From Apostichopus japonicus (Eukaryota; Echinodermata; Holothuroidea; Aspidochirotida; Stichopodidae), in the NCBI RefSeq assembly GCF_037975245.1, contig NC_092564.1, positions 27,822,984 to 27,886,983 on the forward strand: a stretch of DNA of 64,000 bases. The letters are read 5' to 3'. Positions within the stretch are counted from its first letter, which is position 1. The number at the start of each line of letters is the position of its first letter. Under the pieces are notes generated by a model. It ran no database searches. It was not told where the DNA came from and saw only the letters and a program-made list of their open reading frames with translations. This document shows positions 1 to 64,000 of the stretch, in pieces. A program made the translations under genes and the position numbers.

Positions 1-538
1 TATAGAAGTAACCAGGGTGGTGAAAGTGAACAGTTGGTATGTCATCTCTATAGAAGTAACCAGGGTTGTGAAAGTGAACAGTTGGTATGCCATCTCTATA
101 GAAGTAACCAGGGTTGTGAAAGTGAACAGTTGGTATGCCATCTCTGTAGAAGTCACCAGGGTGGTGAAAGTGAACAGTTGATATGTCTTCTCTATAGAAG
201 TCACCAGGGTGGTGAAAGTGAACAGTTGATATGTCATCTCTATAGAAGTCACCAGGGTTGTGAAAGCGAACAGTTGGTATGTCATCTCTATAGAAGTAAC
301 CAGGGTTGTGAAAGTGAACAGTTGGTATGCCATCTCTGTAGAAGTCACCAGGGTTGTGAAAGTGAACAGTTGGTATGTCATCTCTATAGAAGTCACCAGG
401 GTGGTGGAAGTGAACAGTTGATATGTCTTCTCTATAGAAGTCACCAGGGTTGTGAAAGTGAACAGTTGGTATGTCATCTCTATAGAAGTCACCAGGGTTG
501 TGAAAGCGAACAGTTGGTATGTCATCTCTATAGAAGTG
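1..538. repeat. 48-bp minisatellite, about 11 copies
   Basis: Units of 48 bp (tatagaagtcaccagggt.. type) run from the left edge to 538, differing mainly at aac/cac, tgt/ggt and gtatg/atatg positions. Because 48 is divisible by 3, one frame stays open and encodes 16-residue repeats. It lies directly upstream of the branch/pyrimidine region of the first EGF exon, so it is most likely intronic. Confidence 0.95.
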
Positions 539-582
539 AAAATTGCTACCCTTAATTGTTTTTTTTCTTTTTGTTTTTGTAG

Positions 583-708
583 ATATCGATGAGTGCCAGA
601 CACTCCCTTGCATCAGTGCAAACACTGTTTGCCAAAATACTGTTGGCAGTTTTGAGTGTGTCTGTCAAGTTGGATATCAACTAAACCCTTCTACTAACGT
701 TTGTCAAG
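583..708 (+). CDS. Exon: calcium-binding EGF module 1
   Basis: A 126-nt phase 1-1 exon after a long T-rich tract. It starts DIDEC and carries six cysteines with CQNTVGSFECVC, the Asn/Asp beta-hydroxylation and calcium-binding pattern. The donor is CAAG/gtac. The preceding 540 bp is a minisatellite, so the upstream exon is outside the window. Confidence 0.93.
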
Positions 709-3700
709 GTACTGTGTGTTTCCAGTACACTAATATGAACTTTTGTGTGCTTTGTCGTTATCACTGCTGTCCTGTACACCCACAGCTAGGTATATAACAA
801 TATTCCACACTGAATAAAGATGGAATGCAAGGTAAATCAATGGCACAGTTGATATTACTTTCTTCTCGTTTTAGTGTTTACCAGTCGTCATTATATTTCA
901 GCAATATGTTCAGGCCAACAGCCCAATTAAGGTCATAATTAGCCAAGGGGGTTATGTAGTGTGTTTAGAGGTACCATACAAGGGAAGCACGTTTCCCAAC
1001 AAAGTTGTCCACTGGTGCTATCTGTAACAAAAATTAAGAAAGAGTTATAGGGCCATATAGAAGAGATGAACTAAGTCAAGTTATTAGACAACTATTAAAT
1101 TAGTTGGAGAATGAAACAAGTAATTTAATGGAAAACCTCTCTCTCTCTCCTCTGTGACATCTGTCTCTGTCCTCTGTTTTGAGAGCACGGTGGCCAATTG
1201 GCCAAGGCGTAGGACTTGTGAGCAAAGGGGAATGCTGGTTCGATTCTTGCCTAGTTCATTACCTTGTGTCCTTGGGCAAGATGCTTTATCTCAATTGCCT
1301 CTCTCCACCCTACAGGGGTTAAATGAGGACCTGTGAATTAACTTTTCATTGGGCGCAGTATATCACTCCAGCCGACTGGAGGGATTGTCTCTGGGACAGG
1401 TTATCATTGACCAGGGGCAATGTATTTGTCTTTGAAACCTATCGCTGGTATAAAGCACTATATAAATTGAACCTTATTATTATTATTACATACACAAAAT
1501 ATGGCTGCATGTGCCCCCAATGAGATGACATCTACAGCGAAAGGTTATTGCCAGGCTTGTGAGTTGCATGGAAAGTGATGGATATTAACTATGAATGGCA
1601 GTATTGTTCGGGAAAACTAGCCAACCGCAAGCAAAAGAAACCTGCTGTGGGGATTACCCGTTAAAGATGAGCATCACACCAAAGGCACCCATCTACATCA
1701 GTGATTATCTCAAATTATCAGAAATCTTGGTCAATTTCCTCTCGTCCACGCTTCAAGCCCAAGGAAAAATAGAATGTTTGGTAGTAAGTAATTTTCAACT
1801 TAATTTAATAGAGCTATTTTTGCTTTCCATTGCAGACATCAACGAATGTGCTAGCCAAGGTATTGGAGAGGTAGAGTGTAGTAACTTGGGACGTGAGTGT
1901 CAGAACACAGCAGGGTCTTTCTTGTGTAATTGCGGAAATGGAATGGCTCTAAACAACCAAGGTGTCTGCGCAGGTCAGAGTGCAACTATCTTACTTTTCT
2001 TGTGTTTGTTTATGTGTGTTCTTAATTAAATAATTTATGGGTTTAAAGTATTGCCTGGAAGAGATAAGTTTCATTGAATTTTTTTGTTCTACTCAAAATG
2101 TAGTTTAAAAAAAGAAAGAAAGAAAGAAAAAACAAAGCTGTCAAAGTTTTCACCAGATATCTTCAAGATCGAATAAACGCTGATCCGATGTCTCCAGGAC
2201 CTTATGGCCCGGTCCCGATGAGCTGGTCCATGAAACAAAAGTATAATCAAAAGGCATATAGTTTAAAGTGCACTGATAAAGCATGTGGAAATTGTGGCTT
2301 CTATTCTTGATATTAGAGGTGCAGTAGGTACATGCTGACTGTTGACGACAAAGAATGAATCTACAGGCTGCAGTTATCTGCTGCTGCTGATAGTGATATT
2401 CATAGTGAACATCTATCCACACATGAGAAGGGGAATACCAATTCAAATAACTGAAATCCTTGTACTGCTGCTAGTGTGTTTATAGGTCGTCTGTATATCG
2501 GCACCATGCTTTAGCATGTTAAAAAATCGCTAGAAACCTTTTTGGAAACTAACTACCTGGAGGTCGTGATGTTCCTCTACTTGCTCTGCAGCAGACATTC
2601 AGGAGTGATAAAATAGACGACTAAATCTGTCTCATCGTGGTTAATCACTCATAGGAGTGGCAGTAATGCTTTGTCAGTTGAACTGTGAACGTGATGACTG
2701 AATCCTAGATACATCTAGATTCATATGTGCTTCAAAATCAAAACAGATCAGTTATTTCCTTACACGAGATGCTGTCACAAATTCAGAACTTTCACCACTT
2801 GTCCTCTGATATAATTGTAGCTAATTGTAACTCCCAGATGTCGCCTTGTTTGATCATGACATGAAACTAAGGTTTTTTGATCCCATCAGGGATACCCTGG
2901 ACACAGGAAGGGATCCATTCCTTCTTGAGTTTTTATGAAAAGAGAAACTTTCCATTCCATTTACAGATATCGATGAATGCTTGCAGGGCTTGGATGGCTG
3001 CCCGTCCAACGCGCTCTGTGAGAATACAATGGGAAGCTTTACGTGTAATTGTGAGACAGGATTTGTGCTGGCTGAATCACAAATGATCTGCCTTGGTAAG
3101 GATTTAAATATTATGTAAACAGTTATTCTGTTTCACTAAAAGATTGTCTCTAGATACTAACCTGAGTTTATTTATGTATTTGTCAAGGTATGATCATTGC
3201 ATTAGCTTATAAAATTATGTCAATTTTCTTGTGATGCACGTAATTTGTAATTAGGTTTTCCATATTTTACAAATTCCAAAGTGGTGTGCTCTCCTCTATG
3301 GGATACATTCAAGCAAAAGCATCAACGACAAATTGTCATTGGAGACCCTTCCTCTTGCCCTTTGGGCCTCTTGAAGTTCCTCGTTACTGACGGGCAAGAA
3401 ACACCCTGCCACTCTCTAATAGAGCTGCCGTAGGTGCCCGCGTAATGACTAAGATCATGCAATTTCAGTTTCAAGCTACATAAGGCTCAAAAATTGACCC
3501 CCAATAACCATTGGCTTCTGTGGCAGAAGACAGCTATTAACAAGATTTTCTGGTGACAAATAATGTGATACTTACGAGAAAAAAAATTCCACACTGCTAG
3601 TTGAAACCCCCATTTCCAATTATATCTTGCCCCTAAATTGAGATATTGGTGATTGAATGTAACCTACTTTGACTGCATGCTATAGACTTTCAACTAGTAC

Positions 3701-6700
3701 TCTAAGAAGTTGGAATCACAGTGGGAGTTTTGGTACATGTATGACTTCATTGGGGCAAATTCATTTTAAAAACGTTACATTGTACATCAAAATCTTCTTG
3801 TTAGTGTTTCCTTAATAAAAAACCTGATTTATTTTGGAATGTTTGATGCTCTGTACTTAGAATTTTATTAAATATATCTTCTTTTTTGCTTGGTAGAATT
3901 ATTCTTTTCCTCAGTGGATCAATAATGGATAAATTATCAACCACAAAAAAAGGAAAAAAAAAGACATTTTCAGCTGAATTACCAAGATGACATCATCCAT
4001 TCTGCTGTTGCCATGCAGATGCATTTGACAATATTTTCTCAAAATTTGATAAATGCCATGAGGATGTGGTTTTCAGCTAAAGATTTCCAGTAAATTTGTT
4101 AAATAATAGTAAAAAAATTCATTTCATCAGAAGATCCTCCCCCCCCCCCGACTCACAAGCAGAAGATCAATGATAGGGTTTTCTGTTTACCCTTCCTTAA
4201 ATTCCCTGTATATAATGGACATGCGAAATTCCTAAAATACACACAGAGCGCTAGGTTGAAGTTACAATGCTTGAAGTGAAAAGGGTCCTAGGCGGCACTG
4301 GTAATATTTTTGGGGGATGAGTGGCCCAAACGCTTACAAAGACATAAAGTTTATGTAGGATAACAGGCAGATGTTAGACACTGGTCTATGATCTACCTCC
4401 GACAAGACATTAATCGTCCATATTTCTTTCAGTTTTTATTAAGGAAGTTTGAATTGAACTGAAAATGTTTACAATCGATTCAACACATTTCGGCACAGAT
4501 TCTTTCTTCAAGAACAACACAAATGGTTTATCACCCCTGAGGCATTGTCTGACTGTTAGTTTAACCATAATGAAGCAAAGCACAAACCTCAAACAGTGCA
4601 GTTGCACAAACTGGTATTTGTGGTTCAAGTCACTGAAACAAATTTGTGTTTTCCATATGGAGATCAAATTTGACACATGTCTGAAAAATATTGTTATTTG
4701 TATGTTCCTTCTAACTTCCCCATTGAATTTTTAAGGTTGAAAGAGCAAAGATAATATACATGTTTCTAACAACTTATTAGCTAAGTTGGTAGAGTGCTAT
4801 GGGCTTTTGACACAGAGGCCACCGGGTTAGAATCCCATCCTAGCCATAAACTCTCTTTATTCTTTTCCATTGTTCATTGTCCATTGTCTGCAATTTCCAA
4901 GTCAGTTTTCCTTTTGTTCTTTTAACTTGAATTTTGATAGTAACATGTATTGTTTTGTTTCACATTTGCTCAACTGAGTGGATCAACATTTTTCTCCTCA
5001 CAATGTGTTTTTCAGATATTGATGAGTGTGCGATGCAGCCCTGTACGCAGCTCAATATGAGATGTGCAAACACATTGGGTAGTTACCAGTGTGTTTGTAT
5101 AGATGGATATACTAACAATAACGATCCTACGAGGTGTGTCGGTAAGGATCCAATTTTCATTTCAATTTTTGGAAATTAGCCACAACCCAAATTGTGGGAG
5201 AATTATTGTAAGGCAGCTAGTTGCTGTCGTTTTGTCTGCTGCCACACAAAGTTACTTCGGTGACAGATTCAGGATGCTATAGAAAAGGAAGGTGTGGGAG
5301 GGGAGGTTGGTGAGGGGGTGTTCTCCCAAGGAAAACTGTGAATTTTGGATATAAATCAGTCTCTTTAATGATGACAACACTCAAGGTTGTGCTAATCCAT
5401 CTCACATTCAGTATATTTCTTTAACTTTTTATCATCTCCATTCACTCGTATAACTCGTCAAGTGGAACATTGATTTGGCACCTTGAATATTACATTTCTA
5501 AAATTGCGGATTAAAAGTCCGACAATTGGGGTGCTCAAGTTGATTGTGGACGCTCTGGGGCACTCTAGAGTTGATAACAACCAAACTCGCTGCAGCACAA
5601 TCATTGTCTGTGTCAATCGGCTTATAAACTCTATTCATCTGTTAATCATCTTATATACAACCACAGCTTAGTCTTGTTTGTCTTTTAAATAATTCTCTCC
5701 CCGGAAAGTTCTTTATACCGGAAGTATCTCCAAGCGAAAACCGATAAAGCTAAAATTTCTTATGTAAATTACAAGAATAGGCTTACTAATGTTCTTCGTG
5801 AGGCAAAAAAAAAAAGTATTTGATGAAAGTTTGTAAATAATAAACCAAACATGAAAAATACTTGGAGGATAATCAATCAAGTCATTAATAAAAATCACCA
5901 AAGGCACCATCAACCAACAGAAATTGAACACAACAACAACAAAAGTATTTCGAATGTGATGAAATTGCTGGAATATACAATAATTTCTATGTAAATGTTG
6001 GAAATGACCTTGCATCTCAAATTCCACATGTTGTAAGTTTTCATGAGTTTCTAGGTCACCAATGGTAATAATTGACTTTTCATGTTTCCAACTGACAAAG
6101 TGGAAGTATTAGAAATTGTTAGTAAACTAATTAAAAGTAACAAAAGTGCTGGCTTTGATGATGTAAATGTAAATGTTTTTCACAAAGTCATTGATAGCAT
6201 ACTTGATCCATTTACTTATATTTTCAATTTATCATTAGCCTCAAGATTGCAAAAGTCATTCCAATATTTAAGTCCGGCAGCCTATTGTCTGTTGAGAACC
6301 ATAGGCCTATTCTGTCTTACCTCTGTTTTCTAAGATAATTGAACGTCTTGTTTTTAATCTGATTGTTTAACTTTTTTTATCGTTATCTATAGACTAAAAT
6401 CCCTTTTCCATCGACACATTCGTCTAACTTTAGTTTTGCCTTATTTAGATTACTGTACTATTGTTTGGGGTAGCACTAATTACTCTTAAATTGTTAATAT
6501 CCTTTTCATTATTCAAAAACGTGCTGCAAGGTTTATTGTGAATGCAGACTACTGACTATATGATACACGAAGTAAAGGGAAATTCTACCGTAACATTGTT
6601 AAGTCCTCTGCAAGTCAATGAACTGTCAGATTAAAATGGTCCTAAGTTTTGGAATAATTTAGATGCTACAATTCGCTTGTCAACTAGCATTCATTCCTTC

Positions 6701-9700
6701 AAAACAGCCCTTTTTAATAGAATATTTATTAGATCATTGAACCATATCCTTTCCCTGTTTGCTATTTGTGCTATTCTACCACTGTAGTTTTTAGAGGTTG
6801 GAGTGTGGGTGAGGCATTGAGTTCGGCAGAAGTGGGAGGGAGGGTATGCAGGTTGTGTGGAGTTATTAGTTGGTTTATTGGGGTAAGGGGAGTACCGGGG
6901 AGTTACAACTTTTCTTTCTTCTATTTTTTGTCAGGTTTTATTTCTTTCTCAAGGTTGCCTTGTCTCGATAAGCTTTTCCTTCTGTCAGGTCTCCTCCATT
7001 GCATTTATACAGTTGACTCTTCACCTTACATACATGAATTATTTATGTTTTTCTGATCATATTATTTATGCTGTACATATGTTAAAATATGTATTTCTCA
7101 GTTGTTCATGTGCAGTGAAAATAAATAAACTTTTTAAATGTTCACCTTCTCTGCCTCCCACCCCAACCCCCACCCCCTTCTGTACCTCCTTCTGTTCCTG
7201 TACTGGAACACAATACTTAAAGTGTCTCTTGCTCTTCGGCTGCATCACGTAAACCTAACCCACTTTCTAAAATGATGTTATTTTGTGGGCCATAACCTGA
7301 ATCCAAGAGATAGCGCTATCTGGTATTAATAGGATTAAACCTGTAGTGTTCTTCCATTACAGACTTGGATGAATGTAACGGTCAGTCTCCATGTGTACGA
7401 ACAGGAGAAACATGCCAGAATACTGAAGGCAGTTTTGAATGTGTTTGCAGAGATGGTTTCAACATGGTAGGAGAAGCTTGTGCAGGTACGAACTAACAAC
7501 AGAGGCTCTTGTTTTTGTTGTTGTTGTTTTTATTAAACGTTACACTTCACTTAATAGCATTAATTCATCCTTGACAAATTTTGAAACCAATTTTGTTTGG
7601 ATAATCTTCAGATGCAACGGTGTCTGGGCCTTCTGGATTTGTTTGTTTTTTCTTTTTCGTTTTCCTTTTCTCATTTTTATCTTAAAGAAATCAGGGGAAA
7701 TTAGCTATATAGAAGAATGTCTTTGTCGCTGAAATATGTTTGCAGTATAGAAATCAACTTGAGATTGTAATGTTTAGCTTCTCTCTGGGATAAACTGTCA
7801 GAAAACTCTGTTAGTTTGAATATACATAATTTTGACATTGCATTGTTCTCCTCTCTGCCTTTCTCCTGTAGATATTCTTGAGTGCAATAACCCAGGTACG
7901 TGCCCTGGTGCTAATCGGCAGTGTACCGAGCTGATAGGATCCTTTCGCTGTGATTGCGTCGACGGTTACGCAGAATTCAATGGGGAATGCCAGGGTGAGC
8001 ACTTCATGTAGCTATATGGGTTGCCTTGTATCGTTAAATGTGTAGCTTCTCTCGTGCGCCTGTTCTATACCCATACAAGTATAACATTGCTTTCTTGAGC
8101 AGCATGTCCTTTTGTAGCACACAAATCACTGAAGAGTATGTAAGAGCCTGTTCCATGGGCTACCTATGAACTGAAGTATATCATTGCTTTCTTGAGTAGC
8201 ATGTCCATGTGTAGCACACACATCAATGAAGACTATGTAAGAGCCTGTTCCATGGGCTACCTATGAACTGAAGTATATCATTGCTTTCTTGAGCAGCATG
8301 TCCATGTGTAGCACACACATCAATGAAGACTATGTAAGAGCCTGTTCCATGGGCTACCTATGAACTGAAGTATATCATTGCTTTCTTGAGCAGCATGTCC
8401 ATGTGTAGCACACACATCACTGAAGAGTATGTAAGAGCCTGTTCCATGGGCTACCTATGAACTGAAGTATATCATTGCTTTCTTGAGTAGCATGTCCATG
8501 TGTAGCACACACATCACTGAAGAGTATGTAAGAGCCTGTTCCATGGGCTACCTATGAACTGACAATTGAGTAGTTAGGAATTTATGTAGTTGCCATTGTA
8601 TACAGTGAATATTCAAGCAAGTCTGGTGCATGTCTTTTAGGTATATCGTATATATGGCTGTGCTACCATGGCAGACACATCATGAAAGCTTGTCACAAAT
8701 ATCGAGTGCGTGTGATCGAATAGAACAACACGTACAGGTGGTCGAATAGAACAACACATAGAGGACCATATGTCTTGTACATATGTGCGGCATGAAACCG
8801 CAGTCTAGCTGATTCTTGTCATATTTGACAGTGATGCCAATATCAAAATCAGCTTGCATGCACTTTTAACACCCTCCTTTCTATGATATTTGATATTTCC
8901 TCCTACTCAGATGTTAATGAATGCAACGATGTAAACATTTGTAACCATGATCCAGCTTCAAGTTGTGTCAACTCAGTAGGATCGTACAGCTGTGACTGTG
9001 TCCAAGGCTACGCCAAGAATGCTGTCGATATTTGCATTGGTAAGTGTTGAGAATGGTGAGAAGATCTCGGCTCCTGTTTACCTGGAGCATGCAGAGAGGG
9101 AGTTCTCTTATCATGGAATGTAGCCAGCACAGGCTGAGTGCTGATAACCACTTTTCGTTTGTCCTGGCTATCAGTTTTTTATCTTTGAAATTGAGAATTT
9201 TCTTATCAATGCAATATAAATAGGTCGATGGTATATACAAAATATGAGGCAGTGGAGCAGGAGGACCAAAGGAGCAGCTGCTTTAAAGAGTAGTAGTCTT
9301 CCTTACAAAACAAAATAGCAAGAAAGAATTAGAAAATTAAAAAAAAGGAAGTTGAGGGAGGGAGGGGGGAAGAGGGTAATACAAATGAAATAGCTATTGA
9401 TAATAATCCTAAGGGTAAATGAATAAGGAAAATAGGTAGATAATATCATTTTCAGAACATGGCATTGAAATATTTATAACTTGTCGCAAACTTGCACAGA
9501 AGGTAGTTAGAAGGCAATCCTCTGTGTCACATTGACAATTAACAGTCGATATCATAAGTATCGTTGTACATAGCACGCAAAAGATAATTGGGACCCAAGG
9601 GGTAGTACTTTGGTGCTTTTCTTGCAAGCTCTGGTTATCAAGCTCAGGTGTTGAAATAGTACAAACAAATGCATCTGTGTCATTTAGTACTCATATTCAG

Positions 9701-12700
9701 ATGCTCAAGTACTCATGCTTGTACTCCAAACATAAATAGGCCTACTTGGTACTCGCTCAGGAAAAGCACTTACAAGTACTCTTAAAAAAATGAAACTGAT
9801 GGTACTACACACTTGAGATAAAATCAAAAAGCTGTACTCGGAAACTGAAGGTACTCGGCACTCGAGATAAAATCAAAAAGCTGTTCTTGGAAACGAGTAT
9901 GAATAAACATAAAAAGCTTTGTTGAGTGTGTGAGGTTCACCATTCTAACAGGCATAGTTTGTAAACACTGCCCTCATAGAAAGATATAGCAAACATTTTG
10001 TGGAATAGTTTGCTTCTAGTTGATCTCGTTTTGGTATTTAGTAAAATATAAAAATCTCACTGCTTTAGGCTTTGCAACTATAATTGCTCTTAGTTCTTGG
10101 TTACTTGCTGAAGATAAACTAAATTCAGAGTTTTAGCCTATGGGAAGGTCTGTATCAGTTGTTTTTTTTTCTTTATCATTTCAGATATTGATGAATGCCA
10201 GTCAGGTCAAAACCCATGTGATTTATCAAAACAAGAAACTTGTGATAATACAGTGGGTTCATTCACATGTATTTGCCTTGAAGGTCATTTCCGTGAGGAT
10301 CCTAGTGATGCTTGTATAGGTATGCTATGTATGTGTTCTTTCTGTCCAGGAAAAATATTGGGGGGTGGGGGCAGGGTGGGGCTGGGGGTTGCTGGGATGA
10401 CAACTTTATTTACTGATTCCTTGTCAGAAGCAAGAGGAATGTATGTGATAGGATGTAGTTGTATGTCTCTCAATGTTGCATCTGCAGATGTGATATGTGT
10501 CAAAACCTCTGTCCCACAAGACTGCTTGGCAGATATTTGGCAATCGTGCCCTTTCACATGGGAACTGGTATACCTCCCAGACTTTTTGGAACAAAAGGTC
10601 AAAGGTCAAATGTCTAATTAAGAGAAAGGTGCTTTTTTTTATAATTCTAAAACATTAAAATTACTTTGATATCTTAGCAGGTTTAACGAGTATGCCAATC
10701 AACTATTACAGTAATATATATAATATATGTAATATGTAATATATATGTAATTGACGTCAAAGCTCATGAGGTTCGAGGGCAAATATAATTTTCATGCAAC
10801 TGTTTTGTCAAAAATTACTCCTAAATGGCCCAGCCAATCTTCTTCAAACTTCGTAGGAAGGTGCCCACGATGTGAACTTAATGCATCTCACAAACTTTCA
10901 GAATGCCGAAAGGTCAGAGATTAAAGGTCAAATTAAGCAGATTCTGAGTTTTTGCTATAATATCAATGGGAAGCATGGAAATGACTTGTAACCTTTATAG
11001 TATAACGGGTAATGTCAAGTACTATCAAAATAAGTGGTTGAAACAAGTTTAAATTAGAAAAAAAAACATTGAAAATATTGATAGCATTGAAATAGTATTA
11101 TACCATTTTCAGGTATCAACGAGTGTATGAGCTCTCCATGTACAAGCCAATTACAAGTGTGTGTGGATGGTGACAGTGGCTTCACCTGCGTTTGTAGAGA
11201 AGGATACATCATTATAAATGGAATATGTCAAAGTAAGTCATTCTTTTATCCAAGCTCCTCCTTCTCCCCCACCCCATGCTCCTCCACCCCCCACCCACCC
11301 TCTTTCCACCATTCTACTTGCTACTTACCTACAGTAGTACAGTGTTGGTAAATACGTACTGTCAACATATGTAGGCTTATTGAGCGACAAAGTTAAAACT
11401 ACTAAGGCTAAAGCTATACGGTTGTTTAACTTTTAAATGTTAACAGTATAATCCCTTAAGCCGCCAATCGCCCAGCATTTTGAGCAATTGGAGGAGATTA
11501 ACAGCTACACATGTGTAATCTAATTGGACTTGCTACACATAAATTAGGCATATAAACATTACTGAGTACTGAATGGCCACATTGGTTGTCAATAGAAACA
11601 AAATTTTGTAACACATTAATTCCTATTCTGTTATTGAGTACAATGGCATGTTCTGTGTACACTGTGCAATTTGAATGAAATGACTACTGTGTACGGCTTC
11701 ATATGATGTTAGAAGACAGCTCAGAGCCGGAAATCTTTCCAAAATCATGATTGGACGGTTTCAAATTTGTTCAGCGAAATGCTGGAAAGTTACAGATTAT
11801 TCTGATTCGAAATGAGAACTTCATGTAGAAAATGCCTTAGTTTGGTCATGGTGAAGACCTTTTGTTTACTGCATATGGAATAATTAACATGTCGGTAAAG
11901 TTTGAAATTTATTACAACAGGTTTATCCATCATATGACTGGTATATGCTGTGACAGCTGAACCTAACTACATTGGCAACTTCTTTCATAGAGCTTTCGGT
12001 GTCGTGGCGTAAAATATGTATTGACACAAGCACAGATGTGTTCATCCCATTGCCTGCTAATACACATAACGTTTTAACCAAATGTGTAATTATAAACTTT
12101 GAATGTTGCTGTCACAAATGCTTATAACATTAGGTTGGGTGTTTCTGTGGTAGGTCACCAAAAGTAGGCCCGTATTATCACATTTTTATACATTAAGAGG
12201 CCTTCAGCCACGTATTCCAAAATGTCAAAGCACAGCGGGTGGTTTCTTAGTCACCCAAAGGCAAGTCTGACCCATTTATGCAGAGTTTGGGGTGTGTGTT
12301 TGGTCTACTACTAATTATATGCAGGGATAGAGTTACCATTAACAAATACAGATACCGATAATATAGACTGATATAGCTACTAGCAACTAATACGGATAAT
12401 GTGCAGCATTAATATGTGCAGCAGTAATTACCTTTGTAACGTTAGATTAACCTCTCTTATTACTACAGATGAAAATGAATGTATAAACACGGTGTTTCCT
12501 TGTGATTCTGTAACCGAGGACTGTCGAGACATCGAAGGAACGTTTGCCTGCGACTGTAAGGATGGCTACACGAGGAACAGTAACAATGTTTGTGATAGTG
12601 AGTTCATTCAAGTCAGTAATGGAATAGCTACATCTTCCACCTTGACTAACTTTTAGAACTGCTTTGCTATTTAAATGTCCATCTTGACTAGTACTTTAGA

Positions 12701-15700
12701 ACTGCTTTGCTATTTAAATGTCCATCTTGACTAGTACTTTAGAACTGCTTTGCTATTTAGATGTCCATCTTGACTAGTACTTTAGAACTGCTTTGCTATT
12801 TAGATGTCCATCTTGACTAGTACTTTAGAACTGCTTTGCTATTTAGATGTCCATCTTGACTAGTACTTTAGAACTGCTTTGCTATATAGATGTCCATCTT
12901 GACTAGTACTTTAGAACTGCTTTGCTATTTAAATGTCCATCTTGACTAGTACTTTAGAACTGCTTTGCTATTTAAATGTCCATCTTGACTAGTACTTTAG
13001 AACTGCTTTGCTATTTAGATGTCCATCTTGACTAGTACTTTAGAACTGCTTTGCTATTTAGATGTCCATCTTGACTAGTACTTTAGAACTGCTTTGCTAT
13101 TTAGATGTCCATCTTGACTAGTACTTTAGAACTGCTTTGCTATATAGATGTCCATCTTGACTAGTACTTTAGAACTGCTTTGCTATTTAAATGTCCATCT
13201 TGACTAGTACTTTAGAACTGCTTTGCTATTTAAATGTCCATCTTGACTAGTACTTTAGAACTGCTTTGCTATTTAAATGTCCATCTTGACTAGTACTTTA
13301 GAACTGCTTTGCTATTTAGATGTCCATCTTGACTAGTACTTTAGAACTGCTTTGCTATTTAGATGTCCATCTTGACTAGTACTTTAGAACTGCTTTGCTA
13401 TTTAAATGTCCATCTTGACTAGTACTCTAGAACTGCTTTGCTATTTAAATGTCCATCTTGACTAGTACTCTAGAACTGCTTTGCTATTTAAATGTCCATC
13501 TTGACTAGTACTCTAGAACTGCTTTGCTATTTAAATGTCCATCTTGACTAGTACTTTAGAACTGCTTTGCTATTTAAATGTCCATCTTGACTAGTACTTT
13601 AGAACTGCTTTGCTATTTAAATGTCCATCTTGACTAGTACTTTAGAACTGCTTTGCTATTTAGATGTCCATCTTGACTAGTACTTTAGAACTGCTTTGCT
13701 ATTTAAATGTCCATCTTGACTAGTACTTTAGAACTGCTTTGCTATTTAAATGTCCATCTTGACTAGTACTTTAGAACTGCTTTGCTCTTTAACTGTATTG
13801 TATTCTCTTGGTTGTCTAAGTCAATTAAATTTGATGTCGTTGATGGCGAAGATGACGAAACAATCCTCCATTCACCACAAATTTAGTCATAATTTTAGTC
13901 AAATTTAGTCAAATTAGTAAATTTGGTCAAAAATTTTCATAATTTTGTAATATTTTCTTTCACTTAGCTGTTTATCTTTGTTATTTCAAATCTGTTGGAG
14001 ACAGCACTGTCTCCCACTTCCAGGAACTGTCTAACTAAAAGGTTTTGTCATACCTCCATTCATGCAGCTGTCTATTGCTAATTTGTTTCCTAGCTTAGTT
14101 TAATTAGTCTACAGCTATAGTGGTAAAAATAACTGCTAAAGGTACAGCTCCTCTTCATCTGCCCTAATTTCATTCATCTCTCCTCCCTTGCCCTCAAAGT
14201 TTGAAAAACCTGGCATCTCTGGAACAAGTCTTTATGAAATATTCAATGAGAGATTCAACCTGTGATAAATAGTCAAGAGATTTGTGTTATTAGTATTATT
14301 GCTTTGTGTCCTTTACATGACGCTACCAGTTAAATAACCCTAAAAATGTAGTACAGGCATCTAATTAAAGAGGGTACTGGACATTACTATGCGTTTGGCA
14401 CTACGGTATGGACGTTACTATGCGTTTGGTACTACGGTATTGATGTTACTATGTGTTTGATACTACAGTATGGATGTTACTATGTGTTTGTACTACGGTA
14501 TGGACGTTCCTATGTGTTTTGTTAAAAGTCATAGAGATGACACTGCATGATGGTGGTCTCTGTGGATGCATACATCTTTAAATGCTACTGTTCTGGTCGT
14601 GTATTATTAAGTATATGAAGTATTGATAGGGTTAAAGAAAGAAGAAAGTGCCAAACTAGAGATCTTTGTCCTGCATTGACAAGTCAACTTTTCTATTAGA
14701 TCCTAGACTTATGAAAAGCGCATGATAGACGTATAATGGTACACACTCGCTTGAGCTTCTGATTCTGTCCGTATATTTAAATCTGCTTCAATAGCTTCCT
14801 GTAACCTCCAAAAGAGCTACAAAAAGAGGATACAATGCATAATTATTCGATTAATTTAGGTTAAACTGATTTTGTGGGGTTTTGCTTTTGGCAGACATTA
14901 ACGAGTGTGAACAAGACAGTCTCCTTTGTTCCGGTGGAAATGAATTTTGCGTCGATACGCAAGGTTCCTACAGATGTGACTGCATCCAAGATCACGTCCG
15001 TTCAGCAGCAGGAACGTGCAATCGTAAGTTAAAGCAACCTATATATAAACTTTACATAAGATTAATGTATTTGGTGTTTTGTATATGTATGCAACTCTCT
15101 GCACACCCATATGGTATATACTCCAGTACATTTGTAAAATGATGTAGGAACATCATGCTAAGAACACCCAATTTCAAATTCAGTGGAGAACAGTGGCTAT
15201 GCATTTTGTACAATTGACCCTCGTTTATGGAATTCTATGCCACATGAACACAGACATTGCCACTCACTGAACAGTTAATTCAAGAAACAGCTTAACCTTT
15301 TCTCTTCCAAAGCGCTTTGGTGTTCCACGATATCAGGGCTACATAAATACTGATTGATGATGATGATGATGGTTTCATTGCTTTGTCATCTGTGCAACCA
15401 CATGTGCAAATCATGTGCAAACCATGTGCATAATGTCGCCATTTGACTAACATGACAGAATCAGTATAAATTTCAATAAACATCTCAATTGAGATTAACT
15501 AATTCACTAAATGATGAGATGTTTAATTTGTTTTATGTTGCTTTAATATCCGATTAAAGGACATGTTTTGTTTTAACAAATATTATAACTACACAATGAC
15601 ATGCCTATCTTGTTCCTTTCCTCACCCCTTTTAGCCTTTTTAGAAATCTTGCTCAGAATTATTGAATTGAACGGGGCCACAGCCACTTTTGAAGAAACAC

Positions 15701-18700
15701 TGTCTCCGATGAGATCTACTGCAATAAATGGTACCGTGTGCAATGTGGTGAGTTATCTTTCATTTGAAGCAACTAAGTTTACAGTCAGGGCAAATTTAAC
15801 CAGTTGTACTCCAATCATCCAAATTTCTGACTGGACGATCCAAAACCATCTTTGGAGTTTGTCTAGTGGAGCTCGACTGGTTCTTTACCTCAAATTCAGA
15901 TTGCAGCCTAACTAGTTACCCCCAAGTAGGTCAAATGATAAATTAAGTGATTGCTTTCATTCACTTAGGAGATATTGAAAATAAAGACAAAAATAGTGGT
16001 TAGGCTTTGGATCCACACAAAGGGGAGTTGGTGTCCTGTTCTACGATAACTACTCATTAATACAACAGTATAAGTTCTGGGTCACTATTTTTTTTTTTTT
16101 TGGGGGGGGGGGGAGGCTACAGGATTTGTTATAACCAAATCCCTTGATCAGACTGCCAAAAGTTGAGAAATTTGAAAATTATAAAAATCCTCACAATTAG
16201 CCCAGAACAGTCATGAGGAGTATTTATGAAGAGAGTGGTTTCTTTTTTTTTCTTACTTTTTTTTCTCTCAAAAGGGTTGTTTCTTCATTCCAAAAGTAAT
16301 GAGTCCTTTTGACCATGTATGGATGGTGTCATTGAAAGGTTACTTCTACACACAATGTGGCTAATTCTTTGACAATTTAGAACATCATACATTAGACATG
16401 TAAGATAAGGTAGTTTAATCTCTCTAAATACTCTGCATCAGCCGGGGACATTCTCTTCAATAATAAATGTAGGCGTAGTAGACTTAAATTTGCCTGGCAG
16501 TATCTGACAGGGTAATAGCACAATAAGGACTGCTGTGCTTTACACTGACCAGTACAATTGATGGCCATGCACCTATATGTAGGGCTAGACTACTAGGTCA
16601 ACTCACAGTATCATGTAACATTAATATCTGCAAATAATATTCATAGTTTACTTTCCCGACCTGCTAAAACAATTGATTGTACTAACATTTGATTGGTTAT
16701 CTGGCGCCGTGTGAAGCTTATATTTTAAGAAGTATTATCTGTTATCTGGCCATTCTGTATATACGTTCATACTAGTATGTTCAGTTGTGGCTCTTTCGGC
16801 CTTCCATATTCAAGGTTATACTCTAACATTTCCTTTCCTATTTCATAGATGTTTTCGATAGTGAGTACTAGATTTCCCTCTGCGATAGGATGTAATGTTG
16901 CCAAATTTCAAAGGGGTTCACTGATTGCCCATGTTACAATACTCCTCGATGACTTGGGGCTATCACAGAATGAAGTACGTACCTACCTGTACTCACAGTT
17001 AAATGACGGCAGATATGTATCGGGCGACGCCTTGGATTCTCTCGTTGTCGATAATTCTACTACAGCAGGTGCTCATTTGTTTTCCTTCATATTTTCTGTG
17101 TTAGGAATAGATTGCAGGACAACTGTCAGGGTTAAATTCTACTTCATAAGACATCGTTATAACTACTTATTATGTTGTTCTTTTCATATTTTTGTGTGTT
17201 TGTGCTGGTGGCAAAGAATTAAAATGGATAAAAAGAAGGAGTGTATTTTACACTTTTCTCTAAAAACAGGTCCAAAATGAAAGCCACTTAGATTTCTCAT
17301 GTCAGATCTTTAGATCTTATACAAAGTATATAAAAAAAGACTACGTTGATGATGCAGTCATTTAGAAATAAAATGGTATGGAATAATTATCTATGTTACA
17401 ATTCATTCTGTACCTTTGGAGAATTTGATAATTGATCGTGTTTATTTATGATTTGCCAGGATTAAACTCATCTTTTAATTGTTTGTTTACCTTATCTCCT
17501 TCCAGTGACCACCGTCCGTGAGTCTTGCACAACACTTAGCTGTGCAAATGGTGGAGTGTGTGACACTGTACCAGAGCTACTTTCTGTGGCCTGCACGTTA
17601 GTATTATGTTTGTACCCGTTGCTTTTAATATATACTTATTGGAGGGATTAACAAATGTAAAGGATAACTTTAGTAGTCATAAAAGTAAATTTGATATATT
17701 ATAGATCATTATAATAAAAAAATTATAAAAAAAGTTCTATCAGGGCAGGTACCTTGTATAATTTCTGTAACACTGTTAATTATTGCAAAATATGACCCTT
17801 TAAATTGCCACGGTTCCCTCCAAATGTGACTGGACTATATGTAGACTATATAGTCTATATGTAGACTATATGTAGAATACGTATATAGACTATGTAGAAT
17901 ACGTATGTAGAATACGTATGTAGACTATATGTAGACTATATGTAGACTCATACACAGACCAGTATATAGGTGTGTTCCTCAGATGCAACACAACACACAA
18001 TGGCCATACAAGACTGATGGTTGGAATTACTAAAGAATGAACAGCTTCCCCAGACAACTCAGAAAATCACACTAGATTTAATGGTCCTCTACAAACAATG
18101 CTTGATAAATCTGACATTTCAATGCCATCAATGTTAGCATTTTACCTTGAAAGTACAGATAGAAGTAAACCAGTACACTGCAGATCATAGTGGTTCCATG
18201 ACATCACAGATTTACAAATTTCCAGCCCGCCCCCTCCTGAGCTCCTCCCTCCCCCAACCCCAGACAAGAGTTTTAGACTAAGGCATTTCCCAAAAGGAGC
18301 AAGAATTTTTCTTAGTCTGCTTTTAGGGGAGCTGTTCATCACAAATGTCAAATAAAGCTGGGTTGGTCTCCCCTTTTTAGTACTAAGATGATCTACAATT
18401 AAAGTAGTCATCAAAAGCAAAGCATAGAGTATAGAATAGGCCTTTACTGTTCAGGGATTTATGTAAGCAAAAGGGGGGGAGGGGTTGAGGGGATGATTAA
18501 AAGGTAGTATCATATTGTCAATCATTTGCAACACGAAATGTATCAAAACTTGGATTTCATGTGCCCTAGTTCAGAGGCGGTGGCATTTGAAGCAATGAGG
18601 CTTAGCACTCGGGAGGTTCTGGGTTCGATCCCTGGTCAGGTCATAGGTGGGTTTTGCATACAATGAAATGACTTTCTAAACTTGAAAAAATTCCAAATTT

Positions 18701-21124
18701 GAGTTAAAATGTTGAATTGGAAGCCACCCGAAGTGAAAGTTGTAATTCATGAACCCTTGCGGGCTTCTCCCACATTTGGGGTCCTTAAGCATTGTAAAAA
18801 TAACTGCTGATTATTATTGTACAGTAAATATTGCATATCCAATATTTATCCAAGTTTTTTTTTTACCTTTTGCAATGCATCTTTGATTGCAGGTGTGGAC
18901 CTACTTTTGAGGGGATTAGATGTCAAACACCAATCATAACTCCGCAACTCCCTAGTGAAGGTAATCATTGTAACCAATAGGGTCCATCTTCCAAGTATTA
19001 TCTGGAAAATATGTACATATATATAATTCTTCACAATGCATAGGCTCGACAGAGTCTTAATAATATCATCAAGAATTGAAATATAAGCTTGACCCAAATC
19101 ACTCAACAGTCTCATAGTATTTGATTAAAATGGGGTGAACATTATTTTACACGTGGCTACTTTGTGATACAAAAAGCAGACTTACAGTTACCTAACAGTT
19201 CTTTATTTTTTTTTTAGGGGGGGGGGGGAGTGGGGGCAGGCACTGGATTGTTATCTGAAATAAAATACTTTATTCTGGTTTCTGGTTGAGGTGTTCTATA
19301 GTTAACCATCACCTTTTAAACATGGAGGGAATCACCATCAATATCATACCCACTGATTTCCTTAAAGAAAGTTGGCCACCTCGTCAAACAAAGAAATGTA
19401 CCGTCTGAGAACCAAGTAATTTACCAAGTAATTATAAACTTGGGACTGGATAGATGCAGGTGATGTCAATTCTAGACAAGTCCAACTGGAGAACTGGAAG
19501 GAACTGGTAGATACAAGCCAAGTTACTGGAGTATACATTAACACTAATCACTAGTTAAAAAGATCAAAGTAATCTCTCATCTTAAGGAGAGTATATAGCT
19601 GGGGTGACCTGACATTATTCACATTCTTGACCTGAATGATGCATGTAGAACACCATATTCTGCTGACTCTTGATAATACCTGAATTTTGTTGTTTATTTC
19701 CTTCTCTAGCTGAACCTTTAGATACGATAGTCATTGTTCTGATAGCAGCAGGAGGCTTCGTGTTCTTGTTCCTGATTATATGCTGCATTCTGTGCATCGT
19801 GGTGTGTACAAGGAGGCAGAGTCCAGACCTTCACCCAGGGAACCCCTGGGTTGATCCAATCAAATCTAGGCCCGGATTTGATGAAGTACAAATGGAACCA
19901 TTCAGTCACAATGTAAGTGTTACAAGTTCGTGGATGCCATGGTTATAGGCATGGTGCCAATATGCACGTTGTGGGGAGGAAGCTTGCATTAGTGATATGA
20001 ACCTGTATGGATGGAGCTTTTGTTACGTTCCCTAGCTTCCACCTCCGGCCTCTGTGGATAGCCTCTGGCTGCAAGAATGACCCTTCACTGCAGTGTTCCC
20101 CCAGAGATATCCCTTCTCTCCCAGGCAAATCCAAGGGACCAGGTTCCCTTGGAGATGCATGTTGCTATGCATTAGTCTAAGAGCACAGACGCCTGATTGC
20201 TTTGTCCCAATCATGGTCAGAATATTGCATCGTCAATGGGAAAAAAAAAAAAAACACTTTGCACAATCTTAAATGTGGTGAACATGTATTTCTTCTCTCA
20301 GCTTCTTTCATGATAGCTTATTTGACATTTATATAGTACTTTTTGCCACAATTTCCTTAATTTAACTCAAATTACAACAAGTGACAAACTATAAACACAT
20401 AAACACTTGTCAAGGTGCACACAACTATTCAAAATAATCATGAGAAATTAGACAAGCATGCCTAATAACTTGTTTGAAAGTACACTCAATTAAATTTAAA
20501 CTTATGTTTTATGTATCCACACCCACTTTCATTGAATAGTTAATTGAACACTTTGCATAGAAACTATTAAAAAAAAAACTATGATAGCTCTGTCATGTTA
20601 ATGATATTAATTTAAAAAAGAAAGAAAGTAGTCTACCCTTCAAGACAGTCCAATGATCGTTAACTGAATAGAATGGGAGTTCAGCAAGTGAGTGGCCTGC
20701 GTGTGTGGAAAGGTCGTCAAGCGAGACTGGCACTTTGAATCTGGAAAAGGTGATATAAACAACAAAGGGTTGAGGTTTGTTTACTCTGGGCAAAGTCTAT
20801 TTTCTTTGTCACTGTTCATGAACCTCTCCCCCTTAATGGTGTTATGACAGGGCTGGGGGACAGTGGTCGTTTTTTCTAAGTTACGCTAATATTTTATCAC
20901 CTTTGTTTTAGGATCCATTCGACCGCGACTACGAGCAAGAGTCGGGAAGGCGTACTCCAAATCTCTACGGATCAAGAAACAACGGCTATATTGCTGACGA
21001 AGACGACATAGACTGGAGTCCTTCCTTCCAGCCTCAAGTGCAACCTGCACCTCGTACCAGAATATTTGATTCGAGAGGAATCCCAAATCAGTTCAGCAGT
21101 AGAGATTATCCAGAACTTTACTGA
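583..21124 (+). CDS. Multi-EGF / SEA-domain type I membrane protein, 5'-partial (17 exons in window)
   Basis: The 3' part of a cell-surface protein gene; the start lies left of the window because the first exon seen is internal (phase 1). Exons: 583-708, 1836-1973, 2967-3095, 5016-5141, 7363-7485, 7872-7994, 8911-9039, 10185-10319, 11113-11232, 12469-12597, 14895-15023, 15635-15747, 16849-17068, 17506-17596, 18893-18960, 19710-19912, 20912-21124. All have AG/GT borders and their phases chain without a break to the TGA at 21122, giving about 770 residues. Order: eleven EGF modules (ten with the C-x-[DN]-x4-[FY]-x-C-x-C hydroxylation pattern), SEA domain, one Notch-style EGF, transmembrane helix, and a tail of about 100 residues. 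EGF-SEA-EGF-TM resembles membrane mucins such as MUC13, but no Ser/Thr-rich mucin stretch is visible here, so no symbol is given. Likely an adhesion or matrix receptor (inference). Confidence 0.88.
1183..1488 (+). mobile_element. tRNA-derived SINE
   Basis: A-box-like tggccaattggccaaggc at about 1190 and a B box ggttcgattc at about 1238 form a tRNA-related head. A body with ccttgggcaagatgctttat and gcctctctccaccctacagg follows. The tail is agcactatataaattg plus (att)n ending near 1488. This layout is typical of SINEs in aquatic animals. Confidence 0.8.
1836..1973 (+). CDS. Exon: calcium-binding EGF module 2
   Basis: A 138-nt phase 1-1 exon, the longest EGF exon here: the C1-C2 loop is extended (ASQGIGEVE). 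It starts DINEC and has CQNTAGSFLCNC. Confidence 0.93.
1974..2966 (+). other. Intron, no further feature seen
   Basis: About 1 kb between EGF exons 2 and 3. Only a short (gaaa)n stretch near 2112 stands out. No extra EGF exon or recognisable repeat was found. Confidence 0.6.
2967..3095 (+). CDS. Exon: calcium-binding EGF module 3
   Basis: A 129-nt phase 1-1 exon. DIDEC start, CENTMGSFTCNC core, donor CTTG/gtaagg. All six cysteines are present. Confidence 0.93.
3096..5015 (+). other. Intron, mostly unique sequence
   Basis: About 1.9 kb with a C-run at 4138-4149 and a tRNA-like SINE head at 4776-4850. No EGF-type exon was found in it. Confidence 0.6.
4776..4850 (+). mobile_element. tRNA-like SINE head or tRNA pseudogene
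   Basis: A box tagctaagttggtagagtg and B box gggttagaatccc are spaced as in a tRNA, with ggcttttgac between, reminiscent of tRNA-Lys(TTT). The acceptor and anticodon stems do not pair cleanly, so this is not an intact tRNA gene. Confidence 0.55.
5016..5141 (+). CDS. Exon: calcium-binding EGF module 4
   Basis: A 126-nt phase 1-1 exon. DIDEC start, CANTLGSYQCVC core, donor GTCG/gtaagg. Confidence 0.93.
5695..6760 (+). mobile_element. Broken non-LTR retrotransposon (LINE) remnant
   Basis: Conceptual fragments match LINE reverse transcriptase polyproteins. A linker (LYRKYLQAK.. then NVLREAKKK) lies at about 5700-5810. An RT finger segment (IVSKLIKSNKSAGFDDVNV) lies at about 6112-6170. After a frame change comes KVIPIFKSG-like sequence, then near 6440 the C-terminal LPYLDYCTIVWGSTNYS. 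The catalytic palm (F/YADD) between about 6340 and 6420 is missing, and several frameshifts and stops are present. A dead copy in an intron of the EGF gene; CR1/L2/Jockey-like, clade not resolved. Confidence 0.75.
7363..7485 (+). CDS. Exon: calcium-binding EGF module 5
   Basis: A 123-nt phase 1-1 exon. DLDEC start, CQNTEGSFECVC core, donor GCAG/gtacga. Only 386 bp separates it from the next EGF exon. Confidence 0.93.
7872..7994 (+). CDS. Exon: EGF module 6, calcium consensus degraded
   Basis: A 123-nt phase 1-1 exon. It opens DILEC instead of D-I-[DN]-E-C, and its core reads CTELIGSFRCDC, with Glu where Asp/Asn is expected. All six cysteines remain, so the fold is probably kept, but calcium binding and hydroxylation are doubtful. 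Confidence 0.9.
8077..8562. repeat. 97-bp tandem repeat, 5 copies
   Basis: The marker catgtcc recurs at 8103, 8200, 8297, 8394 and 8491, exactly 97 bp apart. Units contain ttgcctttcttgag-type and gagcctgttccatgggctac segments and differ at a few positions. Intronic, between EGF exons 6 and 7. Confidence 0.95.
8911..9039 (+). CDS. Exon: calcium-binding EGF module 7
   Basis: A 129-nt phase 1-1 exon. DVNEC start, CVNSVGSYSCDC core, donor ATTG/gtaagt. Confidence 0.93.
9040..10184 (+). other. Intron with a short duplicated segment
   Basis: About 1.1 kb. A roughly 60-bp unit with gagataaaatcaaaaagctg is repeated at about 9790-9900. Nothing else is recognised. Confidence 0.55.
10185..10319 (+). 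CDS. Exon: calcium-binding EGF module 8
   Basis: A 135-nt phase 1-1 exon. DIDEC start, slightly long C1-C3 spacing, CDNTVGSFTCIC core, donor ATAG/gtatgc. Confidence 0.92.
   Translation: MLMNASQVKTHVIYQNKKLVIIQWVHSHVFALKVISVRILVMLV
10320..11112 (+). other. Intron with a possible repeat fragment
   Basis: A G-rich stretch at 10360-10395, an AT microsatellite at about 10711-10752, and 10760-10990 which has the phrase aggtcagagattaaaggtca, reminiscent of the 'ggtcaaaggtca' family found elsewhere in the window. Confidence 0.4.
11113..11232 (+). CDS. Exon: EGF module 9
   Basis: A 120-nt phase 1-1 exon, the shortest EGF exon. It starts GINEC (the first Asp is Gly because the split codon is G|GT) and has CVDGDSGFTCVC with the hydroxylatable Asp. 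Donor CAAA/gtaagt. Confidence 0.9.
11233..12468 (+). other. Intron, nothing recognised
   Basis: About 1.2 kb of apparently unique A/T-rich sequence apart from a C-rich run near 11260-11310. No coding signal found. Confidence 0.55.
12469..12597 (+). CDS. Exon: calcium-binding EGF module 10
   Basis: A 129-nt phase 1-1 exon. NENEC start (split codon A|AT), CRDIEGTFACDC core, donor GATA/gtgagt. Its intron begins almost directly with the 43-bp minisatellite. Confidence 0.92.
12641..13793. repeat. 43-bp minisatellite, about 27 copies, with higher-order structure
   Basis: Near-identical 43-bp units (cttgactagtactttagaac plus tgctttgctatttaaatgtc plus cat). Variants tttaaat, tttagat and tatagat follow one another in order. 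The first twelve units read A-A-G-G-G-T twice, which implies duplication of a six-unit (258-bp) block. Three neighbouring units near 13420-13510 share actctag. Intronic, between EGF exons 10 and 11. Confidence 0.97.
14379..14520. repeat. 31-bp tandem repeat, about 4.5 diverged copies
   Basis: Units of the form ggacgttactatgcgtttgg plus tactacggtat recur at 31-bp steps from 14379. Intronic. Confidence 0.85.
14895..15023 (+). CDS. Exon: calcium-binding EGF module 11
   Basis: A 129-nt phase 1-1 exon. NINEC start, CVDTQGSYRCDC core. The usual Gly-Tyr/Phe after C5 is absent (CIQDHVRS). Last EGF before the SEA domain. Confidence 0.92.
15635..15747 (+). CDS. Exon: N-terminal half of SEA domain
   Basis: A 113-nt exon, phase 1 in and phase 0 out. 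It carries hydrophobic/acidic sequence (FLEILLRIIEL) and an N-glycosylation site (NGT) near its end. The acceptor at 15633-15634 is chosen because it preserves the frame from the last EGF exon into the next SEA exon. A second AG eight bases further would break that frame. Confidence 0.78.
15748..16848 (+). other. Intron inside the SEA domain
   Basis: About 1.1 kb separating the two SEA exons. It contains a T-run followed by a G-run at about 16089-16113. No gene signal seen. Confidence 0.55.
16849..17068 (+). CDS. Exon: C-terminal half of SEA domain with GS cleavage motif
   Basis: A 220-nt exon, phase 0 in and phase 1 out. It reads VAKFQRGSLIAHVTILL, matching the SEA pattern F-x-x-G-S-[hydrophobic] that self-cleaves between Gly and Ser in MUC1-type domains (family knowledge). 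It continues with a helix-like stretch (QNEVRTYLYSQL) and an NST glycosylation site. Cleavage is inferred, not shown. Confidence 0.85.
17506..17596 (+). CDS. Exon: first part of membrane-proximal EGF domain
   Basis: A 91-nt exon, phase 1 in and phase 2 out. It carries C-TTLS-C-ANGGV-C and a fourth cysteine. The intron splits this EGF between C4 and C5, unlike the one-exon modules upstream. Confidence 0.87.
17825..17955. repeat. Degenerate tatatgtagac repeat
   Basis: Short alternating units tatatgtagac and tacgtatgtagaa, about 11-13 bp each, clustered in an intron. Confidence 0.8.
18568..18825 (+). mobile_element. tRNA-related SINE, second family
   Basis: B box gggttcgatccc at about 18621 with A-box-like ggcggtggcatttgaagc upstream. 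The body carries ttggaagccacccgaagtga and tgaacccttgcgggcttctc, and the tail has gattattatt. A body-only relative lies at 36985-37115. Confidence 0.7.
18893..18960 (+). CDS. Exon: second part of membrane-proximal EGF domain
   Basis: A 68-nt exon, phase 2 in and phase 1 out. CGPTFEGIRC supplies C5 and C6, completing a Notch/laminin-type EGF with NGG. A short linker follows. Confidence 0.87.
19710..19912 (+). CDS. Exon: transmembrane helix and start of cytoplasmic tail
   Basis: A 203-nt exon, phase 1 in and phase 0 out. About 26 hydrophobic residues (IVIVLIAAGGFVFLFLIICC and on) contain three cysteines that could be palmitoylated, followed by the stop-transfer TRRQ. The tail begins with a Pro-rich segment (HPGNPWVDP). 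Confidence 0.9.
19913..20911 (+). other. Last intron of the EGF/SEA gene
   Basis: About 1 kb with A-runs near 20240 and 20570. No repeat family or exon identified. Confidence 0.5.
20912..21124 (+). CDS. Exon: cytoplasmic tail and stop
   Basis: A 213-nt last exon. The tail opens DPFDRDYEQ (DPF is the AP2-appendage type endocytic motif), has an acidic patch (ADEDDID), several tyrosines and ends YPELY before TGA. Endocytic use of DPF is inference. Confidence 0.87.
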   Translation, partial: DPFDRDYEQESGRRTPNLYGSRNNGYIADEDDIDWSPSFQPQVQPAPRTRIFDSRGIPNQFSSRDYPELY

Positions 21125-22510
21125 TCACTTTTGGAAGTTAACTAATCACTTTTGGAAGTTAACTGATCATTTTGAGTACTCTGCTTACTAATGTTTTTCA
21201 TCATTGTGTTAATCCTGACTGATCTATTGCTGGCGGTAGCTGTTCAGTTGCATCCAAGTTACATTCCTGCACTATTCGCAAAGCCCACCCATCATTCCAG
21301 GCTGTGCTGCATGTTGATTAGTGTAGGCCTTCATTTATCTTGTGATAGGATATGATTTGCTGTCAAGTTAATGCAGAGTGCTGGTGGTCTGCTTATGCAA
21401 TTTGAACAGGAATTTATTTTTTGGGGGGTGGAAAAATGCTGAAAAGTTCAGTTTGGATATATTCAAGTCTTTTTTATGAAATTATCTAGTATAATATTAA
21501 CCAAACCATATTTGTAAACATTCTGCAAATATGCTGGAAATCTTTTCAGTCCATTATTGAAGAAATGTATATTTAACTATACATGTGTAATTATAAACAA
21601 ATTGTAAAGAAAATAGTATAATAGCCTGTTTTAAGAAAAGATTGTTTCTGAACTGTTGTATTTTGATCTGTTCATTCCGCCCCCCGCCCCTCCCCACCCC
21701 TTTAAATGTGTATACATATTGTAACTCCTTCAGATGTGTTCTTTGGCAAGAACAAATTCCAATGGATTGTTTCTCTTATCTGTGTATATTCTGTGACTTG
21801 TGCGACAAATCAAATTTCTTTCTTTTCTATATATATAACCAGGGGGGGGGACTGGCCATATGAGCATTTAGGCAATGCCCAGTGGGCCGGTGTGCCCGCT
21901 GGTTGGGTATGAAAATGGGCCTCTAGCTTGGTAAACAACTTACAGCCAATTTAATGAATCATGGCTGCCGACCTAGCCTATATGTGAAGGATGCCCTGGC
22001 TGGTTTTAAGACTTCTCCTCTCTAAACATAAATTAATAATGTGTATATATCATGCAAGTGTCCTACCCTGGTATGTCTTTCACAATGGATATATTAAATG
22101 TCATGTGTATAGTAAATGTAAGTTCCAAGTTCTTCATTACAAACCAAGATACATTTGATATTGTTTAACTGCTTCTGCAAACTTGCTTGTGTCTCTGACA
22201 CTTTATACATCATTGTAGTCCAATCATAAATTGCATTTATTAACCTAACGTATGTATAAGTTTAAATGTAATTAACTAAAACAATGAAGCCATGTGAAAT
22301 GTGTCAAACTCTACAACTGTCACACTTACCGTCTGGCCTCTGTTTCATTTGATACATTTATGAGAGCTGTAGTAGCCACTTGCCAACAATATATCATGAT
22401 GTATTTAAAACACAAAACAAAATCAAGTTAGGGGAATTTTTTATTTTTATTTTTCCTATCCAATTCAATTCAATTGCTTAAGAAAGGACAATAAAACTAA
22501 GGAACTAGGC
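21125..22510 (+). other. Probable 3' UTR of the EGF/SEA gene
   Basis: A/T-rich sequence without a coding signal. The first AATAAA seen after the stop codon is near 22489 (gacaataaaact), so the transcript may end about 22.5 kb. The exact site cannot be fixed from sequence. A short repeat (aactgatcacttttggaagtt-like) follows the stop. Confidence 0.4.
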
Positions 22511-25389
22511 TCTCATTGGCCATTAAAATTTAAAAGGATGTTAAGATAAGTACAATCAATATGAACAATTTTTAGTAACATATTTGTTTCTTTTTATTGC
22601 TTTAATGATACTGAGTGATGGCTTTTTTCTTCTTCTTTTAACTGCCATATTCTGATGCATTTCATCTTAAGTAATATTGCTTGAGCAGAAAGTAATGGTT
22701 TGATCATTTGGTTACAATCAGCACGACTGAAAATACCAAATGAAAGTGGTAAATGTCTTGCATTACATACCTGACTTCCACTGCTAAAGCCTTGTTCACA
22801 TTTGAGAATGCAAGGAGCATCAGAACTATGCTCTCTCCCCACCCCCCCTACACCCCCCGGAGATCTTAAAGCTAAAAGCGGACACGTCCACATTTGAGAA
22901 AACAAGGTGTGATCAACGAGGAACAGAGAACATTGTGCAGTCACGATGAAAAGTCGCAATGATTTTTTACAAATCACTGTGAGTGTTTTGTCCTGTATGT
23001 TTGTATAATACTTCTGTGACAGTTTATGTGAAAATCAAGACACGATGTATAGTAACAGGAGATCTAGGGTTGCATGAATCCACCAAGTGTCCACGCTACA
23101 ATCTTCAAGTTTACCACCCCTTGTGAAGGTGTGGAGAGGGTGGGGAGAGGGTGGGGGTGGTCAGTACCCTCCCCAAAAGGAATATCTTGGTTGCCGTGTC
23201 TGATCCTGAGTATGCGACCATCCACACTACAATCCAATTGATCGCCCTTGCATGGGCTAGATCATCCTCTCGTTCTCAAAAAAAGTGAGTTAAAAGAAAG
23301 CTTGTGATCCGTAAATTTAAAAGTATCCTGTGATTTGTACACAGTGGTAGTGTCATAAGTGTGTGTTATTAAGGTTGTGCTATTCATATACTTCTTGTTC
23401 TGTGGTGCTCAAGGCAAGTAGTGCTCTATTGAAAATTTGCACACACGAAAAAGACATGAATAGATTAAATTACATTAAATTCTTGCTCATTAACCATTAA
23501 CATAGTATATAATAACACTGGTATTTTTATATGTACAACTTTTGTGTAGAATTCCTACAACCAGGTTAAGGAAGGAGCAACCATTTTTAAAAGTAATAAT
23601 AAAGTACTATTTGTGATCTTGGGTAATGAAGGGAGGGTTATAACTGACTTGGAGGAAACATATGTTGTCAGAAATTAGTATGGCTTATGAGGATAGTCAA
23701 ATATCCTAGATTGGACTCCATGTATATTAACTCACCCAGAGTGTATATAACCACCCTTCGTTACATATGGTTGCTGTACTTTAAAGATAACAAAAGTAAT
23801 TATTTAGTCATGGACAATTAATATCACTTGGTTATAGTTCATGTATCTTTTAAGATTAAGTTCATAGTTTTACTGAAAAGTAATTAATATATTAGAGAGC
23901 AAAATATTCAGTCTTGTTGTCTTTAATATTTATCATATTTTTTCTATATAGTGAACAAACTAGTTCTCACTGGTGATGCCGGTCCAAAATGTACGTCATC
24001 TTAAAAGTACCATAAAATGAATATCAAACTATCCCTAATAGGTTCACATTTCTAAGAAAACTGTTGGAATGCATGGCTAGATGCAAAAAAATGGATTTCA
24101 CCAATTTTCAGAATTTGCAAGTTTGCAAGTTTGCAAATTTGCAAGTTTTTGCAAGTTTGCAAGTTTGCAAAGTTTGAATTTGCAAGTTTGCAAAGAAGTC
24201 AGCAATTTTAATAAATGTGCAGAAAAAGAGAATTGAATGATGAGATGTAACTGATGGAATTGACAAGACAAGACAACTACAAATTCATCATTTTTTCTGC
24301 TCTTTGACAAGATATGTTTCTTTGTTCTCTTCCATAATTGTCTAAACTTTCTCTAGTCAGTTTTCCATTATTCATGTACTTCTTATATAAAGATACTATC
24401 TTGTAATCTGAACAGCTACCTCAAAAATGTGAACTTATTTGGGTAAAGATATTTTCTACAGATTGGTCTTCGTTAAAAGGGCAGCCACCTTTCACTATCA
24501 CCACTGCCCATGACAATCAGTACAACCTTATACACACCTATTAAAGGAGCATATGCACAAGAAAAACAAGAGAGAGTGGTCAGCAGACATGTCATCTTGG
24601 AACTAGTAAAATTACAGAAACACAAAAAAACTTACAAATATAGTCTAAACCGCAGAAGGAAAACTGCTTCTGATAATGCAAAAAAAAGTAAAACATTATT
24701 AAGATCTTGAAGGGCGCCACCGTTATTTCACGGTTTAGTACAACTTACTACAAGATGCTGATTGCAGTTTGCACAGATAATTTTATCAACTGACAAATCG
24801 GTGTAGAGACAAGATTTTTATATTCAAACTTTTTTAAGAGTATTTGAACAACCAATAAGAGACAGAAGGATTAAGCCTTTAAAAATCTGTTGATTTCACA
24901 ACGATATACAACAACAGGAATTAACGCAAATATCAGGATATTTGTCGTTTTGTGTACTAAAGAAAATTACTACACTTTTACCTGCATGTGTATAGTCATT
25001 AATTTACTAAGAAAGCCCAGATTAGGTTTAGTGATTCCTTGTTACGTTATCTATATAGTTTTTGGAGCATGGGCGGACTTTTAACTAATCAGAGATGTCA
25101 GCTTCGTACCAATTAGAATTGTTCAAACAAAACGACTGGTAACCACAGTCTATGCTCTGTGTTTGTTGTTGCCTGGTCACGCAATTTCGTCATTCACGAT
25201 CCACAAACTGATCTTGCCGTCTGCCCCTGTGTGTGTGATGTTGTGCCGTTGACAAGTACAGCTGTGGCAGTGCTAGCAACCAGAAGTGGGCCTGGCCAAT
25301 TCCTGCAGGAACTGAAATAATCAATATTTCCTTTGTCAGAGGCAACGGGATGTTTATAATTACAGCGAGAACAAACCTGCATTGCCTAC
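22511..25389. other. Intergenic region, no gene found
   Basis: Between the EGF/SEA gene and the channel gene. It contains a short gcaagttt repeat (24117-24200) and C/G-rich runs near 22840 and 23130. The open frames here are short and lack domain or splice logic. The promoter of the channel gene should lie toward the right end, but no clear TATA box or CpG cluster marks it. Confidence 0.5.
24112..24200. repeat. Short gcaagttt tandem repeat
   Basis: Repeated gcaagtttgcaaatttgcaa-like units of 8-9 bp over about 90 bp. Confidence 0.85.
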
Positions 25390-25632
25390 ATGCCTTTCAT
25401 TAACAGAAACGGTCCCATGCCGTACAGGCTGACAGTGAAGACGATTGTGAAACCCGACCCAAGGAAAATTTCAAACACATTGGAGATGGATCCAGAAGAA
25501 CCGATTCAGCCAGGGTTTAAAAGAGTGCTGACTTCGTTGGGTAGATTAGAGGATACACTGAAACAACTGGAAGTTAACAGCCGTTCTTCCGACACTGAGG
25601 TCTGGCATAAACCAAGGGAGGGTGGTAAGAAG
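25390..25632 (+). CDS. Exon 1: N-terminal extension of the channel
   Basis: 81 codons ending GGKK at AAG/gtacgg. The ATG at 25390 is the first in the frame used. The sequence is hydrophilic with a helix-prone stretch (LTSLGRLEDTLKQLE), so either this is a cytosolic-type N-terminus or a signal-peptide exon lies upstream. Confidence 0.65.
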
Positions 25633-28600
25633 GTACGGTATCACTGTCAATCAGCGTAAACTTTCAACAGATCCACAATAACTTTAACCATTTACTCAAT
25701 AATGAGCCCAGGCTAGGATAGTGGTCCCTATCTTCTTACAGCTTGTTCACCGACGCACGGTGACGGTATGGTACGTTACAGAGCCTAAGCTTAGTAACAT
25801 CTGAAGTAGGTAGACTCCGAGACTCACTGCATGAAAATAGCCTATCCTAGACCATTGCTGAGAAGGATCAGTAATGTCAAAATGTAGGCACATTCAAACT
25901 GCTAGCCTAGGCCTAGCCTTAGCCTGTTTTTGCTTAAAGATAATGTGATTCTTTCAGAGATGGACATCTAAGGTCCAGCTAAAGATAATAATTAAGGTAT
26001 CATGTTTCATTAAGTACTGTCTGCATTTTGTAGTGACACAAACAAAATGTCACTTGCAGGCAACGGAAAGTTAACTTTTTCAGAGCGTGGCACGCGGTTT
26101 GGGGCGAGTCTTCAATGCCTTTAACAATAGCTAGTTTCCTCCATAGAAAATGGTGCTTTCTGTCAAGGTTGAAACAGTTTTCATTGCCCGGAAAGTTATG
26201 TCAGAAATTATGTCCCCGGCTCTATGAATAGCCAAACATTTGGAAATGTTACCATTTATTTATGAAAAAGAGAACCACCAGTCTTGCATAATTTCTTTCA
26301 GTTGTTCATGCAGGGTTGTAAACCAGCAAGAAAAGCAGAGCTATATAATTCACAAGCTGTAATTCACATGCTTCCAGCTGTGTCAAAAAAGTTTATAACA
26401 CTTTCTTAGAAAATTAATTATTAATTAAGATATTTACAGCAATGTGCTTCTTTGTTTTCACCTAAGCATTTATCCTTATTAGCCAATTTACCTTGAATTA
26501 CCTGTATCTGCTCTCCAGGCATTGTGATGAAGTGGATCCACTTCAAGAAAGAATGATCTCACTACCAGGATTATATGGTATTCTCATAAATAATATAAAT
26601 CCTTTTTTTTTAAATATTTTCTTTATTTCCAGGTCTACTGTAGAGTCAGGTGCAATGTAATTACTGTTGGAGAAATTGACACCGTCAAACAAGAATTTGA
26701 GGCTGAAATATATCTCAGTCTTCGATGGAAAGAGGAACACTTTAAAGGCAAGACGAGAGAGGTAGGTTCATGGAAAAATTGAGTATTCCAATTTTGTGTA
26801 GCAATTTTGAAGGCTGTGAATTTTGTCACTTTTAAAATACTATGGTTCCCAGCAAAACTGCTATAAATCATTGCACTTGTATAGCAATTTGGACATTTTG
26901 CATTGTATTTTGCAGTGTGATTCTTGATAAATTCCTGAGGCTAATTCAGGTTGGTGATTCAAATATAGTCTATACATATTATTCATTCATTCATTCATTC
27001 ATTCATTCATTCATTCATTCATTCATTCATTCATTCATTCATTCATTCATTCATTCATTCCATTCATTTATTTGTTTTTTCACATAAATATTACAATGTG
27101 AATTGAAGTCTTCTGAAAAGCCTATGCTGGCTTAACAAAACAGAAGACTCCCATTATAAATTAAGTAAAAGTTTGCGGCTAGCTACTCAGCTATGTGCAA
27201 TGTTGTATGTGCCGACACATATACGCAAACATAAAACATGATACCAATTTCATCCCACACCCTAGCCAACCCCCTCCATAATCTACTCTCCTTAAAGGCA
27301 TTGTGTGCCCCGCTCTGAAAAAGTTAACTTTCCGTTGCTTGCAAGGGAAGATTTCTGCTTGTCGCTGCAAAATGCAGACAGTAATGAAACGTGATACCTT
27401 TTTATCTTTAGCTGGACCTGAGATGTCCATCGCTGTACTGTTTGTACACTGTGCTGTGGGTATTGACTAGTGTCTAATTACCGAAAGTAGCAAGCTGTGT
27501 GCGTATTTTCTGGGATTGATGGTGGTGTCTAACACTTCTGTTACACCTCATTAGAAACTAGGTCAGAATGCCGGCATTAGACGTTTCTTTTTGCGCGAGT
27601 CTTCACACCCTTTAACCCCTCAGAGGAAAAAAAGTTCAAATTTAACATAATTGCAAATTAAGAGGAATCTGTGAATAGATTTTTGAATCTTTGCCGAAGG
27701 TTCATGGAATCAATGCGATGGTGATTGTGGGTGTGCGCGTGTGTGTATGTGACGCCCTTGGCTTGTAGACACGATAACTCAACAATGGCAAGTTGGATTG
27801 AAGTCATACTTGGTACATAGATGTGCCATACTGAGTAGAAAGCCCTATTGATTTTGGTGCTCATCTCATGTATAAAAATGAGGTCACAGGTCAAACGTAA
27901 AAATATGCAAATGCTAATAACTCCCCAACCAACAGTCAGAATTTATTTATACTCGGTATTAATATGTTGGTAGATAGCAGTTACATGGTGAAATATGTTC
28001 AAGTTGATATTATGCATATTTATTAGGGGGCGGGGCTTAAGTTGATTTTCACTAAAATAGCTTGTAAACACGGTAACTGAACAACAAGAAGTTGGATTGA
28101 AGTCATACTTGGTATATAGATGCACCATAGTGAGTAGATGAACCTCATTGATTTTGGTGCTCATCTCATGAATAATAATGAGGTCACGGGGTCAAACCTG
28201 AAAATCTCCAAATACTAATAACTCTGCAACCGAAAGTAAGAATTTATTCAAATTTGGTATTAATGTGTTGGTACATAGTGGGTACATGGTTACATATATT
28301 CAAAATGATGTTATGCCTATTTAGTAGGGGGCGGGGCTTAAGTTTATTTTCACTAAAATAGGTGGAAAAAAAAACGGTAACTGAACAACGAGAAGTTGGA
28401 TAGAAATCATACTTGCTACATATATGTGCCATAGTTAGTAGATGAACCCTATTGATTTTGGTGCTCATCTCATGAATAAAAGTGAGGTCACAGGGTCAAC
28501 CGTGAAAATCTTTACATGCTAATAACTCTGCAAACAAATGTCAGAATTTATTTATACTTCATATTAATATGTTAGTAGAAAGCAGGTACTTGGTGATATA

Positions 28601-31600
28601 TGTTCAAGTTGATATTATGCATTTTTGTTAGGGGGCGAGGCTTAAGTTGATTTTCCTAAAATAGCTTGTAAACATGGTAACTGAAGTAACTAGCTGGATT
28701 GAAGTCATACTTGGTACATAGATGCGCCATAGTGAGTAGATGAACCCTAATGGTTTTGGTGCTCATCTCATGAATAAAAGTGAGGTCACAGGGTCAAATG
28801 TTAACATTTTCAGAATTGAATCATACTTTGTGTGAAGGTGTTGATAGATAGCGGGTATATGATCGTGTATGTTCAATGTGCTATTAAAGCTTGGAATTAT
28901 AATCTCAATTGGCAAGGAATCACAATAAGCCCACTGGCTTTCTGTGTTTATTTATATATCTATATCTATATGTCTATAAGATATATCCATATGAATATAT
29001 ATTTTTTAAATATATAAACTTTCATGGTTGTGTTTTGCATAAGCTGCTAAACAAGGTGATAAAAAATCAGCTGTTTGTTTTGTTTTTTCTTGTGTTGTTT
29101 TTTGTTGGAAAATTTCTTTTAATAAAAGAAGTAAAAGCAAATGCAGAAGTTGGGTTTGAACCAGGGACCCTGTGATGCAAAATCTTCTGCTCTACCACTA
29201 GACCATTGAGGAGACTCTGACACATTTTGCTTTTTAAATATTTAAAGATCCACTTGTTTGGACTTAGACATTTTATAAAACATTTTCTCCACTGATCCTT
29301 GTCTGGGATGGGGAGGCCGCTTGGGAACCTTGTCAGGGGGGAGGGGGTACCGGCGAACTCACCTGGCTGCTTTGGAACTTACCCTTTCTCGCCTCACCCC
29401 CTCTCTTCCTCGCCTCACCTACCCTTGTTGCCTCCCCCACCCTCTCCCCTGCTCGCCACCCCTTCTCGCCTCACCCTCCTTTTCTTGCCACTCTCTCCCC
29501 TTCTCGCCACATCCTCTCTTGCCCCTCTCCTTTTACTCACCCTTTCTCACCTCAACCTGGTCTTGAACCCAGGAAATCAGGAAAATCAAACAGCTTGTTG
29601 GCAGAACTACCAATCACACCATTTTGGTTCCTAATGGGAAAACTTCGTTTCTTACCTTTATACTTCCGCCTTTTCCAAAGAACAGAAAAGTAAAAGGCTC
29701 TGGCTGGAGTTCGAACTCAGGACATGGAGCTTGTCTGACTCTCTCAGTCACAGAGAACTACCAACTTGGCCACTGCAACTGTTGAGAAATAATGCTCGTT
29801 TCTAATATTTCAACTTCAGAATCCACAATGGAATTAGGAAAAGAACAGAAAAGTAAAAGGCTCTGGCTGGAGTTCGAACTCAGGACATGGAGCTTGTCTG
29901 ACTCTCTCAGTCACAGAGAACTACCAACTTGGCCACTGCAACTGTTGAGAAATAATGTTCGTTTCTAATATTTCAACTTCAGAATCCACAATGGAAGGAG
30001 GAAAAGAGAAGAAAAGTAAAAGGCTCTGGCTGGAGTTCGAACTCAGGACATGGAGCTTGTCTGACTCTCTCAGTCACAGAGAACTACCAACTTGGCCACT
30101 GCAACTGTTGAGAAATAATGTTTGTTTCTAATATTTCAACTTCAGAATCCACAATGGAAGGAGGAAAAGAGCAGAAAATAAAAATGCTCTCATGTGGATT
30201 TGAACTCAGGACATGGAGCTTGTCTGAATCTCTCAGTCACAGAGAACTACCAACTTGGCCACTGCAACTGTTGAGAAATAATGTTTGTTTCTAATATTTC
30301 AACTTCAGAATCCACAATGGAAGGAGGAAAAGAGAAGAAAATAAAAATGCTCTCATGTGGATTTGAACTCAGGACATGGAGCTTGTCTGACTCTCTCAGT
30401 CACAGAGAACTACCAACTTGGCCACTGCAACTGATGAGAAACAATTGCACATTTCTAATATTTCAACTCCAGAATGGAGGAAAAGAGCAGAAAATAAAAA
30501 TGCACTCATGTGGAGTTGAACTCAGGACATGGAGCTTGTCTGACTCTCTCAGTCACAGAGAACTACCAACTTGGCCACTGCAACTGATGAGAAATAATTG
30601 CTCATTTCTAATATTTCAACTCCAGAATGGAAGGAGGAAAAGAGCAGAAAATAAAAATGCTCTCATGTGGATTTGAACTCAGGACATGGAGCTTGTCTGA
30701 CTCTCTCAGTCACAGAGAACTACCAACTTGGCCACTGCAACTGATGAGAAATAAATGCTCATTTCTAATATTTCAACTCCAGAATGGAAGGAGGAAAAGA
30801 GCAGAAAATAAAAATGCTCTCATGTGGATTTGAACTCAGGACATGGAGCTTGTCTGACTCTCTCAATTACATAGCACTACCAACTTGGCGACAGCAACTG
30901 TTGAGAAATGATTATCATTTCTAAGATTTCAACTTTAGAATTCAGAATGGAATGGTTAATTCTGAAAAATTTTTCCTTGAATGTAACAGCCCCCCCCCCC
31001 CCTCCACTCAATTAGGTTCAATTTAGGTGAGAGAGGCCTAGGAGTGAGAGCAAAAGGACAAATTAAACATTTTTGGTTTCAATGAATATCATAACCTTTG
31101 TAATCAGCTTGTATACACGATATCTCAAGAAGGGAATGTTGGACCAAGTTCATGTTTGGTGTGTAGATGTACCACATTGTGTTGAGTTCAAAGGTCATTT
31201 GGGGTCACCAGGGGTCAAAATGTGGAAACCTTGTAAACACAATATCTCAAGAAAAGAAACTTAGGCAGACCTCATGTTTAGTTTGTAGATGCGCCACATT
31301 GAGTACAGGCAGCCTTCCGTTTTGGGTGGAGGTCAAAGGTCATTTAGGGTCACCGGGGGTCAAATTTTTGAAAACATTGTAAACACGATATTTCAAGAAG
31401 GGAAGCTTGGGCAGACCTAACTTTTAATGTGAAGATGTACCACATTGAGTACAAGAAGCCTATAGTTCATGGTGGAGGTCAAAGGTCATTTGTGGTCACC
31501 AGGGGTCAAGTTGTGAAAACATTGTAAACCCGATATCTCAAGAAGGAAAGTATGAGCAGACCTCATATTTAGTGTTTAGACGTACCCCATTGAGTACAAC

Positions 31601-34600
31601 AAGCCTATTGTTTTTGGTGGAGGTCAAAAGTCTTTTGGGATCACCAGAGGTAAAATTTCGAAAACCTTGTAAACACGATATCTCAAGAAGGGAAGGTCTG
31701 ACCAATTCTTTTTCAGTGTGTAGACGTACCACATTGAGTACTGGAAGCCTTATGTTTTTGGTGTAGTTCAAAGGTCATTTAGGGACAACAGGTCAAATCG
31801 TGACAACCTTGTAAACATGATATTGCAAGAAAGGACTTATCTCATTTGGTTTGTAGATGTACCATATTAAATTTAAGGTGCCTATTATTGCTTTTGGTGG
31901 AGGTTAAAGGTCATTTGAAGTCAACAAATGCCAAACATTTAGGTCACTCCCCTCTTACCTTTTTCTCCGCACTAACACTTCATCCTAAACATAATATTCC
32001 AAGGGAAGCTTGGACAGATCGCATATTTGGTATGTCATTGTACCACATTGAGTACAAGAAGCCTAATGTTGTGGGCGGAGGTCAATGGTCGTTTGAGTTC
32101 ACCAGGGGTCAGGTTGTGAAACCATGTTTTAAACAATATTTCAATAAAGACTGATGTCATATTTAGTATGTTGATCTATCTATCACATTTAGTACAAGAA
32201 TTTTGTTGTTGCGGTCAATGGTCATTTCAGGACAGCCTGTGTCATTGTGAATTTATTGTTTGTCACATCACACTGCTTTTCACTGTATTACTAATATCAA
32301 GTATGTTGTACACCCTCACTATACATTACGTCAGATTCTTGCAGAAAATAGCTCATGTTACATCATCGAAACCACTATGCATTTTAGCATTCTGGTTCAA
32401 GGAGGCCAACAAAATGCTACTAATAGACAGAAGAGAGGAAGGTGTGAACGTGGTGTAGCCAGAGAGGGCAGGAGAAGGAATTTAGAGGGCAGTATTGATC
32501 TCCTTCCTGGACATTTTTTAAATTCAAGATCATGCGGTCAGACACTTCCAACCGCATTGCATCCAGTCTCCTTAGCTAATTTGCAGCCTTTTTTTCCATC
32601 ATTCTAGGACATTGACTGGAATGAATGTTGGGATCCCCGAGTGTACTTCTTCAATGCCGTCAACATCGATAAACTGGAGTGCAAACATAACATCGTCCCT
32701 AACGATGACGACTCGGTCGATGGGATTCCCGATGCTCAACTCTCAATCCGGATGAAAGCAACCTTCAAGACTGCAATGCAGCTGCACAGCTTTCCATATG
32801 ACCATCAGGTGAGTATTATATTAATAAATAATAATCAATAAAACCTGGTGCTTCATATAGCACCTTTATCACAATGATTAGTAATATCAAAGCGCTTTAC
32901 ACAAACCAAATATATATAAAAACAATATAAGAAAACATTAATACCAGCTCTTCTGCCTTGTTTCAATTTATTCATGTAATACTGGTTCAAGCTCCATTCC
33001 TTATTATCACATGCATATAGGCTTAATTGTGAGTTATATATCCTGTACAAAGTGCATTTTTATGAACAAAGGAAGACACATCCTATGGCTATATCCCTCA
33101 CAGAGAAACACATTTCCTATGGATGTATTCTAGAGGGGATGAGGATCATAAATTGGGTAAAGCTCACCAATTTTTTCTGCTTTTTTGTTGCAATAGTTAG
33201 TATTCAGATGCATACTGAATGATATTAAGGGACAAAGCCTAATGTATAATACTGTACTTCATTTGCTTACAATGGTACTCTAACCAAGATCAGGGGGCTT
33301 TGGAAAGAGATATTAGCTGCCGTGAAACAAATTCATAATTCATGTAAATATTAGTGCACTATCAAATATGTTACCATTATTTACAGTACAATGTTGAAAT
33401 GGTGTTCCAGCACTGGAGAGGGTAACCTAGGGAATAGATCAGCTTACATTGTGAGATGTATTATATATTGTATGAAATGACTGATCATGGTTCTAATTTT
33501 TTGGTAAAATTGCAATTTTGCCAGTGTTGATTCCAGAGATTACTTGAAGAATTAAGTTGACTTGTGGTATAAAGTTGTGCTTGCTCTATGTATCTAGTTT
33601 CCTTTAGTCATATAAGATATCCATCTCTCAAAGAATTATTATTACCAAACTGACATGAACTTTCCATCTTGGCTCTTTAGAAATTAACGATAAAGTTGAT
33701 GTCAGATTGGCCGCTGGATGTGGTAGAGTTTGTGAAAGATATGAGCATCAAGGACAGCATCAGAATTGATACCTTCACAGGTGAGAAATGACATTAAATA
33801 TAAGCTGAACCTCTAAGAGCTCCTTTTGAAAAGCATTACCAACTTTTTTGGTTATAAGGTCCAAGGTACTTTCCTTTTTACTTGGTATTATTTTACAGAG
33901 CTTTTAAAATGAAGTAGAGAAATGCAATTTTATTTTTTTAAGAGAAAAATAGAATGTTCCAGATTTGGGATAATTTTACGTGTAAAATTAATATCCATTT
34001 ATGTAAAATTAGAGAACCCAGAAGATCACTTCTTGATTTGTTGAAATTATTAACTTCCTGTTTGTATTTAAAAAATTTAAGAACTTTTAGTATCTTTAAA
34101 TAATTTCCTATTGAGAACTAAATTTGTCATAATTTTTTAATTATGTTACCTCCCGACTACCGTGTCACATGTGTTAGGGAGAGCAAGACATTCAGTATAT
34201 ATCATCAATACAAATTGATTTGAGTTTCATGTGTGCCCATAATATCAGTCAATGAAATCCCAATTATTAATCTACCAGATGCCTCATTTTTATCATAGAT
34301 GCTGTTCATCCTAGATCTAACGTATCGCAACGCTTAAAGTAAATATTGATAATTGATATAAATGTTGATGATGATGGTGGTGATGATGATGGTGATGGTG
34401 GTGGTAGTGGTGGTGGTGATTCAAATTTTATATATGGAATATTTCTTTTTGACAAAATTAACACTCTGTTGTTATTGTAACGATGCAGCTGGTGCATTAT
34501 CATTACATTTTAACTCCCATTCTTTTTAGTATCAGTGATCGTTGCTTTGAGAGTTTTGGTTTTTTGAGTACTAAATGTTGAATTGTGGTATTTTTCAGGA

Positions 34601-37600
34601 CACCACGAGTGGACCCTTCACAAACATGTGCTGGCTCATGCGGTGGAGGAGGATCGAGCCAAGACTGGATCTCATCGACAGTATCCCATCTACCATATAT
34701 CAACTCACGTACAGAGGCAGTCCATGTATTACTTATGGAACATAGCTCTGGTCATTGTAAGTAACCTCAACTCAAACTCCATCTTTGTTCTGTCATTTCC
34801 ATTGTTAGGGAAATAATAAACCTTACAGATGGGGAAACAATAACCTATTGTCTGACCGGGAATAATTTATTCCAGTATCGCTTCGCAAACTGTTTTGCGA
34901 GATGGTCGAATCGCTATACAATGTCCAAAGGTATATTATTGTTTTCTTTTAAAGACTGGTACCGTATAGAATTTGATGAGAGACACATTTCAGAACCTTC
35001 AATACTGCTACACAATGTTTGAACTCTTACATTATTCCCTGACAACTGCAGTTGGGCAAGAAAGAAGGTTTATTTTATTGGATAGGACCTGTGTCATGAT
35101 CTCTTTAAGTTTATAGTCGTACCGCATACTGGCATTTTTCACTCCCACTTCATACATTAAGGCCATTCATTGGTTTCTGCTGGGTATCTTGCTTGATTCT
35201 GTTTGATTATTTCCTCTGATTTTCATACTAGGTCTTACTGTACACTAGTACAGTTACTTAACTCCACACTTGTTGACTACTTTAACATGATAGATATTTA
35301 TAATAATAACTGTACAGCTATGACTTGTTATACTTACTATACTGCAAGTATATTATGTCCACTAAAACTCAAAATTTGTCTTTAGTCGTTGTCAACTATT
35401 TCCAGCTAACACCTGTTACACTGCCAACTGTTTGCAGTTCACCAGTGCCAACGATATTGAAATCGTCTGAGAACGAAGCTTTTCCTGCAAATCATTATTG
35501 TGAAACTTCTGTTACCTTTGAAGGAAATTGAATAACGAATGTACAGGATGTGTAGATTAACCAGTAAATGTACATATTAACATCCCTAATAATTCTCTTT
35601 TTAAGCCTTTAAATTATGAGTCATAACTTTTTCATCACATTATCCTTCAATTAAGTAAAACTATGTAATCGTTGGCAAGGTAACTAAAACTTAAAGCATT
35701 TCTTAGCATCCAGCTTTGCTAAAGAGCAATGCTGGATGATAAAATTGCTACAGAAAGTCCCAACATTATGACATTTACTTTGGTTCCTTTGAACGTGAGC
35801 TTTAAATTTAATTTTTTTGGTGGGGGGGGGGGAGCTTAATTCCCTTGGCGACATGGCTCTACTGCAAATCATGTCACAAGGATGAATCTATTGGGAAGAG
35901 CTCATTAAGGAGACTTCAAGGTATTAAAGAAATGCCTTCAATGGACAGATTGTAGAGTCTGAAATATGACAGCCACAAGGAAAGATGACTAGGTTAAATG
36001 AGTTCAAAGCATTGCCCGCAAAATGTGTGATAGCAGAACCACAGTATTAATAAGTAGACTCATTCGATAAATGATGTCTATTACTGTAGATGCAAAGTAT
36101 TTGGAAAGAATAAGTTGAAAGCAGTTTCACTTTGGACAGAAGGTGGGGTACTTGTGTAATATGAAAGGTTGTCAAATGAAAAGACTTTCATTATTTTGAT
36201 CTTGTGAGTGCAGATAAGTACCAGATTTCAGTGCAAATGTCCAGTTTTGATGAGCCCTCTAAGAGAAAGGGCTTATAAATCCATCATATGATCATCTTGT
36301 GACATTTCTGCATAGATTTTAATTTTAATGACATCTTAATCTAAAGATTAAGTGTAAATAGTATTCATGATAAATTCTCTCCCTCTCTTTCTTTGCACAT
36401 GATGGATTGACTAACTGTTAGCATTCTTCTATATTTCTTTTGACAGTTCCTTATTCTTGGGTTGAGTTTTACGTCTTTCTCGGTGGAAGCCTCAGCTCCA
36501 GCCGACAGGCTCAGTGTTACAGTGACGTTACTCCTCACAGCGGTTGCCTTCAAGTTTGTGGTCTCATCAAACTTGCCAACCATTTCGTACTTGACTCTTT
36601 TGGTAAGTATGTTCTGTCGTATAGGGGCAATGATCTCGTAAATTATTTGAAGGATTTTCCCTCAGCTACCGTGTGACACCATGCCGTAGGAAGAGATGTT
36701 TTACTCTTGATTTGTTAGGGTTTTCAGGTTTGAGAAGAAGAATGGTAATGTTGTCACTAAGGTGCCAAATCAGGAATAAACAGACACAGAAGGTGTATAA
36801 TTTAGAGTTGTTAATTAGTCCAATTTTTCACAATAACCATTGAACCCAGCAATACCATTTTTGAGTCACCATATCCCACCAAGAGTGACAAGATTATGGT
36901 GTGTGCTTTTAATATGTGATCTGATCTTGTATTACTTCTTGTATGATATGATATAGCATGTAAGCGGTGTCAGAAATATGATTTAGAAATGTTGAAATTG
37001 GAAGCCACATGATGTGAAAGTTGTAATCAATAAGCCCTTGCAGTCTTCTCCAACATTCCTGGTTGCTCAACATCAGAGAAATGCCTGCCTGACTATTTTT
37101 ATTATCATTGGTATTATTTTATGCAACCCTGTGTGGGACTGAACATGAAGGAATGGTTGAAAGCAAATTTCTTTTGGAGATCTTAACAACTTTTAGCTAC
37201 TTTTTCTCTTAACTTGATAGGCCATTAAAACCAACTGTCATAAATGCCCAAATTGCTGTTGTTTTGGTCGGACCATTCATTTTCTTTAGGCCAATGAAAT
37301 TTGAAACAAAAACAAAGAAGCCATTTTAAAATGCCAAACTGTGAAGGAGTATGATAGATAACGCAATGTTTATATGTAGGTATTAATGTACATGGTGTGC
37401 ATGTATAATTGCTGTGTATAGCCGTGTGTCGCCCTTTTAGGATTAGATTGTTAAGGTTTCAACAATTCTATCTGATGTTTCCTTACCAAATCTTTTAAGT
37501 CTTCAAGAAATCACATTTGATTACAACTTGTTTCTCTGTTTTCTTATTTCACTCAGGATAAGTATGTGTTATGGAGTTTGGTCTTCCAGTGTTTGATGGT

Positions 37601-39734
37601 GGTACAGAACGCTGTGGCGGTCGTGTTCTACAAACATGACATGTCCGACATCTTTGACTACATTTGCATGGGTGGTTTGGGTGGTTTCGTCTTAATTGGA
37701 AATGCTGCATTCATCATTGCTGGAATTGTTAAAGTAAGGTGTTTTAATTTGCTCTGTTTTCTTTTAATATTTGATTTGGTAACTTGTATACAAAAGTTTA
37801 CCAGTATTTTCAGACATTTTCTCCTCCAATATGCTGTCATTATAAATATTCACCCAAAATAAAAAATTAAAGGAGTGATCAGACCCAAAGCTCGCCCCAA
37901 AACTTCAAAGTCTAACCGAGCAGAAGTGGACGCTTGTTTACTAGTTGTTAAACTCTACCTCAACTGGTAAAATTAGAAATTACCCAGCTTTACTATAACA
38001 CTAGAGACTTAGATAATACATGATAAACATAATGTGGTGATTGTGTAAGCTAAGGAATGTGGAGATGAAGGTGATATGCTGATTTGTTTTTTTGGCTTTG
38101 TTTTGTTTTCAAACTCATTTTTGACTTTTTGTCTTCTTCAGAATTCTAGTGCCAAGGATAAACTGGACAAACTAACTAGGCAGTATTTGGTATGTATATA
38201 TGAACTTTTGGGCATTTGATGTACACTTAACAAATATAATATGGGAGGGTGATTTGTTTTAACAAAGCAGTGACCATTGATAAATTGATAAAGAACCAGT
38301 GCAAGTTTATAAAATTGCCATAAAATGAACTGACTTTTTAAGGAAAATTTCAATTCAAATTGCAGTTTCAAGAGTACTGTTTCATATTTTGGTAATAGGG
38401 CTTTACTTTTGTAATAACTCATTTTCTAAGTTTAATTCACCTCTTTCATTGGTGCTGTTCAAGAGTAATAATTCACCTATTGATGATTGCTTTACTCAAT
38501 GAATCCCTCATTTCATGGGTTAACTTTCTTATCGTTGCTATTAAAGAGTAGTGAACATAGCAACTGAGGATAGCTTTACTCCACAAAAGCCTCATCTAAG
38601 TTTTAATGAACGTCTTTATCTTTCCTTTTCAAGAGTAGTTTATTCACATATTATTATGGTTACGTTACTTGAAGAATGCCTCATTTCATGGTTACACTAC
38701 TTCATTAGTTCTGTTCAAGAACCATGCCTCTTCCCCTTTTTATGAACTTTTCCATCGGTGCTGTGCATTAGAAGGGTATATTCATGACAGTTTTCTTGAC
38801 AAAATAATATCTTTAAACATTGAAGGATAGAGATACTAGTCATACTACTAACTTCTTCATGCAGGATTTGTGTGATGATATCAACCAGAGATGGCAGACT
38901 AGACAACAGAGGAAAAGAGACAGAGATATTGCCAAAGAAAACCAATCTCAGATGCCTGCCTCTGAAAAACCATCACAGCCAAACCCATCTCCTACTCCTG
39001 CAACAAAAAAGAATCAGGTCGCTCCTACTAGTGATGAGAATGGAATCGAGGTGAAGAAGATGGTAATTAGTGACAATAACAAATTTCCATTTCAATGGCT
39101 CTATGTAGGATCTGTGAATATTGCACATTTTCCTAAATTATCCTTTCAAGTTGTTTGATATTTTTACTTCCATCTAAGGCTTCAGCCTTCACTTTTATGT
39201 TAATCGATACTAGTCAGAATTAGTTGTACCTGTTGTTTTTCATTTTTTATGGCTACTTGGGAACATGATTGGAAACTAATAAAATAAGTTAAGAATGCTT
39301 TTTCTGATGACATTTTGTAACTGGCAATCAAACTAACAATGTTTAGAAGGAAGGCAGGCAGGAGTCTGATCTGATAATGAAATTGCTGTCTCTGTGAAAG
39401 TCATTGCAGTAAAAAATACTGGGATGACCCACAATATCCATCTCCCGACCCCCCCCCCCCTCCCGCCTCTCCATGTGGCAATGAGAAATCTGATAATGTA
39501 TTATCCAAGTTGATTTTGTGTAGCCCATTGGTAGATAATGTGTAATACATTATCCTCCCTTACAATAAATATATCCCCTTCCTTTCCAGTGTACACACCA
39601 AACACATTCAGTAATGCTACACTCACTGTGGTCTCTCAGATCTGACATCCTTTCTTTACCTTCCTGTGTTTCAGGCGGATCCAGCAATATTCACCAGTGA
39701 GACAGAAACATCAGCTGACATGCATATGGCTTAG
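25390..39734 (+). CDS. Pentameric ligand-gated ion channel subunit lacking the Cys-loop cysteines
   Basis: Ten exons, 489 codons: 25390-25632, 26633-26761, 32608-32808, 33681-33780, 34599-34756, 36447-36602, 37557-37733, 38142-38189, 38865-39062, 39675-39734. Phases chain throughout. Residues 82-265 form the ligand-binding beta-sandwich (WDPRVYFFNAV near 132-142). The Pro-loop SFPYDHQ is at 185-191, but Thr179 and Leu193 stand where the two loop cysteines belong. M1 is about 267-288. M2 is about 298-318 with R0', S2', T6', L9' and Asp at -1' (cation-type, by analogy), followed by LPTISYLTLLDKY. M3 is about 332-353, the linker only about 10 residues, M4 about 364-387, and then a Lys/Arg- and Pro-rich tail of about 100 residues. 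No signal peptide is seen at the chosen ATG, so an upstream exon may exist. Likely a plasma-membrane channel; ligand unknown. Confidence 0.88.
25955..26120 (-). mobile_element. TTAA-type MITE, truncated copy in inverse orientation
   Basis: Reverse complement of the first half of the elements at 27296 and 48800: aaagttaactttccgttgc-like core, gccccaaaccgc near its terminus and AGGCATTGAAGACTCGCC at the end, next to TTAA (26121-26124). The other end is missing. Confidence 0.8.
26633..26761 (+). CDS. Exon 2: first beta strands of ligand-binding domain
   Basis: 43 codons, phase 0-0. VYCRVRCNVITVGEIDTVKQ followed by EFEAEIYLSLRWKE matches the pLGIC strand beta1-beta2 pattern (…E.E..Y.SLRWKE). It contains two cysteines four residues apart (84 and 88). 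Confidence 0.87.
26981..27068. repeat. (CATT)n microsatellite, about 22 units
   Basis: An uninterrupted attc tetranucleotide run in intron 2 of the channel gene. Confidence 0.99.
27296..27611 (+). mobile_element. TTAA-flanked MITE, full-length copy
   Basis: 316 bp bounded by TTAA on both sides (27292-27295, 27612-27615). It starts AGGCATTG. Its right end, reverse-complemented, reads AGGGTGTGAAGACTCGC. About 85% similar by eye to the copy at 48800-49148. No coding capacity. Confidence 0.85.
27757..28830. repeat. About 303-bp tandem repeat, about 3.5 copies
   Basis: gggggcggggcttaagtt recurs at about 28025, 28329 and 28632 (spacing about 303), and tgctaataactc recurs at about 27911, 28213 and 28517. 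Each unit also has ttggattgaagtcatacttg and ttttggtgctcatctcatg. Intronic in the channel gene. Confidence 0.92.
29142..29215 (-). mobile_element. tRNA-like Pol III module (pseudo-tRNA)
   Basis: On the minus strand: A box tggtctagtggtagagc and B box ggttcaaaccc, 74 nt in all, with an anticodon-loop-like gattttgcat. Stems pair poorly, so this is not an intact tRNA. First of a series of such modules, all on this strand. Confidence 0.6.
29555..29630 (-). mobile_element. tRNA-like Pol III module
   Basis: Minus strand: A-box-like tggtgtgattggtagttc and B box gggttcaagacc. Lies between the module at 29142 and the eight-unit array, and looks like a diverged relative. Confidence 0.5.
29672..30950 (-). 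repeat. Tandem array of eight tRNA-like Pol III units (153-163 bp)
   Basis: A marker at the B-box side recurs at 29698, 29861, 30024, 30187, 30350, 30503, 30660 and 30817. On the minus strand each unit has A box tggccaagttgg (seven exact, the last cgccaagttgg), a 5-bp stem TCTCT/AGAGA around loop GTGACTG, and a B box (gagttcgaactcc or gagttcaaatcc). A run of four or five T's follows within about 20 nt, a potential Pol III terminator. Acceptor stems do not pair, so these are tRNA-like or SINE-derived, not tRNAs. They lie antisense in intron 2 of the channel gene. Confidence 0.85.
31100..32240. repeat. About 145-bp diverged tandem repeat, about 8 copies
   Basis: The phrase gatatctcaagaag recurs (near 31119, 31241, 31388, 31532, 31677, 31819, 31991, 32136), each with gtaccacattgagtacaag and ggtcaaaggtcatttggggt. 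Copies differ by 10-25%. Similar isolated sequence lies at 60570-60760. Confidence 0.9.
32608..32808 (+). CDS. Exon 3: ligand-binding domain up to the Pro-loop
   Basis: 67 codons, phase 0-0. Contains WDPRVYFFNAV (the W-x-P-x-[LV]-x-F-x-N-A strand), an acidic loop PNDDDSVDG and ends SFPYDHQ at the splice site. The Pro-loop is thus cut by an intron right after its Gln. Confidence 0.92.
32818..32905 (-). mobile_element. SINE/LINE 3'-tail fragment, reverse orientation
   Basis: The reverse complement reads gtaaagcgctttgatattac then ggtgctatatgaagcacc and an attatt tail, the pattern of SINE tails such as the one at 1183-1488. Confidence 0.5.
33681..33780 (+). CDS. Exon 4: strand after the Pro-loop
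   Basis: 100 nt, phase 0 in and 1 out. Starts KLTIKLMSDWPLD. The second Cys-loop cysteine would sit at the Leu of KL. Confidence 0.88.
33781..34598 (+). other. Channel intron 4
   Basis: A/T-rich. Only a (gatgatggtggt)n stretch at about 34360-34422 stands out. Confidence 0.55.
34599..34756 (+). CDS. Exon 5: end of ligand-binding domain and start of M1
   Basis: 158 nt, phase 1 in and 0 out. Encodes HHEWTLHKHV, the pre-M1 segment ISTHVQRQSMYYLWN and the first half of M1. Confidence 0.9.
34757..36446 (+). other. Channel intron 5
   Basis: About 1.7 kb of sequence without a recognised repeat family, with a T-run then G-run near 35812-35833. Confidence 0.5.
36447..36602 (+). CDS. Exon 6: end of M1, complete M2
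   Basis: 52 codons, phase 0-0. PADRLSVTVTLLLTAVAFKF is the pore helix with R0', S2', T6' and L9'. The M2-M3 loop NLPTISYLTLL follows, a hallmark of the superfamily. Confidence 0.93.
36985..37115 (+). mobile_element. SINE body fragment
   Basis: gttgaaattggaagccacat, gtgaaagttgtaatcaat and aagcccttgcagtcttctcc parallel the body of the SINE at 18568-18825. No A/B box head is present. In intron 6 of the channel gene. Confidence 0.6.
37557..37733 (+). CDS. Exon 7: M3, very short linker and M4
   Basis: 59 codons, phase 0-0. The conserved DKY opens M3. About ten residues (YKHDMSDIFD) separate M3 from M4, against 50-270 in animal nAChR/GABA-A subunits and similarly few in bacterial GLIC/ELIC (family knowledge). 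Confidence 0.9.
38142..39734 (+). CDS. Exons 8-10: hydrophilic tail after M4
   Basis: Exons 38142-38189, 38865-39062 and 39675-39734, all phase 0. A basic helical stretch (INQRWQTRQQRKRDRDIAKE) is followed by a Pro/Ser/Asn-rich segment and a short acidic end before TAG. No fifth transmembrane helix. In the standard pLGIC topology this tail would be extracellular, which is odd for such a basic sequence. The last two exon joins are supported by splice sites and frame only. Confidence 0.75.
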
Positions 39735-40620
39735 CTTGTCACACCTAGTAATAGGATTGATACACCTCCAAGCTTCCCGATTCAATACAGCGAAGATCCT
39801 AATGACATCTCTGTATGTACATATATATAGTTATATATCTTGGAACCCATAGGAGGTCAGTAAGTTGATAAAAAGTAGACACTAAGTGGATGAAATTAGT
39901 TTTTCAGGTTAATACACATAATAATTTACTTTTGTCTTCTATGATCCTATGCAAGTTATCTGTTACAATACAGTGCACACTTAAAATGGGTTATAGCATT
40001 GGAACTGATTATATTAACATGCTGTGTATGTACTAGCTACAAGAGAAGCATGGTTTACAAGGCTTATAACATATAAATATGTTAGATAAAGAAACTGTGT
40101 GCTAAGTCATTGACAAGAGCTTAACATTGGTTTAAGGAGAACCCCCCCCCCCACCTTTAAGAGTCAGAGACTTTAAGTTTAATACTTATATTGATGCGAC
40201 TTCTTTTGTTGACACGATATGAGCTCTGCCCTCTGTTACGAATTTGAATTTCAGGGAGGGGTGCAGGAAGTGGCACAAAATTATGTGGACATACATTCTG
40301 GGGGAGGGTCTCCCTGTGCTAAGGAGGCTTTGATGCCAAATGGTGCTATCATTTCCATCATTTTAACTACATTTGTGTAGATTGACTTTAAATGTTGCCT
40401 TTGTATATGACTTGTGCATGTTCTGTAATATCAGACATTTGGGAGAAATTTTCAGAAGTGGTGAGGTGAGGAAGCACATGCCCCTTGTGGCTACGGCCCT
40501 GTAGGCCCTATATATTAACGATATCAAACATGTACAAAATTTATACACAATAGTATTAATAATAAAAGTATTGCTGTGGCAATATTGATTTATCTATTTT
40601 AGTCTGTTGGGTCTATAATA
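39735..40620 (+). other. Probable 3' UTR of the channel gene
   Basis: Non-coding sequence after the TAG. AATAAA occurs at about 40559 (taataataaaagta) and again near 40616, so the transcript plausibly ends about 40.6 kb. A C-run lies at 40142-40153. Confidence 0.35.
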
Positions 40621-42700
40621 AATTAAGTTTCAATAAATCAATCATATTTAACAACCAGAATCTAGGTCACACTAAAATTTAACAAATTATTTGCATTAGA
40701 GGTACTGGTCTGTGCAAAACATTAATGAAATGTCAATTCAAACTAGTTTTCTAAGCCAAATATTCAAAAAGCCATGATGGCTTAATAATGCTATAACCAG
40801 CATATCTGGAGTAAGAGCAACCATATTCATGTCTTCAGTAGCAGTAATTTTAACTTTTTCATACCTCTATATGCAATTGTTTATATATTTCCCAGGTGCT
40901 TAGTCAATCCAGGTCTTCTTTCTTTAGATTTTTTAGTATAGATACTGTTCCTTTCTTCAATGTAGAAAGATATAGAGTATCAAATTCATCAAGTGCAATC
41001 ATTTTTTAGTTAAGAGAATTCAAGAGTTGCTTCCTCGGATCGAATGAATAGTTATAACAAAACGTATATCGTGCTTTCTCTTAAATGCTCAGCTTTTTAC
41101 AGCTTTATCACGAATGTTTATACTTTCATAGATTTTAGAAAATACATTTAGCATGCCACTCTTAATGTTTGTTTGTCAACCTCCTCTTTTTTTTTTTTTT
41201 TTGGTGGTATTTTCAAACCCTTTCTGGAACTTACATGCTTATACATACAATGCCATAGCAGTGTAATGTAAACCTCACCTGAAAGTTATGGCTATTGAGT
41301 ACTGTTCAATCACTGTCCAAGTTCAGTGTCAATACTTAGCTCATAAATGGAGACAATGGTCAGTTGAGGTCAAATGGGATGGTTCTCCTACCTGAGATTG
41401 AACCTGGTCCTATTAACAATTTCTGACAATAATTAACTGTAAGGGGCACTCACTTTTAACATAATTAATAGATTGAAATGTTAGATCAGTTTATAATGGG
41501 TTGAATTAAATTTGAAACTCTTTCTAGCTGTATTTGACCAGACTCTGTATTAAATTAATCTTGTTTTTAATGTTAGACTACAGCTACAACGTTGAATTTT
41601 TAAGTTTGTAATTCTTCATTCGGTTTAAATCACAGTTGAAAGTCATGCAAGTGCAGTTCCGTGAACGAAAGAGCACGATTCCCATATGTATATATGTCCT
41701 TCACAAAGAAGAACATTTCTTAGCAAGGAAGTGGATAATTATGTACAACTTGCCTTAGACATTTTCATGGATATTTATTAATGTTAATTTGGTCATGAAA
41801 ATATTCATCAGAGCAATTGTTGACATCACAGCTGATACATGAATATTCACGAGTGGAAAATTTCTACTTTCTGTATATTTTGTATATGTTGTATATAGCT
41901 TGGTCAGTGCTACAAGCAGAGCACATAGTTTGATGCTAACACTAGACTGCCACAGAGCACTGAAACGTTTGTTATTTTACTATACTGGCACAAGTCAAAT
42001 ATTTTACTCGTCTTTTCGGCCAGGAAGGAAAAGAACCTAAGTCTAGTCATAATAAGTTACTTGCTTGTGGGCCTACCCGCAGGAATGTTAACTGGACTTT
42101 GGCTATCAAAATGAACATCAAGACACCACACCACAAGAAACAGCTTGAGAGGAAGCCAAATTTCGTTCATAAAATATTGGGTGATCATTCAAATGGAAAA
42201 AGTTTGACAATTCCTGGGAAAAGAAAGAGATTATAAGACCAAAATAACCAGTTACGACTCTTTGGGCAATGAGGATTGAATCATAACGACACATAAAATC
42301 AGTAGCATTGCAAAAGATATACTAGAGATTCAAAGGCAACATGTATCCTTATATTGAGGATCAGATTAATAGATAAGTAGTATCTTAAGTGCTCTGGGTG
42401 GGCAGTCTCTTCTTGATTTTTGTTGTAAATGTTTTGATATTTGGAAACATTTTAAAATTGCTGATACAGGATATCAGGGTCCCTCAATGGTAGTAATAGA
42501 CTCGAAATGACCCAATGCAATGATTTCAGTAAAACAAAGAAGGAAAACGAAAGTCAAATGGATTTTCTGTCTCTTTGTTAAATCGATGTGCATTACAAAG
42601 TATCTTTACCCATCATCAACAAAGGAGATTGATTACTTGAATTAAACAATGCAATGAATGGCAGATTAAACTATCCCAGCAGATCAAATAATCAGACATA
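40621..42700. other. Intergenic, tail-to-tail gap between channel and GAMT genes
   Basis: A/T-rich sequence with no open frame of note and no recognised repeat, apart from a T-run at 41188-41204. Confidence 0.55.
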
Positions 42701-42704
42701 ACTA

Positions 42705-43487
42705 ATTACACCTATGTAAAATGCATTACATTATTACACCTATGTAAAATGCATTACATTATTACACCTATGTAAAATGCATTACATTATTACACCTATG
42801 TAAAATGCATTACATTGTTACACCTATGTAAAATGCATTACATAATGACACCTATGTAAAATGTATTTACATAATGACACCTATGTAAAATGCATTACAT
42901 TATTACACCTATGTAAAATGCATTACATTGTTACACCTATGTAAAATGCATTACATAATGACACCTATGTAAAATGCATTACATTATTACACCTATGTAA
43001 AATGCATTACATTATTACACCTATTTAAAATGCATTACATTATTACACCTATGTAAAATGCATTACATAATGACACCTATGTAAAATGCATTACATTATT
43101 ACACCTATGTAAAATGCATTACATTGTTACACCTATGTAAAATGCATTACATAATTACACCTATGTAAAATGCATTACATAATGACACCTATGTAAAATG
43201 TATTTACATAATGACACCTATTTAAAATGCATTACATTATTACACCTATGTAAAATGCATTACATAATGACACCTATGTAAAATGCATTACATTATTACA
43301 CCTATGTAAAATGCATTACATTGTTACACCTATGTAAAATGCATTACATTATTACACCTATGTAAAATGCATTACATCATGACACCTATGTAAAATATAT
43401 TTACATAATTACACCTATGTAAAATGTATTTACATAATTACTCCTATCTAAAATGCATTAAATAATTACACCTATGTAAAATGATTC
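42705..43487. repeat. 28-bp minisatellite, about 28 copies
   Basis: Units attacacctatgtaaaatgc plus attacatt, with recurring variants (gttaca, aatgaca, and a 29-bp form with gtatttac). Runs almost to the 3' flank of GAMT. Confidence 0.96.
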
Positions 43488-43800
43488 ACTTGCAAAATGT
43501 TGGCACAAGGCACAATTGGGAATACAATTGGAAATACTAAGCAAAAACTTACTCCTAATGAAACATCACAATGACTCGGGATGTCAGTCCAAGCAATTAG
43601 GACACGCAGAATTTGAATTCTCTACATGAAGTCATGAAAACCCTAAATCCAGGCCAAAAAAAAAAATCGGATGACTAAGTTAAATGATCACCAGCATTCA
43701 CACTTCAAAAAACCAAACAATATCATTTTAAAGTATATCATTGAAATGTCCTTAACCCCCTCCCACCCCCTATCCCCCTCGCCCAACTGACGGATGGTGA

Positions 43801-44000
43801 TTTAATAACAGCAGGAGCAATAATTTTGGGGAACGTATAACTTATCATGCTTTAATAACAGCAGGAGCAATAATTTTGGGGAATGTATAATTTATCATGC
43901 TTTTATAACAGTAGGAACAATCATTTTTTGGAATGAATAATTTATCATGCTTTAATTACAGCAGGAGCAATCATTTTTGGGAATGAATAATACGCACAAG
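43801..44000 (-). repeat. 50-bp tandem repeat made from the GAMT C-terminal codons
   Basis: Four 50-bp units. The one at about 43951-44000 is the real end of the GAMT coding sequence. Read on the minus strand, the next unit spells YSFQKMIVPTVIKA-stop and the third [14 protein letters not shown]-stop. The fourth spells YTFPKIIAPAVIK and then runs into unrelated sequence. Because 50 is not a multiple of 3 the copies lie in different frames after the gene's own stop, so they are 3' flank, not protein. Each also contains ATTAAA or a close variant, a possible polyadenylation hexamer. Confidence 0.9.
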
Positions 44001-44085
44001 AGGCAGGAGGAGTGATGGGCATTACTTCTGTAGAGATGTTTTCTTTCTTAAAGCCAGCTTCCATTAATTGGACAACCTGGGTCTC
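43945..44085 (-). CDS. GAMT: GAMT exon 4 (C-terminus)
   Basis: 141 nt, phase 0. Begins [16 protein letters not shown] and ends PAVIKA-TGA. Its last 50 bp is the source of the tandem repeat in the 3' flank. Confidence 0.95.
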
Positions 44086-47000
44086 CTAGTCAAAAAGGAA
44101 AAGAAGAAAGAATCATAAAAAGCAACATAGCTCCTAATCCATATCATATAAAGTCGATGGTCAGACCCAAATTGCAGTCTGCATGATTTAAGAACCGCAG
44201 GTGGTATCTAACATTCTTTTCTATCATGTGGGCTGCTCAACTATGACTGTCAACTCACAAGTGAGCTGCTGAAACCTGAATTATAGTCTGGGTGATATAA
44301 AGAACTACAGGCGCTATACCACCTGAAGATTCTCTTTAAAAACTACCGATTGGGCTCTCAAGTGGGCAACTATCAATTAACAAGTGGGCTGTTGCAGTCT
44401 GAATGATTTGAAGAAATACAGGTGATATCCAAAATGGCAACCCCGTAAAGATTTGCAATAGTGTTTTGACGCCTGGCAGAATATTCAACTCCTTGACAAC
44501 ACAATTCAAGAGGAATCGGAATACCCATATACCTCTACATGCTTATCAAACATTGTTCACCTCTTACAGCTATGTGTTTTTAAGAAATTTTTCATTCTAT
44601 TCAAAATATGTTTCACTTTTCATAAGTTATCATTCAATTGATAATCACGGTCCCCTGCACTCTTTTAAAACAAATGAATTTCCAGACTTTACCAAGACCA
44701 AACCATGTCTTACAGCTTACTATGAAGCAAACCTACACACCAATAATGACCTAATGTAAAGCTACCTTTGGTAAAGCCTAACAATTCTTGCAATATTTAT
44801 GCCAACCCCTGTCAATGATATTTTTTTGGTGAGGAGGAATTTCAAAGAGCCATGAACCCCAATGATGTCATGCTGTAGCCAAAGTTAAACAATACACTTG
44901 ACTTTTTCTGGCACTTCTTAACAACTTTGCTCGCAAAGGTCATATCATAGAGGAAGAAGTGTTCAAATGAGAGGTTTTCATGACTTCACTTAAAAATTCA
45001 AGACCGAGAAACATGGTCTTTCCACTTCCCTACCTTTTCCTGTAACCATCATGCAACCACTATGCGCCATATGTTCTGCACAACATGCTATCCATCTAAT
45101 ACACATATCTCTGTTTAAAATAAATGAATGCTGTTCAGCTGCTGTTACATTATACCTGTAAATATTCAAATTTGAGTATTACTTTTAATTACATTTCCCT
45201 CATCTTTTCTGTTTTTTAATTAAATAGTCTCTATTGGATATACTAGTTACCAGTACATTGTGGCTAGTAAATTGATATCACATGGACAACATAACGTCAA
45301 TGAACCGATTTACTCTTAGCAGAATGCAGCTTACCATACACAGATCTGGCAATTTCGTTGCACCAATATAAAACAAAAGATAAATTTACTCACGTTGAGT
45401 AATAGAAACTTGTTTATAGAATGTTTAAAGATGGCAAAGAGTGATCAATATGCCAGACAGCAAATTGTCTTATACTACAAACATATATGGATCTCAATTC
45501 TTACCTGAAACATTGTCTCAATGTTATCATATTTCTCTTTGAGAAGTTCTCCCCAAGAGGTAAGGTTGCAGTAGGATAAGATGCCACCTGGTTTCAGGAG
45601 TCTGAAGGCATGCTTACTGATAAATTCAAACTGGTGTGTGTGCCATGTCTTCTCAGAGAGTGGATATGTGTCATACAGGATTCCTAGGAAATGACATTCA
45701 TATAGAGATGTACAATATGTATGTTAAGGAAGCTGTTTTGCTAAGAGTTGTTCATGCTATGCATTCACAATAGGCAACACTGATATAACACAAGCTTGCG
45801 GTATATAAACACTCTTCATAACTTTTACATTTATTTCCCACTTATTCACGTTTCGGATGAAATTGCTAGTGTGGAAACAGGATGTCTTTGGTGTGTCTTA
45901 TATCAGGGCAATCTTTGTGTTTTTGCCGGTTGCCCATTGGATGACCAGCTTGTCCCAATTTTGGTTGTACAAAGAGCAAATTTGGTTTTCCATAGAAATG
46001 TAGCCAGATCACAAAGCTTGATCAATGTATTCACTGTAGGAGAGATGTGTAAGATTCGGCAAACAGCAAAAAACAGCTATGGTCATCTAATAAAGCTACC
46101 ACTCGGACAGGTGGTTCATAGGCCTACGGTACCACTATTTTTTGGCTTGATTTATCAGTATATCTCCAAAGTGATGTAGGGGTGATGCCAATTGATCAGT
46201 TTACCCATTTGAGGGTATTTAGTTAATGCAATATACATTCATGTGAACAACTAGTTGTCTGCCAGGAAAGGTGACTTTTCTTCTTGAGTGACCATAAAAG
46301 TTCTTGCAGAAATAATTAGAAATAAAAAATAAAAAAATGATAATGAATGATTATTTCCCAATATTGCCACTTTTGGTATTTCTCACCGGGTACTTCCAGT
46401 CCATGCAGTATTCCTGCCCAACCCTGTAAAATATAGACCTCTTAATTACCATCAAATGATTCATCTTCCAGATTAGGAGCAACATCCTCCCAGAGGCCTT
46501 TCAGTGGAGTGACCTTATGAGGTTGTTCTCTTGCCCAATCTTGCAGCCTATCGAAGACTCCACTGTTGCACTCAATGATGACATGTTCTTGTATGCCCTC
46601 ACATGCCTGAATCTTTCCACTGGCTATACCAAGGCCAAAGCCTACCTCTAAAACACGGCCACCTATTGAGAGAAAAAACAACATCTTTGTTATATCATTT
46701 ATTCATTAGAAATGTCATTGAGACACAACTAAGGTTAAAGGTCAGCAGTGTTGCCCCCAAGATATGCTAGAAAGTTAAATAATGGTCACTGAGAGTTTTA
46801 ATTGTGTAACTGAACATTCGTCAATGTCTGGGAATATCTTGGAAGGTCAGATCCTCCCAGAATTACCTTTTTCTTTCTTAATCTCCATTTAGCGTGCTCA
46901 AATTTCTGTCCAATACTGATGACATCATCAGTGACATAGGCACACAACAGACAGACATAACTAGGACATGTGTGTCTTTTGCAGTTCAATTGACATGGCA

Positions 47001-48198
47001 AAGTGACAGTAATTGTGCATACCGCCCTCTCACGGGTCACACAATTCTAGTGATGACCATTTCATGTTTGTAGTACTGTCAGCAACAGAAACATTAGCCC
47101 CTTCTGGGTGACTGTTGGTGTTCAGAGTATATATATCCAAAGATTTTGGTTTGGACCAGCTCTGCTGTGAAGGGAATTAAAACCTTGGCTTCATTTCTCG
47201 CAAACAAGTCACACAAAAAAATATCCATTTGAAGAAATATCTTCTGCTAGAATTTAACATCATGGAATGAACTACAAATGTTTTTAGCTAATAAAGATTT
47301 CACTTTAACATACAAAAGAATGAAACTAGTTGAACACTGTTTGGATACAAATTCTTTGAAAAGCAATCTCTTAAATGCAAACCAATTGAAGTCTGGTCTA
47401 CTCTTATCATGGAACCAAAAGAAAGAAAAACTTGTGAGCTAGTATAATGTTTCCATAACTATTCCAATTTTCATGATATGAGTTTTGCTAAGTCTCTGGA
47501 ATTCTTTTTGTCATATTCTTGAGGCCATGATATACTTGATCACAATTGGAAATTATATAACCTGTATAACCTAAAAGGGATGGTCCCTACCTTACATTCA
47601 GATGCTGCACATACAGTAAGGCATTGTACAGTGTCTCCAATCATCTCTCCATGAGTGGTTTTCAAAGCACTCTAGATGTGATTTTATCTTTGTTATAATT
47701 ATCTGATAAAAGCCACCTCCTATACACTCTTCCCCTTTTTGGAGACTCAACCCTGTCTTCAGGAATCATCTCTCAATATTCCATCTGTTTTATAGCTTTC
47801 CCATGCCAGCCTCAGTATAAAGTCACTAGCTAAACAGTATAAAGCTCCAAGCACACTTTGTTATTAAACTCACACGCACTCTCTACATACTGAACAGAAG
47901 AGGAAAACAGAGCAATGCAAAGTTACAACAGACTCAAATCAAAGAGTCGGACACTTGCTTGTCTGTTGACATTCATCAAGGAAGACTACTACAGGAAGGA
48001 ATGTCCTCTCACCCTACCTTTAGATGCTGCAATGCTGGCTAATTTGTGCATGTAAGGTGTCTCCCACCTCTCCATGACTGGTTTCCCTAGAATCTCCAGG
48101 TGGGTGTCTTCTTTGTTATAGTCGGCGGAAGCTACCTCCCATCCGCTCTTACAGTCTTCCCCTTCCTGGAAGATTTTATCTTCTGTCATCTCAGTCAT
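43945..48198 (-). CDS. GAMT: Guanidinoacetate N-methyltransferase, complete, four exons
   Basis: Cytosolic SAM-dependent enzyme that methylates guanidinoacetate to creatine, the last step of creatine synthesis. Exons on the minus strand: 48198-48018, 46662-46450, 45683-45505, 44085-43945. Together 714 nt, 237 residues plus TGA, against 236 in human. The sequence follows vertebrate GAMT closely: [13 protein letters not shown] in exon 1 (Glu46 is a substrate-binding residue in mammals), the SAM motif [11 protein letters not shown] at about 62-72, [31 protein letters not shown] (Asp136, equivalent to mammalian Asp135), FRLLKPGG and FPKMIAP near the end. One extra residue in exon 2 explains the length difference. 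The start ATG gives the usual N-terminal length. All borders are GT/AG. Confidence 0.97.
44086..45504 (-). other. GAMT intron 3 with diverged duplications
   Basis: About 1.4 kb. At 44165-44440 a unit of about 110-130 bp with gtctgcatgatttaagaac / gtctgggtgatataaagaac / gtctgaatgatttgaagaaa and aagtgggctgc recurs about three times, strongly diverged. Nothing else recognised. Confidence 0.5.
45505..45683 (-). CDS. GAMT: GAMT exon 3 (catalytic Asp)
   Basis: 179 nt, phase 1 in and 0 out. Contains [35 protein letters not shown] and ends MFQ. Confidence 0.96.
46450..46662 (-). CDS. GAMT: GAMT exon 2 (SAM-binding motif)
   Basis: 213 nt, phase 1-1. Contains [12 protein letters not shown] and [12 protein letters not shown], the first two SAM-contact segments. 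Confidence 0.96.
47585..47755 (-). pseudogene. GAMT: Decayed duplicate of GAMT exon 1 in intron 1
   Basis: This stretch aligns along its length with exon 1 and its donor. Shared blocks on the + strand include ctacctt at the donor, cagatgctgc, agtgtctcc, catctctccatgagtggtt, atctttgttata, gccacctcc and cactcttcccctt. Several indels destroy the frame. The homology continues slightly beyond the exon on the 5' side, pointing to a local DNA duplication rather than a retrocopy. Confidence 0.8.
48018..48198 (-). CDS. GAMT: GAMT exon 1
   Basis: 181 nt, ending in phase 1 at AAAG/gtaggg. Codes for [20 protein letters not shown] onward to AASK. A nearby ATG three codons in is an alternative start. Confidence 0.95.
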
Positions 48199-48799
48199 CG
48201 TACTGTAGCAGAAGGATCCTGTATATCCGACAGCTTGTCAGCCAAAGCCGTTTCTATTCCATATGTGAGATATGAATGTATAATTAGTCAACACAAATCC
48301 ATCATCACAATGACATACCAGCAACTGTGAGTACACACTGTTTTCATTTAATTCTCTGCAATACCAAGGTCCTTTGCTTTATATGACTAGCTCAAAAAAA
48401 GCATCCAAGTTGCACATTTAATGCATCACAACTATCTGATCAAGATACGAGATATTCTAGACACAATATGGGGACCATTATTGAAGTTCTGGCTTTTTTG
48501 GGGTTTTAGTTTAACTGAAGGTCTTGAGACCTTCAGATGTGTAGGGAGATATCCCTACAAATACAACCAAGCAAAAAAAAACCTTGCTGCAGCAAGTAGG
48601 ACTGAGTGGTAGGTTATTTGTACTATTGTTTTTACGAAGGCCAAACAAGTCAACATTGAGATTTTTGACGGATTTCTTATTTTATTTTGGCTGTTATCAA
48701 AATGCTAGATATGTAGACTACTTTAAACAGTTAGTATTTACAAAGTAGGGTGAAGAGTACTATTATTTAGAGACCAATTGAGTGCTACAATGGCTTTAA
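48199..48799. other. Upstream flank of GAMT
   Basis: Should hold the GAMT 5' UTR and promoter (transcription leftward). No TATA box or CpG island is obvious; nothing firm can be marked. Confidence 0.35.
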
Positions 48800-49148
48800 A
48801 GGCATTGAAGACTCGCCCCAAACCGCGCTCTGAAAAAGTTAACTTTCCGTTGCTTGCAAATGACGTTTTCTTCTTGTTGCTACAAAATGCAGACAGTAAT
48901 GAAATGTGGTACCTTGTCATCTTTTATCTAGACCCGAGATGTCCACGCTGCTATGTACACTGTGTTGTGGGTATTGGCCAGAGCTGTATGTATTGACTGT
49001 CCACTAGTGTCTAATTACCAACGGTAGCAAGCTGTGTGTGTATTTTTTGGGATGGATGGTGTTGTCTAACACTTCTGTTACACCTCATTCGAAACTAGGT
49101 CAGATTACCAGCATGAGACGTTTCTTTGTGCGCAAGTCTTCACACCCT
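48800..49148 (+). mobile_element. TTAA-flanked MITE, full-length copy
   Basis: 349 bp between TTAA (48796-48799) and TTAA (49149-49152). Left end AGGCATTGAAGACTCGC. Right end reverse-complemented AGGGTGTGAAGACTTGC. No transposase. The TTAA target suggests a piggyBac-like mobiliser, although the ends do not match the usual CCC start. Confidence 0.87.
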
Positions 49149-50350
49149 TTAATGCACCTGTGATGTTTTTGTTTTCCTCTGGACAGAGTTCTCCAAATTT
49201 CGGGAAATGTACTGAAGCCTATATAGCTGAATACAGTAGGACTAGCGAATCAAAAATTGACATTGTCAAGTAAGATTACTTTTTGGGTATGCTACTACTA
49301 CAACTTGGCTAAATTTCTAAAACTGGTAGAGCATTTATGTTTATTTTTATGCAACCGCTGGTGTATAATGGCATATTTGATCATCTCGGGCCCATGTTTG
49401 CATAGACTCTAGAGTGCCTTTATATTATTCCATGTTAACAAGGTCACAAAGACACCTTCTTTTATGACTTTTTAATGTTAACTTCCATTCATTTTTATGG
49501 ATGTAAGATTCGATGTCATAAATCAATTTAATCACAGGAAAGAGTCGCACAGTTAATAGTTTACACTTAACACTGACATTTTTGTGAATTGATTTTGTCT
49601 ACAGTAGATGTTTGGGATACCACTACTCTCCAGACACGGTACTTTCAAAAGACAAAAAAATGGTGCTATTTGCACGTACACTAAGTTTGTCGTGGAAAAC
49701 AACTTTTTCGTCAGCAGAACTTGAAATACACGTTTTTTTTGGGGGGGGGGGGAGCAGAAAGGCTTACCGAACTACTTAGGCACATTGAAATGATTGAGGA
49801 GGATGGAATTTGGCTCTGAGACTTGATTCTCAGGAAAGATTAGGTTTGGAAGAGGAATGATGATTTAGTACAAGTGGGGATGATAAAAATGTTTAATTAA
49901 ACAGCGTCACCTTATTTGGCTGCAGTTATCATATGACGTGTAAAAGGCAAAATCTAGCTGTGGCATGGAACAATTTGGTCTCACTAAGTTTCATCGTTAT
50001 TACACAGACTGCATTTTAATACTTTACATATTCCATGATTACGAAGGTCTCCTTTTGCCTGTTACAGTACGTCGACTGCATTGTATTTCTTTACGTAATA
50101 CCTAAATTTGACTTCAGTAAATTTTAAGCAGCTAAAAATTTCCCTGACAATGACATTTACTCAGTCTAACCATCCTTTTTCGACTTTCCCATGTTATTTT
50201 CATCATCCTGTATTTGGTATCCTAACTTTGAAGTAAAACATTCTTCATGTAGGCCTATGTTGAAAAAAAAAAAAAAAAATTGTTTTCCACATAAGAAATT
50301 TCTCAGCGGAAAGTCATCAACAGGAAGTACTGTGTGCGGAGAATAACTGT

Positions 50351-50628
50351 CCCAGCAAACACAAAAACCTTTTTAAAACGTCATTAAAACGTTTCGTCTT
50401 TTGTTTTGACAACGTTATTTGTGGTGTAATAAATATGTCACGAAAACGTTTTCAGGATATTATTTCAAAACATTTTTTTCATAAAAAACATTAATATTAC
50501 ATTAATATAACATTAATATCTCATAAAAACGTTCTGCCGAAGATTTTATAACACCACATTTAACGTTATAAAAACATATTTTAGAGGCTCTTTTAAAAAT
50601 GTTATGATAACGTTTTGTGTTTGCTGGG
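50351..50628. mobile_element. MITE with CCCAGCAAACACAAAA inverted repeats
   Basis: 278 bp starting CCCAGCAAACACAAAA and ending TTTTGTGTTTGCTGGG, a perfect 16-bp inverted repeat, with internal aaaacgtt/aacgtttt palindromes. Flanked by GT on each side. Non-coding. Confidence 0.9.
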
Positions 50629-51463
50629 GTGGTTATAAGGCCTAAATTGCTTTCCTTAGGCTTTGGATGAAATCAGGTATCATTTATTTAATTTTTTGTT
50701 AATGATTAGTACATGTCTTCCTGATTTACTGAGTTTCTTACAAAAGGAAATTGACGATTCGTGTAATTGTGCTCTTGCAATTTGCATTAAGTACCTACCT
50801 TGCTACTGTAGTATAGGCATGGACTAACTTAGTCACAACGTTAGGCTAGGCCTGCCTAACCCTGCTTTGGTAAGCGTTAAGTAAGTTGACAACGTTACCT
50901 TTAAAACTTAGGCTATTCTCACTTTCTTCATACTAGTTACCAAAAATATGAAATCAATGTGACACTTTCATGGTAGATGAAAAAGCGAGCCATTCGGCTT
51001 TACTATTAGTAAAACTCCGTGGTTACCTTTCCTTTTTACGCAGTGACCGCACGAGCTTCAATTTCACAGCATGTACACGCCGATGATGAAAAGCGATATA
51101 TGCGACGATGCGTCAAGTACAAATGTTCATATCACGAAGAAAAATACCTGTGGTTCCATTCCTATGCATGTGTGGTTCACTTATGTTCCTAATCAATTTC
51201 TATTGATTCCCTATACCGAAAATGGCGTCGAGATTATGGAACGCCAAAATAATTAGTAAAGAACAATACGTGATGATGCTGTGAAGCGTATTCTAGTTAC
51301 TGTTATTGTGAAGCGTATTCTAGTTATTGTTGTTATGACGTCACCCATGGCTCGCGCATTGGTGTTTTGCGCTGTGGTGTGGCAGGATATAAATCACGCG
51401 CTATTAGAAGCGTATCTTTTGTTTTAAATGATTCGGGGTTGGAAGACAGCCAAACTGGTTCAA

Positions 51464-51522
51464 ATTGGTTGAGTGCCCATTTGCATATGCTCATCTGCAT
51501 ATCAGGTTGGCACTCAACCAAT
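51464..51522. promoter_or_regulatory. Inverted repeat enclosing an octamer motif and CCAAT boxes
   Basis: Perfect 14-bp arms, ATTGGTTGAGTGCC at 51464-51477 and GGCACTCAACCAAT at 51509-51522, with a 31-nt spacer containing ATTTGCAT (the POU/Oct octamer) at 51479-51486 and a near copy ctgcatat. Each arm carries CCAAT/ATTGG. TATAAA lies 70 bp to the left. Possible bidirectional regulatory element or a hairpin; no gene is tied to it. Confidence 0.4.
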
Positions 51523-53229
51523 CAAGAGTTTGGTAAGGGGTGAGTTAAAAGTTTACACCAATCGGGTTCAAGGGCAGAGCGTGTGCCCTGTGCAACACGT
51601 CTTAATTTGTTATTTTGGAATCAGGGGTTTAAGTGTTTCATAAAGACATATCGAGGAGTTGAAGTTTATCATCCGAAGTCTACTGACGTAGAACAGTAGG
51701 CTCTGTAATTTATATTTACGTCTGTAGTCTTCGGGCTCTTTACACTTTAATTATCCAAAGTTACAGTTTTACTCAGAATCAATAAAAGAAGACATGTATT
51801 ATATCCAGTACCCGCTTTTCCTGTTTATTTCACGTTTCATGCTCAGTTCGACGTTACCAGTGTAAGGCCCGGCTTACCGTTCCCGAGCTACCTAAAATAA
51901 GCCTTACAATGCTAAAGATGTCGCACCAACTTTTCCATTGACTTGTACACACTAAATGCGTCACTTTTCAAGACCTGCCAAAGCATAAATTTCAACTGGA
52001 ATATACGCACCACATGGTCTAGCTGAGATCTTGGCCTACCATGGCACTTGTAAATTTCCATATCATAACCGTTTAGATTTGAGCTACAAGAGGAGCAGGT
52101 TTGGCCTTCTGAACCCCAAGCCTTCCATCTGCTCGCCCAGAGTAATATCTACATTTAACCAATAGCTTTTCTGGATTATATCACCTTCAATCCTCCCTAT
52201 TTTCACACTATCTGTACTTAATATTTCCTCTTTCACATAAAGGCAAAAGGAAACAATGACTGTAACTGATAATATGCTTTAACCTGCATTACATTAGGTC
52301 GTTTAATTCTCTTTTTCGGACAATGGTTAACTTTTCGAGAAGATATATGATTATCACTACTCTAATCGTGGTGTGGTACCTATTAAAGCGGTGACAGTCG
52401 CAGGATTTAAAACGTGGTGAAATAAGGAGAAGAAAGCTACATTTCCCCGCTGATTTAGATAGAGGCATTAACCTTTGTGAAGAACCAAAAAGCGAATGAG
52501 GGCTTCTATTAAGGACGCGTGGAGCCCCTAGGGTCGTTGAAGAGGACAAGTTCGATCTATATATAATTAACGCAATTAATAATTAAATAATCTATCATTA
52601 TTAATCTATAAATTATTTCCTTATATCATGGACGTCAATCCTTGGGGGTCACGCCCCCCCCCACATTTCGATGGGTGTAGGACACACTATCAACACCCTC
52701 CCCCCACCCCCGACACACACACACACATTTGGAAAAAGAGTAAAGTCACACAGTCGTGTCATCTCAGGATTCATATCACCGAATATTAGAAGTTCACTTC
52801 TATGAAAAGTGACCGAGATTTTTCACATCGGTAGAAATTGCAACTTTGTCTGTTTGTCGCGACGAGCGAAACTTGAGATTGAAACCACAAGCTGTTTGCG
52901 GATAACGGTGCGGCCTGACCCTACAACTAGTTGCCCTACAAACTAGTTCAAGAAGTCTGCCCTCTATTCGAAGAAGCGCGAAAATAGAACTTCCGAGTGT
53001 TGCAACCTGTATATGACCGTGTGCCCACGTTAGTACGAACACAGAATAGAATGTTAGAAAGGTAGGTAGTTTCTAACCACTATCTGCTGATATCTGTAAT
53101 ATTCTTGTAAATAGGCCTTGAATTCTTAGGCGCTTTTGTGGGGACTGAATATGTATTGTTCTATTCGACGCGACTGTAACAACAAACATGGTATAGCATG
53201 AAACAGTGAGATACGGTATGTCTGATCGG

Positions 53230-53356
53230 TCTTCTTACAGTATATCTCTGTATTTTCTGGGATCGATGGTTGTGTCTAACGCTTCTGTTATACCCCAATC
53301 GAAAGTAGGTCAGATTACCGGCATGAGACGTTTTTGTGCGCCAGTCTTCACCCGGG
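53230..53356 (+). mobile_element. Right-half fragment of the TTAA-type MITE
   Basis: Matches the right half of the copies at 27296 and 48800: tgtattttctgggatcgatg, tcagattaccggcatgagac, gcgccagtcttcac. The terminus is eroded to cacccgggc. Confidence 0.75.
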
Positions 53357-54664
53357 CACTGCAACATTTTCGTTTAAATGTAAGACACACGGCGCGCCAT
53401 ACTTCTCCGGCCGCATGTATTTGCGATAAAATCAAAACTTCGACCAAACACAACCGTAAAATGAAATTCGACACTCATAAAAAGGAAGGGGAAACACTTC
53501 GAATGCGAAATATGTGGAAACAGGTTGGCAACAGGTTTATCAGGAATAAACGTAATGTCAATGCTTCTGTCTTTGGGAGATGGTTATTTTCCCGTTTGTA
53601 TTAAGTCGGATGGTTTGGTGCACTTGATTTAATTCCATATTACCGTTGGTAGCATTTGTGCGAAACAGCCTACAGTAGCTGATACTGACATTTGCCAAGT
53701 ATTTAGTATAAGTTAGGTTTAGTTGGCTCGCAAAGTATGTAACACAATATGTTTGGACACTTGGAGAGAAACTGCAGGAATAAAGGTGTCTGAAGAAAGC
53801 ATCCTGGTGCATGCTTTATTCAATTTCTCCATGACCTTAAACTAAAACCAGGTCTGCTGTATACTAAGACCCCAACTATAGCAAGCTATCATGGAAAAGT
53901 TTCTTGAGATTATGAAATCGACCTGCTTTGGTCATAAAATGACCTCCTTTTACCAGTTAGTCTGCATTGCCTGCCACATGTTTTTGCTTGTATGAGGGTC
54001 TTTGTGTGAACGCTGTATGATTAACTTCACTGTAGACATAAACATATTTCCACACAGTGTTTACACAAAGAAAAGAGCCTAGTGGTGCAGGCTAATTGTA
54101 AAGCCTGAGGTCGATATACCACCGTGGCAGGTCGATTATGTAATCACAAAACTTTCCTAGCTATAGCGTGATATAATGTGAGCCAATAAAGCAGATTTTT
54201 AATAGCCTATTCTGTTCACCTTAGCGTGAACTTTATGATTTCTATGACCGGTATAATATGCTGCGGCTACTTGGGTTTCACACAGGGGAGCCCCATTATG
54301 TCTCAAAATTCATTCCTTATCAATTTTCAAGTTGTATAGGTTCAAGGTAGGTACAATTTATGGTTGCCACTATGTGGCGTATGTTATAAGCTTTGAGACT
54401 ATCTGCTTGGGGACCTCCTTCCATCCCCTCTCCCCCAACCCCCCCCCCCCCCCCCCTACAAATTAAGGATGTTAAGCTTGGTGAAGTAAATGAAATATTA
54501 TCCAGAGTTGCCAGCTTTTACTCTTGGCCAAGCAAACGTCTTCTTGCCCATTTTTCTGAATTATCATTTCAATATCATAGTCAGTGTTTAGTGATTGGAT
54601 GCTCACAGATGTGTTGAGTTTTTAGACAAAATGTTTCAATGTTTACTTTTCTACTTCTTCTCAG

Positions 54665-54855
54665 GTCAGTGTGTGACTGATCATATGAAAGGCAAGAAAC
54701 ATCGCAGACTTGTTAACTTGAAGATTACCAGAGAGGAGGAAACAGAAAGAAGTATTTTTGTTGGTAATTTACGAAGGACCAATTCAGAGTTAGAACTCAT
54801 GGGACATTTCAATTAATTTGGACCCATATCAAGGATAATCATCGATAAGGAAAAG
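54665..54855 (+). pseudogene. TUT1: TUT1-like exon: zinc-finger end and first half of RRM, with stop
   Basis: Reads GQCVTDHMKGKKHRRLVNLK, then RSIFVGNLRRTNSELELMGH, FN-stop-FGPISRIIIDKEK. The stop TAA stands where CAA (Gln) would be natural, one transition away. Donor AAAG/gtaact. The upstream exon with the finger's cysteines is not found. Confidence 0.8.
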
Positions 54856-55379
54856 GTAACTTTATTTATAATGGTGGCTCTTGTTATTTTAGCAGAAAGT
54901 GCAGTCCCTTAACCTCTGCAAAGTTCTGTAATATTTGGCCAGCAAATAGTTCACGTTGTTTCAAGGAAAAAGGCATACCGTCTTTTATTGACAAAATGTG
55001 ACAAAAATATTTCTTCCTCAAACATCATTCAGAAAAAAAATCAGGGAATAATTTAATGTTCAAATATTGTGTAATAGTTATTGAAGTCTCTGAATTTTGT
55101 CTTATTACAAATTTACTATTGTTCCTTGTGTGTAAAACTGCTATACAACTTTGCATTTGATAGCATTGTGCCATATTGTACACTTTACGATACTATATAT
55201 ATTATCCCTGTTCATTTATGTTTACCAAAACTTTCTGATTGCTATCCTTCAATATCGATGTCTTGCTGTTAAGTTTCTCATTAATTTGGGGTGAATGGGG
55301 GTTGCTTGAAAACGTTTCAGACATGGATATTCATTCACAAAAAGTGATTAGCATGGCCGATTTGCCTAAGTTTTGCAAC

Positions 55380-56778
55380 CAGGGTTGGCATTTTCCCGGG
55401 AAAAACCTGTTTTTCCCACTAAGCGGTAAAAACCAGGTAAAAACCGGGAAAAACTGGTAAATACCGGTAAAAACCGCCTCCGTCTCGAAAACTAGTATTA
55501 ATTGTCCGTAAAATGCAGGGTCATCAGTAGGCACGATATTGTTTCTTGACAGGCATATTTTATTGAATATGGGAGTTTCTTAGCTTCATTTTGAGCTATT
55601 TTATCACATTCTTATTCTACTTTTTGTGGAAAAAAGAGTATTTTTCGTATTGTACATGTATAGTTATTCTGTCACGATCTCTTTAGCAGTATGCATTGCC
55701 TATTGCCCAAACCATTATAGGTCTACACTGGGACATTCACCCCCACTAAATTCTTCAGGCCTATTATGTGGCATGAACAGCGGAGGATAGAATGAAGTGG
55801 CGAACCATGGCATCCAAAGCCTCAAAGGGACAAGGAACCATATAATAATATAATATTATGTGCTCAGACAGTTCATTCCATTAATACAGTAGGCAACAGT
55901 CTATTGAGGTGAACTTCAATCCAGGGGGCTCAATAGAAACTACTTTAAAACTTTGTAAGGCACATGGGCCCAATTAAAGTATTAAACGCACAATGGCCCT
56001 ATGGAGCCATTCACACAACCAAACTGTTTACCTTGATGCAAACATGGTCCAATTATTATACAACTTCATGCATGAGTGATTAAACACTTTGAGGTGGACA
56101 GGTGAGGTGATACTGGGCACTTCCTGTGTATAGGCTAACTGAAGAGGTAGGAGTATCAACAACACAAGTAACTGTTCCAATTGTTACTTATTCTCAAATT
56201 AGTTGATGTCACAACAGTCACTTAGTACAGTGCCTATAAGCAATATAAGCATAGTACAGTGCCTAGTGCGAAGTGTGAACAGAGTACAATTTATCGCAGA
56301 CATGAAGTGATCGTTCTTGGATGTGAATCATCATTTGGATCTGAGCGGACTAATGTGGCATGTATAATATGACGAACCATAGCCCTAGGAGGCACCAACA
56401 GTTTGATACGAGTCCATTCTCTAGATAATGGAATTATGCATCTCGATAGGAAAATAAAGTTGGTTGATTTGAGCATCCAATATATTATTTATTTGAATTA
56501 TTTATAATAGTCTAATCGGTAAACTCACAAGTTATAGATCATAGCTGTTCTTTGGATGTAACCCAACCCCCTACCATAAGATGCCATTTTCTTGTAGATT
56601 CTATGCTCCTCCACAAGTTCCACATGAGTTTTTAGGAATTCTATATAATTTGAGGTTTTTCCCGGTTTTTCCCAGTTTTTCCCACTTATAAGTGGGAAAA
56701 ACCTCCCGGTAAAAACCGGTAAAAAACTTGTTTTTACCGGGCGGTAAAAACCGCCCCGGTAAAAACCGGCCAACCCTG
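55380..56778. mobile_element. hAT-type non-autonomous transposon, 1399 bp
   Basis: Ends CAGGGTTGGC ... GCCAACCCTG, flanked by a perfect 8-bp duplication TTTGCAAC (55372-55379 and 56779-56786). Both subterminal regions carry many ggtaaaaacc / gggaaaaa motifs in inverted arrangement. The 8-bp duplication and CAGGG ends are hAT hallmarks. No transposase frame is seen. Lies in the intron that splits the RRM of the TUT1-like copy. Confidence 0.93.
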
Positions 56779-57466
56779 TTTGCAACTTTTATGATTATTT
56801 GCCATGCATGGCAGGTCATGTGCAATAAAAAGTGATGATTTCATTACAGAAAATTCATATAAAGGAAGTTTAAATAACAAGATCAAGCCCTTCCATTAAA
56901 GCTTACAACAAAAGGAGGGGAAAATAATTCTGATAACATCACTGACTGAATGTTAGCCAGTTGTGTTACAATACAGTAGGTGGATGGACTGAATCTGTGC
57001 TTACTTTTGAACCTGTCATGCTCAAATTTCATTCACTTAATTCTTGAATTTATAAAGTAGTATGATGGAATTGTATTCAGAAGGACTTTTCTACTGTTCT
57101 ATGATCAGAAATTATGTAATTTTTGGATACTTCTGCTGTGGACATAATCACTCAACATACACAGTCTGTTGGAACCAGTTACCTTGATACCTGAAACAAA
57201 ACATAAAACAAACCCCCCCCCCACAAAAAAAAAGAAACTACTGTTTATATATAGGAAACTTTGTGATCCCAACACAGCTAACAAGAACATTAGAGATACT
57301 TCTTAGTAGCAAGTGCTATTTATGTTTCAAGATGTTTTCGGTGTGCAACAAGTGTAATTATTAAACATTATTTTAACAGAGTTAATGGAGGTGAAAGGTA
57401 TGTTTAAATATAATTGATATAGGTATACCTCACAGTTTCTCCTTTCGTTTCTCAACACTCTCGCAG

Positions 57467-57700
57467 TCTGCCTATGCTATCGTCGAATTCGTGGAGAAGC
57501 AATCAGCAGCCAAGGCCGTGGAGGAAGAGAAGCAAACGATGAACGGACTGCACATAGTGGTACGGCCAAGAGAAGTCTGAGAGTTTGTGTCCAGCGGCAT
57601 CACACAGAGGAAGGCTGCCTTGGAGGGCAAGAAGAAGAAAGAAGACAACCTGAGACTGGAGACTCAGATGCTAATGGCAGAACTAGTGCAGAAAAAGACA
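57467..57700 (+). pseudogene. TUT1: TUT1-like exon: second half of RRM, with stop
   Basis: SAYAIVEFVEKQSAAKAVEE (RNP1) to LHIVVRPREV-stop-EFVSS, then a basic stretch KKKKEDNLRLE. The TGA could come from CGA by one transition. Open again after the stop to the donor ACA/gtaaga. Confidence 0.8.
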
Positions 57701-57887
57701 GTAAGACACAAGTCTCCCTCACAGTTGATAGAAAAAGTAGTTTACTGAACCTGCTGATAGAACTTGACAGAGATGTTGTTTTTAAAGTTGATAGAAATGT
57801 GTTTATTTTAAGTTGCAGTGATGAAACCTGGATGTATCCATTTGCTTCCTTGAAATAGCATGAAGTAAGTATCATGCTAGTATTGTA

Positions 57888-58356
57888 CATCAAGGTAAAT
57901 GAATCTGGAGGATTCATGTCAATTGGGCGCGTGCGCATGGAGGGTCATGTGATGTGTTCCAGGGTGGTACCAAACTGATATTTCTCTGTAGCAGTTCGAG
58001 AATAGTGTAATTGACTTCGTGAAAGATTTGTCGGTTCGGACATGGGAACTAACGGCATAAGAAGGTACTGGTACTTCAGGCCTACGAAATAGTGCTAATA
58101 ATGCTAACGTTAGAAATGCTGGCACAGAACAAGTACAGATACATTGGGCTTGCAGCGGGAAATGTCGATGTATGAATTGTATTTCAAGAACGATTTTTTG
58201 TCGAATCAGTAGTTCCACGGTTGTCAAGGGTGAGCGTTCTGTGCTGTGGGGAAATGTATATTTCAGTGCAACCACGGAATTCTAAATGGAACAGAGCCTA
58301 AGCCGTACGCGCGTATTTACTGTGTGATAGTTTCTCCAGATTCATTTACCTCGATG
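57888..58356. mobile_element. hAT-type MITE A, 469 bp
   Basis: Starts CATCAAGGTAAATGAATC and ends GATTCATTTACCTCGATG. Flanked by GTATTGTA on both sides (57880-57887, 58357-58364). Shares terminal and internal sequence with element B just downstream. Confidence 0.9.
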
Positions 58357-58541
58357 GTATTGTAGATTAAAGGGAGTACCATGCTATTATTATCCCATTG
58401 CTATACATGCAATGATATTTTAGTCAGTTGGCTGTTGCAGGCTATTAGTGCTGTATCAGTATAGCAATGGTTGCCCTGGAAATGCATGATATGGAAAATT
58501 GACAAGTACTAGAAGGTCAATAAATAGTGACGGGGGAATAG

Positions 58542-59208
58542 CAACGAGGTAAATGAATCTGGAGGATTCATGTCAATTGGGTGCGCGCGTACCAAGTATG
58601 GAGGGTCATGTGATGTGTTCCAGGGTGGTACTATACTGATATTTCTCTGTAGCAGTTCGAGAACAGTGTAAGTGACTTCGTGAAAGATTGGTCGGTTCGG
58701 ACAGGGGAACTATCGGCATAAGAAGGTACTGGTACTTCAGGCCTACGAAATAGTGCTAATATGCTAACGTTCAACCTTATTCTCTTGAATGAAGGCAGGC
58801 TTTCTACATAATCTTATTTATTAATACAGCTCTAGGGGCAAGCTTTGTCTCATATGGCCTAACGTTATTACTACACGCTATAAGTGAATGTAGAAATGGG
58901 AAATGTGGGGAAATGTTTAGTTCAGTGCAACCACGGAATTCTCCATGGAACAGAGCCTAATGCTGCTCGACGGGAATATAGCTATCACGTTAGGCTACAG
59001 GCACGGTTATTGCTAGGTAACGGGTGTCGTCTGCTGCTCTTAGCACGCAAACACATTTACGTACTAGTTGGGTGAAATCATTATGCGTTATAGGGAGAGT
59101 AGTATATTAGTACCACCCTGGAACACATCACATGACCCTCCATACATGGTACGCGCGTACGCGCGTATTTACTGTGTGATAGTTTCTCCAGATTCATTTA
59201 CCTCGTTG
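58542..59208. mobile_element. hAT-type MITE B, 667 bp
   Basis: Starts CAACGAGGTAAATGAATC and ends GATTCATTTACCTCGTTG (inverted repeats of at least 23 bp). Flanked by GGGAATAG on both sides (58534-58541, 59209-59216). Contains the element A sequence plus extra internal sequence, so A may be a deletion derivative of B. Confidence 0.92.
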
Positions 59209-59216
59209 GGGAATAG

Positions 59217-60206
59217 GTGGTGAGGGTGCAGTGAACCAAACCATTCACTGTATTTAGTCTAGCATTTTTAGACACCCTCATCTGGACTTTGGTATGGTCC
59301 ATGCTTATTTGGTAGGGTCTATGCTAATTAGCTTGACCTTACAGTGACCTAGTATATACTAAGTTGATGCCACATGGCAGCAATCTCTCTATCTCTCTCT
59401 CTCATACCTGCTGCCATACAGATAGACCTCTATGCTATACTGTCCTGTGTTGTAACTTCATAGGCATGCATGCATCTTGTGCTTTTACTGTAGCCTAGCT
59501 TAGTAGCAGTTTGACACATGATCAAGTATCATTAGTTTACTTATTTCTGCTCCGTCTCGCAATTGCTCTTTGTAAATGTAAGGCCTTGCAGCAGCTTTAG
59601 GGATATTGCTCACTGGTCTGGCCTCACAGTATTAGCCTGGGCAAGTGAAAAAAAAAAACTAAACTTGGGATGAACTTAACACTTACTATGCAGAATTCCT
59701 CAATAGTGAGTATCAGAGCTCTGCTGTTATCTGTGGAAGACAAAGGTCATTTGCAGGCAAAACAAACACTTGTTTGACAATCAATGTTCTCAAATAACAC
59801 TTGGCAAGGTATCACAAAGCCTGTTGACTTTCTGCTTATTTTCTTGCAAAATGTTCACAAAGGTATGGCTGAATGTTCTCATTCATCAGTTCAACTGATG
59901 GTAGTTGTATCATGTGATAGAGCTCTCTTTCTTTTAATCTTTCCAGGCCATAAGCCCAAATGTTAGAAAACCTGCTTCAGATTTTCATATTTTGTGACAA
60001 TGTATAGAGAAAAATGTGGATTACAATGAATTTTATGATTGTTTTATCAATAGTAGATTAGGATGTTCTTTCTCTTGTGTAGAAGTTTTGCTGTACGATC
60101 ATTAAGTTTGTTGCTTTTATTATTAAATATTTTATTTAATCCTAATTTTATTTAATTTGAGTGCATCCCCCTTCAACTAATCGTTCAGTGTTTGTTCCAT
60201 CCACAG
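59217..60206 (+). other. Intron remainder where a catalytic exon would be expected
   Basis: About 1 kb after element B. I searched by eye for an F-G-S-x(6-8)-D-L-D-type frame and found none. An (ctct)n tract lies at 59386-59402. Confidence 0.5.
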
Positions 60207-60502
60207 CAAGTTCAAGAGTCCTCATCAGCAGCAACATCATCGTCATCATCGTCACGAGATGCAGATGGAGCATCAGATGGGGCCAACCCAACTACCGCAT
60301 CCGATGGCTCTGAAATGGAGGAGGATACTCTTGATCCCGATCAGGCTCCGGAGGAGGAATGTTTGGAATTTGTTGCCCAAATCATCCAAAAGTGTGTACC
60401 TAGTTCCCATAAGGTGCAGACCATCGCCTCTGCTAGGAAGCCTGTCATCAAGTTTGTTCACAAAGATTCAGGACTGCACTGTGGTATCAATTTGAATAAC
60501 AG
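60207..60502 (+). pseudogene. TUT1: TUT1-like exon: linker and third-Asp region
   Basis: Ser-rich then acidic linker (SSSSSSRDADGASDG, EMEEDTLDPDQ), as in TUT1's insertion, followed by ARKPVIKFVHKDSGLHCGIN. In active relatives this position reads H-x-D-[VI]-[SN]; here the Asp codon is GGT. Open throughout. Confidence 0.8.
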
Positions 60503-61585
60503 GTGATTGATCCTGTGTTAACTTTTAGGTCTAATGATTTGCTTTGGTTGTATAAAGTACCCTATGTCTTCTGTGGAGATCAAAGGTCATTTGTAGTCAA
60601 CAGAGGTCAACATTTGATAACCTTGAAAATGTTGTAACTCCAAAAGTAAAGGTTAGATGAAGTTCATTCTTTGTATGTGGATCCATCTTGATGAGTACTA
60701 GAAATGCATTGATTGTTTCTGTAAAGGTCAAAGGTCAGAGTATGAAAACAGTGTATATATAATGGCTCCTTTCGTATAGCCTAAAGTAGGTTTTTATCCA
60801 CCAACAATGAGAACAGGAGTCTGTTGTTTTCTCTGAAGTTCAATGGAGGTCAAGATTAAGTAGGACTATACCCTGCAAACTGGTCCACATGAGTGCAGGA
60901 ACCTTGCTGATCATGTAAATTCAGCAGAGGTCCAAAGTTGAAATCTTGCTTCAAGTGTTACATGAAATACTCTCATGTGAAATGTTGCAAGGAGTGTCTT
61001 ATTTGACTTTTTTGACTTATTTGACTTTTTGGTTTGTAAAGGAAAGTTGATAAGGACTTGTTGTAACTATATCATCTAGAAGGAAGAGAAACAACAACTT
61101 TGACCTCTGTTGACCTTTATCAATTAAGAAACAAAAATATCTAATCATTTGCCAATAGGAAAGGGGGTAGGGGAGGTGGGGGGGTCTTCCACCTATTGCG
61201 TTCCTATAGTGTCACTGTTTTAATATGATTTATAGGATTCATATATAGCACTAATCAGTCTCAAGGAGTAGAGTACTTTACTTGACAAAATGACTCTTTT
61301 CTTGTAGTTGCAATTGAGAGAACGCTTCTTTCTCCAACATACACGAAAGAAGAATATTGTGTTAAAAGTACCGTAGAGAGAAATGAAAGTATTTACCTAC
61401 ATTTGAAACTGGTCGTCACCACACTCCCTCTTGTGCTTCTTTCCAGAGGATTATATTCCACTGTGTGTAAATTGCAGTTTACATCTTAAAGCATAAAGAA
61501 CACCTAAAGAATGCGTTTCACATTTTCTTCTTATATTGAGAGATGGATATTTTAACCCTCTATTGATTTTATATTTCTCTGTTAG
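60503..61585 (+). other. Intron with dispersed 'ggtcaaaggtca' repeat
   Basis: 60560-60760 reads gtcatttgtagtcaacagag, aaccttgaaaatgttgtaac and gtaaaggtcaaaggtcagag, related to the tandem array at 31100-32240. The remainder is unrecognised. Confidence 0.6.
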
Positions 61586-61809
61586 CTTGGTCCTAAGAAA
61601 CACAGAGCTGATACACTTCTACTGTACTCTGGACCCAGTGGTGCGACCATTGATCCTACTGATCAGGAGGTGGGCAAAGTTAAACCATGTCGCAGAGAAT
61701 TCTGGGCCCGGCCCGAGATTGACTAATTATGCCCTGACCTGGATGGTGATCCTCTTCCTACAGACCAAAGGAATCGTCCCCACAATTGAGGAGCTCAGAG
61801 AAGCTGCAG
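61586..61809 (+). pseudogene. TUT1: TUT1-like exon: central/PAP-associated helices
   Basis: LVLRNTELIHFYCTLDPVVR, PLILLIRRWAKLN and NYALTWMVILFLQTK match the helical part after the third catalytic residue. Phase 2 in, 1 out. Open throughout. Confidence 0.85.
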
Positions 61810-63630
61810 GTTTGTTCATTCTTCTCTGCCGTTCATGTGGTTTTATATTATGCCTCATTAAAACACTTTCTGTGTGAATTGCTGGTGTGTCTCTATAAAG
61901 GCTGGTTAGGTTTCCATGCCTTCAACAGCTGTATGTTGCATCTTGACCAAACCAAGTAATAGTTATACTCAATTTAATATTCTTCAATCAAACTGTGTGA
62001 CTAAAACCAGTTGGCTACTCCTATTTGAGTGTTATTTTTATAATTAATTTTAATAATGATTAATTTTAATAATGCAAAAGCTTATGTCGCACAAAAATTT
62101 GGTGAAATGTTTCGTTTTTTTTAAATTTCTTGCCAACGGTAAAGTAAATCAATCTATGAGATGGTGATAGTGTGTGTATGTGTTTGTCATTGTTTTGTGC
62201 ATGAATAGTAATTCACCATTTGTGACCTTATCACCACAGTTAGGCTTACTTTATTAGGATTTATCCTATGGAAAGTGCACTTCCATCTAAAGCAAAAGAA
62301 CACACTTTGCTCTGCAAATATAGTCTTCACAAACAAGAACAATTCCTATGGATATTTCCTAGTAAGATTATGGATAGTTAGGTGAGATTGTATCCACAGG
62401 AATTTAAAACTTGGTATGTGGATGACTCTTTGTAAGTTCTAGGCTACTTTTATTCATTCGGTGATGAGAATTACACCATTGTTTCTGGAAGTAAAGGTCA
62501 TATCCTGATGTCAAGAGAGATGAATGTCTGAAAATGTTTAAACATTATTGCATTAAAAATAGAGCTGCATTAACTCTGTAGATGGTATGCAGATCTCTGT
62601 TATTCTTCTTTTTACAGGCCTCTTAAACATTCTAGAACAATTTTTTCTTTATTTTTTGTCTTTATAAAATATCAGAAGTGACCTAAAGTCTTCATGTAAG
62701 TTCTTCTAAATCTGTTCCATTGACACACTGGCGTAGAGTGACGCAGTATGACCAACCGACACTCAACCAGTGTTGTAGTCGTGGGACAGTCAGTCCTGGC
62801 GTATTACAAGACAATATGACAGTTTAAATACACTATAACCATTTGATCTGACTTTGTTGTACTGAACAGTACATAGCTAGGGGGCTGATTATGTCCAGAA
62901 TTCATACAGGTCAATTTGGATGAGCAAGTGTTTGTGATAATAATTTAGTTTGAACATAGCTGTTCAACCGAGTAATTCACCATCATACCAAACAACGAGG
63001 CCCCAGTATTAGCTAAGTGCAACAAATAATGCAACATCAGGAGCTCTTGATGGATAGAATCCAAGTCAAAGGGCACAGTGTCGAACCTGAACATAATTTC
63101 ATTAGTGGCATGGTCATCTGATTTGTTTCATAATTTTGTAGTAGGCATGGAAACTTTGTTTCAAATTCTCCTTCTGGGGCACTAGCCTAGGTGTTAAATA
63201 CAGACTTTATAGTTTTCATACTGCTGCCCATTATTTGAATGCTAGAGATATTATAATAGTTAGACAACTAAGTGTAACAAAAGTGGAATAAGGTTAGGTT
63301 TGCAAGGCCTTATGGTCAGCCTGTCTAGCTTTACCAAAATGAACAAGTATCTGAATCCTTTATCATTTGTAACAGATATAATCTACCATTGTATCATTTA
63401 AACCATAAAATTATTAAGAGATTATAAACTGCCAAAAAAAGCCTGTTTTAATTCTTCTTTGCATGACACTGGTTTGCCAAAATTAGAATGTGTCTTTGTT
63501 CGTTCATAGAAGATGAGCAAAACATGTGGTATATAAATGAAATCATCTCAGTTCTTACTTGTTCAAACTTACATTTTTATCAACAGAAAATGCAAAACAA
63601 TATGCTTTCTTTTATTTCATTTTATTAAAG
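61810..63630 (+). other. Intron of the TUT1-like locus
   Basis: About 1.8 kb. 62240-62400 contains phrases (aaagtgcacttccat, caattcctatggatatttcc) loosely shared with 33050-33150, possibly an old repeat. No exon resembling the rest of the PAP-associated domain was found. Confidence 0.4.
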
Positions 63631-63789
63631 GATTGCTTCAACAAGCAGCGGAGCGGAAAATAGATGAGCCCAGTTTTATGCGTATTAGAGGGAAAGACTG
63701 TGTTGCCATTGAAGTGTGGTACCGCTGTCTATGTTGAAGGAACTACATACAATTCTTGACAAGGAAGACTGATACAGATCCTGAAAGGT
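63631..63789 (+). pseudogene. Possible further TUT1-like exon
   Basis: The acceptor aaag/GA keeps the phase of the previous exon (GCAG|GA). The frame reads LLQQAAERKIDEPSFMRIRG and on to CLC-stop at 63737, then open to a donor-like AAAG/gtaaag. I do not recognise the protein segment, so its membership is uncertain. Confidence 0.35.
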
Positions 63790-64000
63790 AAAGTACTGTC
63801 TTCAATGTGTGGTTCATTGAGTGTTCAGGGATCTTGGATCTTGGACATTTGGAATGTGGGGGTCCACCCAAGAGAAAACTTAAAAAAATGCTCTAAACGC
63901 TTTGAGGTGCTTTGAGATCAGGTTAATCTTTCCATCGAAATTTTTAAAGTAATTTGCAACATATTTCTAGCTGAATTGTACCCCATATCGTGAGGGGTTA
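63790..64000 (+). other. Right edge of window
   Basis: Presumed intron of the TUT1-like locus; nothing recognised. Confidence 0.4.

Follow-up and report, generated by a model that had tools for sequence, protein, structure and literature searches.

A predicted pentameric ligand-gated channel subunit of Apostichopus japonicus without the Cys-loop disulfide and with a minimal M3-M4 linker

Previous publications have described pentameric ligand-gated ion channels (pLGICs) without the disulfide of the Cys-loop in several animal groups. Jaiteh, Taly and Henin catalogued a Cys-less metazoan clade in 2016, Strongylocentrotus and Branchiostoma included (PMC4795631), and Johnson reported echinoderm matches to Cys-less receptors in 2023 (PMC9874803). 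In the available text of these papers, the metazoan Cys-less, or Pro-loop, receptors are described as having no loop cysteines, the motif F/YPxD and an acidic residue before M2, and secondarily Cys-less receptors are reported to occur in nematodes. A preliminary description of the locus studied here took the disulfide of animal receptors for granted; this premise is out of date, and the gene is mostly a new example of a kind of channel already published. Short M3-M4 domains are also known from invertebrate pLGICs: in the accessible part of the study of the Alvinella Alpo receptors, lengths start from 11 residues, although Alpo1-7 retain the Cys-loop disulfide (PMC4801368). In bacteria, ELIC and sTeLIC combine a Cys-less loop with a short M3-M4 linker.

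The gene that we compare with these channels lies in a window of 64,000 nucleotides of Apostichopus japonicus (the whole stretch of DNA analysed, to which all coordinates refer), where it is predicted at 25390-39734 on the + strand. The mitochondrial genetic code, too, is indicative of an echinoderm. The 10 exons of the gene have GT-AG borders throughout and splice into an open frame of 489 amino acids; eight of the nine introns are in phase 0 and one is in phase 1. Exon 1 (25390..25632) encodes the N terminus with a presumed first helix, exon 2 (26633..26761) the first strands of the ligand-binding domain, and exon 3 (32608..32808) continues this domain to the Pro-loop. Exon 4 (33681..33780) begins directly past the Pro-loop, exon 5 (34599..34756) holds the end of the ligand-binding domain, the pre-M1 arginine and the first part of M1, and exon 6 (36447..36602) the remainder of M1, the M2 pore helix, the M2-M3 loop and the start of M3. 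Most of M3, the linker and M4 are found in exon 7 (37557..37733), while the C-terminal tail starts with a basic stretch in exon 8 (38142..38189), continues in exon 9 (38865..39062) and ends with the stop codon in exon 10 (39675..39734). The N terminus of the predicted protein is not fixed because the frame offers three ATGs, at residues 1, 10 and 33, of which codon 33 (25486) has, by eye, the best start context. A tRNA search of the window and an Rfam search of 20000-41000 were both negative.

By its sequence, the product is a pLGIC subunit without the loop disulfide and almost without an intracellular loop. The ligand-binding domain is matched by Pfam at E 4e-9 and the membrane domain at 8.6e-6, slightly under the Pfam curated cut-off; NCBIfam TIGR00860, with 100 bits, stays under its own curated cut-off (280), and the PDB matches include GABA-A beta3 (2.2e-12) and sTeLIC (3.3e-12). 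The resemblance to the family is not due to chance. Together with the ligand-binding domain and the four-helix membrane domain, the subunit has the superfamily residues of the F/YPxD Pro-loop, the pre-M1 arginine and the M2-M3 proline. The main features given in the preliminary description are borne out: the Pro-loop is intact, as FPYDHQ from residue 186 (32791-32808), and M2 reads D-1' R0' L S2' V T V T6' L L L9', followed by NLPTISYLT; the positions of the loop cysteines are occupied in the alignment by Thr179 (codon 32770-32772) and Leu193 (33684-33686); and M3 and M4 are only about 10 residues apart. This linker, KHDMSDIFDY (about 37632-37661), is acidic, and AlphaFold2 folds exon 7 alone, without an alignment, into two helices joined by a 3-residue turn (mean pLDDT 74). 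Since the linker lies inside one exon, splicing cannot lengthen it. The subunit is also unusual in having a C-terminal tail of 102 residues, no recognisable signal peptide and no M1 proline, which is replaced by valine; among 53 aligned rows only L040, with serine, likewise lacks it. According to the available text of PMC4795631, this proline occurs in 77% of the pLGICs in the published set and is neither universal nor defining alone.

The missing proline and the context of the first ATG, which by eye is weak, could suggest that the gene is decaying or non-functional or that the model is wrong. Such an account would have to accommodate a frame that crosses 10 exons without a stop or break, GT-AG sites at all borders and the conservation of the coupling residues, and we consider it very improbable. 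Alternative exons that restore the cysteines, which the preliminary description had named as counter-evidence, could not be found convincingly in the window, where the best of 435 tblastn matches outside the exons had an E of 0.13 and all were taken as chance.

The gene is apparently single copy and stands beside many canonical Cys-loop receptor genes. When the genome was searched with the query, the next best matches were 23-26% identical. Equally divergent paralogues could have been missed, given that only the best 150 of 211 candidates were scored in the ligand-binding-domain search and that the window gene itself is not among the matches listed for the membrane domain; the bacterial relative L034 used as a query gave 57 other matches, mostly not read for cysteines. 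The nAChR-like receptors of the genome share the fold family, FPxD and the pre-M1 arginine with the subunit. Unlike it, all 11 that were aligned have both loop cysteines, as do 19 of 20 further sampled loops; the 11 aligned receptors also carry M1, M2 and the preceding end of the ligand-binding domain in a single open exon frame. The remaining one of the 20 loops, L097, was not counted as Cys-less: only its second cysteine is visible, but its exon seems to start inside the loop.

The bacterial searches gave no close relative. Matches were found in 12 of 337 genomes in a Verrucomicrobiota search and in 24 of 343 in a Planctomycetota search; the plasmid records gave one relative, from Legionella adelaidensis (E 4e-4), plus one chance match, none of the matches listed from phage records was better than E 2, and pattern searches of genome_contigs and viral_contigs with the query protein gave no relative. 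The nearest sequences found, L034, L007 and L038 from the Verrucomicrobiota search, resemble the subunit, as do ELIC and sTeLIC, in their Cys-less loop, short M3-M4 linker and similar M2, and they also agree with it in D-1' R0' and are similar in the M2-M3 stretch. The linkers of the bacterial channels are basic; a script that gives 17 residues for the subunit puts them at 14-24 (median 21), so linker length alone is not distinctive, and the bacterial C termini stop within 6 residues past M4, as opposed to 102. The preliminary description had offered microbial acquisition followed by the gain of nine introns as one of two origins. The introns are there, and the shared M2 features might be read as traces of such a transfer into the animal lineage, but the top-scoring bacterial match, L034, is only 30% identical (L007 reaches 33% over 250 residues, and short stretches up to 36%), and nine introns would have had to be gained; we find this origin quite doubtful.

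The trees, in which the subunit is the only eukaryotic Cys-less sequence beside bacterial relatives, nAChRs of the same genome and GABRB3, do not decide its position. In the best tree with the cysteine columns, the subunit, a long branch (1.57), is apart from the Cys-loop rows (95/88), with no resolved nesting in a single bacterial clade. Without the two cysteine columns, the nAChR rows are still apart (100/100), but GABRB3 shifts to the side of the subunit and the bacteria; the 95/88 split thus leans on these columns, which weakens the case for the Cys-loop rows as a group apart. The subunit then groups with L034, L054, L029 and L032 at 95/87, as a transfer might predict, yet these four rows belong to several phyla and have long branches, the subunit with L034 alone obtains 91/25, and the AU test gives a clade with L034, L007 and L038 a p of 0.294. 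AU rejects none of the placements tried (p 0.18-0.35), those with the nAChRs (0.346) or GABRB3 (0.182) included. The phylogenetic check proposed in the preliminary description separates the nAChR rows in both trees, but by AU the placements with the nAChRs and with GABRB3 both stand.

These AU values and the shift of GABRB3 are what might be expected if the subunit descended from an ordinary animal Cys-loop receptor by loss of the M3-M4 loop and of both cysteines, in the manner of nematode lgc-34-type channels, for which the available text of PMC4795631 and PMC9874803 provides precedents. Against such a secondary loss stand the 100/100 separation of the nAChRs, an aligned identity that amounts to 19.6-27.5% with 37 bacterial rows, 21.8% with GABRB3 and 13.4-19.7% with the 11 nAChRs, and the lack of vicinal or second-loop cysteines, and we regard it as unlikely. 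Both marks of the metazoan Cys-less Pro-loop clade, the acidic residue at -1' and the loop without cysteines, are present. The subunit is thus probably not a recent bacterial gene but one of the long-established Cys-less channels of eukaryotes. The ancient lineage suggested by the preliminary description fits the data and the available text of PMC4795631 and PMC9874803. The likeness is judged from published descriptions; the M1 proline is missing in the subunit, and the available accounts of metazoan Cys-less receptors describe no equally long C-terminal tail.

If the subunit works as other family members do, five copies would surround a pore lined by M2, and a ligand bound at the subunit interfaces would signal to M2 via the pair formed by the Pro-loop aspartate and the pre-M1 arginine. 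Asp -1' would plausibly make the channel cation-selective, as already proposed. Classical acetylcholine is an unlikely ligand: the only cysteines of the protein are at residues 84, 88, 131, 149, 341, 366 and 407, which leaves 150-340 without any and hence loop C without a vicinal pair. The near absence of an intracellular domain would remove the usual region for clustering and trafficking, for which the long C-terminal tail could substitute.

A bold but testable reading, which we consider improbable, is that the subunit is inverted in the membrane, so that the cytosol would contain its ligand-binding domain and both termini, the C-terminal tail included, and an intracellular ligand would gate the channel; the lack of a disulfide would then follow from the reducing compartment. 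The membrane-flanking lysines and arginines number 6 on the normally outer side and 2 on the inner, a reversal that none of 37 bacterial relatives equals: 30 have more inside, 4, near relative L007 included, have equal numbers, and 3 are reversed by at most 2 (the nAChR rows, whose exons lack M4, were left out). These counts are small, however, and the start of the C-terminal tail, its first 15 residues, accounts for five of the 6 outer ones. Residues 1-266 contain no N-glycosylation sequon, but the shuffle probability of this is 0.29. The first ~60 residues lack an uncharged 8-residue core that is present, if sometimes weak, in 35 of 37 bacterial rows. Of 44 bacterial ORFs, 40 pass a loose signal rule when every M, V and L among their first 60 residues may serve as the start, whereas the subunit was scanned from its three methionines. 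The term "signal peptide" is absent from the available text of PMC4795631. A loose scan found no candidate signal exon in 20001-25400, but with two canonical nAChR genes of the same genome it was equally empty over the ~5.8 kb that precede their first ligand-domain exon, so a distant exon is easily missed and the missing signal peptide is weak evidence; in each of five control stretches it found at most one candidate. The one result of a strict scan of 5401-25389, at 7138, was rejected as poor; it is flanked by EGF exons that belong to the neighbouring gene.

An inverted orientation, if true, would alter the range of signals open to this receptor fold. More generally, an apparently single-copy Cys-less channel beside a large Cys-loop set in one deuterostome is suited to the study of how the fold matures without its disulfide, and the same gene also bears on whether the Cys-less lineage predates animals.

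The gene for the Cys-less Pro-loop subunit comprises ten exons (25390-39734, forward strand) with GT-AG borders throughout and a frame of 489 residues, and all nine introns are in phase 0 except one in phase 1. The Pfam ligand-binding domain Neur_chan_LBD covers residues 72-265 (E 4e-9), Neur_chan_memb is matched at 8.6e-6, slightly below its curated cut-off, and the NCBIfam model TIGR00860 matches residues 72-384 at 1.1e-28, also under its curated cut-off. PDB matches include GABA-A beta3 (2.2e-12), the Cys-loop receptor deg-3 (2.9e-12) and the bacterial channel sTeLIC (3.3e-12). Intron 2 carries two tandem arrays, one of 3.5 copies of a 304-bp unit (27761-28798) and one of eight copies of a 163-bp unit (29677-30952). 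Upstream lies a forward-strand gene (540-19945) that encodes calcium-binding EGF domains and, on visual inspection, a membrane helix close to its end. Downstream are a reverse-strand ORF (46445-46702) without a Pfam match at 0.01, which we take to resemble guanidinoacetate N-methyltransferase, and a forward-strand exon (60156-60503) whose product resembles a poly(A) polymerase, with an MTPAP-like palm domain.

As the preliminary description had claimed, the Pro-loop is intact (FPYDHQ from residue 186) and both loop cysteines are replaced, by Thr at 179 and Leu at 193; in a 53-row alignment, these columns hold Cys in all 11 nAChR-like receptors from the same genome, and, by eye, the pair is absent from the 37 bacterial rows. 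Exon 7 encodes M3 (minus its first residues), the M3-M4 linker and M4 together, so alternative exons could not lengthen the linker there; predicted by itself and without an alignment, this exon gives a helix at 2-26, a turn and a helix at 30-58 (mean pLDDT 74). The residues that couple the ligand domain to the pore are kept, namely the Pro-loop Asp, the pre-M1 Arg, the M2-M3 Pro and L9'. The M1 proline, which 51 of the 52 other aligned rows retain (the exception is the bacterial locus L040), is Val here. Judging from the residues, Asp at -1' and Arg at 0' suggest a cation pore; M2 also has a Lys at 15' (M1 and M2 features within 34724-36563).

Channels of this kind have been described before. 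Jaiteh 2016 (PMC4795631) reports 69 Cys-less metazoan sequences, among them a group of five from the deuterostomes Branchiostoma and Strongylocentrotus, and Johnson 2023 (PMC9874803) counts 182 related RefSeq proteins, with Echinodermata among the holders and an acidic residue often present at -1' or -2'. In the A. japonicus genome (671.6 Mb, 35 contigs), searches with the subunit found one copy, the next best matches being 23-26% identical. The genome holds many Cys-loop receptors, with at least 152 exon matches to the ligand-binding domain and 91 to the membrane domain. The window gene is absent from the matches listed, so such family searches may miss genes as divergent as this one. Both cysteines were present in 19 of 20 further loops sampled from this list, and the remaining loop, L097, shows one. 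Some sampled loops (FPKDKH on contig C16, FPYDSH on C8) carry His in place of the Gln that comes after the Pro-loop Asp. Among the matches listed, dense exon clusters at 17.85-18.15 Mb on C1, 8.3-9.3 Mb on C13, 15.0-17.1 Mb on C16 and 11.76-11.85 Mb on C20 look like tandem expansions. When the mitochondrial COX1 (L005) is translated with table 5, Lys appears at positions where COX1 normally carries Asn (GKW, MKK), so AAA encodes Asn in this genome, a reading shared by echinoderms and flatworms; together with the general look of the protein, this suggests an echinoderm. Separately, contig C29 (14745-31219) is matched by COX1 in several broken pieces that contain TGA codons, beside a long COX1 match on C35; the fragments are perhaps misassembled or a nuclear mitochondrial copy.

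Bacterial relatives were found at E <=0.001 in 12 of 337 Verrucomicrobiota and 24 of 343 Planctomycetota genomes. A five-row alignment that included the query matched 5 of 301 Chloroflexota genomes at 1e-10, the strongest match being a genome that had supplied one of its rows. The top-scoring bacterial locus, L034, is 30% identical (3.4e-27), L007 reaches 33% across 250 residues, and stretches of about 110 residues reach up to 36%. Across aligned core columns, identity to the query is 19.6-27.5% for the 37 bacterial rows, 21.8% for GABRB3 and 13.4-19.7% for the 11 nAChR-like rows.

For tree building, these rows were combined with sTeLIC, ELIC and deg-3 into a set of 53, in which the query is the sole eukaryotic Cys-less sequence and there is one anion receptor. 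On 186 columns that begin before the Pro-loop and extend to M3, the 13 Cys-loop rows split from bacteria plus query (95/88); the query had no resolved position, its shortest paths leading to L034, L007 and L038. When both cysteine columns were dropped (184 columns), the nAChR-like rows and deg-3 still stood apart (100/100) and GABRB3 moved to the bacterial side; the 95/88 split had therefore leaned on those columns. The query then grouped with the bacterial loci L034, L054, L029 and L032 (95/87), and with L034 at 91/25. The AU test on this set rejected none of the placements tried: Cys-loop rows together (p = 0.422), the same with the query (0.225), the query with the nAChR rows (0.346), with GABRB3 (0.182), or with L034, L007 and L038 (0.294).

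The charges flanking the membrane raise the possibility of an inverted topology, with the ligand-binding domain and C-terminal tail in the cytosol and gating by an internal ligand. The query has six Lys and Arg on the normally outer side versus two inside, the reverse of most bacterial relatives, in which the inner side is higher in 30 of 37, equal in four and lower, by at most two, in three. Roughly its first 60 residues contain no uncharged hydrophobic 8-residue core, which 35 of the 37 bacterial rows have (a few of them weak), and a loose signal rule fails from all three in-frame ATGs; 40 of 44 bacterial ORFs pass this rule, but they were scanned more generously. Residues 1-266 have no N-glycosylation sequon (shuffled sequences average 1.1, and zero has a probability of 0.29), and a loose scan of 20001-25400 gave no candidate signal exon. 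However, for two canonical nAChR genes in this genome the same scan was equally blank over the roughly 5.8 kb that precede their first exon of the ligand domain, so signal exons can sit farther off, and we consider inversion improbable. The literature searched yielded no report of a pentameric channel with inverted topology and a missing signal peptide. The window gene is a real, well-formed gene of a kind already reported, and its N and C termini are unusual, which makes the membrane orientation of its product worth testing.
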